From contig QWOS01000093.1 in the NCBI GenBank assembly GCA_003669555.1, positions 1-51,171 of the forward strand: 51,171 nt of DNA, in the 5' to 3' direction. Positions 1 through 51,171 of the stretch are shown piece after piece. The stretch is from Planctomycetota bacterium (GTDB lineage: Bacteria > Planctomycetota > Planctomycetia > Gemmatales > Gemmataceae). How positions within the stretch are numbered: the stretch's first letter is position 1; every line of letters starts with the position of its first letter. Position numbers and translations under genes: made by a program. Under the pieces are notes generated by a model. The model did not search any database, was not told the origin of the DNA, and saw nothing but the letters and a program-made list of their open reading frames with translations.

Positions 1-302
1 CCCCCGCTAAACCTCCCGCCGGCCCGGGCCCCCCCGGCCCCCCCAACGCCCCCCCCGCCATAGCCGCCGGGCCGCGCTCCCCCGGCCCCACCAAAGCCAC
101 CCCCGCCATAACCGCCGGGCCGGGCTCCACCCCCGGCTCCACCAAAGCCACCCCCGCCATGGAAACCGCCACCACCACCACCACCGCCGCCATGGCCGTA
201 GGCGAGAGTAGCCAGGACCACTACGCCAGCCAGCCCCACCATGGCAGCCGCACAGAGGCTTTTTCCTCGACTGACTGGTTTATCTGAAGTCTTGTTGTCC
301 AT
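1..302 (-). CDS. Glycine-rich secreted protein (copy B), truncated by window edge
   Basis: This gene starts at the ATG at 302 and runs off the left end of the window, so only about 100 N-terminal codons are visible. A purine-rich AGAGGGA lies a few bases upstream of the ATG. The protein opens with a basic stretch, then a hydrophobic signal-like segment (about residues 20-36). After that it is almost entirely Gly with Ala, Arg, Pro, Phe and Tyr in repeats of the type GGYGGGGFGGAGGARPG. It lies 53 bases downstream of the SnoaL-like gene at 356-1285, which matches the arrangement of the paralogous pair at 1459-3874. It is probably a structural or matrix protein of the cell envelope. Whether it carries the same C-terminal domain as copy A cannot be seen here. 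Confidence 0.75.
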   Translation of the reverse strand, partial: MDNKTSDKPVSRGKSLCAAAMVGLAGVVVLATLAYGHGGGGGGGGGFHGGGGFGGAGGGARPGGYGGGGFGGAGGARPGGYGGGGVGGAGGARAGGRFSG

Positions 303-355
303 GAAATCCCTCTTTTTTTATCTGTGAAAATTCCAGGTATCGATATTGTTTGGGT

Positions 356-1285
356 TCACGGAACCCGCTTGAAATGCAATGGGGATTGATCTGGCAACTG
401 GCCACCTTCGACCTCACGCTCAACAGGCTGCCAGATAAAACCATTGGTACCAACAGGGGTGAAGAGTTGCACCGAGCGGGTTTGCCTGCCCCGGTTAGCC
501 CCTCCTGCCACGCCAAACAGCACCGCATTGAAGGTGGTGCCATCATTTTCCCAGGCTCCCTCCGCCCGCGCCCCGGTGGAGTCAAAAACCCAGCAGCGGA
601 GAAAGCCAGCCTCCGGATCAGCCTGGATAATCTGCATCGATTCTACGGCTTTGGAGCCGGGAATCTGGGCAGTCATCCGGACCAGCAACAAGGAATCTCC
701 CAGGGCTTTTTCAAATTGGGCGTTCACGGTGCCCCCCGTCGCAGCATCTTTTGCCTGCCAGGATCCGACCAGCCATGCCAGATCGCTCAGGGACGCATCG
801 GGAACTGGCACCACTGAGGAGGAAGCAATACGCCAGACACCATTCTCGTTGACCCGAAGGCTTTCAAAACGGGAGGTGAACCATTTGGATTGGGGCGATT
901 TTGACTCATGCAGTCTGATCACACCCGAGACTCGGGCAGTTGTGGCACCGAGCAGGCGTACCTGGTCCACCTCGATCTTCATTTGTGACTCGGGATATTT
1001 TTTCCAGGATTTGGCAATGAATGCCATCACTCCGTCGTGGCCGCGAATGACGGCGTCCATCTCCGTCAGTTCCGCTCCCTGGGTCCATTGGTCGCTCAGG
1101 GCTTTGGAATCCCTGGCATTGAAGGCTTCAGCATATTTGCGGCCCTGCTCGCGCAGGAGTGCCACCTCGGGCCGCAACGATGGCTGGATGGATGGGACTA
1201 CCGGCTGACCCTGGGCTTGCAGCTGTGGCAGGCAAGCCACCAGGGAAAAAATAGCGAGTGCGGCTCCACCGGGTACCGGTCTCAT
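356..1285 (-). CDS. Exported SnoaL-like/DUF4440 (NTF2-fold) protein, copy B
   Basis: This is a 309-residue protein with a hydrophobic N-terminal signal region (about residues 5-24, ending near LQAQG). The ATG is preceded by a GAGGAG ribosome site. Residues about 38-155 resemble the SnoaL-like/DUF4440 NTF2 fold of the SgcJ/EcaC type: YAEAFNARD, then a tryptophan-containing helix, ELTEMDAVIRGHDGV and a terminal GVWRIASS strand. The second half (about 165-309) starts LAWLVGSWQA and resembles a lipocalin-like beta domain. It is a close paralogue of the gene at 2939-3874 along its whole length. No catalytic residues can be named, and the family includes both enzymes and ligand-binding proteins. 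Export and pairing with a glycine-rich protein suggest an envelope role, which is inference. Confidence 0.8.
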   Translation of the reverse strand: MRPVPGGAALAIFSLVACLPQLQAQGQPVVPSIQPSLRPEVALLREQGRKYAEAFNARDSKALSDQWTQGAELTEMDAVIRGHDGVMAFIAKSWKKYPESQMKIEVDQVRLLGATTARVSGVIRLHESKSPQSKWFTSRFESLRVNENGVWRIASSSVVPVPDASLSDLAWLVGSWQAKDAATGGTVNAQFEKALGDSLLLVRMTAQIPGSKAVESMQIIQADPEAGFLRCWVFDSTGARAEGAWENDGTTFNAVLFGVAGGANRGRQTRSVQLFTPVGTNGFIWQPVEREVEGGQLPDQSPLHFKRVP

Positions 1286-1377
1286 GATTGGCGATCTCCT
1301 CTGGGCATCAAAAACTCTGGTTTATCATACGATGCCGAGTGAGAGTTGTGGAGGTTTTCCAGCCCTCACTTGGCCAC

Positions 1378-1435
1378 AAACAAAACGGCATCCCCGGCCA
1401 TTTACCCGCTAGCGTGCGGAAAATGCCGGGGATGC
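1378..1435 (-). terminator. Intrinsic terminator after glycine-rich gene copy A
   Basis: The arms GCATCCCCGGC (1388-1398) and GCCGGGGATGC (1425-1435) form an 11-bp perfect stem, extended by an ATTT/AAAT pairing toward the loop. Read on the minus strand, the stem is followed by CGTTTTGTTTG. It lies just after the stop codon of the glycine-rich gene at 1459 and before the next cassette, so it probably separates the two duplicated cassettes into two transcripts. Confidence 0.75.
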
Positions 1436-1458
1436 GCGGTTCAGACTGGTGGTGGAGA

Positions 1459-2892
1459 TCACTTACCGGGCGTGGCGTTATCCGCCTGATTACCCGAGCC
1501 AGACCCTGACTCGGGATCGTTCACTCGCACCAGCATCATTTGCTCGACTTTACCCCCATTCTGGTGGACAAGAATGGTGGTCTGGTCCTGGGTGAGGTTA
1601 TTGAGGCCCGCCTCGTAGACAGGGTTTTTCTTGCCATCGACGGTCCAGGCTACCCGCTGGGTCTTTTTATCGAGCTGGCCTGAGACCTTCAGATTGGAAT
1701 CAGTGACCGCATTGTAATAAGTGCCGCGCACCACCCCGTCTTTGTTGAGAGCCAAATTGATAAAATTACTGGGATTTTTTTCGTCTGACCGGGTCAGGGC
1801 ATACACCCCCAGGGATTGCCATTGTTCGTCTTTGGCAATTGGGGCCTTTTCTCCCTGCGCCGCCAGATCTGTTGCCTGCTGGGCGTATTCCTGGGAGGTG
1901 CCTACCGGCTCACCCTGCACATATACCGTATCGTCCTGATAGACCACGGTGGTGCCGTAGTTGTAGGGAATGGGAACAGCATTCACACCGACATAATTCG
2001 AGGTTGTGCCCCAAGCCGCACCCGCCATAAAGCCCAAACCGGCCCCCCCCACAAACCCGCCCGGCCACCAGGGCCGGAAATGATTGTTGTACCAGCCGGC
2101 TCCCCCGTAATAGCCACCATTGTAAAAGTTCCCACGCACCGCATCACCATTCCGGTTGAGGGTGTTGAGGGAATAGGGCCGGATATTGGCACCACCAATC
2201 GCACCCAAATCACCCCGGCCGGCATAGCGTGACAGATTCATTTCACCCGGGAAAGCACCAGGCCGCCCCAAGCCGCCAACGCCCCCAACAGCGCCAAAGC
2301 CTCCAATATCACCAGCGCGGCCAACACCACCAACACCGCCAATATTTCCAGCGCGGCCGACATCGCCAAACCCGCCGACACCTCCCGCACGGCCTGCGTC
2401 ACCAAAGCCACCAATGTTTCCGGCGCGGCCTGCGTCCCCAAATCCGCCGACACCTCCCGCACGGCCTGCGTCATTCCGCCCTACATCATTCCGGCCTGCA
2501 TCGTTCCGCCCTGCATCGTTCCGCCCGGCGTCGTTCCGCCCTGCATCGTTCCGCCCTGCGTCATTCCGCCCTGCATCGTTCCGCCCTGCATCGTTCCGGC
2601 CTGCGTCATTCCGCCCGGCATCGTTCCGGCCTGCATCGTTCCGGCCGGCATCGTTCCGCCCGGCATCGTTCCGCCCGGCGTCACCAGCACCACCCGCGCC
2701 TCCATAGCCGCCGGGCCGGCCGGCTCCACCCGCGCCGCCATAGCCACCTGGGCGTCCGGCGGCGCCGCCACCGCCACCCCCAAAGCCACCCGCTCCCCGC
2801 CCACCGCCACCGCCACCTGGGTAGGACCAAGCCAGCGATGTCATTGCCAAACATGCCACTACGCTTGCCATCAACCTGTATCTGCCATTCAT
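1459..2892 (-). CDS. Glycine-rich repeat protein with mu-protocadherin-like C-terminal domain, copy A
   Basis: An upstream ATG exists at 2919, but the ATG at 2892 is preferred because GGAGG (2900-2904) lies 7 bases before it; this gives 477 residues. A signal peptide (about 1-24) is followed by a Gly-rich region. Next come 14 pentapeptide units of the form D-A-G-R-N (one is D-V-G-R-N), then longer GGxGGFGDAGRAG units. Middle sequence rich in Gly, Asn, Tyr and Trp leads to a conserved C-terminal domain (about the last 120 residues) with LGVYALTRSD, INLALNKDGVVRGTYYN, DKKTQRVAWTV and MLVRV. I recognise that domain from planctomycete proteins often labelled mu-protocadherin-like. It is probably an exported structural or cell-surface protein. 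It sits 46 bases after the SnoaL-like gene and is followed by a strong terminator. Confidence 0.8.
   Translation of the reverse strand: MNGRYRLMASVVACLAMTSLAWSYPGGGGGGRGAGGFGGGGGGAAGRPGGYGGAGGAGRPGGYGGAGGAGDAGRNDAGRNDAGRNDAGRNDAGRNDAGRNDAGRNDAGRNDAGRNDAGRNDAGRNDAGRNDAGRNDVGRNDAGRAGGVGGFGDAGRAGNIGGFGDAGRAGGVGGFGDVGRAGNIGGVGGVGRAGDIGGFGAVGGVGGLGRPGAFPGEMNLSRYAGRGDLGAIGGANIRPYSLNTLNRNGDAVRGNFYNGGYYGGAGWYNNHFRPWWPGGFVGGAGLGFMAGAAWGTTSNYVGVNAVPIPYNYGTTVVYQDDTVYVQGEPVGTSQEYAQQATDLAAQGEKAPIAKDEQWQSLGVYALTRSDEKNPSNFINLALNKDGVVRGTYYNAVTDSNLKVSGQLDKKTQRVAWTVDGKKNPVYEAGLNNLTQDQTTILVHQNGGKVEQMMLVRVNDPESGSGSGNQADNATPGK
2465..2680 (-). repeat. 15-bp tandem repeat coding for (DAGRN)n
   Basis: There are fourteen consecutive 15-base units within the glycine-rich gene, on the plus strand close to GTTCCGCCCTGCATC. 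Substitutions between units are almost all synonymous, so the peptide period D-A-G-R-N is kept while the DNA varies (ATT/GTT, CCC/GCC, TGC/GGC). This points to selection on the peptide, and to a site prone to slippage and copy-number change. Confidence 0.9.
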
Positions 2893-2938
2893 ATTCATGC
2901 CTCCCATACTTCCACTCATTCCACTCGAAAAAGTTTTT

Positions 2939-3874
2939 TTAGCGGACCCGGCGAAAAATCAGCGGTTTCTGGTCGGGAATCCGCACGCCATCGACCATCC
3001 TCTCGATCACATGCCAGGTGAACGAATCGGCCCCAGCCGGGGTCATCACCTGCACTGACTCAACCCTTTCGCCCGGAATTCCCGCTGGTGGCACCCCGGT
3101 CAGGTCGTAATTGAAATTGGCGCCATCATGTTCCACCTTGCCCTGGGCCCGGCCACCAGTCGATTCAAAAAGCCAGCAACGGATGACCCCGTCACGGCGA
3201 TCGGCCTGAAGTACCTGCAACACTTCGATGGTTTTGCCATCTTTGCCTTGGGTGGACATGCGGCCAAGAAGCAGCTTGCCGCCTTGCACTTTTTCGAAAC
3301 TGGCTTCAATCACCTGGCCGCTGGTCTTGTCTGTGGTGCGCCAGGCTCCGGCAAGCCAGGCCAGATCCTCAATAGAGGCGTCGGCAACCTGTTCCACCGT
3401 GGAGCTGGCGATACGCCAGACCCCTTCTTCCTTGACCCGCAAGCTTTCAAAGCGTGAAGTGAACCAGCTTGCCCTGGCCGATTCGGACTCGCGCATACGA
3501 ATCGTGCCGCTTACCCGGGCAAGTGTATCACCCAGCATCCGCACCTGGTCAGTCTCGACCCGCATCTGACTGGTGGGATGGGTTTGCACCAACTGGCGAA
3601 TATAGGCGACAATCGCCTCACGACCTGCGAATTTTTTCCCACCTTCTGTGAGTTCGGCCTCCGCAGTCCACTGATTGGCCAGGAGTTTGAAATCCCGTGC
3701 GGCGCGCGCTTTGGCGTATTGCTCATCAGCCTGACGGATTTCGGCAATGGCCGATGCTTCGGGCGTGCTTTTTCCGGTTTTGGCTTCCTGGCCTACAGCC
3801 TGCATTCCGGCTTGCAAACTGACTGCCACTACCAGGCAGGGCGACACCCAACCCAGCCAACACGAATGGAACAT
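2939..3874 (-). CDS. Exported SnoaL-like/DUF4440 (NTF2-fold) protein, copy A
   Basis: The reading frame extends to 3904. The ATG at 3874 is preferred because it begins a signal peptide (MFHSCWLGWVSPCLVVAVSL) and has AGGTG just upstream; this gives 311 residues. The SnoaL/DUF4440-like domain includes EQYAKARAARD, ELTEGGKKFAGREAIVAYI and EEGVWRIASS. A second domain begins LAWLAGAWRT and ends LIFRRVR. It is collinear with the paralogue at 356-1285, sharing for example the string WFTSRFESLRV. It stands first in cassette A, followed by the glycine-rich gene 46 bases later. It is divergent from ndh, so the 180 bases at 3875-4053 hold both promoters. The function is unknown; a periplasmic ligand-binding or enzymatic role is possible. 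Confidence 0.8.
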   Translation of the reverse strand: MFHSCWLGWVSPCLVVAVSLQAGMQAVGQEAKTGKSTPEASAIAEIRQADEQYAKARAARDFKLLANQWTAEAELTEGGKKFAGREAIVAYIRQLVQTHPTSQMRVETDQVRMLGDTLARVSGTIRMRESESARASWFTSRFESLRVKEEGVWRIASSTVEQVADASIEDLAWLAGAWRTTDKTSGQVIEASFEKVQGGKLLLGRMSTQGKDGKTIEVLQVLQADRRDGVIRCWLFESTGGRAQGKVEHDGANFNYDLTGVPPAGIPGERVESVQVMTPAGADSFTWHVIERMVDGVRIPDQKPLIFRRVR

Positions 3875-4053
3875 GATCACACCTGCGTAGTCGTGGATGA
3901 ACAAAACACCTCTGGCCTATTGTATCCAGAGGGGGCAGCATTGGTTGCACTTCTGCCGGGGCCCAACGCTTCAGGCATGAAATGGCCCGGGTTTGATAGA
4001 ACAGGGAAAGGAACAAAATCCCCAAACTGGTGATTTTCATGGAGTGAAACCCG

Positions 4054-5382
4054 ATGAGCCTGCGACCGCGTGTTGTGATTGTGGGTGGAGGGTTTGGCGG
4101 GCTTGCAGCTGCACAAGCCCTGGCGGATGAGCCCGTGGAAGTGCTGCTGGTAGACCGCAACAATTTCCATTTGTTTCAGCCCTTGCTGTATCAAGTGGCC
4201 ACCGGCGGCCTTTCTCCAGCCAATATCAGCATGCCGCTGCGCACCATTCTCAAAAAACAGCGCAACGCCAGGGTACTGATGGCCGAGGTGACCGACCTGA
4301 ATCTCCTGGACCGGCGGGTTGAATTTGCCGATGGCAGGCATGCCGACTTCGATTACCTGATAGCTGCCACAGGCGCTTCCAGTTTTTTCTTCAAAAATCC
4401 CGAATGGGAGCTGGTGGCTCCCGGGCTAAAAACAGTGGAGGATGCCCGACGCATTCGCTTTGAGGTGCTCTCAGCCTTTGAAAAGGCCGAAGCGCATGGG
4501 CATCCTCTGGCTCCCGGCGCGCTAACGATGGTGGTGGTGGGTGGTGGGCCTACGGGTGTGGAGATGGCGGGTGCCATTGCTGAACTGGCCCGGCTAACCA
4601 TGCGAGGTGAATTCAGATCCATCCATAGTGAAGAGGCACGCATCCTGCTCATTGAGAATGGCCCCCGCGTGCTAGGTAGTTTCGACCCGGCCAGTTCTGC
4701 GCATGCCCTCGCCTCACTGCGCCAAATCGGGGTGGAAGTGCGGCTGGAAACCATGGTTCGTGAGGTGCATTCAGGCAGGGTGGTGCTGGAGTTGGGGGGC
4801 GTGCAGGAAGACGTGCCGTGCGCCGTGGTAGTTTGGGCCGCTGGAGTGCGGGCGTCGCGTCTGGCTCAGGTGTTGGCTGAAAAAGCGGGCCTTGGGATGG
4901 ACCGCGGTGGCCGGGTGCCCGTGATGCCTGATGGATCGCTTCCGGGTTTTCCCGAGGTATTCGCAGTGGGTGACATGACCTCGCTCATTCCGGAGGGTGC
5001 GACACGCCCGTTGCCAGGATTGGCACCCGTGGCGCAGCAATTGGCGCGCCATGTGGCCGGAGTGATCGGCCGGCGTGTGCGTGGCGAAGCATCTCCCCCC
5101 GCATTCGCCTATGTCGACCGTGGCAATATGGCCACCATTGGCCGGGCTTCGGCTGTGGCGGAGACCTATGGCATGAAGCTGAGCGGATTCCTGGCCTGGC
5201 TGGCCTGGCTTTTCATCCATCTGGTACTTCTCATCGGCTTCCAGAACCGACTGCTCGTCCTGCTCCAATGGGCGATCAACTTCCTGACTTTCAATCGGGC
5301 GGCCCGCCTGATCAACGCCACGGCCACGCAGACGCCCCAAGCACCCCAAACCACTCAGCCTGGAGTACCCGTTCATGGTTGA
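4054..5382 (+). CDS. ndh: Type II NADH:quinone dehydrogenase (NDH-2)
   Basis: This 442-residue flavoprotein would oxidise NADH and reduce membrane quinone without pumping protons. The N-terminal FAD-binding Rossmann motif GGGFGG is at residues 11-16, followed by the acidic strand end at D34 and the family-typical NNFHLFQPLLYQVATGGLSP. A second dinucleotide motif, VVGGGPTGVEMAG, begins near residue 161 and binds NADH. AVGDM near residue 305 contacts FAD. The C-terminus has a hydrophobic/amphipathic segment (about 378-412, with FLAWLAWLFIHLVLLIG) like the membrane anchor of NDH-2 enzymes. The ATG at 4054 has GGAG 9 bases upstream. Its last 8 bases overlap the next gene, suggesting translational coupling. 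Confidence 0.93.
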   Translation: MSLRPRVVIVGGGFGGLAAAQALADEPVEVLLVDRNNFHLFQPLLYQVATGGLSPANISMPLRTILKKQRNARVLMAEVTDLNLLDRRVEFADGRHADFDYLIAATGASSFFFKNPEWELVAPGLKTVEDARRIRFEVLSAFEKAEAHGHPLAPGALTMVVVGGGPTGVEMAGAIAELARLTMRGEFRSIHSEEARILLIENGPRVLGSFDPASSAHALASLRQIGVEVRLETMVREVHSGRVVLELGGVQEDVPCAVVVWAAGVRASRLAQVLAEKAGLGMDRGGRVPVMPDGSLPGFPEVFAVGDMTSLIPEGATRPLPGLAPVAQQLARHVAGVIGRRVRGEASPPAFAYVDRGNMATIGRASAVAETYGMKLSGFLAWLAWLFIHLVLLIGFQNRLLVLLQWAINFLTFNRAARLINATATQTPQAPQTTQPGVPVHG

Positions 5383-6001
5383 ATCCTCCACCAGCCCTGG
5401 CGAAAAAGTTAGCGCTGTGGTTCTGGATTTTGGCAATGTGCTGGGATTTTTTAACCACCATTTGGCTGCGGACCGCCTGGCCCGGGCCAGCCGCCCGCCC
5501 GTCCGCCCCGAGTTGATCCATGCTTTTTGTTTTGGCAGCCCTCTGGACCATGCGTTCGAGCGAGGGCAAATCACCCGGGAGGAGTTCCGTTCCCGGGTAC
5601 GGGGCCATTTTGGCATGCAGCAAACTGATGCGGAGTTTGACAGTGCTTTTGCCGATATCTTCGAAATGAACCCGGTGGTGGATGGTTGGCTGGAACATTT
5701 GAGCAGACAGGGCCCCCTGCTGCTCCTGAGCAACACATCGCCATTGCATAGTGACAGGTTTTTGCGGCAGTTTTCAAATAGTTTGCGGTATTTTGACCAT
5801 GTTGTCCTGTCTCACAACACGGGCTCACGCAAGCCTGAGCAAGGCATTTTCAGGCATTGCGAGCGACTGGTTGGTCTCGCCGCCCCACAGATGGTGCTGG
5901 TGGACGACCTGGAAACCAATGTGGCGGGGGCCCGGGCACATGGTTGGCGTGGCGTGCTGTATGATACTTCTGTTGATTTGGCGCAAGTGATGGGTGCCTA
6001 A
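5375..6001 (+). CDS. HAD-superfamily (HAD-IA, YihX-like) hydrolase
   Basis: This 208-residue protein has the four HAD motifs in order. The nucleophile Asp18 lies in VVLDFGNVLG, with Gly at the +2 position instead of Asp, a variant also seen in YihX-type proteins. LLLSNTS gives the motif II Ser/Thr, GSRKPEQGIF the motif III Lys, and VLVDDLETNVAGA the motif IV acidic pair. The helical cap lies between motifs I and II, as in subclass IA. It is probably a small-molecule phosphatase, for example of sugar phosphates; the substrate cannot be told. The ATG overlaps the end of ndh by 8 bases, so the two are likely co-transcribed. Confidence 0.85.
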   Translation: MVESSTSPGEKVSAVVLDFGNVLGFFNHHLAADRLARASRPPVRPELIHAFCFGSPLDHAFERGQITREEFRSRVRGHFGMQQTDAEFDSAFADIFEMNPVVDGWLEHLSRQGPLLLLSNTSPLHSDRFLRQFSNSLRYFDHVVLSHNTGSRKPEQGIFRHCERLVGLAAPQMVLVDDLETNVAGARAHGWRGVLYDTSVDLAQVMGA

Positions 6002-6042
6002 GGGCTTGTGTGACTTTTTCATGGCTAAAAAATGGGTGGAAC

Positions 6043-7287
6043 ATGCATCCGATTGAAAAGACAGATCCGGCCATCTGGAAAGTGATCCAGGCGGAACGCA
6101 TTCGCCAGCAGACGGGGCTGGAGATGATCGCCAGCGAGAACTACACCAGCCCGGCAGTTTTGGCAGCCCAGGGCAGCGTGCTCACCAACAAGTACGCTGA
6201 AGGCTATCCCGGCAAACGGTATTACGGTGGTTGCGAAGCGGTGGACGAGGCCGAAGCCCTCGCCATAGAGCGGGCCTGCAAGCTGTTTGGGGCCGAAGCT
6301 GCCAATGTGCAGCCCCACGCTGGTGCCAGCGCCAACATGGCGGTCTATTTTGCCTGCCTGCAGCCGGGCGACAGTATCGTCGCCATGAGCCTGGCCCATG
6401 GTGGCCACCTGACCCACGGCATGCACCTGAATTTCTCGGGCAAGCTCTACAAGGTACATCATTATGGAGTGCGCAAGGAAGATGAGCTTATCGACCTGGA
6501 TCAGATCGAAACCCTCTGCCGGGATCACAAACCCAAACTGCTGGTGGCCGGTGCCAGTGCCTACGCCCGGGTGATTCCGTTTGACCAGATTTCCGAGATC
6601 TGCAAACGGCATGGGTGCCTGTTCATGGTGGACATGGCGCATATCGCCGGCCTTGTCGCCGGCGAGCAGCACCCCAGTCCTGTGCCATGGGCTGATTTTG
6701 TCACCAGCACCACACACAAAACCCTGCGGGGCCCGCGTTCGGGATTCGTTTTGTGCAAAAAAGAGTGGCTGCCGAAGATCAACCAGGCTGTATTCCCCGG
6801 GCTGCAGGGTGGGCCACTGATGCATGTGGTGGCGGCCAAGGCCATTGGTTTCCTCGAGGCCTCCCAACCGGCATTCCGCGCCTATGCTGCCCAAATGGTG
6901 GCGAATGCGCGGGCCTTGGCGAATGAATTGCAGGTACTGGGATTCCGGCTGGTTTCCGGTGGCACTGACAACCATCTGGTGCTGGTGGATGTGAATGCCG
7001 CAGGGGTGTCGGGCAAAGTCGCCGAGAAGGCACTGGATGCCGCTGGCATCACCATCAATCGCAATGGCATCCCGTTCGATACCCGTCCGCCGATGGATCC
7101 CTCGGGTATTCGTATCGGTTCCCCGGCGTTGACAACCCGCGGCATGAACGAGCTGCATATGAAGCAGATCGCCCAATGGATAGGCAGTATCCTGCGGGCG
7201 CCGGCTGACCTGGCCTTGCAGGCCAGGGTGCGCGGCGAGGTGGACGAGCTATGCCAGGCCTTCCCCGCCCCGCATGAACACGCCTGA
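6043..7287 (+). CDS. glyA: Serine hydroxymethyltransferase
   Basis: This PLP enzyme converts serine and tetrahydrofolate to glycine and 5,10-methylene-THF, the main source of one-carbon units. The ATG at 6043 (MHPIEKTDP) is chosen over an in-frame GTG at 6010, because homologues begin near this point and GGGTGGA lies just upstream; this gives 414 residues. Clear family blocks are GLEMIASENYTSPAVLAAQGS, TNKYAEGYPGKRYYGG, VQPHAGASANMAVYFA and DMAHIAGLVA. The PLP lysine is K226 in TSTTHKTLRGPRSG. The product, methylene-THF, is the cofactor for PanB, encoded at 27329-28144. It lies 41 bases after the HAD gene and may be in the same transcript. Confidence 0.96.
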   Translation: MHPIEKTDPAIWKVIQAERIRQQTGLEMIASENYTSPAVLAAQGSVLTNKYAEGYPGKRYYGGCEAVDEAEALAIERACKLFGAEAANVQPHAGASANMAVYFACLQPGDSIVAMSLAHGGHLTHGMHLNFSGKLYKVHHYGVRKEDELIDLDQIETLCRDHKPKLLVAGASAYARVIPFDQISEICKRHGCLFMVDMAHIAGLVAGEQHPSPVPWADFVTSTTHKTLRGPRSGFVLCKKEWLPKINQAVFPGLQGGPLMHVVAAKAIGFLEASQPAFRAYAAQMVANARALANELQVLGFRLVSGGTDNHLVLVDVNAAGVSGKVAEKALDAAGITINRNGIPFDTRPPMDPSGIRIGSPALTTRGMNELHMKQIAQWIGSILRAPADLALQARVRGEVDELCQAFPAPHEHA

Positions 7288-7318
7288 GCCGTCTGCGTCC
7301 CGGTAACTGTACAACCCC

Positions 7319-7356
7319 CGCTGGAGACTGGGTGAGCCAACAGGGCCACTCCAGCG
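7319..7356. terminator. Hairpin between convergent glyA and DnaA-like genes
   Basis: The arms CGCTGGAG (7319-7326) and CTCCAGCG (7349-7356) form a perfect 8-bp stem around a 22-base loop, in the 173-base gap between two convergent genes. There is no T tract, so it could only be a weak or factor-assisted terminator. Confidence 0.35.
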
Positions 7357-7460
7357 GAGTCTGGTGGGGGGCTTGCCCGGGTGTGGAACGAGAGACCCGT
7401 TTTGGCTTGTTTATTATTGAAACCAGCCCAATCTCCCCGGGGCGGGAATAGGCAGGCGGT

Positions 7461-8435
7461 TTAGCCGTCGATGCGTTGCCCTAGCTCACGCAGGGCACCT
7501 GTCACCAGGGGCAGGCGGCTCTTGGCGATTTTCTGCAACGAATGACGGACAGTTGCCGGATCACGCCCACCGAGGTGATGGCCCACGCGCTCCAGGGACA
7601 ATTCGGTGTGCCGTCGCAGGATGGTCATTGCCACCTGACGGGCCAGAACCAGGCTGGGCTGCCTGCCTTTGCCTTTCAGGGCGCCCTCCGTCACCCCGAA
7701 GTGACGAGCCACCAGACGGATCAGCTCGGACGGACGGGCTTTAGGCCGCTCGAGATCGGCAAAAAGCATGCGGCCTGCCGCTGGCTCGAGCATGGGGCCG
7801 GTAGGGGCCATCCGGGCGCGGACCAGGCGGGCCTGAGCCGCCAGTGCCCGCCAGGAGGCACCAGCTTGTCGCACCAGCCACTGCCGAGTGGATTCGGCGA
7901 GGCGCTTGCGGGCAATCGGGGCCAGTTTTTCCAGAGCCAACTGCCGGGAAGGCATACCCATCGGCTGGATTGCCACCACCAGCCCACCCACCAGGCGCAG
8001 TTGCAAAGGCTGCAAGCTCAGTGGCTCGACGCGCAGCGGTTCGCGGCTGGTGATCAGGGTGGCACGACGGTAGGAATGCCTGTGATCGAGGAGGCGGGCC
8101 AAAGCAGGAACACGCTTGGGATTGAGACGGTGGAGATCCTCCAGCACCAGGGCATCAGCGCGTCGCAAGGAGCCCAGCCTTGATTTGGGTGCTTGCTGCC
8201 CAGGCGGCACAAAGACACCGCGGAGACGCAGGGAAAGCTCCTGGGCTGTGACCCGCAATACCCGGGCGTCCGGTTTTTCCTTGAGCATGCGTTTCAGCCA
8301 GCGGACCGTCAGGCGGGTTTTGCCGGTGCCCGGTGGGCCCCACAAGAACATCTGGAGCGGATGCCGCTCGTCTTTGGCCAGCAGTTCCACTGCCAGATGC
8401 GCCTGACGGTTTTCCGGCAGGGTCAGCCAGGTCAT
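7461..8435 (-). CDS. Short DnaA-like AAA+ ATPase with DnaA domain IV
   Basis: This 324-residue protein has an AAA+ module and a C-terminal DNA-binding domain like DnaA. Walker A is GPPGTGKT (33-40), differing from the usual DnaA GxxGLGKT form. Walker B-like LVLEDLH is near residue 100 and a sensor-I-like LITSREP is at 127-133. The C-terminus (260-303) has the DnaA domain IV signature, with LARQVAM, ELSLERVGHHLGGRDPATV and HSLQKI. Domains I and II of DnaA (about 100 or more residues) are absent, and the AAA+ part starts almost at residue 1. Its ATG overlaps the stop of the cysteine desulfurase gene by 4 bases. It may be the cell's initiator or a DnaA/Hda-like paralogue; neither dnaN nor DnaA-box clusters are nearby. 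Confidence 0.82.
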   Translation of the reverse strand: MTWLTLPENRQAHLAVELLAKDERHPLQMFLWGPPGTGKTRLTVRWLKRMLKEKPDARVLRVTAQELSLRLRGVFVPPGQQAPKSRLGSLRRADALVLEDLHRLNPKRVPALARLLDHRHSYRRATLITSREPLRVEPLSLQPLQLRLVGGLVVAIQPMGMPSRQLALEKLAPIARKRLAESTRQWLVRQAGASWRALAAQARLVRARMAPTGPMLEPAAGRMLFADLERPKARPSELIRLVARHFGVTEGALKGKGRQPSLVLARQVAMTILRRHTELSLERVGHHLGGRDPATVRHSLQKIAKSRLPLVTGALRELGQRIDG

Positions 8436-9589
8436 GTTTGCTGCCCCCTGAGACGGCGTATGACCATCACCACCCGGCCGCCAGCTATCGCAACTTCTTG
8501 CAGACTTTGTTCATGCCCCAGACTGAAGCGCACGACTTCGCGCCTTTGGGCTTCGTCCGGCAGCAACAATTCGAGGCCGGGCAAGGGTCGTTGGCTGCCG
8601 CTGGCACAGGCGCTGCCAGTGGTGGCTGCCACCCCCTCAAGATCGAGTCCGAGTACCGTCAACCCGGCTTTCACACCAGAAAAACGCACCAGCAAGGTGT
8701 GCGCCAGGCCTTCACCTGCCGCCGGGCCAATGATTTCCGCCCCACCAACCTGCTGGACCACCTGCCAAAAACCATGGCGCAAAGCAAGACAGTGTACCTG
8801 CCGGTGGGCCATTTCATTGTGGGCGATATCGAGGGCACAGGCCATGCCAGCCGCCAGGGCCACAGCCGGGGTCCCCCCGCGACGCCCCAATTCCTGGCCG
8901 CCGCCCACCGTTTGGGGTGCCCAGGGCTTGCCCCGACGCACCAGCAAGAGGCCAATGCCACTGGGGCCATTGAATTTGTGGGCCGAGGCGGCCAGGGTGT
9001 CCACTCCCAATCGGTGAAAAAAAACTGGTATCTTCCCCACCGCCTGGGTGGCATCGGTATGAGCGCGAAACCTGCCGGGTGCCTGGTCAGCTAACTGGCC
9101 GGTAAGGGCCTCCAGAGGCTGGATGGCCCCGGTGCCATGATGGGCCAGATGCGCCACCAGCAGCAAAGGGCCAGCGGGGATATTTTCTGCCAGAAATGGC
9201 AAAAAAACCCCCCTGGAATCTACCGGCAAAGGCACAACCGGGCAGCCCCGGTTGGCCAGTACCCGGACAGGGGTGCTGACCGAGGGATGCTCGAGGGACG
9301 AAACCAGCAAGGTGGTGGGGATTGGCATGGCTGGAGCCAGGCCAAAAAGTGCGGCCTGATTGGCTTCGGTAGCACCCGAAGTGAAAACCACTTCATCGGG
9401 CCAGGCACCCAGATTGCTGGCAATGCGTTCCCTGGCTTCCTCCAGCCCCTGGCGGGCCTTGCGGCCCAACTGGTGGGGGCTGGCCGGGTTGGCGGATTGC
9501 AAAAACCACGGACGCATCGCCTCGAAAACCGCTCCCAGGCAGGGAGTGGTGGCGTTGTGGTCCAGATTGATCGGCTCGGCCAATGCCAT
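8432..9589 (-). CDS. Cysteine desulfurase (NifS/IscS class V aminotransferase)
   Basis: This PLP enzyme of about 385 residues takes sulfur from cysteine to make a protein persulfide for Fe-S clusters or tRNA thiolation. Visible motifs are INLDHNATTP at the start, FTSGATEANQ, the PLP-ring aspartate D179 in HTDATQAVGK, and the Schiff-base lysine K205 in SAHKFNGPSGIG. The persulfide cysteine is C328 in TTGSACASGS. The usual NNE(I/T)G motif that stacks near PLP reads HHGTG (150-154), an unusual change at a normally conserved Asn. A GAGAGG lies directly against the ATG, so the next in-frame TTG (6 bases on) may be the true start. It overlaps the DnaA-like gene by 4 bases and is divergent from metG. 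Confidence 0.88.
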   Translation of the reverse strand: MALAEPINLDHNATTPCLGAVFEAMRPWFLQSANPASPHQLGRKARQGLEEARERIASNLGAWPDEVVFTSGATEANQAALFGLAPAMPIPTTLLVSSLEHPSVSTPVRVLANRGCPVVPLPVDSRGVFLPFLAENIPAGPLLLVAHLAHHGTGAIQPLEALTGQLADQAPGRFRAHTDATQAVGKIPVFFHRLGVDTLAASAHKFNGPSGIGLLLVRRGKPWAPQTVGGGQELGRRGGTPAVALAAGMACALDIAHNEMAHRQVHCLALRHGFWQVVQQVGGAEIIGPAAGEGLAHTLLVRFSGVKAGLTVLGLDLEGVAATTGSACASGSQRPLPGLELLLPDEAQRREVVRFSLGHEQSLQEVAIAGGRVVMVIRRLRGQQT

Positions 9590-9752
9590 CCTCTCAGGTT
9601 AGCAAGCGGAGTGGGCAGACACACCCCCCACCCGCCTGATCTTGAAGCAATCAGACCGATTTGCCTGACCAACCAACCGAAAATGAGGCAAGCATGGCCT
9701 CCGGCCTGTACAAAAGAATGAAGATTTCCCGACCGCTTGGAGCTTGGCCCGC

Positions 9753-11330
9753 ATGGCGCAACGATTTTTCCTCACCTCAGCCATTGATTATCCCAACAGC
9801 AGACCGCACATCGGGACGGCGTTCGAGAAGATCGGCGCTGATGTCCAGGCACGGTATCGCCGGATGGAGGGCTACGAGGTCTTTTTCCTGATGGGGAACG
9901 ATGAGAACACCGTCAAGGTAGCCCGTCGGGCCCAGGAACTGGGCGAGGATGTGCTTGCGTACTGCAATCGCATGGCTGGTGAATTCCAGGAAGTGTGGAA
10001 AGCTCTCGACATCTCCTACGACGACTTCATCCAGACAAGCGAGGTGCGCCACCACGACTGCTGCCGCGCCTTCATCCAGAAGGTGTACGACGCGGGTCAC
10101 ATCTACAAGGCAGCCTATGAGGGTTTTTATTGCGAGGGTTGTGAGGCATTCAAGACGGAAAAGGAGCTGGAAGACGGCAAGTGCCCGGTACACAAAGTGC
10201 CAGCCATGCGCCGCCAGGAAGACTGCTATTATTTCGCCCTTTCACAATTCCGCGAGAAGTTGCTGGCCTATCACGAGGCACACCCCGAGTTCATCCAGCC
10301 CGAATCGCGCCGGAATGAGGTGATGCAACTGATTCGAGGCGAACTGCTCGATGTGAATATCACCCGCTCGGGGCAAGATTGGGGCATCCGGGTGCCTTGG
10401 GACGAACGGTTCACCATCTATGTCTGGTTTGATGCACTCCTCAACTACATCACTGCGGCGGGCTATGGCACAGATCCAGAGCGCTTCGCCCGCTGGTGGC
10501 CTGCGGACATGCATGTAATAGGCAAAGATATCACCCGTTTCCATTGCGCTTTGTGGCCGGCCATGTGCATGGCGGCTGGCATTGAACCGCCCCGCCGTGT
10601 TTTCGGTCATGGATTCGTCTATATCAAGAGCGGCCAGGAAACAGTCAAAATATCCAAGTCGCTAGGCACCTTGGTCGAGCCGATGGATATTTTAAGCAAA
10701 TTTAGCGCCGAAGCATTCCGTTACTATTTCTTGCGAGAATGTCCATTCCCTGGTGATGGTGAGTTCAGTTGGCGTCGTTTCGCCGAGGTCTACAACTCCG
10801 ATCTGGCCAACAATCTGGGTAATCTTTACAGCCGTGTGACCGGGCTGGTTGGTCGCAACTTTGGCTCGGTTCTTGAAGGAACAGCAGGCCTTAAGCCAAC
10901 GCTGCCAGTTGGAGAGCAGTCGGTTCAGGAAGTAGTGTCCCGCTACCGCCAGCAAGTCGAGTCCCTGCACTATAGCCAGGCGCTCACGACGCTTTGGCAA
11001 GGGGTGCTGGTTCCCGCCAACCAGCATGCGGAAAAGACGGCCCCATGGTCTTTGGTGAAGACCGATAAACCGGCCGCCGCACTGGTGCTGCACGATCTGG
11101 TGGAGGCGGTGCGGGTGGCGGCAGTGCTACTGAAGCCCTTTTTGCCCAAACTGGCCGCCACGCTGTATAGCAGTTTCAATTTTGCAAAGCCTTTTGCGGA
11201 GGTTTCCACCCAGGACGCGCTGGAATCACCCACGCCGCAGGATGATTTGCGGGTAACGGCTGAAACAGTGGCGGGAAAAGTGGTGCCACTATTCCCTAGG
11301 ATAGAATTGGACTCGGTACAAGGTGCCTGA
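9753..11330 (+). CDS. metG: Methionyl-tRNA synthetase
   Basis: This class I aminoacyl-tRNA synthetase charges tRNA-Met with methionine. The ATG at 9753 is preferred over an in-frame TTG at 9744, because GGAG (9739-9742) lies 10 bases before the ATG but only one before the TTG; this gives 525 residues. The HIGH-type motif appears as PHIGT (H19) and the KMSKS-type motif as KISKS near residue 300. The connective insert has a single zinc knuckle, CEGC followed by CPVH. The anticodon-binding helical region follows (DLANNLGNLYSRV). There is no C-terminal Trbp111-like tRNA-binding domain, so this is the short form. It is divergent from the cysteine desulfurase. Confidence 0.95.
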   Translation: MAQRFFLTSAIDYPNSRPHIGTAFEKIGADVQARYRRMEGYEVFFLMGNDENTVKVARRAQELGEDVLAYCNRMAGEFQEVWKALDISYDDFIQTSEVRHHDCCRAFIQKVYDAGHIYKAAYEGFYCEGCEAFKTEKELEDGKCPVHKVPAMRRQEDCYYFALSQFREKLLAYHEAHPEFIQPESRRNEVMQLIRGELLDVNITRSGQDWGIRVPWDERFTIYVWFDALLNYITAAGYGTDPERFARWWPADMHVIGKDITRFHCALWPAMCMAAGIEPPRRVFGHGFVYIKSGQETVKISKSLGTLVEPMDILSKFSAEAFRYYFLRECPFPGDGEFSWRRFAEVYNSDLANNLGNLYSRVTGLVGRNFGSVLEGTAGLKPTLPVGEQSVQEVVSRYRQQVESLHYSQALTTLWQGVLVPANQHAEKTAPWSLVKTDKPAAALVLHDLVEAVRVAAVLLKPFLPKLAATLYSSFNFAKPFAEVSTQDALESPTPQDDLRVTAETVAGKVVPLFPRIELDSVQGA

Positions 11331-11433
11331 CTTGAACTTCGGTTAGCCAAGATATCTTGGCATATACTGAAATTTTTGAATTTGGAATACGCTGAACCTC
11401 CAGGAACGGGGTGGCGTAGCAAGGGAGGTTGTG

Positions 11434-12075
11434 GTGCCAGAGTCGGCAGTGTCTGATACCGCTGTGGTGTCTGATGAAAAGCTGATTGCGGAAGCCCGCA
11501 CGGGCAACCAGGGTGCCTTCAACTCGCTGGTGGGCAGGTACGAAAAGGAGTTGTATGGGTATTTGCGTCGCTATGTTGGCGACGCAACATTGGCAGAGGA
11601 TGTTTTTCAAAATACCTTTTTGAAAGTCTACGAGAAGCTTGATCAGTACGAACAGGGACGGCCGTTTCGTCCTTGGTTGTACACGATAGCCACCCACCAG
11701 GCAGTGGACACCCTGCGGCGTCAGAACCGTCGCAAGGCAGTGAGCCTGGACCGGCATGGCAGTTCTGGTTTGGAGAGTGACCAATCGAGTCTGGCAGATC
11801 TCCTGGTAGCCCGCGACGAGTCGCCACAGGATGCGATGAGTCGGGAAGAACAAAAGCAGGCTCTCCGCCAGGCGGTGGAAGAGCTGCCCGAACTGTACCG
11901 ACAAGTGATGCTCCTGGCTTACTACCAGGAGATGAAGTACAAGGACATTGCGGAGGTGTTGGGAGTGCCATTGGGCACGGTGAAGTCCAGGTTGCACGCG
12001 GCGGTCAATCGCCTGATGGGCAAGCTGAAGGATGCCACCGAGGGGACTGCGTCCCCTTCCGCCCCAACGGACTGA
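11434..12075 (+). CDS. ECF-type RNA polymerase sigma factor
   Basis: This sigma-70 family protein of about 213 residues has only regions 2 and 4. Region 2 is FNSLVGRYEKELYGYLRRYVG through EDVFQNTFLKVYEKL and FRPWLYTIATHQAVDTLRRQ. Region 4 is LPELYRQVMLLAYYQEMKYKDIAEVLGVPLGTVKSRLHAA, with a complete helix-turn-helix. Two adjacent GTG codons (11431, 11434) are possible starts; the second is favoured because GGGAGG (11423-11428) is 5 bases before it. It lies 29 bases before a membrane protein gene that probably encodes its regulator. Its targets are unknown. Confidence 0.92.
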   Translation: MPESAVSDTAVVSDEKLIAEARTGNQGAFNSLVGRYEKELYGYLRRYVGDATLAEDVFQNTFLKVYEKLDQYEQGRPFRPWLYTIATHQAVDTLRRQNRRKAVSLDRHGSSGLESDQSSLADLLVARDESPQDAMSREEQKQALRQAVEELPELYRQVMLLAYYQEMKYKDIAEVLGVPLGTVKSRLHAAVNRLMGKLKDATEGTASPSAPTD

Positions 12076-12104
12076 CTCCCCCTCTCGCCAGGAAAATCGT
12101 TACC

Positions 12105-13133
12105 ATGCAGCCCCCAGAAAACCCCCCGCTGTCAGGCGACAGCCCATTCTTTGACCTTGTTGGTCATGCGATGGGTTGTCTTGAGCCCAGCCAGACCGGC
12201 GAGATGGACGCCTTGCTCCGTGCTGACTCCCGGCTTTCGCGGCAGTCAAAAACCCTGATGGAAGCACTCTCGCTGCTACGGGAAGACCCCTTGGCCCCCC
12301 CCGCCAACCTGGCGCAGCGCACCATCGCCCGGGTGGAACGGGCCCGCGAGGCAGATTCAGCCACCATCATCCGCCTTCCAAAGGCTCCCCAGCCATCTCG
12401 GCCCTCATGGAGCTGGTCTTCGTGGCGACTGGGCGACCTGCTGGCGGCCGGTGGGGTCATGATGGTGGCGGGCCTGATCGGTTTCCCCGCCATCCATCAG
12501 GCCTGGGTGCGGCAGCGCGAGCTGTCATGCCAGGACACTTTACGGACATTTGGCACTGCCTTGAACCACTATGCTGACGCGAACCAGGGCCGATATCCCC
12601 ATGTGGCTTCATCAGGGCCCAATAGCGTGGCCAGCACCTATTTGGTGTCGCTGAGGGAAAATGGCTTTTTGCCTGAGGGTGGTCACTCTTTCTGCGCGGA
12701 TCCCATCCCTCAGGCACCCCCCGATCGTGCTCAAATGGACCGGTTTTACCAACAGGACCCCACTCTTTTCCACCGTGCCGCCCGTGCCATGGGTGGGTCT
12801 TACGCCTACCCGCTTGGCTGGTACGAGAATGGCAAGCTGACGGGGCCCCACCGGAATCAGGACGATGATCATCCTCTCCTAGCCGACAAGGGGCCACGCA
12901 CGACCGCTTCCCAAACCCGTGCCGCCAACGGTCAGATGAACCATGCGAGTGCCAATAGCCCTAATCATGGCGGCCGTGGCCAGAATGTCCTCTACAAGAC
13001 TGGCAATGTGCGCTTCCTGGCAACCCGCCATCAACCTGACGGTTGCGACATCTACCTGAACAACTCGGGGGAGATGCGGGCTGGCATTTCACCTGGCGAC
13101 CTGGTTTTAGCCCCCGGTGACGCGCACCCCTGA
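12105..13133 (+). CDS. Membrane protein with anti-sigma-like N-terminus and DUF1559-like exported region
   Basis: This 342-residue protein has a cytoplasmic N-terminal part (about 1-108) and one membrane segment (about 109-131, DLLAAGGVMMVAGLIGFPAI). The long C-terminal region should face outside the cytoplasm. Right after the membrane segment, RQRELSCQDTLRTFGTALNHYADANQGRYP resembles the N-terminal part of planctomycete DUF1559 pseudopilin-like proteins. Near residues 280-300, NHGGRGQNVLYKTGNVRF resembles their H-x9-DG region, with TG in place of DG. The N-terminal half resembles an anti-sigma domain only by position and length; no zinc motif is clear. It follows the ECF sigma gene by 29 bases and ends before a strong terminator, so the two form one unit. 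Confidence 0.75.
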   Translation: MQPPENPPLSGDSPFFDLVGHAMGCLEPSQTGEMDALLRADSRLSRQSKTLMEALSLLREDPLAPPANLAQRTIARVERAREADSATIIRLPKAPQPSRPSWSWSSWRLGDLLAAGGVMMVAGLIGFPAIHQAWVRQRELSCQDTLRTFGTALNHYADANQGRYPHVASSGPNSVASTYLVSLRENGFLPEGGHSFCADPIPQAPPDRAQMDRFYQQDPTLFHRAARAMGGSYAYPLGWYENGKLTGPHRNQDDDHPLLADKGPRTTASQTRAANGQMNHASANSPNHGGRGQNVLYKTGNVRFLATRHQPDGCDIYLNNSGEMRAGISPGDLVLAPGDAHP

Positions 13134-13164
13134 CAGGATGGCAAGCCCATCTGCTATCCTGACT

Positions 13165-13199
13165 CAACCCCTTCCAACCGGACGGGGTTGCTTTTTTTT
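13165..13199 (+). terminator. Intrinsic terminator of the sigma factor operon
   Basis: CAACCCC (13165-13171) pairs with GGGGTTG (13184-13190) and is followed by C and eight T residues (13192-13199). It is a textbook Rho-independent terminator, 31 bases after the stop of the membrane partner gene. Confidence 0.92.
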
Positions 13200-13225
13200 G
13201 CAGTTCCTGTTTCGGGAGAACGAAG

Positions 13226-13822
13226 ATGGTGATGCCGTTGCTGCTCGAGGGACTTGGCGAGATTCAATCCCGCTGGAAGTGGATTTTCTTCTGGGGCACG
13301 ATGCTTATCTGCCTGGGCCTGCTAGCAGTTGCATTCCCGTTCATTGTCTCACTTTCCACCGCCGTTTTCATCGGCTGGATGATCCTTCTGGGAGGCGTTC
13401 TGGAGCTGGGCACCGCCTTCCATTCCCGCGGCTGGCAAGGGGTCCTGTTCTACCTGATGGTTGGTGCCCTCGATATTTTCTTCGGCTTGCTGGTTATCTC
13501 GCGCCCTGCCGACGCCCTTGGCATACTCACGCTGCTGATTGCCGCCATGCTGTTTGTTTCGGGTGTGTTCCGTTCCGGCCTGGCCTTGTTCACAATGACG
13601 CCATTATGGGGTGCCAGCCTGCTGAGCGGCATCGTTTCCATTTTCTGCGGCGTGATGATCGCGGCTGAATGGCCGGAATCTGCCATTTGGGTCGTCGGGA
13701 CTTTTGTGGGGGTGAGCCTGCTGATGCGCGGGGTGGCCACCGCCTCGCTCGGATGGGGTCTGCGCGGCCTGGGCCTGAAATGGGAAAGCCGGAAGAAACT
13801 CAAGACCGGGACTGCGAGCTGA
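13226..13822 (+). CDS. HdeD-type (DUF308) integral membrane protein
   Basis: This 198-residue protein has about six hydrophobic segments in the paired-helix pattern of the DUF308/HdeD family: IFFWGTMLICLGLLAVAF, TAVFIGWMILLGGVLEL, FYLMVGALDIFFGLLVI, ILTLLIAAMLFVSGVF, ASLLSGIVSIFCGVMIA and WVVGTFVGVSLLMRG. The ATG at 13226 has GGGAGA about 7 bases upstream. HdeD is linked to acid resistance in E. coli; in other bacteria the role is unknown and should not be assumed. It lies after the sigma operon's terminator and is convergent with the sulfatase gene. Confidence 0.88.
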   Translation: MVMPLLLEGLGEIQSRWKWIFFWGTMLICLGLLAVAFPFIVSLSTAVFIGWMILLGGVLELGTAFHSRGWQGVLFYLMVGALDIFFGLLVISRPADALGILTLLIAAMLFVSGVFRSGLALFTMTPLWGASLLSGIVSIFCGVMIAAEWPESAIWVVGTFVGVSLLMRGVATASLGWGLRGLGLKWESRKKLKTGTAS

Positions 13823-13856
13823 ACGGCCCACCCAAACAATGAGCCTGTCGGAGGCA

Positions 13857-13881
13857 CAGTGTCTGGCTATGGACGACACTG
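13857..13881 (+). terminator. Possible terminator after the HdeD-type gene
   Basis: CAGTGTC (13857-13863) and GACACTG (13875-13881) form a perfect 7-bp stem with an 11-base loop, followed on the plus strand by CTGCCTGTTTATTTT. It lies in the 67-base gap between convergent genes. The T-rich stretch is displaced, so the call is tentative. Confidence 0.4.
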
Positions 13882-13889
13882 CTGCCTGT

Positions 13890-15341
13890 TTATTTTCCCG
13901 CTGCGGCCCAACGCTTCATGGTGGCAATGTTGGCCTTCAGGCCACCTGTATCCTGACCCTGCAAATCCTTGAGATACACTTTCATCTCCGCATCGTAACC
14001 GGCTGGCGCCTCGGGCTGGCGGCCTTGATCCCCCGTTTGCTCCATCCATTGATCCAGGCTACGGCGCAGGCGGGCCAGCACCCCGGCATGTGCGGGGTCA
14101 CCTGCCAAATCTTGGATCTGCCATGGGTCTTTTTTCCACTGGTACAGCTCCTCGGGGGGCCGGCCCGATGAAAAAAGCAGCCTGGTGGCAAGGGCCGGCA
14201 ACTGCTTAGAGGCATGCAGTTCGCGCAGCCTTTTCAGTGTTGGCTTGTCATCCTTGTACCGGCATGGCTGCAGCATCGGCCTGTCAGGATGAAAATTGCG
14301 CAGGTAAAGCCACTCATCCGTCCGCATGCTCCGGATGCGGTCAACCGTCTCGTCACACCGGTCGCGGGCGGCAAACACCGCATCGCGAACCTTGTAGTCC
14401 GCCGCCAGGATGTCACGCCCCTGCATACCTTGTGGTTTGGGAAGGCCCGCCGCCGCCAAAGACACCGGAGCCAAATCGATGAGTTCCACCAGATCCGGGC
14501 GCACCAGACCGGGCCGAATCCCGGGCCCGCGGATGATCAGCGGCACATGCGTCCCTTCGTCATAGAGGAATTGCTTGCCGCGGGCGTGACTGATCCCGTG
14601 GTCGGAGCAGAAAATCACCAGGGTGTTGTCGAGCAGTTGTTCCTTTTTCAACCGGGCGATCACCCTCCCCACCGCCTCGTCAGTTTCACACACGCTGTCG
14701 AGATAAAGGGCCCAATCCTTTAGTAGCACCTTGTCGCGCGGGTAATAGGGTGGCAGCAAGACTGTTTCAGGGTTGGTGGCCCGTTGCCCCAGCCGCTTTT
14801 CCAGGCCGATCCAGCCGTTACCATCGCGTAATTTGCCGCCAGGCAGTTGTACCTGCATGAAAAACGGCTGGCCGGGTTTGCGGTCGGCCCAGTCGGCCCC
14901 ATGGTACATGGCCTGATCCCAGGTGAAGTTGTAATCGGTTTTTCCACGCGACTGGTTGCCAGCCATGCCGTTGCCAATACAGGTGTGGTAACCAGCTTGG
15001 CGGAACAGTTCGGGAATGGGCCGCACCCCGGCGGGGAGCACGATGGGCAGGGCCCTGCCACTGCGATGGTTTTGGGCACCGATGCTGGTCTGGTACATAC
15101 CGGTGATCAGGGCGCTGCGGCAGGGCGAGCAGACCGGAGCGGTGGTGTAGGCATGGCTGAAGCGGGTCCCCTCAGCGGCCAGCCTGTCAAGATTGGGAGT
15201 CTGGATAGCCTTTTCGCCATGGCAACCCAGATTGGGTGACATGTCATCCACAACAAACCAGAGGATATTGGGCCTTTCCTCCGCCGGAGCCAGTGTGGCC
15301 AGGCAAGCAAGGAGCAGCCCCGAAAGCAGGTGGAAGCGCAT
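13890..15341 (-). CDS. Secreted type-I (formylglycine) sulfatase
   Basis: The frame is open to 15467. The ATG at 15341 is chosen because it begins a clear signal peptide (MRFHLLSGLLLACLATLAPA) and has GGGAGA 7 bases upstream; this gives 483 residues. Metal-binding aspartates are in WFVVDDM (D32, D33). The formylglycine site is C71 in CSPCRSALITG, matching C-x-P-x-R. Later blocks are VIFCSDHG (metal-binding Asp-His) and EGTHVPLIIRGPGI. The enzyme should hydrolyse sulfate esters outside the cytoplasm; its substrate is not predictable, though planctomycetes use many sulfatases on algal polysaccharides. It needs a formylglycine-generating enzyme, and the SUMF1-like protein at 33991 lacks a key cysteine. 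It is divergent from the ceramidase fusion gene. Confidence 0.92.
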   Translation of the reverse strand: MRFHLLSGLLLACLATLAPAEERPNILWFVVDDMSPNLGCHGEKAIQTPNLDRLAAEGTRFSHAYTTAPVCSPCRSALITGMYQTSIGAQNHRSGRALPIVLPAGVRPIPELFRQAGYHTCIGNGMAGNQSRGKTDYNFTWDQAMYHGADWADRKPGQPFFMQVQLPGGKLRDGNGWIGLEKRLGQRATNPETVLLPPYYPRDKVLLKDWALYLDSVCETDEAVGRVIARLKKEQLLDNTLVIFCSDHGISHARGKQFLYDEGTHVPLIIRGPGIRPGLVRPDLVELIDLAPVSLAAAGLPKPQGMQGRDILAADYKVRDAVFAARDRCDETVDRIRSMRTDEWLYLRNFHPDRPMLQPCRYKDDKPTLKRLRELHASKQLPALATRLLFSSGRPPEELYQWKKDPWQIQDLAGDPAHAGVLARLRRSLDQWMEQTGDQGRQPEAPAGYDAEMKVYLKDLQGQDTGGLKANIATMKRWAAAGK

Positions 15342-15507
15342 CACAGGTCTCCCGAAGGTCTGCCAGATCCTACCATGCCAGCCGCTTTGGTCCCATCTGG
15401 TGGCTGGCATCCGTTTCTGGCTGGCTGCCTTTTCTTGCCTGGCACCACCCGCACGCTTAGACTTCATGCTTCCTGCCCAGTATCACTTTCCTCCTGTGGT
15501 GATTCCC

Positions 15508-18500
15508 ATGCTGCTGATCATTCTGGCCCTGTTGAATAGCCAGCCGGCGCAAGTGGAACTGGTGCCCGCCGGACTCGCAAGGCGCGATATCACGCCCTCC
15601 TATCCGGTCCGGCTGAGTGGCTTTGGCTTTCGCCGGATGGAATCCGAGGGGGTGCAGCAGCGGGTCTGGGCCAAGGCACTGGCATTGGGCGACCATCTGC
15701 CCTGGGTGCTGATCACGGTGGATAATCTTGGCTGTTCAACCGCCATCCGCCAGAAGTTGCTTGATCGGTTGAAATCGCAGGGAGTCACCAGCGAACGCCT
15801 GGCCATCTGCGCCTCACACACGCACACCGCCCCCATGCTCGAAGGGGTCTGCGCCACCCTGTTTGGCCAGACCATACCTGGGGACCACCAGGAGCGAATT
15901 CACCGCTACACCGGGGAATTCACGGATGCGCTGGAGAAAGTGGTCCTGGCAGCGCTTGGCGATCGCAAGCCATCGCAACTGGGCTGGTCGATGGGCAAAG
16001 TGGGATTTGCCATCAACCGTCGCACAGCGGGGGGCCCTGTGGATCACGACCTCCCCGTGCTGGTGGTTCGCGAACCAGAGGGTGGCAAGGTGCGGGGCCT
16101 CTGGGCGAGCTATGCCTGCCACGCAGTGACCCTTTCGCATAATAAAATTGGTGGCGATTGGCCGGGGCACGCCCAGCAGGCGATGGAAGATGCCTTCCCC
16201 GGAGCAATCGCCCTGATGAGCATCGGCTGCGGTGCCGACAGCAACCCGTCCTCCGGGGTGACAGGTGACAAGGTGGAGGTGGCCTCGCGCCAGGGGATGG
16301 AAGTGGGGCGTGAAGTAGAGAGGCTGATCAAGCTGGGCCTGGAACCGCTGGGCCCGCCCACCAGCGCCACCCTGGAATCCATCACCCTGGAGCTGGGCAA
16401 CCCGCCCGATCGTCAGGAATTCGCGGAACGCGCCCAGAAATCCGACTACATCGGCCACCATGCCCGGGTGCAACTGGCCCGGCTTGGCCGGGGTGAAAAA
16501 CTGGCAACATCCATCGCCTATCCGGTGCAAACCTGGGAATTTGGTGACAGGCTGGCCATGGTCTTTTTGCCGGGTGAGGTGGTAGTGGATTATTCGTTGC
16601 GCCTGAAACGCGAACTCGATGGCAAACGCCTCTGGCTCAATGCCTACAGCAACGATTCGCCTTGCTATATCCCTTCGGAGCGCATCCTGAAAGAGGGCGG
16701 CTACGAGGGAGGCGCGGCCATGACCTATTACGATCTGCCCTCCTCATTCCGGCCCGGACTGGAGGGGCAGATCATCGCCTCGGCGGAGAGGGCGCTCCTG
16801 GGGCGTTTCAAAGCCGCTGAAGGCACGGAAAAAACCCAGGGCACCCAAGCCAGAACTCCAGCCCAGGCCCTGGCCACCTGGCGGGTGCCACCAGCGACCC
16901 GGCTGGAACTGGTAGCCGCCGAACCCCTGGTGCAAAGCCCGGTGGCGATTGATTTCGCCCCGGATGGCGCGCTCCTGGTGGCCGAGATGCGCGACTACCC
17001 CTCGGGAGAAAATGGCGATTACCAGCCCGGTGGCGCGGTTCGACGCCTGACTGACATCAATGGCGATGGCAAATTCGACCATTCCACCCTATTCGTTGAC
17101 AACATCCCATTCCCCACGGGTGTGACCGCCTGGCGCGATAGCGTGCTGATTTGCGCCGCTCCCGATATTCTCCTGGCCCGCGACACCAATGGTGACGGCA
17201 AGGCCGATGTGGTTGAAAAGCTCTACAGTGGTTTTGGCACCGGCAACTACCAGGCGCGGGTCAATTCACTCACTCCCGGACTGGATGGCTGGCTCCATGG
17301 CAGTTGCGGGCTGTTCGGCGGGAAAATAAAAAGCCATAAAACCGGCAAAATTCTGGAGCTGGGCGACCGGGATTTCCGCATCCAGCCAGACACCGGCGCC
17401 ATTGAACCGGCCACCGGCCGCACCCAGCAGGGGCGCATCCGTGACGCGCAAGGGAACTGGTTTGGGTGCGACAATTCGGTACTGGCCTGGCACCTGGCCC
17501 TGCCAGATGAATACCTGCGCCGCAATCCCTCGGTCCGCCACCCGCAAGTTATCAGGCAGGTGGCTACCAACCCTGAAGCCAATCGGCTGATTCCAGCCGG
17601 GTCCGTGCAGATGTTCAAGCTGTCTGGCCCGGTTGGCACGGTCACCTCGGCCTGCGGCATTGGCACCTACAGCGATACTCTTTTGGGCCATGATTACAGT
17701 TCCAGCCTGTTCACTTGCGAACCGGTGCATCATCTTGTCCACCGGCTTGAGCTGGAGCCGGATGGCCATTCATTCAGTGGCACCCGTCCGGTGGTTGAGG
17801 CCGACCATTCCTTCCTGGCCTCCAGTGACCCCTGGGCCAGGCCGGTGCAGGTGAAGGCTGGTCCCGATGGTTGCCTGTATGTGGTGGACATGTACCGTTT
17901 CCTGATTGAGCACCCGCGCTGGATCCCCAGCGCGGATCTGGAAAAAATCGACACCCGCGCCGGTTCCGGCCTGGGGCGTATTTATCGGCTTCGTCCGGAA
18001 AAAGGTGAGCCGCGTCCCAGGGTGAATCTCGCCACCGCCTCTCTGGCCACCGTGCTGGCACAGATGGAAAGTCCGGCTGCCAGCGCCCGGGACATGGCCA
18101 TGCAGCAATTGCTGTGGCGGAACAATTCCGCCGCGATCAAGCCCCTTCGAAACCTGGCAGGGCAAAGCACCAATGGCCTGGTGCGGCTCCAGGCGCTGGC
18201 CGCCTGTGCCTTGCTGGCCCGGATTGATGAGCCGCTGATCAACCAGGGCCTGGTGGACAAGCACCCTGGGGTCAGACGCCAAGCCGCCCGGCTGGCGGCA
18301 ACCCTGGCACCTTCCACCACCGCGCGGGACGCCCTGATCCTGCTGACCAAGGACGCCGATGCTCAAACCCGATTGCAAGCCGTGTTGTCACTGGGAAACT
18401 GGGAGGACGCTACCGCCGCCACAGCCCTGGGAAAAGCGGCGGGGACCCATGCAGCCGACCCCCTGCTGGTTAGTGCGGCTCTCAGCGGCGCCCACGCATC

Positions 18501-20934
18501 CACTCTTGGCGCGTTCGCCGAGGCGGCATTGCAGACCCAACCCAACCCGCCCACAGCCTTCCTGGGCCGACTGACCGAGGCAGTCTCCAGCAACCCTGAA
18601 GCCCTGAAACACCTGATTTCCAGCTTGTTGCAACCCAACGGCACTCGTCAGCAGGCCGATCCCATCCACACCATGGGCAGTCTGCTGGTGGCGCTGGAGG
18701 GACGGAACTTCAGCCTGAACCAGCTTGGCCCCGAGGTGACCACATCGCTGGCCAGTCTGATCAGCAGATCGCGCACGGTTGCTGAAAACCAGCAAGCCAT
18801 GGAAAATGACCGGATCGCCGCCATCACTCTCCTGGGGCGGGCCGAAAACAGTTCTGACGATCTCACCCTGCTGGCCAGGCTGCTGGCCCCGACTGAAGCC
18901 CCACTGATCCGGCAAGCGGCTCTCCAGCGTTTGTCTGCCACGGGCAGCCCGACCGCAGGCCGGGTATTGATCGAAAACTACCGCTCCCTGAATCCGATGC
19001 TGCGAACAGCCGCGCTGGATGCCCTGGCCAGTCGTCCTGCCTGGGTGGGCCTGCTGCTCGATGCGATGGAAGCCCGAACCATTCCCGCCGGGGAGATCAA
19101 TGCCATCCGTCGGCAGCGCCTGATGGAAAGCCGTGACCCGGCAATGCGGGCGCGGGCAGTCAAACTGCTGGCTGATGGCTCCAGCGTCGGTCGGGGCGAA
19201 GTGCTGGCCAGGTACCAGGGGGCTACCAGCCTGGCGGGCCATGCCAGCATGGGCCGTGACCTTTTCCGCAAGCATTGCGCAGTCTGCCATCGCCTGGAAG
19301 ACAACGGCAACGCTGTGGGGCCAGACCTGCGCACGGTAGCTGGCAAGTCAGCCGGGAGCCTGCTCCAGGAAATCCTTGATCCCAACCGCAATCTTGATTC
19401 CCGCTATCTGGTTTATGCCGCCACCCTGAAAAAAGGACAAACAATAGCCGGAATTATCACTTCAGAAAATGCCACAAGCCTGTCAATTCGCCAGGCCGAT
19501 GGGCAGGAGCGCAACCTGCTACGGGCCGATCTGGAAAGCCTGGAAACTACCGGCAAGTCACTGATGCCCGAAGGCCTGGAACGGGAGATTCCGGTGGAGG
19601 CGATGGCACACCTGCTGGCCTATCTGGCCAAGCTGGAGAGCCCGGCCAGGACCGTGCCTGGCAACCAGCCCCGCGAGGTAGCGATCGCAGCCCATGGGGC
19701 TACCCTGACGGCAACCACCTGCGAGATACGCGGTGGTGCCATTCTTTTTGAAAGCGAATTCGGCAACCTGGGCAATTGGCATGGCGAGCAGGATTTTATC
19801 CGCTGGCGAGTGAAATCACCCCAGGCCCTCACTCTCGACTTGTGGCTCGATTTTGCCTGCGCCCAATCCGCCGCCGGCAACCGACTGGTGGTGGAGTGCG
19901 GCGTATCGCGCCTGGATTTTGTGGTGCCCGCCACAGGAGGAGACTGGTCAACCTACAAGCAACTGAAAGTGGGGCGTATCAGCCTGCCAGCCGGTGACGC
20001 CACCGTGACCGTGCGGCCTGACGGAGCGGTGCGCGCCGCCCTGCTCGACCTGCGCTCGGTTTACCTCACAGCCAACAACCAGGTTCCGGTGCTGGTGGCG
20101 AAGGCGGCGGGGGATGTGCCCCAATCCCCTGGTGAACTGGTGCGGGCGCTGGAGAATGGCACCGGTGACAAGGCTCTGGTCCAGCGCCTGCTTGACCAGC
20201 GGTCGGATTGGGCGGCTGACATGCTGCAGGACATGACCAACGGTCTGGCCGAGGGCAAGGACGAATACCAGGCGATTCCACATATCTGGCGCGTGGCGAT
20301 CGCCCAGGGCAGGAAAGGAGATGCCGCCACACTGAAGGCGATATTGCGGGTATCACTACCACAAACCGATGCGGGGATGCGTGATTGGCAATCCGTGGTG
20401 GTGGGAGGCGGCCTGATCAACGGTTCCACGCTGGCGGGTCGTTGGCCGCACCAGGAATACCAAACCCTGCTAGCAAAAGAAGATGCTTTGCGCGAACGCT
20501 GGGACCGGGCCATCAAGCTGGCTTTCTCGCTGGCGAACAGCTCCCGGGTCCCCACCGGCACCCGCTATGACGCACTGCGCATGGTGGCACTGGGGGACCG
20601 GGGCCAGGCGCTGACGGTGCTGGCCCAGTACCTGAAGCCGGGCACTGACGATGAATTGGTCATGGGTGCCATCAGTGGCCTGGGTGATATCGATAGCAGC
20701 GACGATGCGAAGGTGGCACCGCTGCTCCTGGAGGCCCTGCCCCGGCTGAACGCGGAAAACCTGGGAATGGCCCTGGGCGCGCTGGCCCGCACCCCTGACC
20801 GCTCGTTGGCCCTGCTGAACGCCATTGCCACAGGCAGGGTGGAAGCGAAAAAGGTTGTCGAACCATGGCGCGGGAAGTTGCGGGAAACCGCAGACCCCGT
20901 GGTGCAAGAAAAAGCGCGGCGTCTGCTGCCGTGA
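15508..20934 (+). CDS. Ceramidase-like / membrane-bound dehydrogenase / HEAT / cytochrome c fusion protein
   Basis: This exported protein has about 1808 residues from the ATG at 15508; an ATG at 15466 is also possible and neither has a clear ribosome site. After a short signal (MLLIILALL), residues about 15-430 resemble neutral ceramidase, with SHTHTAP, YACHAVTL, GGDWPG and GCGADSNP. From about 460 to 830 comes the planctomycete/verrucomicrobial membrane-bound dehydrogenase beta-propeller, with PVAIDFAPDGALLVAEM, NGDGKFD and NGDGKADV. HEAT-like alpha repeats fill about 850-1245. A cytochrome c-type heme site, CAVCH, begins at residue 1257 within the family block GRDLFRKHCAVCH through LMPEGLE. 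A carbohydrate-binding-like beta domain and more alpha repeats end the protein. The substrate is unknown; electron transfer from a bound substrate to the heme is inferred. Confidence 0.85.
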   Translation: MLLIILALLNSQPAQVELVPAGLARRDITPSYPVRLSGFGFRRMESEGVQQRVWAKALALGDHLPWVLITVDNLGCSTAIRQKLLDRLKSQGVTSERLAICASHTHTAPMLEGVCATLFGQTIPGDHQERIHRYTGEFTDALEKVVLAALGDRKPSQLGWSMGKVGFAINRRTAGGPVDHDLPVLVVREPEGGKVRGLWASYACHAVTLSHNKIGGDWPGHAQQAMEDAFPGAIALMSIGCGADSNPSSGVTGDKVEVASRQGMEVGREVERLIKLGLEPLGPPTSATLESITLELGNPPDRQEFAERAQKSDYIGHHARVQLARLGRGEKLATSIAYPVQTWEFGDRLAMVFLPGEVVVDYSLRLKRELDGKRLWLNAYSNDSPCYIPSERILKEGGYEGGAAMTYYDLPSSFRPGLEGQIIASAERALLGRFKAAEGTEKTQGTQARTPAQALATWRVPPATRLELVAAEPLVQSPVAIDFAPDGALLVAEMRDYPSGENGDYQPGGAVRRLTDINGDGKFDHSTLFVDNIPFPTGVTAWRDSVLICAAPDILLARDTNGDGKADVVEKLYSGFGTGNYQARVNSLTPGLDGWLHGSCGLFGGKIKSHKTGKILELGDRDFRIQPDTGAIEPATGRTQQGRIRDAQGNWFGCDNSVLAWHLALPDEYLRRNPSVRHPQVIRQVATNPEANRLIPAGSVQMFKLSGPVGTVTSACGIGTYSDTLLGHDYSSSLFTCEPVHHLVHRLELEPDGHSFSGTRPVVEADHSFLASSDPWARPVQVKAGPDGCLYVVDMYRFLIEHPRWIPSADLEKIDTRAGSGLGRIYRLRPEKGEPRPRVNLATASLATVLAQMESPAASARDMAMQQLLWRNNSAAIKPLRNLAGQSTNGLVRLQALAACALLARIDEPLINQGLVDKHPGVRRQAARLAATLAPSTTARDALILLTKDADAQTRLQAVLSLGNWEDATAATALGKAAGTHAADPLLVSAALSGAHASTLGAFAEAALQTQPNPPTAFLGRLTEAVSSNPEALKHLISSLLQPNGTRQQADPIHTMGSLLVALEGRNFSLNQLGPEVTTSLASLISRSRTVAENQQAMENDRIAAITLLGRAENSSDDLTLLARLLAPTEAPLIRQAALQRLSATGSPTAGRVLIENYRSLNPMLRTAALDALASRPAWVGLLLDAMEARTIPAGEINAIRRQRLMESRDPAMRARAVKLLADGSSVGRGEVLARYQGATSLAGHASMGRDLFRKHCAVCHRLEDNGNAVGPDLRTVAGKSAGSLLQEILDPNRNLDSRYLVYAATLKKGQTIAGIITSENATSLSIRQADGQERNLLRADLESLETTGKSLMPEGLEREIPVEAMAHLLAYLAKLESPARTVPGNQPREVAIAAHGATLTATTCEIRGGAILFESEFGNLGNWHGEQDFIRWRVKSPQALTLDLWLDFACAQSAAGNRLVVECGVSRLDFVVPATGGDWSTYKQLKVGRISLPAGDATVTVRPDGAVRAALLDLRSVYLTANNQVPVLVAKAAGDVPQSPGELVRALENGTGDKALVQRLLDQRSDWAADMLQDMTNGLAEGKDEYQAIPHIWRVAIAQGRKGDAATLKAILRVSLPQTDAGMRDWQSVVVGGGLINGSTLAGRWPHQEYQTLLAKEDALRERWDRAIKLAFSLANSSRVPTGTRYDALRMVALGDRGQALTVLAQYLKPGTDDELVMGAISGLGDIDSSDDAKVAPLLLEALPRLNAENLGMALGALARTPDRSLALLNAIATGRVEAKKVVEPWRGKLRETADPVVQEKARRLLP

Positions 20935-20986
20935 TCCAGGCAAATCTCAAGCCCCTTTCCCGGATATGCCAGGGGGGGCCGGTCAA

Positions 20987-21031
20987 CCATAAACCCCGGG
21001 CGCGCGGTGGAGCGCAACCCGGGGCTTATGG
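20987..21031. terminator. Large hairpin between convergent genes
   Basis: The arms at 20987-21000 (CCATAAACCCCGGG) and 21018-21031 (CCCGGGGCTTATGG) pair over 13 of 14 positions around a 17-base loop. The hairpin lies between the convergent ceramidase fusion and lipoprotein genes and could act in both directions. It lacks a long T tract on either side. Confidence 0.55.
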
Positions 21032-21057
21032 CGTGGAAGTGTTCAGGGGCACGCTGA

Positions 21058-21717
21058 TCAGCGGATGAAAGTCCTCGAGGTGGTACCGCCAGGGGCGGGC
21101 ATGGGCTGGGCCTGCGGCGTGCCGCCCGGAGAAGGCAGTCCGGGAGGAGGTGCCACAGTGTTCGGGGGAAGCGGTTGCATGTTACCAACCGGCACCGGAG
21201 CGATAGGGGTGCTGGGCAAGGCCGCGCCGGGAATCATGCCAGGCATCATGGTCCCCATGGACTGGGGAGGCATCATACCCGGAGACATGACCCCGCACGA
21301 TGGCGTGGGGCAAGAGGGCATCAGGGTGCTCATGGTCGGGCAGCCCTCGGACATGAACGAAGCAACCGGCGACGCACACGGCGGCTGGGCGTATTGCTGA
21401 ACCATCGGCGGAGGCCCCTCGCCATAGGAGACAATGAACTCGCCTGGGGCCAATGGCACCGGTGAATGGTCAGCGGGGTGAGGCTGCTTCTTGAGCATGG
21501 CCAACAAGCCGGGCTTGCTCTTGTCGTGGCTACACAAGCCGAGGAACCCCTTCTTGGGTGGTTCGGGCGCTGGCGCCCCGCAAGTTGCGGTATCACAGGG
21601 ATTGTGGGGTGGGGTGGCCGCTGATTTGCCGCCCATGCTTTGGCAGCCTGCCAAGGCCAGGCCGGATAGCGCCACCAAAGCGCCCCGTGGCGTCCACATG
21701 AATGAAAATCGCAACAT
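21058..21717 (-). CDS. Pro/Gly/Met-rich lipoprotein
   Basis: The ATG at 21717 gives 219 residues and a lipoprotein signal with the lipobox LALAGC, so the mature protein begins at Cys and is lipid-anchored. The upstream part of the open frame (to 21804) is unlikely to be translated. The mature part has a cysteine-containing segment (NPCDTATCG), a basic stretch (KKGFLGLCSHDKSKPG), then low-complexity sequence rich in Pro, Met and Gly (GVMSPGMMPPQSMGTMMPGM) to the C-terminus. No enzymatic domain is seen. A Met/Cys-rich exported protein could bind metal, but that is speculation. It lies 200 bases after the S41 protease gene, with a terminator between. Confidence 0.75.
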   Translation of the reverse strand: MLRFSFMWTPRGALVALSGLALAGCQSMGGKSAATPPHNPCDTATCGAPAPEPPKKGFLGLCSHDKSKPGLLAMLKKQPHPADHSPVPLAPGEFIVSYGEGPPPMVQQYAQPPCASPVASFMSEGCPTMSTLMPSCPTPSCGVMSPGMMPPQSMGTMMPGMIPGAALPSTPIAPVPVGNMQPLPPNTVAPPPGLPSPGGTPQAQPMPAPGGTTSRTFIR

Positions 21718-21828
21718 GGTGTCTTGTTCCCAGGTGGCCAGGGGCGCAACCCGCGCCACGGATATAATCGAATCCCGTCCAACTGTGCCCCATTGCGGCC
21801 ACAAGGCAAACCAGCTTGAGTAAAAACC

Positions 21829-21854
21829 AAAAGCCTCGCCAGATTGGCGAGGCT
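21829..21854 (-). terminator. Intrinsic terminator after the S41 protease gene
   Basis: AGCCTCGCC (21832-21840) and GGCGAGGCT (21846-21854) form a perfect 9-bp stem with a 5-base loop. On the minus strand the stem ends GGCTTTTGGTTTTTA. It lies 63 bases beyond the protease stop codon, so the downstream lipoprotein gene is probably transcribed separately. Confidence 0.82.
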
Positions 21855-21917
21855 CAGGGTCGTCAGTTTCAGCAGTCTTTACCTGACCGTCAGGGTCAAT
21901 GGCCAGGGTTGGGGGTA

Positions 21918-24509
21918 TCAGCGACTGCTTACCCGCATTTGGCTGCGCAGGTAAGTGAGGGCTGCCTGCAACTGGGTGTCCACAAAGGGCGGCTTGTCTT
22001 CTTCGTCTTTTTTCTTTTTCTTGCCGCCTGGCCCCTCGATGATTTCGAAGTCGCGGAGGTTCTCGAACAGGTCGTCACGCTCCTTGCGGGTAAGTTTGAC
22101 ATCGAGATCAGGCTTCACGCCCCAGGTGTCCTCGTCCTTGCCCCCGGTGCTGGACTTGTTGAGGTTTTTGCCGCTGGGCCTCCAGAAGGTGGCGGTGGTG
22201 AGTTTGATCTCGCCATCGCCAAATTCCTTGATGTTCTGCACCGAACCCTTGCCGAAGCTGCGCTCGCCGATGACATAGGCGCGGTGGTGGTCCTGCAAGG
22301 CGGCCGAGACGATCTCACTGCCGGAAGCCGAACCTGAGTTGACCATCACCACCATGGGGAAGTCGGTGAGGCTGTTCTCGGAGGAGCCGGAAAACTGGGT
22401 CTCCTGCCGGCCACGAGGGCGGATGCTGACAATGAGGCCATCATCCACAAACATGTCGGAAATCAAAACCGCGCTATCCAGCAGGCCGCCCGGGTTGAAG
22501 CGCAGGTCGAAAACCAGGCCCTTCATGCCTTGCTTGCGCATCTCGTCAACCGCGCGCATCATGTCGCGGGCCGAGTTGCGGGAAAAACTGGTCAGGCGGA
22601 TGTAACCGATCTTGCTCTTGGGATCGACAAACCAGTTCCAGGTGGCGTCTGGCTTGCGTTTGTAGCCCAGCACGCTCTCCACCTCGATGCGCTGGCGGAT
22701 CAGCTTGATCTCCTTGTCGGTTTCCTGCCCTTCGCGCTGGATAAAAACCGTGACAGGGGTGCCGGGCTTGCCAAGAATCTTTTTCACCGCGTCATTGACC
22801 GCCAGGCCCTTGGTAAGAACCACCTCAGGTGACGGCAACTTGTTACCCTTGTTGTCGACATCAAGAACAATCTTGCTGATCAGGTCGCCCGCCTGGATGC
22901 CCGCCTTGAAGGCCGGGCTATCCTTGATGGGTGTGACCACCAGCAGCATGTCCGAGACGCTATCGCGACGAATCTGCACACCGATACCCGTGAAGTTCCC
23001 CTGGATCTCCTTGTCGAGGGTGGCCTTGGTGTCGGAGTCGATGTAGGTGGTGTAGGGGTCAAGGTTTGCCATCATTCGCTGCAAGGTGATATCCACATCC
23101 TTGCCCTTGTCGAGGTCTTCGCGCCGGCCAAGGTTCATGCGGGCATCCCCCAGCAGCTTGTTGATCGCCTCGCCGGTGATCGCCTCGGGTTTCAGCAAGA
23201 GTGTGGCGATCGATTCGGGAATTTTCTCCTCAATGCGCCGATACAGGCCCTGCACGGCCCAGGCGGCCATCTGCCCGGGCTTGAGTTCCTTGACATACTC
23301 GCGCTGGAGCATGTCGATCGCCTTGCGGACAATTTTGGCAAAATCAGCGGCGGCCTCAGGAGCCAGCTTGGTGCTGGCCATCAGTTCGTCGCGTTTGGCC
23401 TCGAAGGCCGCCAGATCGCCCATGCCAGCCAGAGCCTGGTGCTGCTTGCGCAACGAACGCTGCACCTCCAGCTTGGGCATGGCGTTGAGGAGATTGCGTC
23501 CCTCAGCCTGGAATTTTTCGGGGATCTTGCCATCCTTGACGAGAGCCTCGAATTTGACCAGTTCAGCAGCGGCTTTCTCGGCGGCAGGTGGATTCATGGT
23601 CAGGGGGTAGTGGTTGGCGCGGCCACCCAACACGAATGGGAGCTGCTGTTTCTCCTCCTTGTTCTTGCCCAACTGGCGGGCCATCTCGGGCAACTGCTTG
23701 TCGATGTACTCGGTCAACTCGTCGACCGTGACGCGACCATCCGGCTCGCCGCCCTCGGTGTCAGCCTTGCCTGAAAGTCCATCGGTAATCACCTTGGTGA
23801 ATATTCCCTCGCCACTGGGCAGGACGAGTGATGGCTGCAAACCGGTTGTGGCCAAAAAAACCACATGACCCGTGAGCGGGTTGTGATCCTCGGTACCATC
23901 ATCACCCAGAAACTCCCTGTAGGGTGTCTGCCCCAGGGTGGGCTCGGCAATACCTTTGCCCGGAGCGGTGTAACCCTTGAAATTCACATCGAGAAACACA
24001 GCCACGCGCTGGCTTTTGAGATTTTTCAGGGCATCAGCGATCTCTGATTCAGCCACGGCACTACGGTCACGGGTGGCAAACTGGCTATCCGCCAGAAAAT
24101 AGCAGCGTCGGTCGCCGCCGTCGCTCTGCGGCCCGCCCTGGGCAAACAGGCCGACAATGACCGTATCACCCGGCTGTGCTTCTTTGGTCAGCCATGCAAG
24201 CCCTTCCAGGAAGGCGGCGCGGGTGGCTTGCCCGGTACCTGCCAGGAGTTTGGCATCGGCTGGGGCCACTTTGAGGTGTTTGCCATCAGTGAGCAGGCTG
24301 TAAAAGGTCTTGGCATCCTTCTCGGCACCAGGCCGCGCCTTGATGGCAGAATCCTGGAAAGTGCCGGCTCCAGCCACCAGCACCAGGGTGCGTCCTGTGG
24401 AGGGGGCCTGATCACTCACATCGGCTTTAGCCCTGAGCTGGCCGGGTTCGAGCAGAACCCCTGCCAAACCCAGCAGCAATGCCACACACCAGCCTTGGCG
24501 CAAGCGCAT
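21918..24509 (-). CDS. S41 C-terminal processing peptidase fused to a degenerate caspase-like domain
   Basis: The ATG at 24509 is chosen because GAGGGG lies 8 bases upstream and a signal peptide (MRLRQGWCVALLLGLAGVLL) follows; this gives 863 residues. Residues about 35-300 resemble the caspase/peptidase C14 fold, but the catalytic histidine position reads Q124 in VGLFAQGG and the cysteine position reads N176 in FLDVNFKG, so this part should be inactive. A PDZ domain (about 500-590) contains GIGVQIRRD and FKAGIQAGDLI. The S41 core has GYIRLTSFS and DLRFNPGGLL. Its catalytic Ser is S729 in GSASGSEI, with Asp at +11 (LQD) and Lys at +25 (SFGK). It is probably a periplasmic tail-specific protease; the dead caspase fold may bind substrate or regulate it. 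Confidence 0.88.
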   Translation of the reverse strand: MRLRQGWCVALLLGLAGVLLEPGQLRAKADVSDQAPSTGRTLVLVAGAGTFQDSAIKARPGAEKDAKTFYSLLTDGKHLKVAPADAKLLAGTGQATRAAFLEGLAWLTKEAQPGDTVIVGLFAQGGPQSDGGDRRCYFLADSQFATRDRSAVAESEIADALKNLKSQRVAVFLDVNFKGYTAPGKGIAEPTLGQTPYREFLGDDGTEDHNPLTGHVVFLATTGLQPSLVLPSGEGIFTKVITDGLSGKADTEGGEPDGRVTVDELTEYIDKQLPEMARQLGKNKEEKQQLPFVLGGRANHYPLTMNPPAAEKAAAELVKFEALVKDGKIPEKFQAEGRNLLNAMPKLEVQRSLRKQHQALAGMGDLAAFEAKRDELMASTKLAPEAAADFAKIVRKAIDMLQREYVKELKPGQMAAWAVQGLYRRIEEKIPESIATLLLKPEAITGEAINKLLGDARMNLGRREDLDKGKDVDITLQRMMANLDPYTTYIDSDTKATLDKEIQGNFTGIGVQIRRDSVSDMLLVVTPIKDSPAFKAGIQAGDLISKIVLDVDNKGNKLPSPEVVLTKGLAVNDAVKKILGKPGTPVTVFIQREGQETDKEIKLIRQRIEVESVLGYKRKPDATWNWFVDPKSKIGYIRLTSFSRNSARDMMRAVDEMRKQGMKGLVFDLRFNPGGLLDSAVLISDMFVDDGLIVSIRPRGRQETQFSGSSENSLTDFPMVVMVNSGSASGSEIVSAALQDHHRAYVIGERSFGKGSVQNIKEFGDGEIKLTTATFWRPSGKNLNKSSTGGKDEDTWGVKPDLDVKLTRKERDDLFENLRDFEIIEGPGGKKKKKDEEDKPPFVDTQLQAALTYLRSQMRVSSR

Positions 24510-24699
24510 CGTCATTTCCCCTCGGTGAACCGCGATACCCACCCAGCCCCGGCCGCCTACAGCCGGAAGTCATTCGGGCGAAGATTCTTCCATTATCTTC
24601 CCCAGCCCGCCTTATCGGCGCAACCCGTACTGGGTGGCCGATGGCTTCGTAGGGAAAAACTGTCTGTGAGTCTGGGAAAGATGCGGCGATGGCGGCCAC

Positions 24700-24726
24700 A
24701 AAAAAGGCGGGACGGCAATTCCCGCC
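24700..24726 (-). terminator. Intrinsic terminator after the aminotransferase gene
   Basis: GGCGGG (24706-24711) pairs with CCCGCC (24721-24726) around a 9-base loop. On the minus strand the stem runs directly into six T residues (complement of 24700-24705). It begins 6 bases after the aminotransferase stop codon and separates that gene from the S41 protease gene. Confidence 0.85.
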
Positions 24727-24732
24727 AGGGCG

Positions 24733-25878
24733 TCAGGTCCGCGCCATGGCCTTGAGAATCTCCACGCCACGCTCCAGGGTGGTCATGGAGGCGGCGTAGC
24801 TGATGCGGAAATGAGTGTCATGATGGCTGAACACCTTGCCCGGGATGATCAGCAGGTTGCGTTCGATGGCCTCGGCGACAAACTCGGTGCCCAAACGGCC
24901 TTTGGGCGCGCGGACATAGAGATAAAAGGCGCCACCAGGATCGCCGATATGATAATCGTGCGTCAGCTCCGCCCGGATGAAGTCCCGGCGGGCCTTGTAA
25001 CTGGCCACCTCCGCCGACATGTCCACATCCAGTGCCACCAGAGCCCCGTGCTGGGCCATGCTGGGCGCGCAGACAAAGGTGAACTGCTGCAGCTTGATCA
25101 TCTCCTCGATCAGCCGGGCCGGGCCGTGAGTGAAGCCAACCCGCCAGCCGGTCATGGCGTGGCTTTTGCTGAAGCCGTCGATGACCAGTGTCTGCGGATT
25201 GAAACGGGCCGGACTGATATGGGGTCCGTCGAAACTGAACATGCTGTAGATCTCATCAGAGATCAGTAAAATGCCTTTCTCCAGACACAGCTCGGCCAGG
25301 CCCCGCAGGGTCTCCTCGGGCCAGACTGCGCCAGTGGGATTGGCCGGGGAATTGACGATCATGGCCTTGGTGCGCGGGTTCACCAGGGCCCGCACCCGGT
25401 CGAGGTCGGGGATGAACGAGGGGGCAGTATCCACCGCGATGAATGTCGCATCACGCAGGCCGGTCAGGTTGGGGTACATGACAAACCAGGGATCGAAGCC
25501 GATCACCTCGTCGCCTGGATCAAGAACACAGGTTAACGCCAGCACCAGCGACCCGGTGGTACCCGAAGTCAGCAGGATGGACCTGTCGGCGCAGGCGGCG
25601 GTTGGCAGGGAGGCGCGAACCCGGGCCAGTATGCCCTCGCGCAGCTCCGCCATACCCTGGGTGACGGTGTAGCTATTGTGTCCGGCCTCGATAGCCCGGG
25701 CTGCCGCGTGGCGGATGGGGGCCGGCACCTCGAAATCGGGCTGGCCGATACTGAGATTGACCGGGTTTTTTAGCTTGCGGGCCAGATCAAATACCTTGCG
25801 GATGCCTGAAGACTCGAATTTGCCCATGGAGCGGGCGATCCATTCGGATGGGTCGCGTCCCTTGCTGATATCGTGCAT
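24733..25878 (-). CDS. Class I/II PLP-dependent aminotransferase
   Basis: The open frame extends to 26103 over the neighbouring gene, but the ATG at 25878 fits homologues and follows AGGGA at about 9-10 bases; this gives 381 residues. The fold type I aminotransferase motifs are NLSIGQPDFEVP, YTVTQGMAELR, TSGTTGSLVLAL, the PLP-contact NPANPTGA-like block (NSPANPTGAVWP) and ISDEIYSMF. The Schiff-base lysine is K238 in DGFSKSHAMTGWRVG, and the C-terminal arginine is in FRISYAAS. It belongs to the aspartate/aromatic/alanine aminotransferase group; the substrate cannot be told from motifs. It lies 34 bases after the DUF3754 gene and ends in a strong terminator, so it is probably the last gene of a panB-DUF3754-aminotransferase unit. 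Confidence 0.92.
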   Translation of the reverse strand: MHDISKGRDPSEWIARSMGKFESSGIRKVFDLARKLKNPVNLSIGQPDFEVPAPIRHAAARAIEAGHNSYTVTQGMAELREGILARVRASLPTAACADRSILLTSGTTGSLVLALTCVLDPGDEVIGFDPWFVMYPNLTGLRDATFIAVDTAPSFIPDLDRVRALVNPRTKAMIVNSPANPTGAVWPEETLRGLAELCLEKGILLISDEIYSMFSFDGPHISPARFNPQTLVIDGFSKSHAMTGWRVGFTHGPARLIEEMIKLQQFTFVCAPSMAQHGALVALDVDMSAEVASYKARRDFIRAELTHDYHIGDPGGAFYLYVRAPKGRLGTEFVAEAIERNLLIIPGKVFSHHDTHFRISYAASMTTLERGVEILKAMART

Positions 25879-25912
25879 GAACTGATTCCCTGTTCTTGCG
25901 GTTATTTTTTTC

Positions 25913-27199
25913 TCAGGATTTCCGGGAGACCACCGGGCCCCCCGGGGTGATGACTGGTCGGGAAAGGATTCTGGAAAGGCGGATGGCACCTTCGTTGAGG
26001 TTGTGCGCCTGCCCGGGGAACAGGTCATCCCATATCTTGTCCAGGGCCGTGATAGCCTGGTCCAGGGGGAGGGCCCGATACTTGCCACCCGTTTCCATGA
26101 CAATCCCCAGCCTCATGAGTTTGCGCAGTGAGTCTTCCACCTCAAAGTCTACCTGACAGCCGGAGATCTCGTTCAGCAGCAACTCGCAATGGTTGTCCAG
26201 CTCAGAGGCCGACCATCCCTCCGCCGGCGCGGACCGCACCAGACAGTAATAGGCCAGCCAGGTCTCGCGGCACTCCTGCTCCTCGGCCTCGTCCAGCAGA
26301 CGCAGCAGCGCACCCAGGTTGCTGTCCAGCTTCTGGAAGTACAGATGCCGGTTCACTTTCAGGTTGTACTGGTTGCGTCTGGCTTGCCAGGCGGAAAACG
26401 AGCGGAAACCATAGCCCCCCATCGCCAGGGCCACTGACCAGCTAACCAGCCCGGCCAGCACGCTCACCCCCGCGGAAAAGATGGCCAGAATGGCATTGCC
26501 AACCACCAGCACCAGACCGGAAAAGAGGGGGAAGCCGATCATACCCAAGTCGAAACCCGTGAGGAGGATACGCGCCCCGGGCATGAGCATCTCCACATCA
26601 TTGCGCGGGATTCGCCGGAACAGTTTGATGTGGATGCCGTGGTGAGACAGGTCGGCGTGGGAGGCCTGGCCCTCTTTCAGCCGAAAGGACAGAACCATAC
26701 GCTGATGAACCTGGGTCGTGTGCTCCTTCGGTTCCCAAAGCCGCCACCAGTTGGCCCGCCGGGTGGTGCTGATGGCTGAACCACGAACATGCACCTGAAT
26801 CCTTTCAAAAACCGATGAATCCACCCGCATCCGCACGCCCAGGATCGAACTGCGATTTTGCGAATCGAGCACCTCATCCCAGGTGAGCTGCCTGAAGTTG
26901 GCCTGTTGCAGCAGCCGGTCAAGCACTTCGAAAAAGGCCATCTCCTGCTCCAGCTCCGGGACTGGAGCCACCCCCGGGGTAGCCACAGGGAGGGTATCAA
27001 GGTCTGGGTCGAATTGGGCGTAAAGGTCTTTCAACTGGTCCAGTTGGACCTGGAAATAGTGGTGAAACAACGCTGAATTGATACCAAAAAACTTCAGCCA
27101 GCCCATTCGCTCCTGCTCAGGGGCCCGAGAGGTCAGGACACCTGCCAAATCGGCTTTGCGTAGCGGAATAAAATGTTCCCGGCCATGAAAGACTGTCAT
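25913..27199 (-). CDS. DUF3754 (TMEM143-like) membrane protein
   Basis: The ATG at 27199 (MTVFHGREHFIPLRKADL) is preferred over the longer open frame to 27304; this gives 428 residues. The N-terminal FIPLRKADL block, the central VFERIQVHVRG region and two adjacent hydrophobic segments (about residues 235-285: GMIGFPLFSGLVLVVGNAILAIF and SVLAGLVSWSVALAMGGYG) match the DUF3754 family, whose eukaryotic member is TMEM143. After the membrane segments, QARRNQYNLKVNRHLYFQKLDSN and acidic helical sequence follow. The biochemical role is unknown. It sits between panB (129 bases upstream) and an aminotransferase (34 bases downstream). Confidence 0.8.
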   Translation of the reverse strand: MTVFHGREHFIPLRKADLAGVLTSRAPEQERMGWLKFFGINSALFHHYFQVQLDQLKDLYAQFDPDLDTLPVATPGVAPVPELEQEMAFFEVLDRLLQQANFRQLTWDEVLDSQNRSSILGVRMRVDSSVFERIQVHVRGSAISTTRRANWWRLWEPKEHTTQVHQRMVLSFRLKEGQASHADLSHHGIHIKLFRRIPRNDVEMLMPGARILLTGFDLGMIGFPLFSGLVLVVGNAILAIFSAGVSVLAGLVSWSVALAMGGYGFRSFSAWQARRNQYNLKVNRHLYFQKLDSNLGALLRLLDEAEEQECRETWLAYYCLVRSAPAEGWSASELDNHCELLLNEISGCQVDFEVEDSLRKLMRLGIVMETGGKYRALPLDQAITALDKIWDDLFPGQAHNLNEGAIRLSRILSRPVITPGGPVVSRKS

Positions 27200-27328
27200 G
27201 CCGCGTTTCCAATCCTCTGGGGCAGGCCTCCGCCCCGAGCGACTCCCGCCGCTGGGGCAACTGCCAAAGGCTATTGTACCGCAAATTACAAGGGATCCCG
27301 GCAAGTTGGCAAACCAGCCCTCTCACGG

Positions 27329-28144
27329 TCAGGCAAAACCATGCTCGCCGCCGGGAAACTTGCCCTGCCGCACCTCGGTGGCATAGGTTTCCGCCGCCTG
27401 GCGGGTGGCCTGGGCCAGCTCAGCATACCGTTTGACAAAGCGGGGCCGCACGGTTTGCTCGATCCCCAACAGGTCGTTGACCACCAGCACCTGCCCATCG
27501 CAGGCACCCCCGGCCCCAATACCAATCGTGGGTACTCCCAGCGCCTGGCTGACACGCCTGCCCAGCTCCGCCGGCACACATTCCACCACCACGGCAAAGG
27601 CACCGGCCTCCTCCACCGCCTTGGCATCGGCCAGCAACTCTTCCGCGTCGCGCTGCACCTTGAAACCGCCCAGCCGGCGCACAGACTGCGGCGTCAGCCC
27701 CACATGGCCCATCACCGCGATGCCTGCATCGACCATGCGGCGGATTGCACCCACACGGCTCCGCCCGCCCTCCAGTTTTATTGCGTGGGCGCCGGTTTCC
27801 TGCAAAATACGCCCGGCATTTCGTACCGCTTCATCATCGTTCACCTGATAGCTCATAAACGGCATGTCCACCACCACCAGGGCCCGCTGGGCAGCCCGGG
27901 TCACCATTTTTCCATGGTAGATCATCTGGTCGAGGGTCACCCCCAGACTGTCGGGCAAACCCTGCACCACCATGCCCAGCGAATCACCTACCAGCAGGCA
28001 ATCGATGCCTGCCTGATCCAGCAGCAAGGCCGTGGGATAATCGTAAGCGGTGAGCATGGTGATCTTTTGCCCGGCGCGCTTGGCCAATACCAAATCGGGC
28101 ACAGTCACTTTGCGATCGGGTTCGAGGGGCTGCCTGCTGGTCAT
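27329..28144 (-). CDS. panB: 3-methyl-2-oxobutanoate hydroxymethyltransferase
   Basis: This 271-residue enzyme adds a hydroxymethyl group from 5,10-methylene-THF to alpha-ketoisovalerate, the first committed step of pantothenate and CoA synthesis. The ATG at 28144 (MTSRQPLEPDRKVTVPDL) suits the family. Metal and substrate blocks are ITMLTAYDYPTA, LVGDSLGMVVQGL, VVVDMPFMSY, AIKLEGG, GHVGLTPQS, VVVECVPAELG and IGIGAGGACDGQVLV. This is a complete PanB of normal length. No panC or panD is visible here. It is divergent from msrA, with about 120 bases between the starts. Confidence 0.95.
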   Translation of the reverse strand: MTSRQPLEPDRKVTVPDLVLAKRAGQKITMLTAYDYPTALLLDQAGIDCLLVGDSLGMVVQGLPDSLGVTLDQMIYHGKMVTRAAQRALVVVDMPFMSYQVNDDEAVRNAGRILQETGAHAIKLEGGRSRVGAIRRMVDAGIAVMGHVGLTPQSVRRLGGFKVQRDAEELLADAKAVEEAGAFAVVVECVPAELGRRVSQALGVPTIGIGAGGACDGQVLVVNDLLGIEQTVRPRFVKRYAELAQATRQAAETYATEVRQGKFPGGEHGFA

Positions 28145-28266
28145 GCCGGTCCACCGTGAGTCATTGGGAATAGAATCTGCCTTGGCGGGCCCCACCAGGG
28201 GTCCTGCCCTACACTCTGTATGGAGTTTGTCAGGAGCCGGTGCAGGGGTAAAGGGGGTAGTTGATC

Positions 28267-28818
28267 ATGGTTGAATCAAAGTCGGGTTCGGTGGCGGTTG
28301 TGGGCGGCGGCTGTTTTTGGTGCCTGGAGGCCATTTTCCAGCGTCTGCAAGGGGTTCATGCGGTCATTTCGGGCTATGCGGGGGGGCCGCTCGCTCATCC
28401 TTCCTACGAACAGGTCTGCTCGGGCCAAACCGGGCACGCCGAGGTGGTACGGATCGAATTCAACCCGGCAGTGCTGTCCTTCGCCAGCCTGCTCGAGGTT
28501 TTTTTTCACCTGCACGATCCCACCACCCTGAATCGTCAGGGGGCCGATGTGGGCACGCAATACCGCTCCGTGATTTTTTGCCAGGACGAGGCCCAGGCGA
28601 CTACCGCCCGGGAAGTGATTGCGGTTGTGAATGGGCAGGGGGTGTATCCTTTGCCCATTGTCACCCAGGTAACGGCAGCCCCTCCGCCACCGTTTTTCCC
28701 TTCGGAAGCCTATCACCACAACTATTACAACACCCATGCCCACCATCCCTATTGCCAGGCGGTGATCGACCCGAAAATCCACAAGCTGGTGCATCTTTTC
28801 CCAAGGGATCTGGTCTGA
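28267..28818 (+). CDS. msrA: Peptide-methionine (S)-S-oxide reductase
   Basis: This 183-residue enzyme reduces methionine-S-sulfoxide in oxidised proteins. The ATG at 28267 is chosen over an in-frame TTG at 28261, since GGGGG lies about 9 bases before it. The catalytic cysteine is C16 in GGGCFWCLEA. SGYAGG, YEQVCSGQTGHAEVVRI, DPTTLNRQGADVGTQYRS and FFPSEAYHHNYY are the family blocks. A possible resolving cysteine lies in HPYCQAVIDPK near the C-terminus. It is divergent from panB. Confidence 0.95.
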   Translation: MVESKSGSVAVVGGGCFWCLEAIFQRLQGVHAVISGYAGGPLAHPSYEQVCSGQTGHAEVVRIEFNPAVLSFASLLEVFFHLHDPTTLNRQGADVGTQYRSVIFCQDEAQATTAREVIAVVNGQGVYPLPIVTQVTAAPPPPFFPSEAYHHNYYNTHAHHPYCQAVIDPKIHKLVHLFPRDLV

Positions 28819-28921
28819 AAAACCCTGACAGGAATCACAAACCAACATCCCGGCCTGGTTGATTCTCTTGATGGCTGGGCTCCTGGTTTCCAGTGACAAC
28901 CCTGGAACAGTCCTGCTGGTG

Positions 28922-28939
28922 GACCCCGAAAACGGGGTC
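28922..28939 (+). terminator. Possible terminator downstream of msrA
   Basis: GACCCCG and CGGGGTC form a perfect 7-bp stem with an AAAA loop, followed by TTCCATTTC. It is about 100 bases after the msrA stop codon. The 227-base gap (28819-29045) shows nothing else recognisable. The weak T tract keeps confidence low. Confidence 0.4.
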
Positions 28940-29045
28940 TTCCATTTCAGCAGGAATGCTTGTTCCCTGGCCCAACTGTTTCCAGCGCAACTGGCTGGAC
29001 CGGTTGCCCAGCATAGACTGGGAGAAACCTCTTCCCAGGATCCCC

Positions 29046-29498
29046 ATGCCCGCCCACCAGACAGCCAACCAGACGATCGACCTCAGACTCTCCCTGCCCG
29101 CCTCGCCTGGGCGTGTCTTTGATGCCTGGATTACCCCCAACATGCTGGGCCAGTGGATGTTCGGGCCGGCGCTACGCGACGAAGAGATTTTACGGCTGGA
29201 AACCGATCCCCGGGTGGATGGAATGTTCTCGTTTGTCGTCCGCCGTGGCGAAATGGAACTCAACCACTATGGGGTGTACACCCAGGTCGACCGGCCCAGC
29301 CATCTGGCCTTCACCTGGGGCGTCGACCGTGCCCGCGACGCTGCCAGTGAGCTGGAAATCAGCATCCTTCCCGCAGAAATCGGCGCCGTTCTCACCCTCC
29401 GGCACCATGGGGTGCCTTGTGAATACGCGGAGCGCACGCTCGCTGCCTGGCAAAAAATGCTCGGAGTGATGGCCCGGGTGCTGGCGGATCAGGGTTAG
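29046..29498 (+). CDS. SRPBCC/AHSA1-like protein
   Basis: The frame is open from 28893, but the ATG at 29046 (MPAHQTANQTIDLRLSLPASP) gives a 150-residue protein of the usual AHSA1 length, with AGGA just upstream. Typical START-fold features are an N-terminal strand, then SPGRVFDAWITPNMLGQWM, the acidic DPRVDGMFSF, a strand with LNHYGVYTQVDRPSHLAFTW, and the C-terminal helix EYAERTLAAWQKMLGVMARVL. Such proteins bind hydrophobic ligands or act as Hsp90-activator-like domains; the ligand is unknown. It is convergent with the methyltransferase gene, 36 bases apart. Confidence 0.85.
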   Translation: MPAHQTANQTIDLRLSLPASPGRVFDAWITPNMLGQWMFGPALRDEEILRLETDPRVDGMFSFVVRRGEMELNHYGVYTQVDRPSHLAFTWGVDRARDAASELEISILPAEIGAVLTLRHHGVPCEYAERTLAAWQKMLGVMARVLADQG

Positions 29499-29534
29499 TT
29501 GTCAGTTCTGGCCCGGTGGATTGCCTCTGACCGG

Positions 29535-30170
29535 TCAGGCGGCGTGGCTGAGCTGTCTGGCTTTTTCTGCCAGCGGGGCGATCACATACTGGATCTCGTT
29601 GGCGGGGAACAGGCGGCACAGCCGGCGTTCATACCAGTCTTGCCAGCCCACCGACAGATTCACCAGCGGCTGCAACACCGCGCGCACCACCTTGTCGAAC
29701 CAGGTTTCGTGCATGAGGCGAATATGGACGCTTTTCACCTGAAAACGACTCTTGCTGTAAAAAGATGGCACTTTCCGACTGGGCTGGTTTGCCGGGTCGG
29801 CGAAATAGAAAAAAGTGTAGAGGCCGAAAAAACGCACATGCGTCGGGTCGGAATATCCGTACGGGTTGGAAAAGTGTGGCACGCGGATATCGATGGTTCC
29901 ACCGGGGCGAACCACCCGGTGCAGTTCATCCAGCAAGGGCATCAGCAGGTCGATGTGTTCGAGCAAGTGGCGGCAGTGAATGGCCGCCACGCTGCCAGTG
30001 GGCAGTGCCTCGAGCGGCTCATTCAGGTCGGCCTGCACATCCACACCGGGCAAGTCCACCAGATCGAGGTGGTAGTAGCCAGGAAGAGGGCGTTCGCCCC
30101 CGCCCAGATTCAGTTTGACAGGCTTTCCAGCATCCAGATCGGCCTGGAGTGCGGCATTGAGGATCTTCAT
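29535..30170 (-). CDS. SAM-dependent class I methyltransferase
   Basis: This 211-residue protein begins with the SAM-binding motif VKLNLGGGERPLPGYYHLDL (glycine loop at about 23-25, Asp at the end of strand 2). ALPTGSVAAIHCRHLLEHI follows at the motif II position, and LLDELHRVVRPGGTIDIRVPHFSNP is the post-motif typical of Methyltransf_11-like enzymes. The C-terminal part (HETWFDKVVRAVLQPLVNL and onward) is basic and aromatic. The acceptor is unknown; relatives often lie in polysaccharide or lipid gene clusters. No strong ribosome site is seen. Confidence 0.85.
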   Translation of the reverse strand: MKILNAALQADLDAGKPVKLNLGGGERPLPGYYHLDLVDLPGVDVQADLNEPLEALPTGSVAAIHCRHLLEHIDLLMPLLDELHRVVRPGGTIDIRVPHFSNPYGYSDPTHVRFFGLYTFFYFADPANQPSRKVPSFYSKSRFQVKSVHIRLMHETWFDKVVRAVLQPLVNLSVGWQDWYERRLCRLFPANEIQYVIAPLAEKARQLSHAA

Positions 30171-30560
30171 GCCCAGGAAACCCTTGCAGCAAAACGGTAT
30201 CTCACCTCCCAGCTATCGGCTGGCAAGCCGGGCAATCTGTAGCGAATATGGCAGTTTCCACTGTATTCTTGCAGGCACTCGGCTCTCTCTGGGACCGGCG
30301 GAAGCCAGCCCCGGCCCGAAAAAACGCTTCGGGCAGATGGCACAAATCAGATACCAACAACTTTTTTCATGTCCCTTCGTCCGTTCCCTGCCTAACACCG
30401 AAAAAGCCGGTATTGATGAAATACCCTCCGGAGTTCATGGTGGGTGAGCTCCGGGCTGTATATCCAAAGAAACGGACCAGCTTCCTCCCCCGGGATTGCG
30501 TTTGTCAGCACCGGATTCCCTGCGCCCTCCGGCACGGTCGCCCAACGGAGGGCACTCAGG
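30171..30560. other. 390-base intergenic region without a recognised gene
   Basis: This region lies upstream of the methyltransferase and downstream of the bestrophin gene, both on the minus strand. Short open frames on either strand show no family resemblance. An imperfect hairpin with arms CCGGAG (30428-30433) and CTCCGG (30449-30454) could help terminate the bestrophin operon, but no T tract follows. The methyltransferase promoter must be near 30171-30260; no clear -35/-10 pair was found. Confidence 0.5.
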
Positions 30561-31544
30561 CTAGCCAGGAAGCCCAACCTGGTTATCCCGCCCCCCCAAA
30601 AGGTCAAGAACATCGTGCCGGTCCGTTTCGGGTAACACTTGCACAGACATCGCCTGTTTTGTTCGCAGCAAACCCAGCAGGTTCTTTTCGATGGATGCTG
30701 AAATATCACCAAGGGGCAGGTGGCTCAGATTGTTAATTGAAAACGGGTTCTGGAGTTCGATACCAATCTGGTCCAGTGCCAGGAGCGGATAGGCAACCAT
30801 CATGGTGGTGAAAGGAACCAGCCAATCGCTGTTGATGCGGTGCAAGAGTGCGAATGGCAACATCAAAAGAAACAGGGCGATGAACCGCCTGATCTTGATG
30901 GAAAAAATCAGCGGAAGCGGTGTCTTGAGGATGCGTTCACACGCTCCGATATGGTCCATGAGTGCGGCCCGTTCCCGGTCCACCTGCATGAATGCAAACC
31001 TGTCCATGTGGAAGGTATCGCTGGCTTCACGAAGAAGGTCGGCAAGTTGCAGGGCTACGAAACCAGGCATATGTCCTGATGCCGCGATTTGAGAAAAACC
31101 ATCCTGCCCCACCAGGGCGGCAACTTCCGGCGACGGTTGCTCCCCCCGCGAATGGCATCGGGCGACATGGGGAAAGACCGCCACCCATTTGATAAAACGC
31201 TCCCTCCACCCCGGATCGGCCGGGCCATAAGACAACGCACTGATCCCCATGTTCCGCGACTGATTGACGATACCACCCCACAGCTTGCGAGCTTCCCACC
31301 ACCGGTCATAACCTGTGTTGGTCCGCAAGATGAGTAGCAGGCCCAACACAGCGCCGGCAATCTCGAAAGGGGCGATCTCCAATCCGATGTGCACTTCAAA
31401 CAGGTATTCTACCAGCCACGCCAACACACAGATAAGCGTGGCGACCAGGCCAAAAACAAGCACATTGGGAAGAACAAGGGGCGTGACCGACCCTTGCCAA
31501 GCAAAAGCCTCCCGCCAGAACTTGCGACGATCCTCAAAAACCAT
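30561..31544 (-). CDS. Bestrophin-family anion channel
   Basis: This 327-residue membrane protein has the bacterial bestrophin (UPF0187) signature RTNTGYDRWWEARKLWGGIVNQSRN at about residues 73-97. Two N-terminal hydrophobic segments precede and overlap it (PNVLVFGLVATLICVLAWL and FEIAGAVLGLLLIL). Two more lie at about 215-260 (FIALFLLMLPFALLHRI and PFTTMMVAYPLLALDQIGIELQNPF), as in the pentameric channel fold. Bestrophins pass chloride or bicarbonate; some algal and plant members are thought to move bicarbonate next to carbonic anhydrases. The gene lies 35 bases after a beta-carbonic anhydrase gene, which favours bicarbonate as the ion here. That point is inference. Confidence 0.9.
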   Translation of the reverse strand: MVFEDRRKFWREAFAWQGSVTPLVLPNVLVFGLVATLICVLAWLVEYLFEVHIGLEIAPFEIAGAVLGLLLILRTNTGYDRWWEARKLWGGIVNQSRNMGISALSYGPADPGWRERFIKWVAVFPHVARCHSRGEQPSPEVAALVGQDGFSQIAASGHMPGFVALQLADLLREASDTFHMDRFAFMQVDRERAALMDHIGACERILKTPLPLIFSIKIRRFIALFLLMLPFALLHRINSDWLVPFTTMMVAYPLLALDQIGIELQNPFSINNLSHLPLGDISASIEKNLLGLLRTKQAMSVQVLPETDRHDVLDLLGGRDNQVGLPG

Positions 31545-31579
31545 GCGGCTGGACTCCCAGGCTGGTTTGCCGTTGGTGG

Positions 31580-32245
31580 TTATATCGTGACGCCCGCACT
31601 GCGGCGAACGGCTATTTCACTAATCTTATACTGGGCGACAGGCACAAATTGTCCGCTGGTGGAATCGTAGGCAAAGACTTCGCCGGTTTCGATTTTGTAA
31701 ACCCACCCATGCAGGTGAAGGTCACCCTTCACCAATCGTGACGCAACAGCTGGTAGCGTGCGAAGGTTTTCCAGTTGTACCAGCACATTTTCCTCGACAG
31801 TCGCAGTCACCAGTTGGTCGCCGTGCAAATGTTTATAATTGTCATGCACGATGCGGCGAGTCGTTTCAGCGTGAGACAGCCACGATGACACGGCCGGCAG
31901 TTGGGAGATCATTTCGGGCTGTAGCAACCCCTGCATCGCTCCACAGTGGGAATGTCCGCAGATGATAATGTCCTTGACGCCTAGTCCCGCTACCGCAAAC
32001 TCGATAGTAGCCGCCTCCCCGCCGTTGGCCGCCCCGTGCGGCGGCACGATATTCCCGGCGTTGCGGAGGATGAACAGTTCGCCCGGTTGCGAGCGGGTCA
32101 GCATGTTGGGGTCAATGCGGGAGTCCGAACAGGTGATGAACAGCGTTTCAGGATTTTGGCCCTTCGACAACTGTTCAAACAACCCTTGCAGCGGACGGAA
32201 GTCCTCATTCTGGAACCGGTGAACTCCCTGAATCAGCTTCTGCAT
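31580..32245 (-). CDS. Beta-class carbonic anhydrase
   Basis: This 221-residue enzyme interconverts CO2 and bicarbonate. Zinc ligands are C39 in TCSDSRI, and H98 and C101 in CGHSHCGAM; the catalytic Asp-Arg dyad is D41/R43. Other family blocks are [12 protein letters not shown] and [25 protein letters not shown]. The protein is slightly longer than many and ends with a beta-strand tail ([19 protein letters not shown]). No signal peptide is present, so it is cytoplasmic. It lies 43 bases after an arsR-type gene and 35 bases before a bestrophin gene, all on one strand, so a single operon is likely. Confidence 0.95.
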
Positions 32246-32288
32246 AACATTGACTCCTTAACAGGTTAATTTTTGGCACTCTGCCGAG

Positions 32289-32648
32289 TCACAATTCAGG
32301 GTCCATCCATTCCTTACGGGCCTTGCCAATGGCTTTCCGAAGCTCGTCAGCGTCAACAGTTCCTTTTTCAAGAAATACCATTGCTTCCAGCAACCAACCG
32401 GCTATTTCCGGCTGGCGAAGCTGATAGAAAACCCGCCTCCCCTCTCGCCGCTCGGAAACAAGCCGGTTCGCACGCATCACCATCAGGTGCTGCGACACCC
32501 CGGAGTGACTGATCCCAAGCGCTTCCTGGAGTGCGTTCACATCATGCTCCCCATTTCGCAACTCTTCGATAATGCGAATACGGTGCGGATGTGACAAAAC
32601 CCCCAGAAACTCGGCAAGTTCCCTGGTCACCAAAGCACGGTACGGCAT
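32289..32648 (-). CDS. ArsR-family transcriptional repressor without cysteines
   Basis: This 119-residue winged-helix regulator has LAEFLGVLSHPHRIRIIEELRNGEHDVNALQEAL, the recognition helix region GISHSGVSQHLMVMRANRLV, and the wing ERREGRRVFYQLRQPE. A C-terminal helix follows (LRKAIGKARKEW). It has no cysteine at all, so it cannot use the thiol metal sites of ArsR or the dithiol persulfide switch of SqrR/BigR-type members. It is the first gene of the carbonic anhydrase-bestrophin operon. A perfect palindrome overlaps its own promoter, so it probably represses itself and the two genes behind it. Confidence 0.92.
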   Translation of the reverse strand: MPYRALVTRELAEFLGVLSHPHRIRIIEELRNGEHDVNALQEALGISHSGVSQHLMVMRANRLVSERREGRRVFYQLRQPEIAGWLLEAMVFLEKGTVDADELRKAIGKARKEWMDPEL

Positions 32649-32667
32649 GGCAAGTACCCATTCAATA

Positions 32668-32683
32668 ATTCAAACATTTGAAT
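32668..32683. promoter_or_regulatory. Predicted ArsR operator palindrome
   Basis: ATTCAAACATTTGAAT is a perfect 7-2-7 inverted repeat lying 20 bases before the arsR start codon. It also fits ATTC-N8-GAAT, the pattern I recall for SqrR/BigR-type ArsR proteins. It overlaps the predicted -10 element, a position suited to repression. Confidence 0.8.
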
Positions 32684-32710
32684 CTTAAGACGTATACACC
32701 TTCAAGTCAA
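32682..32710 (-). promoter_or_regulatory. Predicted sigma-70-type promoter of the arsR-carbonic anhydrase-bestrophin operon
   Basis: On the minus strand, TTGACT (complement of 32705-32710) is followed after 17 bases by TAAGAT (complement of 32682-32687). The same TTGACT is repeated one step upstream (32710-32715). The -10 element runs into the operator palindrome. Confidence 0.6.
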
Positions 32711-32962
32711 GTCAACTCCATGAAAATCGTGTTGGCTAAGCCGCGGTTTCTGACACATGCCTGCCCAGGCTGGGGGGACGGCTGACGAATAGGAATCCCT
32801 GGGCAATGCCACAGGCGGTATGCTTGGCAGGGCCCTGAGAGTACGATAGGCTCGGCAACGAAGATGCGGCCCATCATGTCCGGGAACAGCGGTTGCCGGG
32901 CCACTGTGGGGCAGGGATTTTGTCCGGGCCAGCCAGAACAGGCAACACTCAAGGGATCCGAA

Positions 32963-33895
32963 ATGAACTCTGATCAGACCAGACGCGGATTTATCCGGGC
33001 TTCCTCGGTTGGTGCGGTCTTGCCTGCGGCTCTGGCCGCCGCCGGCGAAAGGAAGCCGATCCAGGTGGTTGTCTGGGACGAGCGTCAGCCTGCCCAGAAG
33101 CAGGCCTATGACAATTTTCTGGGAAATCAGATTGCCGCCCACCTGAAAGGCCGGCCAGGCCTGGCGGTGACATCCGTTTGCCTGGAAGACGACGAGCGGG
33201 GTGTGTCGCCGGCGTACATCCGGGGTTGCGATGTCCTTATCTGGTGGGGCCATGCCCGCCAGGCTGAAATCACCCCCAAAATGGCCCAGCCGATCCTGGA
33301 CCGGATCAAGGAAGGTACCCTCGCTCTGATCGCACTCCATTCGGCGCACTGGTCAACACCGTTTGTCGAGGCCATGTACGACCGAACCCGCACCGACACC
33401 CAGAAACTCCTCAAGCGGAACGGACCGCAGGTGGAGATCACTTATGTGGATCCTCCCAGGCGCTACACCACCCCCAAATACGAGGACCGTCCCACCCCGT
33501 ATGTGGAATTGCGCAAGTTTCCCGATGGTTCAGAAAAAGCGAAGGTCTTCCTCCCCTGGTGCTGCTTTCCGGCCTACAGGGCTGATGGCAAGCCAAGTCA
33601 GGTGCGGGTCCTGCGGCCTGACCATCCGATCGCTCAGGGGGTTCCGGTCCAGTTTGCATTGCCCCGGACAGAGATGTACGGCGAAGTATTCCATATTCCG
33701 GAGCCCGACGAGGTGGTGCTGGAGGAGCGTTGGGCGAGTGGTGAATGGTTTCGCAGTGGCATGGTCTGGAATATTGGCAAAGGCCGGGTGTTTTATTTGC
33801 GCCCCGGCCACGAAACCTACCCGATTTTCAAGGATCCCAACATTCTCTGCATCCTCGAGAATGCGGTCCGCTGGATGGCCCCCAAACCCCCCTAG
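32963..33895 (+). CDS. Tat-exported ThuA-like protein
   Basis: The frame is open from 32864, but the ATG at 32963 begins MNSDQTRRGFIRASSVGAVL, a twin-arginine signal (R7-R8-G-F); this gives 310 residues. The mature part matches the ThuA/trehalose-utilisation-like fold of the class I glutamine amidotransferase superfamily: IQVVVWDERQP, YIRGCDVLIWWGHA, LIALHSAHWSTPF, and the C-terminal GKGRVFYLRPGHETYPIF. The usual amidotransferase cysteine is not evident. ThuA homologues are linked to sugar metabolism, but most planctomycete members have no known function. It starts 315 bases from the divergent arsR and lies 95 bases before the SUMF1-like gene. Confidence 0.88.
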   Translation: MNSDQTRRGFIRASSVGAVLPAALAAAGERKPIQVVVWDERQPAQKQAYDNFLGNQIAAHLKGRPGLAVTSVCLEDDERGVSPAYIRGCDVLIWWGHARQAEITPKMAQPILDRIKEGTLALIALHSAHWSTPFVEAMYDRTRTDTQKLLKRNGPQVEITYVDPPRRYTTPKYEDRPTPYVELRKFPDGSEKAKVFLPWCCFPAYRADGKPSQVRVLRPDHPIAQGVPVQFALPRTEMYGEVFHIPEPDEVVLEERWASGEWFRSGMVWNIGKGRVFYLRPGHETYPIFKDPNILCILENAVRWMAPKPP

Positions 33896-33990
33896 CCAAA
33901 GGGTTTAGCCACCGGGTGGGTTCCTTGCGTCCGGTCGGTATGATCACTCATTCCTGTCCCGATCCGGGGAACAGTTTTGGAGGTAGTTTG

Positions 33991-34800
33991 ATGCGTTGCC
34001 TGGTGGTTGCAGTGTGTGGCCTGGGATGTCTGGTGATGGGTCTGCCGGTGGCGGGGCAAAATCCGCCCGGGGGGCCCAAGAACCTAAAGAACTCCATCGG
34101 GATGGAGTTTGTGCCCCTACCTGGCGGGAAGTTCCAGATGGGTTCGCCCGGGAACGAGCCAGACCGGATTGACACGGAAACCAGCCACACGGTGACGCTG
34201 ACCCAGGCATTCCGGATGGCGGCTCATGAAGTGACGCAGGAGCAGTACGAGAAGGTCATGGGAAAAAATCCCAGCCATTTCCGGGGTGCAAGGCTACCCG
34301 TGGAGCAGGTGAATCACGCCGATGCGCTGCAATTTTGTCGCAGCTTGTCGGATCTGCCAGCGGAAAAGGCGGCGGGCCGCAAGTACCGCCTGCCGACCGA
34401 GGCCGAGTGGGAGTATGCCTGTCGCGCCGGCACCGCCACCCCCTTCCACTTTGGCGCAGCCTTGAATGGAACCCAGGCGAATTGTAACGGTGAATTCCCC
34501 TACGGCAGTGACCGGAAGGGTCCCTTTCTGGCAAAGACCAGCCCGGTGGGCAGCTACCCCCCCAATGCCTGGGGCCTGCACGATATGCACGGGAATGTCT
34601 GGGAATGGTGTGCCGACTGGTACGGACCACTCCAGGAAGCAGGAAGCGAAGATCCCCCAGGTGGCTCTCAGGGTGTCAGCCGCGTCTTGCGGGGCGGTTC
34701 ATGGAGCAATCACGGCAAAAACTGCCGCGCTGCCGATCGTTACGGGTACGACCCCGTGCTGCGGCGCAACTACCTCGGCTTCCGGGTGGTCCTGCCCTGA
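33991..34800 (+). CDS. Exported SUMF1/FGE-sulfatase-domain protein, probably not an active FGE
   Basis: The ATG at 33991 has GGAGG (33979-33983) 7 bases upstream and begins a signal peptide (MRCLVVAVCGLGCLVMGLPV); this gives 269 residues. The domain runs from NSIGMEFVPLPGGKFQMGS to the C-terminus, with YRLPTEAEWEYACRAG, GLHDMHGNVWEWCADWYG and VLRGGSWSNHGKNCRAADR. In formylglycine-generating enzymes the last block holds two cysteines (GGSxxCxxxxC); here the first is Asn and only the second remains. It is therefore probably a sugar- or ligand-binding relative, as is common in planctomycetes, and not the activator of the sulfatase at 13890. Confidence 0.88.
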   Translation: MRCLVVAVCGLGCLVMGLPVAGQNPPGGPKNLKNSIGMEFVPLPGGKFQMGSPGNEPDRIDTETSHTVTLTQAFRMAAHEVTQEQYEKVMGKNPSHFRGARLPVEQVNHADALQFCRSLSDLPAEKAAGRKYRLPTEAEWEYACRAGTATPFHFGAALNGTQANCNGEFPYGSDRKGPFLAKTSPVGSYPPNAWGLHDMHGNVWEWCADWYGPLQEAGSEDPPGGSQGVSRVLRGGSWSNHGKNCRAADRYGYDPVLRRNYLGFRVVLP

Positions 34801-34904
34801 TAACCATCCCGCCAGCCCAGGTGGGCCCACCCTTGGGGGACCCATTCAGGGCCAGGGGTTGCGCGGTATGCGGGAACCCGGGGTGTAGCCCTGCCTAAAC
34901 TTGT

Positions 34905-35156
34905 GGCGACACCGTGGGCGCTTTCAACAGCCGGGGCCGGTTCCTCTCGTAAGCGGATGTGACGGAGGATACCCGTCCGGGCGTGGTCACCTCATTTGGC
35001 ATCTGGTGGAGCCGCTACACCCCGGATGGCTACGGCGTGAATGCCACCACCAGCACCGCCCTCACCGACCTGGGCGGCGGCGGCACCTTTTTTGACAATC
35101 TTGTGCAGGTGGAACGCCTGCCAGCGCAAGCAGCAATAAACAACTCCCCAGCCTGA
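34905..35156 (+). pseudogene. Remnant of a molybdopterin oxidoreductase C-terminus
   Basis: One reading frame encodes GDTVGAFNSRGRFLS, then a TAA at 34950-34952, then ADVTEDTRPGVVTSFGIWW, SRYTPDGYGVNATTSTALTD and LGGGGTFFDNLVQVERL, ending at a TGA at 35154. This order (GDxVxxFNxRG, DVxxDxRPGVV, WW, NxxTxxALTDLGxxxTFxDxLVxVE) is the C-terminal molybdopterin-dinucleotide-binding domain of formate dehydrogenase/nitrate reductase-type enzymes. Nothing upstream (34801-34904) continues the domain and there is an internal stop, so this is a decayed fragment about 80 codons long. It marks a past deletion or rearrangement between the SUMF1-like gene and the giant gene. Confidence 0.75.
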
Positions 35157-35173
35157 CCCGCGCCATCCGGCCC

Positions 35174-35219
35174 AAAAAAAATCCTGCTGGTGGGCTCGGA
35201 ACGCAGCCACCAGCAGGAT
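35174..35219 (-). terminator. Intrinsic terminator of the giant surface-protein gene
   Basis: The arms at 35181-35196 and 35205-35219 pair over 15 bases with one bulged G (ATCCTGCTGGTGG against CCACCAGCAGGAT) around an 8-base loop. On the minus strand the stem runs into eight T residues (complement of 35174-35181). It lies about 45 bases after the giant gene's stop codon. Confidence 0.9.
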
Positions 35220-35262
35220 GATCCAGCCAGACACCGGAATTTGCAAGCCTCAGCCCGTGCCC

Positions 35263-38200
35263 TTACAGGGTAATCCCCGACCAGTCATTCTCATCTCCCG
35301 CGAAGAAGCTGTCGATCAATTTGTGGGTGAAGGGGTCAAAGGTGCGGACATTGGGGCCGGCGCCCGGGCCGGGGCCGGTGGTGATCAGGGTTTTCTCACC
35401 CACCTTGACTGAACCCACACGCACCTCACCCTTCCAGCCCTGGTAGGCCATGAAGTAGTCGATGGCGTTCGGGTTGCCGTTGTAAATGCCCACCTGTTGG
35501 GTGGTGTCGCCGGAGGTGCCGAGGATCAGCTCGGCGATGTTGTCGCCATCGAGGTCAGCGGCGGCGATTTCGACACCGTTTCTTACAGCCTCGGGGAAGG
35601 CGTAGAAGCTGGTGATGACTGATTGGCCCAGGTTGGCGAAGGCCACCACATGGGAGATTGGGCCGGAGGCGGTGGAGGTGATGATATCGATGACGCCATC
35701 GCCGTCGGCGTCGGCCGTCGCGAGGCGCAGGCCACCCTTGAACGATCTGTCAAAGGCGTAGAAGCTGGCGAGCACCTCCCAGGTACCACCCGAGATCACC
35801 ACCACATGCGGCGTGGCGCCAGCGTCTGCGGCCAGGATGATATCCGCGACGCCGTTGGCATCGACATCACCTGTGGTGACATTGACGCCGCCGAGGAAGC
35901 GCGGGTCGAAGACATAGACGCTGCGGAGGACGGACATGTCCTTGCCGCTAACGACGACCATGTGGGGTGAGACCCCGGGCTGGGGCACCGAAACGAGATC
36001 AGCAATGCCGTCGCCGTCGAGGTCGGAGACGCTGTTGAAGCGGGGGACGCCCTGGTAGCCCTGGAAAGGTGTGAGGGGTGCCGTCAGCGCGGTGCCGTCT
36101 GTGGACCAGGCCCGCAGGCTGCCGCCCTGGCCGACGGTGATGGACGGCACCGAGGTTTTGAAGAAGGGCGTCGGGGCCGTGGCGGTGACGACAGTCTTGC
36201 CGGCCTCGTTCCTGAAATATCCATTCTCCATTGAGGTAGATACCGAGCCACCCAGGTAGAACACCGGGGTATTCACCTCGATGACACCGTGTTTGGCCGA
36301 TAGCTGGAGGTCATTTTCGGTGCCAATTTTGACCATGCCATTTTTGCCGGTCACCAAGGCCACGGAGCCGTAAGCGTCGGTGTTGATATGCGCCTGAACG
36401 GAGACCAGCTCCTCTGCCTCGAGGCGGATATCTTTCGCGGGGAGGTCATCGCTCACCAAAATAGTCTTGGCAAAAACCACCACTTTGTCTGGGGCGACCG
36501 ACCCCAGGGCCAACTCCACAGTGGCCGCGGTGTCGTGCACGGTGATCTTGCGGACTGTGGCCCAATCGATCATGAAGTTGGCGCTGACAGAATGGAAACC
36601 TGCAGGATCCAGCAGGAGGGAGTCGGTTCCTCCCGTCTTCACGAGCAATTGGTTGTCGGCATCGGGGTCGGTTCCGGTGATCTTGATTGTCGTCCCGGGT
36701 TCCAGGGCCATCACCTCAAACTGATCAAGGCCATCCCCCGAGTCGATCTCGCAAGAAGTGTAGCCGGGCTGGAACACCACGGTGTCGTGGCCGGTGCCGA
36801 GGATAATCTTGGCGGGGCCGGGGCCGGTCCAGCTCAGCGTGTGTCCAGCCCCGATGCTGATAGTGTTAGTTGCCCCCAATACCACCCGGAGGTTCTTGGT
36901 AACTTTCGAGAAATCGAGCGTTGCGCCCTCTAGGTGGGAAGCCGGAATTAGATCGTTACCGAAATGGTCTGTGAACAGTATCAGACTGTTAGTACCGGGC
37001 ATATCGATGTCGTCGGCCCCTTCCCCGCCATTGACCTTGTCTTCACCTCCGCCACCCAGCACCTTGTCGTTGCCGGGGCCAGCGTCGATGATATCTTTCC
37101 CAGAGCCGCCAAAGATGTTGTCAGCGCCCTTGCCGCCACGGATATGATTCAGGCCGAGCCCGCCGATCAGCGTGTCGCTGCCATCGCCGCCATCGAGCCA
37201 GGCGGGCGAGAGCACCCCAGCGCAGTCGATGGTGTCATCACCCTTGCCGGCGATGCCGACGATCCGGTCGACATGGTGGTAAACCTGGGGCACCGGCACC
37301 CCCTTGGCGTCGACATACTGCGGCACCCCGTTGACATAGAGCTGCACGGAAAGGGTCTCGTCGCCGGCCAATCCGCCCAGATGCCGTACCTCAATGTGTT
37401 CGTCCTCCACGCCGCGCGTGGCAGATCCCCGGCGGTTGCCTGTTGAACCCATGTTCAGGTAGAGTGAACCATAGCTGGCGGCCTGCTCCACCGGGGGAGC
37501 TGGATTGTTGTGCAAATCGAAAAGCGTGAAACTGCCAAAATCCTGGTGCCAAACCTGCTTCCATTCAAAGGGCTCATACAAGTCGAGGTAGGCATCGGCG
37601 GACACACTGCCCGTGAAATCAAAGTCGAACAGGTTGAGCGGGCTGGAGAAATTGGCCCCTGCAAGCTGGATCATCTCTTGGAGGTTGAGGCGACCACTGG
37701 AATCGACATTGGGGGTCATGGACATGTCGATATTGAAATTGCCCTGCACGCCACCCTTGGCCAGCCCCGCGTTGAGCTGCACACCCATCGACAGGGTGCC
37801 GCCGGCGGTGATGGAGGTGTTATCGCCGTCGACGAAGAGTCCCTGCATCAGGACATCCTGGACAAGCCCCTCGAGGGCCGATGTGGACAGCCCATCAGTG
37901 CCGTTGATGGTGCTGGCGACCCACTGTTCAAGGCCGGCCGAATCGAAACCCAGGGACAGGTTGACGGCGGTGTGGACCCCGGCGCCGAAGGTCATGTAGA
38001 GCGGTGGGTCGAGCGGGAACGACTTGTCGATGCTGAAGTCGGCGGACAGGGTGGGGAAGTTGATGTGAAAAATATCCACGGTCTGGCCGGTCACCAGCCC
38101 GATGATGTTGTTCGGGTCAAGGATGTCAAAGGATATGCCGAGCCCGCCAGAAGAGCCGTAGGACTGGTTGACAACATTTTTGGCCGCCTCGGTGAAGTTG

Positions 38201-41200
38201 TTCTTGGCCCCGTTGGCGTATTTGTTGAGGTAATCGTTCACGGCATTGACGCTGTCCTGCTGGCTGGGCAGGGTGGTCAGTTGCGTCGGTTTGCCCAGGC
38301 CGCTGGCCGCGTCACGGAAATCATCGGGGAAGGTGCAGACCACACCCAGGGGCACCCTGTAGCTTTCGCCGGGGTTCTGCTGGATGTAGTTCACCGCGCT
38401 GGTGATGTCGTCGAGCATGTCGGCGATGCCGGAAAGGGCTGTGACGAAGCCCGTGTCGGCCAGGCCGAAGGTGGATGCCAAGCCCAGGATGGAGGTGTCA
38501 CCCCCGATGATGTCGCTGAGGACCGGCGTTTGGGTCTGCAGGGCGTCGAGGATGGGCTGGACGCCGGTGGTGATGGGTGTCAGGTAGGGGACAACGGCCC
38601 CCATGTAATCGGAAATGAAAGACCCGAGATCGACATAGAAGTTGTTGTAGCTGAGCTGAGGTGCCCCCTGGCCGGGTGTCCAGGTGATGCTCATGGTGTT
38701 GCCGATGCCTGGGATGGCCGCGGCGATGCCGCCTCCGGCCACCTTCAGTTCGAGGTCGACATTCAGGCCAATTGTCGGGGTGTCCAAAGTCGTCTGGAAA
38801 ATGGACGAGGGGGTCATGCCGTTGAGTTCGGCCAGAGTGAGTTGCCCGTTTTTGTTAGGGTCGGTCAGCAGGGATGAGAACGGCATGGTGAAAATGTCGC
38901 CGGTGCTGGCGCTCATGGTGCCGCTGAGGAACCCGATGGTCATGGTCGTGCTGAAATTGGAATCAGGTCCGGCGTTGAGGGTACCGGTGAACTGATTGCC
39001 GCCAGACGCGGTCGGGACGATGAAGAAACCGTTGAAAGTGTCGATTCCGAAGCTGAGATCGACCGTCGCAGACCCTGAGGCAGTCAGGTTCAGGTCGGCG
39101 GGGTTGTTGATCGACAAGGGGATACCGGGCATGCCCAGACTGAAGGGGATGCTGGTGTCTTGCAATAAGTAGTCGATGACCAGGGGTAGCTTGACCGCCT
39201 GGACGGTGGTGGTCTGCAAGGCGCCATTGACAAAACTGAGGGTTGTCGGGTTGTAGGTGAGGACATTGCCGCCGATGTCCAAGAAGGTGGGCAGGTAACC
39301 CGTGACCGTCTTGTTCGACTGGGTGCTGGTGTAGGTTCCCGAGGTGAACACCATGGAGGCATCGAGCACCAGGCCAGGTGTTGCCAGCACGGAGTTGTAG
39401 ACGGTGCAGGCCGCGTTATAGAGCTGGGTGTCGGCACTCTCATTCGAACTGCTGGCCGCGCCGACACTGATAACCGGATTCTTGTAACCCGTTCCCCCTT
39501 TGTTGATAGTGATGGAGCCAACCTTCAGTTTGCCGTTGCCGTCACTGACCATATTGGCCGTGGCGGTGGCACCACTTCCGGGACCTCCGTTGAGGTCGGA
39601 GATGGTTACCAGCGGTATGGTGGTGTAGGACTCCCCGGTCTGGACCACCGTGATGGCCGTGATCACGCCGCTGGAATTGCTGGTGGCGCTGGCTGTGGCG
39701 TTCTGGTCGCACTGTGGCACGAAGGGGGTCAGCGTGGCGGCAAGGTTCTGGGCGATGGCGCCGTAGGTGTCAAATGCCTGGCCGAAGACATCGGTGCCGG
39801 TGCCGATGAGGATCTGGGTCTGGTTTTTCATGGACGAGGTGAAGACCGACTGGAGCGCCGATTGCAGGGCCCCGATCCCTTGCTGGAAGACATCAGGATC
39901 CCCGAGGGCGTTGGCGAGAGAAACGGAGTTGATAGCGTCGTTGGTGATGTCGGGCAAACTGAAAGTGACGGAAGGTGTTCCGGTGGGGTTGGTGCTATTG
40001 CGGGTGGTGCCATTGAAGCGCACCACTGGCGAGACATAGCCCGAGCCAGCGGCGGTGACGGTTATTCCTGTTACGGCCCCGGAGGAATTGATGGTGGCGG
40101 TGGCCGTGGCCCCAGTCCCAGTGCCGCCCTCGTCCAGAATGGTCACTTGGGGCGCCACGGCGTAATTGGCACCGCCGGCGACCAGAGTGCAGGAGGAAAT
40201 ACCCCCCGAGCTATTGAGGAGGGCGTTGGCAACGGCCTGCAATTGTAGGAATTGGGGGAGCTGGGCCCCGGAGGCACCTCCCGTCCCGGCAACCGTGAAG
40301 GCGCCGGAGTAGCAGGTGCTGGTGGGGTAATAGACCGGCAGGGTGCCGCTGTAGGTGCCCCCCGAGAAGGTGCCGGACAGGTTGGATGCCACCAGCGCGG
40401 ACGCCAATTGGTTGGAGGTGATGCCAGTCTTGATCGAGCCGCCAGAAACGGTGACCGACGCGGGAGAGGAAGTGCTTGCCTCGAAATAGATGGCGGCCGT
40501 CCCCAAGGTGCCCTGAAAATCCAGGTTGTTTCCCGTGACACCGATGCCGGTGAGGTTCCAGGCGGTGGTGGTGGCTGATCCCTGCACATAGCCTGCTGGG
40601 GAGTAGGCGGTTGACACACCGGAACCTGACTTGGTCCAGAAGGCGCCGAACGGGGCCTGCCAGGCGGCGTTCAGCGACAGCGAGACATTCCCAGTGTTGC
40701 TGGGGGGAACAACAAGGTAGGAGAGTTCAGAATTGTTGGTCTTGCCCATGGAGCCGAAGCCCCCCGCCAGGGCGGCGAAGGTGCCGGCATCGAAGGCCAC
40801 CTGGGAGGTGGCACTCACGGGCTCTGACCATACCTGCGGGATGAGTGTGATTCCGTAGCCGGAGGACGAGCCGACAGTCAGCGGGCCGAAGGAGAGCTTG
40901 AAGGTGGACGCGTTGTCATCGGCCCAATCCATCAGGGAATCCAGATCCGTGGGGACATCGCCGACCAGGTGATCCTGGACATATTGGTAAAAATAATCGG
41001 AGAAGTTGGTCAGGTCCTGGAGGTTTCCGCTGGTGAAGGGCATCACACTTCCCAGGTATGTCGCCGTGTCGGTGCGTTGCAGGGCCATGGAAACCTGGTT
41101 GAAGGATGTCCCCACCCCGAATTGATCGAAATACAAAAGGCCCTCGGCATTTGCCCAGTTGGAACCGATGAATTGGCCCAGGTTCGCGGAGTTGACGCTG

Positions 41201-44200
41201 AAAGTCACATTCGGAATCGGCACGGTTGTCGCGGAGGATGTGGGGAGACCGAGGAAGCCACCAACCTGGGTGGAGACAAAGGCGTTCAGGGTGAGGTCGT
41301 AGGAGTTGATCAGCGCTGTCGTTCTGGCGTACTGGGCCAGCAGGTTGTCGCTTCCAAGGTTGGCTTGCCAGTCGCCGAAATCCAGGAAGGTGCCCGCAAC
41401 CGTTGACAGGGTGAAATCGACATCGGGGCTGAAGCTGTCCGCGACCAGGCTCACATCGAGGTAGCCGACTTGGGCCGACCCGGTGAAGCCGGAGGAGCCG
41501 TTGGTGCCCTTGAAGTTCATGCCCAGGTCAATGTTGCCCAGTGTGACCTGGCCGAGGGTGGCTGTGGTCCAAGCCTGGTTGGTGAAGTAGGCTTGGGAAA
41601 AAAACGGGTCGGAGTCGGCATCAGCCGAGACCTGCCAGAGGAGCGGCGCATTGCCCGAATCGGGCATGACCACCATGAGGCCGGCGGATTGGGCGTAGGT
41701 CGGGTAGGATTCCGAGAGAAGCGGGCTCAGGTAGGCCGCCAGATTGTAGTAGCCCGGGGATGTGTTGGTGTTTCCCCCGGCTAGGCCCGCGATCGCCTGG
41801 TTGTTCAACTGGTTCAAGTGGTCGATGATCTGGTACTGGAGGCTGATACTGCTGTCGGCGGTGGTGGTGGTGGTGAAGGTGGTGCCGTCGAGGAAGTAGA
41901 AGGTGTGGTGGAGGGTGGACGGGCCCGACGGCGCCTGGGTGATGTCGACAGTGGGTGGATCAATTGTGATGACGGGGCTGACATAACCGAAGCCGTAGTT
42001 GGTCATGACAATGTCGCTGATCTGGCCCCCCTCCATCACCGCGTAACCGACTGCCCCGGTCCCCTGGCCCGCCGAATCGGTGATGGTGACAGCGGGGGTC
42101 TGCGTGTAGAGGGTTCCGGCGTATTGCGTGGGAGCTGTCTTCACCCCTTGGGTCACCACGGCCGTCGCGGTGATGGGCGGGGCGATGGTGACCGTGGGGG
42201 TGGAGGTGTAACCGGTTCCAGGGTTGTTGACCGTGATGGCCGTGACCTGGCCGTTGGTGACCATCGCCGTCGCTGTCGCCCCTGTTCCCCCACCGCCGGA
42301 CAGGGTGATTAACGGGGGTGTCGAGCCATAGTAGGATCCCCTGGTGGTGACCGTGATGGAGGTGACGGCGCCATTGGCGATGGTTGCGGACGCCTCCGCC
42401 GGTTTATTGTTGCTGAAGGAAACCGTGGGGTTGGTGTAACCCGAGTTCATGGTCGTCGGGGGGTCGATGGTGACCACGGGGTTGGTGTAACCCGAGCCGG
42501 CGTAGGTGATGGTCAGGCCGGTGACTACACCCTTGGTGAGGACGGCGGTGGCGGTGGCCCCGGACCCGGTGCCGCCATTCGAATCGGTGATGGTCACAGC
42601 GGGGGTGGCGGTGTAGCCGATGCCCCCGTTGGTAACCGTGAGGGCGGCGATTGTACCCGCATCCAGGGTAGCCGAGGCCGAGGCCTGGTTCTGGTTGACC
42701 GAGACCCCGGTGATGAACCCATTCTGATCCAGGGTGGCTGTGGCATAAGCACCCGAACCATAGCTACCGGCGGAGTCAGTGATGGTGACCGTGGGCGCGA
42801 TGACCAGTTGATCCCGGGAAATGGTGGCCACAGTGGGCGGATCAATGATGAAAACGGGCTTCTTGTACCCGGAGCCTTGGGTAGTGATGGTGATGCCTGT
42901 GACCACACCACTGGAATTGATGGTGGCAACCGCTACCGCCCCAAAGCCGGTTCCGGAAGAATCGATGATGACTACGCTTGGAGCGGCAGCATAATACTGC
43001 CCGCCGTCACTGATGGTTGCCGAGCTGATGCCACCTGAGGCGTTCAAGACGGCGACGGCGCGGGCGGGTTTGTTGTCGGCGATGGTCAGGACAGGTCTGC
43101 CATACCCTGAACCTGGGCTAACAAGATTGATGCCGGAAATTTTACCGGTGGCATCGAGGATGGCCGTAGCGGTCGCGCCGCGGCCTATGAGAGGCAGCGG
43201 CGCACTGGATGGGACCAGTGGCATTCTGGACATGCTGATCAAGTCAACCGCGGTGTCGCTATCGGGTCCACCGGTGCCCTGCCCCGCAATTTTTAGGGTA
43301 TGGGTGCCCGCGGGGAGATACACAGGAATAGAATTCCAACCCTGCCAGGCGGTGGTGGTGACCTGGCTTGCGGCGACCGTTCCGATATTCACCTTGTCCA
43401 AGGTCACGGATAACGGGTTGGCGGCATAGCCGGTTCGCTGGATGGCTTGGAAGGAGACCAAGTAGTAACCTGGCACGGTCACGGTGAAGGATTGGCTGAT
43501 AGAACCATTGCTGGATCCGGAGCTTTGGATGTAGGCGGCCTGGGAGCCTTCCGGGGCGTTGACCGCATACCAGGGGCTACCATTGCCGGCGATGCCGGCG
43601 GAATTAGCGAATGTCCAACTGCCGCCGGACGGGTTGCTGGTGAAACCGCCACTTTTCTGGACGGGTGCCTCGAAACCGTAGTTGGCGAAGAGGTAGAGCG
43701 GTGTCGGCACCCATTTGCCAGTGTTGCCCGAGCCCGACGAGTCAGCCAGGTTGGCGCTGTCTTCCTGGTCTGCTTTGTAGTACCCGATGAGGCCACTTTG
43801 TGGAGTGGAATAGCTGGTATTCCAGTTGGCTTGAATCTCGGAGTTTGTGAGCGCACGATTCCAGAAACGCAGCTCATCTTGCTGGCCCTGCCAGACGGGG
43901 TCGGTAGACGAGTTACTCTTGCCCCAGTAATTGTCGGCGCGGGCCAGATTGTTGAGTTTAGGCATAGAGGCGTAGGTGCCCTGCGCCTGGCCATTGAGAT
44001 ACAGGGTAGCGGTGGTGCCGCTGAAGACGGCGGTGACATGGTACCAGGTGTTACTGAGTAGCGAGGAGCCGGCCGTGAGGGTGTAGCCGGTCGAGCCGGC
44101 GTAGGTGGACAGAAACAGTTTCGATCCCTTGATCCCGACGATGATATTGTCGGAATTCTGGCCATTACCCAAGTCGATGATGCGCTGACCATCGACGCTG

Positions 44201-47200
44201 ATGCTGGTGGATTTAAACCAGGCTTGGACGGTGAAGGCCCCGTACTGGCCCAGTTTCAGGTCGGGCAGGGACCCGTATGCTGGGGAAGATGTGGAACTCA
44301 CCATGGCATTGCCGGGGCTATCGGAAATGGAGACGATGGGCGGGGAGGAGTAGACCTGCGTACCCCCCTTGAAGTCTTGGATTGTCGAGACGAACCCGTC
44401 CTGGTTGAAAGGCTTGGAGCCCGGGCTAACCGTGACGGAACTGACAACGCCGGTGGTTTGGGCTGTCGCTGTCGCCTGGGCCTGCCGGTTGGCCGCGGAC
44501 GCCCCGTTCGTGAAGACCGAGGCGTCCAACTGCAGTGAAAACTGTCTCACCGCGGTGACTGCGCCCTTGACCTTCTCGGCGCCGGACAGCGTGAGGCCTG
44601 TCACATTCGGGATTTCCGCCTGGTTGATCGCCGAAGCGGTGATCTTGACCGTGGCGCTGCCCGAATTCATGTCGGCATAGCCGACATAGAGCTGCTTGGG
44701 GTTGGTGGACGGCCGGTACTGGACACTCGCCAGAGCGGAATAATCCTGGTACTGGGTGGCCTCGCTCAGGAAGGTCGCCGAGTAGGTGAACCCCGAGTTT
44801 TTCAGGACCGTGGCCGAGCCGGTGGAGCCGACCGTGAAAACGCCGCCCACCGTGAGGCCGGAGGCGCTGATGGTGCCGGATGGCAGCCAGGAACCGCCTG
44901 TAGAGTATTGGACCAGGCCGGCTGTGGTGGAATTCGTGGAGATGGCCCCGCTGGTGGCGATGATCACATCCCGGGTGCTGAAGCCCATGACATAGGTTCC
45001 CGCCTGATTCAGCGCGGAAATCAGCGCCGGGGCGAAATCCACCGCAAGCATGGTGGAACCGGTCCTGGTGATTTCCATGCTGGTTGCGGCCGCGGCCAGG
45101 GTGTAGGTCGGGGCGGAGGATGTGCCGCCCACCAGGAACAGCAGCGGCGTGATCCAGCCGGTACCCGTCGTGGTGGCGGTGGCGTACACCTGCATGGCGG
45201 TGGGCAGATTTTGCGCGGCGCCCTGGATGGCCGAAAGCTGGTAGGTCTGGGACGGGTTGACCACCACCTGCCCCGTGGCGGTGTCGAGCGAGGACCTGGA
45301 GATCACCGGGCTGCCCGCGGTCTGGGAGGCGATGATATCGAGCGAGTAGGCGGGTGCGGCAGTGAAAGCGGCGGCGCTGCCGACGTTGGCCAGGCTGGTG
45401 CCGGTGGAGAGCCAGCCCCCCGCCAGGGTTGTGCCGTTTTGCATGGCCACCAGCCCGGTGGAGGCATTCTTGAAACCGAAAAGGTAGGAGACGCCCGGTG
45501 TCAGGTTGCCCAGGTTGGAAAAGGTGACCGGGATCTGGTTGGCACCCGCCTGGATGGGATATTCGGGGTCCAGGCTTCCGGTCGCCGCAACCGTGTAGGT
45601 GGACTGGGACGAAGAGGTAGGGCTGTAGCTGAAGAGCATCGGGGTGATCGTCTGGGGAGACGACAGGGTGATGGTGGGAGCCGATGTGTATCCCAAACCG
45701 GGGCTAGTGATGGTGATGGCAGTCACCACGCCATTGGAGACCGTCGCGGTGGCGGCGGCCCCGGTGCCCCCGCCATTGGTGATGGTGACTGTTGGCGCGC
45801 TGGTGTAGAAGGTGCCCGGGTTGCTCAGGGTGATGGAGGTCAACGCGCCGCCCGAAACGCCCGCGGTCGCCGTGGCTGTGGGTGCCACATTGGAATAAAA
45901 GCGAATGGCGGTTGGAACCAGGCCCGTTTTGTAGGCGGCACCAGTGTAGACATAGCTGCCGGCCGAGGCGGTGTCGGTATTGGGGCGCCCCGGAGACCCC
46001 TGCCCGGCTTGGGCAAAGCCTTGGTAGGCGGTGAAGGCGTAATTACGCCCGCCCGACACCCACGCGCCCGAGGTTCCAAACACGGCGCCAATGTCGACCT
46101 TGAGCGCCACCGGGGGCGCGACCGTGACCGTGGGCGCTGTGGTGTAGCCTGTCCCGGCTTTGGTCACCGTGAAGCCTGTGATCTGGCCGCTGCTGTTGAC
46201 CGTGGCCGTGGCGGTGGCCGTGGTGTTCACCGGCGGGGCAGAGATCGTGACCGTGGGAGCTGAGGTGTAATTCGAGCCCTGGTTGGTGACGGTGATGGCG
46301 GTCACTACGCCGTTGGTGACGGTGGCTGTGGCCTGGGCTCCCGAACCGCCGCCGCCCGAAAGGGTGATGGTGGGAGCGCTGGTGTAGCCGGTACCGCCCG
46401 TCTTGACGGTGATCGTGGTCACCTTGCCAGAACTGTAGGAACTGGTTGCTGTGGCAGTGGTGTTGGCGGGCGGTGCCGAGAGGGTTACTGTCGGCGCGGA
46501 GGTGTAACCGCTTCCACCGGCGGCGACGCTGATGCCGGACACGGAACCGCCGGCTACGGTGGCAGTTCCTGCCCCGGTGGTTGCTGTGATTCCCGGGCTG
46601 TAAAGCCAGGACCCGGTTCCCGAGGAGAAATCACCTCCGATGGTGCCGGTGTAACTGGCGGTTGTCGCCAGGCTGGAGGCGGTCACGGTCATGGCTTGGT
46701 CGGTGAATCCGAGCGCGTAGGTGGCGGTAGAATCGGGCGTGAAGGAGGGGAACACCAGGCTGGCGGTTTGCAAGCCGACGCGCGCGACAGAAACGGACTG
46801 GGCGGCCGCGACTAGTGTGTAGGAACCACCGTTCACCTTGAACAAAAGCGGGGTGATGGAATGGTTGATGACATTCGCGTTGAACTGGATCGCCGCTGGA
46901 ATGGTGGCGGAGGTGTAGGTCGCCCCGCTGTTGATGAATACCTGGCCGGTGGTGGTATCGGTGTTCGGAAGGGGTGACGGGGCGGTGCCTGCGCCGAGCA
47001 GGTTCGGTTCGTTCAGGGTGTCCAGCATGCCCTGGAGGCTGCTGAAGGTCGGGTAGGTCGCCTGCCGGGCGGTGAGGGTTTGCGTGAAGAGCTGGACCTT
47101 GTCGATGCCGACCAGGGACTGGGAGGCGGTTCCAGAGGAAATCTGCCCCTGCAATTTGAGGGAGTGGCTGCCCGCCGCCATGTAGATCGGCTGGCTGGTG

Positions 47201-50200
47201 AACTGCTGGTAGGCGGAAGACCCGAGGGCGGAACCGGGCAGGTGGTCATAGGTGGCGCCATTCACCTGGAACGAAAGCCTCACACCGTCGATGGTGACCA
47301 CCGTGTCGCAGGCAGCCGAGGTGGAAGACTTGGCTGCGAAGAAGGAAAGCTGGTAATAGCCCGCCTCGACATTCTGGAGGGTCTGGCTGACGGAGGGCTT
47401 GGGGGCGCTGGTGGAGGTTTGCTCCAGGAAAACCGCCTGGGTGCCATCGGGCGGGGCGGCGGCAAGGTAATAGCCCTGTGTGGTGATGCCATTGGTGGCC
47501 GAGCCGCTACCATTGAACGACCATTGTGAACCCTGGGGGTTGTTCAACGATGTCACGACAAAGGGTCCCTCAAAACTGCCGTTTTGCAGGGCGACCGAGT
47601 AGGTCGGGGTGGCGAAGAAGCCGAGTTGGGTGAAGCCGTTGGCGGCCTGGTTATTGTTCACCCCCGAGTTGTCCGGGTCCATCGTGAAGGCGGTGACGCT
47701 GGAATCGGTGGCGTAGAACTCGATGAATCCGGGATGGGTGGGTTGCTCGCGGCAGGCCAGGCCGGTCCCGGCCAATTTCTGGTTGAAATGGTAGGCCACC
47801 GGGCCGGCGATGAAGAGTCCGGAGGTGTTGACTGGGGGGGAATCGGTGCTGAGGTTGCCCGAAAGGGTGAAAGCCTTGGCGGCGTCGCCGCGGTAGATGG
47901 TGAAGGTCGCCCCGTATTTGTTCTGGGGCAACTGGCCCTGGATTCGGAAGGTACCGGCGATGGACAGGGGGTTCTGGTAAAGGAGCCCGGCGGAGGTGCC
48001 CAATCCGCCTCCCCAGTCATAACTCTGGGCGATGTTGCTGCTGCTGAACGGCACCTTCTGCCAGGAGGTCTTGCTAACAGCGCCGAAGGAGCCGCCCGCG
48101 TTGTTCAGCCCGGTGTTGACGAGGGCTGCGGCATCCAGTTGGGCCAGGGCCAGGTAATCGCCGAAATTGGCAGTGGCCCACAGGAGCTGGGAGTAACCGC
48201 TTCCAGTCCAGGATTGGCTGTTGGAGGCCAGGCTGAGCGTCGGGGCGGCTGAGCCTGTGGGGAAGGCGTTACCGCCCACCTGTCCGGTGAAGGCCATGCT
48301 GGCGCTGACCGAGGTTGAACCCGAGTTTTGGAAGAGGCTGGCGGTGGCAAAATCGGCTGTGTTGGACAATTTCGAAGTGGAGATGGTGTTTGAACCCGTC
48401 ACCCCGGGGGCGGAAACGCCTGTTCCGGTGTCATACAACACGCTGGTGGCGTTTGTCGTCAGGGTGTAGGCGCCATTGGTGATGCTGCTGTCGAGGTAGC
48501 CCAATCCTACCGACAGGGCCAGCCCGGAAAGGTTGGCAGAGGCGCTCCAGCTTCCTGTGACTCCGGTCACCAGGGTGCTTCCCTGTAGGCCAATGGTGAG
48601 GTCGAGGACGCCCGTCACGGCTATGGGAATTGTGCAATTGCCGGTGGGATTGAGGCGCAAACCGGCATCCAGGCCCCCGGTTGAGAAAACGGAGTTGTAG
48701 GTGGCAGTCTGGGTCCATTGGATATGGACGCTGGGGGTGGAGTAGAGGGTGGCACCGCTTGCGGCCCTGCCGCCGTCGCTGTTTTGCGGTTCCACGGCAA
48801 TCATGTCGATGGACGAGTTGTTGTTGCCGCCGTTACCGCCGGCGATCTTGAGCTGGTAGGTGCCGGGCTTGAGGAAAACGGCGTCGCCGTTTGAGAACGC
48901 GATCCAGTAGCTGTCGTTGGCCTTGAAGTATTCCCAGGCTCCACCCGTGCCAATGGGGGAGTTGTACTGGTCATTTTTCATGTCCCAGGTGCTGAGGGTG
49001 GTGCCGTTGAGCGACACAACCACCTTGTTGTTGTCGGTGTTGTTCTTGCCGATCGCCTGGTAGCTGACCTTGTAGGACCCGCCGGTGGCGATGGTCACAT
49101 CCTGGTAGATGGTGGCAACACCCTGGATCCACCCCGCCTGTTTCCCCTCGGGAGCGTTTACCGTGATGTAGTCGCTGCCATTACTGGCGATGCCCGAGTC
49201 ATCGTCCCCCGACTTGGTGAAAGTCCAGTTCGCGCCGGAGGGCTCATTAAGATAGGTACCGTTGCTCAGAGTCGGCGTCTCAAATCCCGAGTTGGGGACA
49301 GTCACGGAGCTTGCCACCTGGAGGGTGCCCGTCTTGCCGTTTCCCGAGGAATCGGTCAGCGAGGAGGAGCCGGAAGCCTCATCCGCCTTGTAACAGGCGA
49401 TCAGGCCGCTTTGGGCAGTGGTGAAACTGATGTTGTAATTGGCAGCGATTTCAGAGGCGGTGAGCGCCCGGCTCCATAAGCGCAGCTCATCCTGCTGGCC
49501 CTGCCAGACGGGGTCGGTGGACCAGTTGCTAAGGCCCCAGTAGTTATTGGCGCGGGCTACGTTGTTGAGTTTGGGCATGGAGGAGTAGCTGCCCTGTGAC
49601 TGGCCATTGAGGTACAGAGTGGCTGTGGTGCCGCTGAAGACGGCGGAGACGTGGTACCAGGTGTTGCTGGACAGCGTCGGCCCGGCCGTGAAGTTGTAGC
49701 CGGTCGAGCCGGCGAAGGTGGACAGGAACAGTTTCGATCCGGAGATGCCGACGATGATGTTGTCGGACGCGTCTCCATTCCCCAGATCGATGATCCGCTG
49801 CCAACTGGAACCAATATTGCTGGAATTGAACCAGGCCTGCACCGTGAAGCCGGAATATTGAGCTAGTTTAAGGTCTGGGATAGTGCCGTAGGCCGGCACG
49901 GAGGTGGAGCTGGTGAGGGCGTTGCCGGCACCGACCAGGTCGCCGGCGGTGCAGGTCACCGCTGTTGTCATGCCGGCGGGGCTTCCGGAAACCAGGGTGT
50001 TGGCGATTGTCCAGAGGTCGCTTGCCGAGGGGTTGGGGTAGGTGGTGTCGAACTGGCTCCAGGTGTTGGCGCCGTTGTTGTAGGCGTTCAACCCCAGCAC
50101 ATCGCTTAGCCGGCTTGGAGCCATCTGCCCGAGGGACGAATCCAGGCCGGGTATCCGCGGTAGGGCATCCTCCGCCTGCCGGAGGGACTGGGCGATGGTG

Positions 50201-50346
50201 GACAAGTTGCCGAAAGAGGGGTTGATGCGGCTTTCCAGGATTTCGATGGCAGGGCGGCGCCTGGCGCGTGGGGCACTGCCGGGACCCCGTGATTCCCCTC
50301 CCTCAAGGCCCCTGAGTCTCGAAAGCAACCTGAAGAAAGCGCCCAT
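35263..50346 (-). CDS. Giant (5027-residue) multidomain surface protein
   Basis: This is one uninterrupted 15-kb gene; the ATG at 50346 has AGGGG 8 bases upstream. The basic N-terminus (1-45) carries [16 protein letters not shown], the LE.R motif of planctomycete giant exported proteins, without a classical hydrophobic signal. In order come LamG 1 (about 141-345), GFE module 1 (about 349-525), beta-rich sequence, GFE module 2 (about 918-1095), GYTSAPT-type repeats (about 1260-1560) and more beta-rich sequence. Then follow LamG 2 (about 2013-2215), GFE module 3 (about 2219-2385), a second repeat array to about 2790 and scattered repeats at about 3375-3640. Near the end are RTX-like glycine/aspartate repeats (about 4371-4453) and four FG-GAP-like repeats with DxDxDG motifs (about 4770-4980). 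It is probably a calcium-binding adhesin or matrix protein. No LPXTG or PEP-CTERM anchor is seen. Confidence 0.88.
35400..36040 (-). repeat. FG-GAP/VCBS-like repeats in the giant protein
   Basis: Four repeats have the calcium-binding-type cores [35 protein letters not shown] and [12 protein letters not shown], spaced about 45-50 residues apart and each followed by strands such as HVVVISGG. They form a likely beta-propeller-like segment at the C-terminus of the giant protein. Confidence 0.8.
36990..37240 (-). repeat. RTX-like glycine/aspartate nonapeptide repeats
   Basis: The segment reads [37 protein letters not shown] and [18 protein letters not shown], about eight tandem GGxGxDxU-type units of the hemolysin calcium-binding type. 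Such repeats fold into a parallel beta-roll on binding calcium outside the cell and often accompany type I secretion. Confidence 0.85.
42000..43150 (-). repeat. Main array of GYTSAPT-type beta repeats in the giant protein
   Basis: The units are about 35-60 residues long, of the general form ATATVxNGxVTAITVTxxGxGYTSxPTVTI(S/T/D), often followed by GGGGSGA or DSxGxGxGA. Further units lie at about 45650-46560, 39990-40210 and 39470-39670. I know this pattern from large bacterial surface proteins but cannot assign a named Pfam family. Confidence 0.8.
43720..44310 (-). repeat. LamG module 2, duplicated from module 1
   Basis: The encoded segment runs from [24 protein letters not shown] through [30 protein letters not shown] and [15 protein letters not shown] to [10 protein letters not shown]. 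It matches the segment at 49380-49925 closely in protein and visibly in DNA, so it is an intragenic duplication. Confidence 0.88.
49380..49925 (-). repeat. LamG module 1 of the giant protein
   Basis: This is a LamG/concanavalin-like module with [74 protein letters not shown] and GLIACYKAD. It is followed by GFE module 1 ([12 protein letters not shown]). Modules of this kind usually bind glycans. Confidence 0.88.
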
Positions 50347-51171
50347 GGCCCAGCCCCTTTAAAATATAAAAGTACTGCTAGTTAACTATTGATTAGGTTC
50401 AGAACTTGGAGATCCATCTTGAATCGCAAAAGAATTGGCATGATTGCAAACAACCAATAAATGATACCAACACGGTACCATTAATTCGACTGCAAATTAA
50501 AAAGAATGGTCAAATTAGAGCCGGTTTCACATTTATGGAGTTGCTCTGGCATCATAAACTTGGGAAAATACAGTATTTATTGGTAATCGTCTGCTCATTT
50601 CCATTGGAAGTCTGCTCTAATTAAAGCCAATATATATTTTATGATATTTCAGAAAAAGGAGCTGGGGTTAACATGTCTGTAGGCGTATTGATAAATCGGG
50701 CCGTTGGTGAACATGGCCGGGAATTTGTTCCTGCGGGGGAGGAGCTTGAGGGAAGGCTCGTAGAAAACCCCCAAGGCATAGGCCATCAAGAAAAATCTGA
50801 CACCGGCTATCCTCGCCCACAGGTAAAACATCAATCTCGCGACTTTCCAAACCTCCATCTACTTCCATAGCAGCGGCTTGAGTCTCCACCAATGAAACTC
50901 CAGGAAAGACCGCAGGATTTTCTTGTGGTTGCCACCTGCCATGCCTGCTGGCCAACTCCCTAACATGCCTGCTGCAAAGTTGTGGTTAAAACGCGGGAAG
51001 GAGGACAAGCGTCGCTTGTCCCCCAGCAATTCCCGGGCAGCATTTTTCTAGCTAAAAAATAGTCTTTTTTGGCCTTCCCTTTCGTAAACGCAGCTGCAAA
51101 ATTAACTACCTGGAGTTCCCATTGTGAAATAACGGCAAAAGGAATTGCCATCATGCCACCAGTCTTAGCCA
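50347..51171. other. AT-richer flank upstream of the giant gene; no convincing gene
   Basis: The first 300 bases (50347-50650) are clearly richer in A+T than the rest of the window and must hold the giant gene's promoter. TATATT-like stretches occur just upstream of its ribosome site, but no reliable -35/-10 pair stands out. From 50650 on, open frames up to 95 codons occur on both strands, but none shows a family resemblance or a good ribosome site. CATGCCTGCTG is repeated directly at 50940-50950 and 50964-50974. A hairpin lies at 51003-51021. Nothing else is recognised to the right edge. Confidence 0.5.
51003..51021. repeat. Perfect inverted repeat
   Basis: GGACAAGC and GCTTGTCC flank a 3-base loop (GTC). 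Outer bases CGGGAA and TTCCCG can add a second stem with internal loops. It lacks a T tract, so it is not a clear terminator; it could be a remnant of a small mobile element or a protein-binding site. Confidence 0.6.

Follow-up and report, generated by a model that had tools for sequence, protein, structure and literature searches.

A planctomycete operon joining a beta-carbonic anhydrase and a bestrophin channel behind an ArsR-type regulator: a candidate system for carbon dioxide and bicarbonate handling

Genes for an ArsR-type regulator, a beta-carbonic anhydrase (CA), and a bestrophin channel stand in this order as a tight same-strand set in the window, i.e., the whole stretch of 51,171 nucleotides of planctomycete DNA that was analyzed, and a check of other genomes revealed the CA-bestrophin pair in planctomycetes, Legionella, other proteobacteria, and Bacteroidota. 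With a probability of about 0.55, we consider the operon as dedicated to CO2/bicarbonate handling in a bacterium without detected RuBisCO, where the conducted ion, its direction, and the ArsR signal are what we infer. ArsR would repress its own operon until an inorganic-carbon or pH-related signal is sensed, cytosolic CA would equilibrate CO2 with HCO3- and H+, and a bestrophin pentamer would let HCO3-, or else the counter-ion Cl-, through the cytoplasmic membrane, predominantly out of the cell. The expected net effect is that CO2 is disposed of faster as HCO3-, H+ stays in the cell, and cytoplasmic pH and bicarbonate are kept under control, which may serve as a defense against alkaline drift.

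The original prediction described CA and bestrophin genes 35 bases apart after an ArsR-type regulator, and all three reading frames were found at these positions (Table 1); the module with its own regulator is borne out as real and recurring. The gap between ArsR and CA amounts to 43 bases, the 35 bases extend from the CA stop codon to the bestrophin ATG, and Shine-Dalgarno-like sites are present for both CA (AAGGAG) and bestrophin (GGGAG). Short CA-bestrophin spacing is also kept in three other genomes (G064, G079, and G071). The genome of the window is a bin of 3.4 Mb, 60% complete, and the closest relatives with a name are planctomycetes. A methyltransferase gene (29535-30170), the next one on the strand of the operon, looked unrelated, and so did the gene of a ThuA-domain protein with a twin-arginine-like start (32864-33895, plus strand), which diverges from the operon.

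Table 1. Features of the ArsR-CA-bestrophin locus, with positions counted from the first letter of the window
Feature	Position	Strand	Evidence or remark
ArsR/SmtB-family winged-helix regulator, 119 aa	32289-32648	-	HTH_5 9.6e-9; NCBIfam HTH_metalloreg E 6.9e-25
Beta-carbonic anhydrase (CA), 221 aa	31580-32245	-	Pfam PF00484 Pro_CA E 2.7e-47
CA-bestrophin intergenic stretch, 35 bases	31545-31579	-	GGGAG ribosome-binding-like site
Bestrophin, Bestrophin_2-family channel subunit, 327 aa	30561-31544	-	Pfam PF25539 E 2e-70
Sigma-70-like promoter: -35 TTGACT, 17-nt spacer, -10 TAAGAT	32682-32710	-	9/12 consensus match only
Putative ArsR operator, 16-bp perfect palindrome ATTCAAA-CA-TTTGAAT	32668-32683	.	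35 nt before ArsR start codon, touches -10

Attribution of the first enzyme as a zinc carbonic anhydrase is upheld by the Pro_CA profile and by the intact zinc/catalytic set of beta-CAs (C39, D41, R43, H98, and C101), invariant in 17 relatives. Its closest solved relative is chain 5swc (E 8e-79), which we take to be the carboxysomal CcaA of Synechocystis. Inspection by eye revealed no signal peptide in CA, and the enzyme is therefore taken as cytosolic. Many of the 95 same-family genomes contain its relatives with 70-86% identity, and a 788-aa frame with CA located elsewhere in the genome of the window (G000:C63) has the length of a SulP-CA fusion, as judged by length only.

The bestrophin-type channel was likewise correctly recognized, given the full-length match to PF25539 (residues 1-289 of 327, profile positions 1-286 of 288) and the fold resembling that of KpBest from Klebsiella, with which the protein aligns over its length (E 1e-32, 24-25% identity); the AlphaFold model (pLDDT 91.8) gave Foldseek TM values, taken by target, of 0.84-0.90 against the KpBest crystal structure (4wd7/4wd8). 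No bacterial bestrophin other than KpBest has been characterized; it conducts Na+, its neck motif is IIF, and the substitution I66F or I62R shifts the channel towards Cl-. Human bestrophins are highly permeable for HCO3- (PHCO3/PCl 0.44-0.69) (PMC8496536) and algal ones are assigned HCO3- transport (PMC11142338). The neck of the window protein is built of hydrophobic A65/L69/L73 (A-L-L) with Phe at the aperture; it fits neither the IIF (Na+) nor the IFF (Cl-) motif, and prediction of selectivity from the neck was dropped for this reason. In the tree of 119 bestrophins, the protein falls into a fully supported clade of 28, most members of which have Ala at the first neck ring, often with Leu replacing the third Phe, and aperture Phe is found in 23 of these 28 vs. 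6 of the 91 other bestrophins; judging by sequence, the clade has a distinct pore. Common family and fold with KpBest, as well as the presence in some of these operons of SulP/BicA-type importers, which use Na+, make it conceivable that the channel conducts Na+ or K+ as a compensating cation or adjusts membrane potential, while CA gives H+ and HCO3-, the whole operon serving charge and pH balance. This is rather unlikely considering that the IIF neck is replaced by A-L-L, that aperture Phe sets the clade apart, and that the operon has no partner for Na+ extrusion. At the same time, Na+ conductance of KpBest and a neck unlike both the Na+ and the Cl- motif count against the efflux of bicarbonate proposed above.

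Gene neighborhoods of CA and bestrophin fall into several architectures. Apart from ArsR-CA-bestrophin (A), found in the window, G064, and G066, CA can diverge from a Ser/Thr kinase and bestrophin (B), the kinase being fused to a Peripla_BP_5 sensor domain in L023, L052, and L056 and standing alone in L055. In the third type (C), the order is CA-SulP-USP-bestrophin (L048 and L049) or CA-(SulP-CA fusion)-bestrophin (L045), and in the fourth one (D), bestrophin precedes CA with reading-frame overlap, single-base in L047 and ATGA-type in L129. The order bestrophin-ArsR-SulP-CA was also observed in other genomes, and CA of the window's type occurs with SulP replacing bestrophin in L013, L036, L037, and L041. 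SulP was not found at the window locus but is present in related operons. The SulP family counts BicA, which transports bicarbonate, among its members (PMC10880623), so that of all the genomic evidence for a role in inorganic carbon, the sharing and exchange of partners with SulP carries the most weight. As to particular loci, a second bestrophin encoded in the genome of the window (L023, G000:C2:24000-40000, 5668-12446) follows a Ser/Thr kinase-Peripla_BP_5 fusion and diverges together with it from another CA, as is also the case in L054 and L056; CA of L023 is followed by arginine decarboxylase, a CO2-releasing enzyme, and ORFs of similar size come after CA in L054 and L056. This arrangement is suggestive of a bestrophin-linked kinase that senses a ligand. 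In the CA-SulP-universal stress protein-bestrophin operon of two planctomycete genomes (L048:5163-9486 and L049:4208-8512), USP might gate transport.

The inorganic-carbon or pH-balancing system suggested by the original prediction thus gains support in its role from SulP joining the same genes in several genomes, but not in the direction of supply from channel to CA. Bestrophins are passive channels, and an anion at equilibrium across a membrane at -120 mV would be about 0.01 times as concentrated inside as outside, which favors efflux through such a channel. As the cell is negative inside, HCO3- would flow mostly outward, and with CA taken as cytosolic, its feeding by the channel is energetically unlikely. 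For the same reason, we regard as unlikely an uptake module in which bestrophin admits external HCO3- and CA makes CO2/HCO3- for carboxylases, even if SulP neighbors in some loci point to bicarbonate acquisition and algal bestrophins do feed a CA (PMC11142338). The algal flow from stroma to lumen is topologically directed from cytoplasm to outside, and CA is luminal there, whereas here it would be cytosolic; moreover, RuBisCO-free organisms would have little need for such uptake. No match to the RuBisCO family was detected in 15 of 17 carrier genomes (that of the window being 60% complete), and two weak matches were obtained in the other two. With RuBisCO not detected in 15/17 carriers, a RuBisCO-based CO2-concentrating mechanism was rejected as the function of the operon. 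Where bestrophin coexists with SulP, the latter would act as an energized importer and bestrophin as a passive valve or a counter-ion path; it should be admitted against the efflux model that a passive exporter next to a SulP importer is futile unless gated.

Like SmtB/ArsR metalloregulators, the regulator belongs to the winged-helix family and has a palindrome as its putative operator close to the promoter, the zinc sensor SmtB being its nearest solved relative. It differs from them in having no cysteines and no alpha-5 zinc ligands (D104, H106, H117, and E120 of SmtB align with Q, E, F, and K) and in its partners, which are the genes of CA, SulP, and bestrophin. From its sequence, the protein is classed as having an ArsR-family fold but not as a metal sensor. 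The supposition that ArsR is a zinc sensor adjusting the zinc enzyme CA, for which the family and the kinship with SmtB speak, is quite improbable: the ligand residues are absent, and zinc sensing was rejected on this ground; each carrier genome has a single exact operator, which lies at this operon; and neither bestrophin nor SulP is a zinc protein.

Promoter elements similar to those of the window (TTGACA-N17-TAATAT/TATATT) lie upstream of the same gene in relatives. Of the 11 ArsR-CA loci of planctomycetes, 10 carry the exact palindrome ATTCAAA-N2-TTTGAAT at -35 to -41 from the start codon, and it did not appear in any of 3300 shuffled upstream regions. When 20 whole genomes were searched, the exact palindrome turned out to be single-copy in each of nine carriers (the window's genome and eight others), always at the ArsR operon, and among the same 20 it was absent from genomes without this ArsR, except for one stray copy in G041; the site of G064 bears two mismatches, so that this genome has no exact copy. 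Its occurrence once per carrier, at this operon, suggests that ArsR is a dedicated single-operon autoregulating repressor acting at the putative operator.

In planctomycetes, ArsR precedes CA in G066, G064, G080, G083, G084, G086, G012, G310, and L069, and in five of them (G080, G083, G084, G086, and G012) the pair is devoid of bestrophin; in G067 ArsR stands before CA-SulP with another gene between, and in G201 it diverges from SulP. Beside the intact ArsR and CA of L069, a planctomycete MAG, bestrophin is split over two frames (L069:6001-6779), which may be an assembly error or a pseudogene. Distant ArsR homologues in G159 and G415/G377 have no CA, SulP, or bestrophin nearby (for G377 within a locus of 3.3 kb only), hence not every one of them adjoins such genes. 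Regulators near the bestrophins of L064/L065 are different, located on the opposite strand, and were not counted as the same ArsR. Among 112 genomes of Legionellaceae, 12 proved to have an orthologue, in every case next to CA or SulP-CA (L182-L192 among them), with bestrophin also present in 3 of the 12 loci; CA there is mostly of a different beta-CA type, and the upstream sites of Legionella are rich in AT and bear no more than a loose resemblance to the planctomycete palindrome. By their gene content, these ArsR-CA/SulP loci represent a putative inorganic-carbon regulon absent from the open-licence papers found.

Recurrence of the CA-bestrophin pair, the lack of which would have refuted the original prediction, was confirmed. 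It was evaluated in 95 genomes of the home family, 67 of which contain bestrophin. With the window CA as query, CA was found within 5 kb of bestrophin in at least 20 of the 67, and reading of individual loci added pairs with more distant CA types in G033, G034, and G052, raising the number to at least 23/67; G027 holds a second pair with CA too distant for this query. By chance, 0.41 genomes would be expected to have the pair within 5 kb and 0.08 to have it within 350 bases; such a test is inflated by kinship of the genomes, yet the pairs span 13 genera with differing gene order. CA is directly followed by bestrophin in G064, G066, G071, G079, and G041. In the rest of the phylum sample, the pair within 5 kb is present in 9 of 46 bestrophin genomes. 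Neighbor-blind scanning for relatives of the window bestrophin (one genome per species) yielded 80 loci, 11 of them with CA; these include loci of Legionella, of uncultured proteobacteria, of two Bacteroidota, and of Methylococcales, where 4 kb separate the two genes. CA accompanies 8 of 15 loci of the window-like clade vs. 3 of 65 other loci (Fisher p 3e-5), and the remaining 7 of 15 lack it within the sequence fetched, some contigs being short. CA-linked bestrophins belong to other supported clades of the tree as well; some of its rows were picked for having CA, and the tree therefore demonstrates repeated association, not frequency. Many genomes carry CA without bestrophin, and both the seven CA-less loci of the window clade and the frequent ArsR-CA pairs without bestrophin speak against the efflux model. 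Chance adjacency is ruled out by at least 23/67 against 0.4 expected, and mere co-location, with CA as a widespread housekeeping gene and bestrophin as its downstream hitch-hiker, is very improbable despite the numerous CA-ArsR pairs lacking bestrophin and bestrophins lacking CA, because the association far exceeds that expectation, is seen with several gene orders, in a number of bestrophin clades, and in three phyla, and includes overlapping bestrophin/CA frames.

Since this partnership recurs in unrelated bacteria, bacterial bestrophins by analogy probably handle bicarbonate as in algae and animals. More tentatively, and with rather more doubt than confidence, they may be seen as an unrecognized class of bacterial inorganic-carbon channels, paired with CA in several lineages independently and placed in Planctomycetota and Legionellaceae under a dedicated non-metal ArsR sensing CO2, bicarbonate, or pH, which would parallel the pairing of bestrophin with CA in algae and animals. 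We know of no established physiological role of bacterial bestrophins, and the tie with CA in three phyla gives them a testable one. Algal BST1-3 and PtBST1 likewise combine bestrophin and CA in moving inorganic carbon, yet there the protein is of algal type and CA is luminal (PMC11142338), whereas the window encodes a Bestrophin_2-type protein and a presumably cytosolic CA, with neither pyrenoid nor RuBisCO. Human BEST4/CA7 (OTOP2) intestinal cells co-express bestrophin and CA, with HCO3- handling proposed (PMC11371329); being co-expression in a cell type, with another CA class and an animal bestrophin, this is an analogy only. Such parallels suggest that the algal and animal partnership has bacterial counterparts.

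A close bacterial likeness is the toolkit of CA with SulP (BicA-type), where CA also stands beside an anion transporter; CA and ArsR of the window's types accompany SulP in G067, and ArsR accompanies SulP-CA in Legionella. The difference is that the partner in the window is a bestrophin channel and that RuBisCO is missing from nearly all of the tested carriers. Bestrophin and ArsR both go unmentioned in a 2024 review of the bacterial inorganic-carbon toolkit (PMC10880623), and among open-licence papers, which is weak evidence, none was found on bacterial bestrophin-CA operons, ArsR-CA operons, or this ArsR. The protein families and folds are already known; the CA-bestrophin partnership and its putative ArsR switch appear to be new. 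If the proposed function is true, the known bacterial transporters of inorganic carbon are joined by a channel that operates independently of RuBisCO, and the ArsR clade with its defined putative operator becomes a candidate CO2-, bicarbonate-, or pH-responsive switch and a possible biosensor. Further along the window, positions 35263-50346 of the minus strand are occupied by a single ORF of 5027 aa, whose repeated domains look LamG-like, Ca-binding, and VCBS-like, so that its product looks like a giant planctomycete surface protein.
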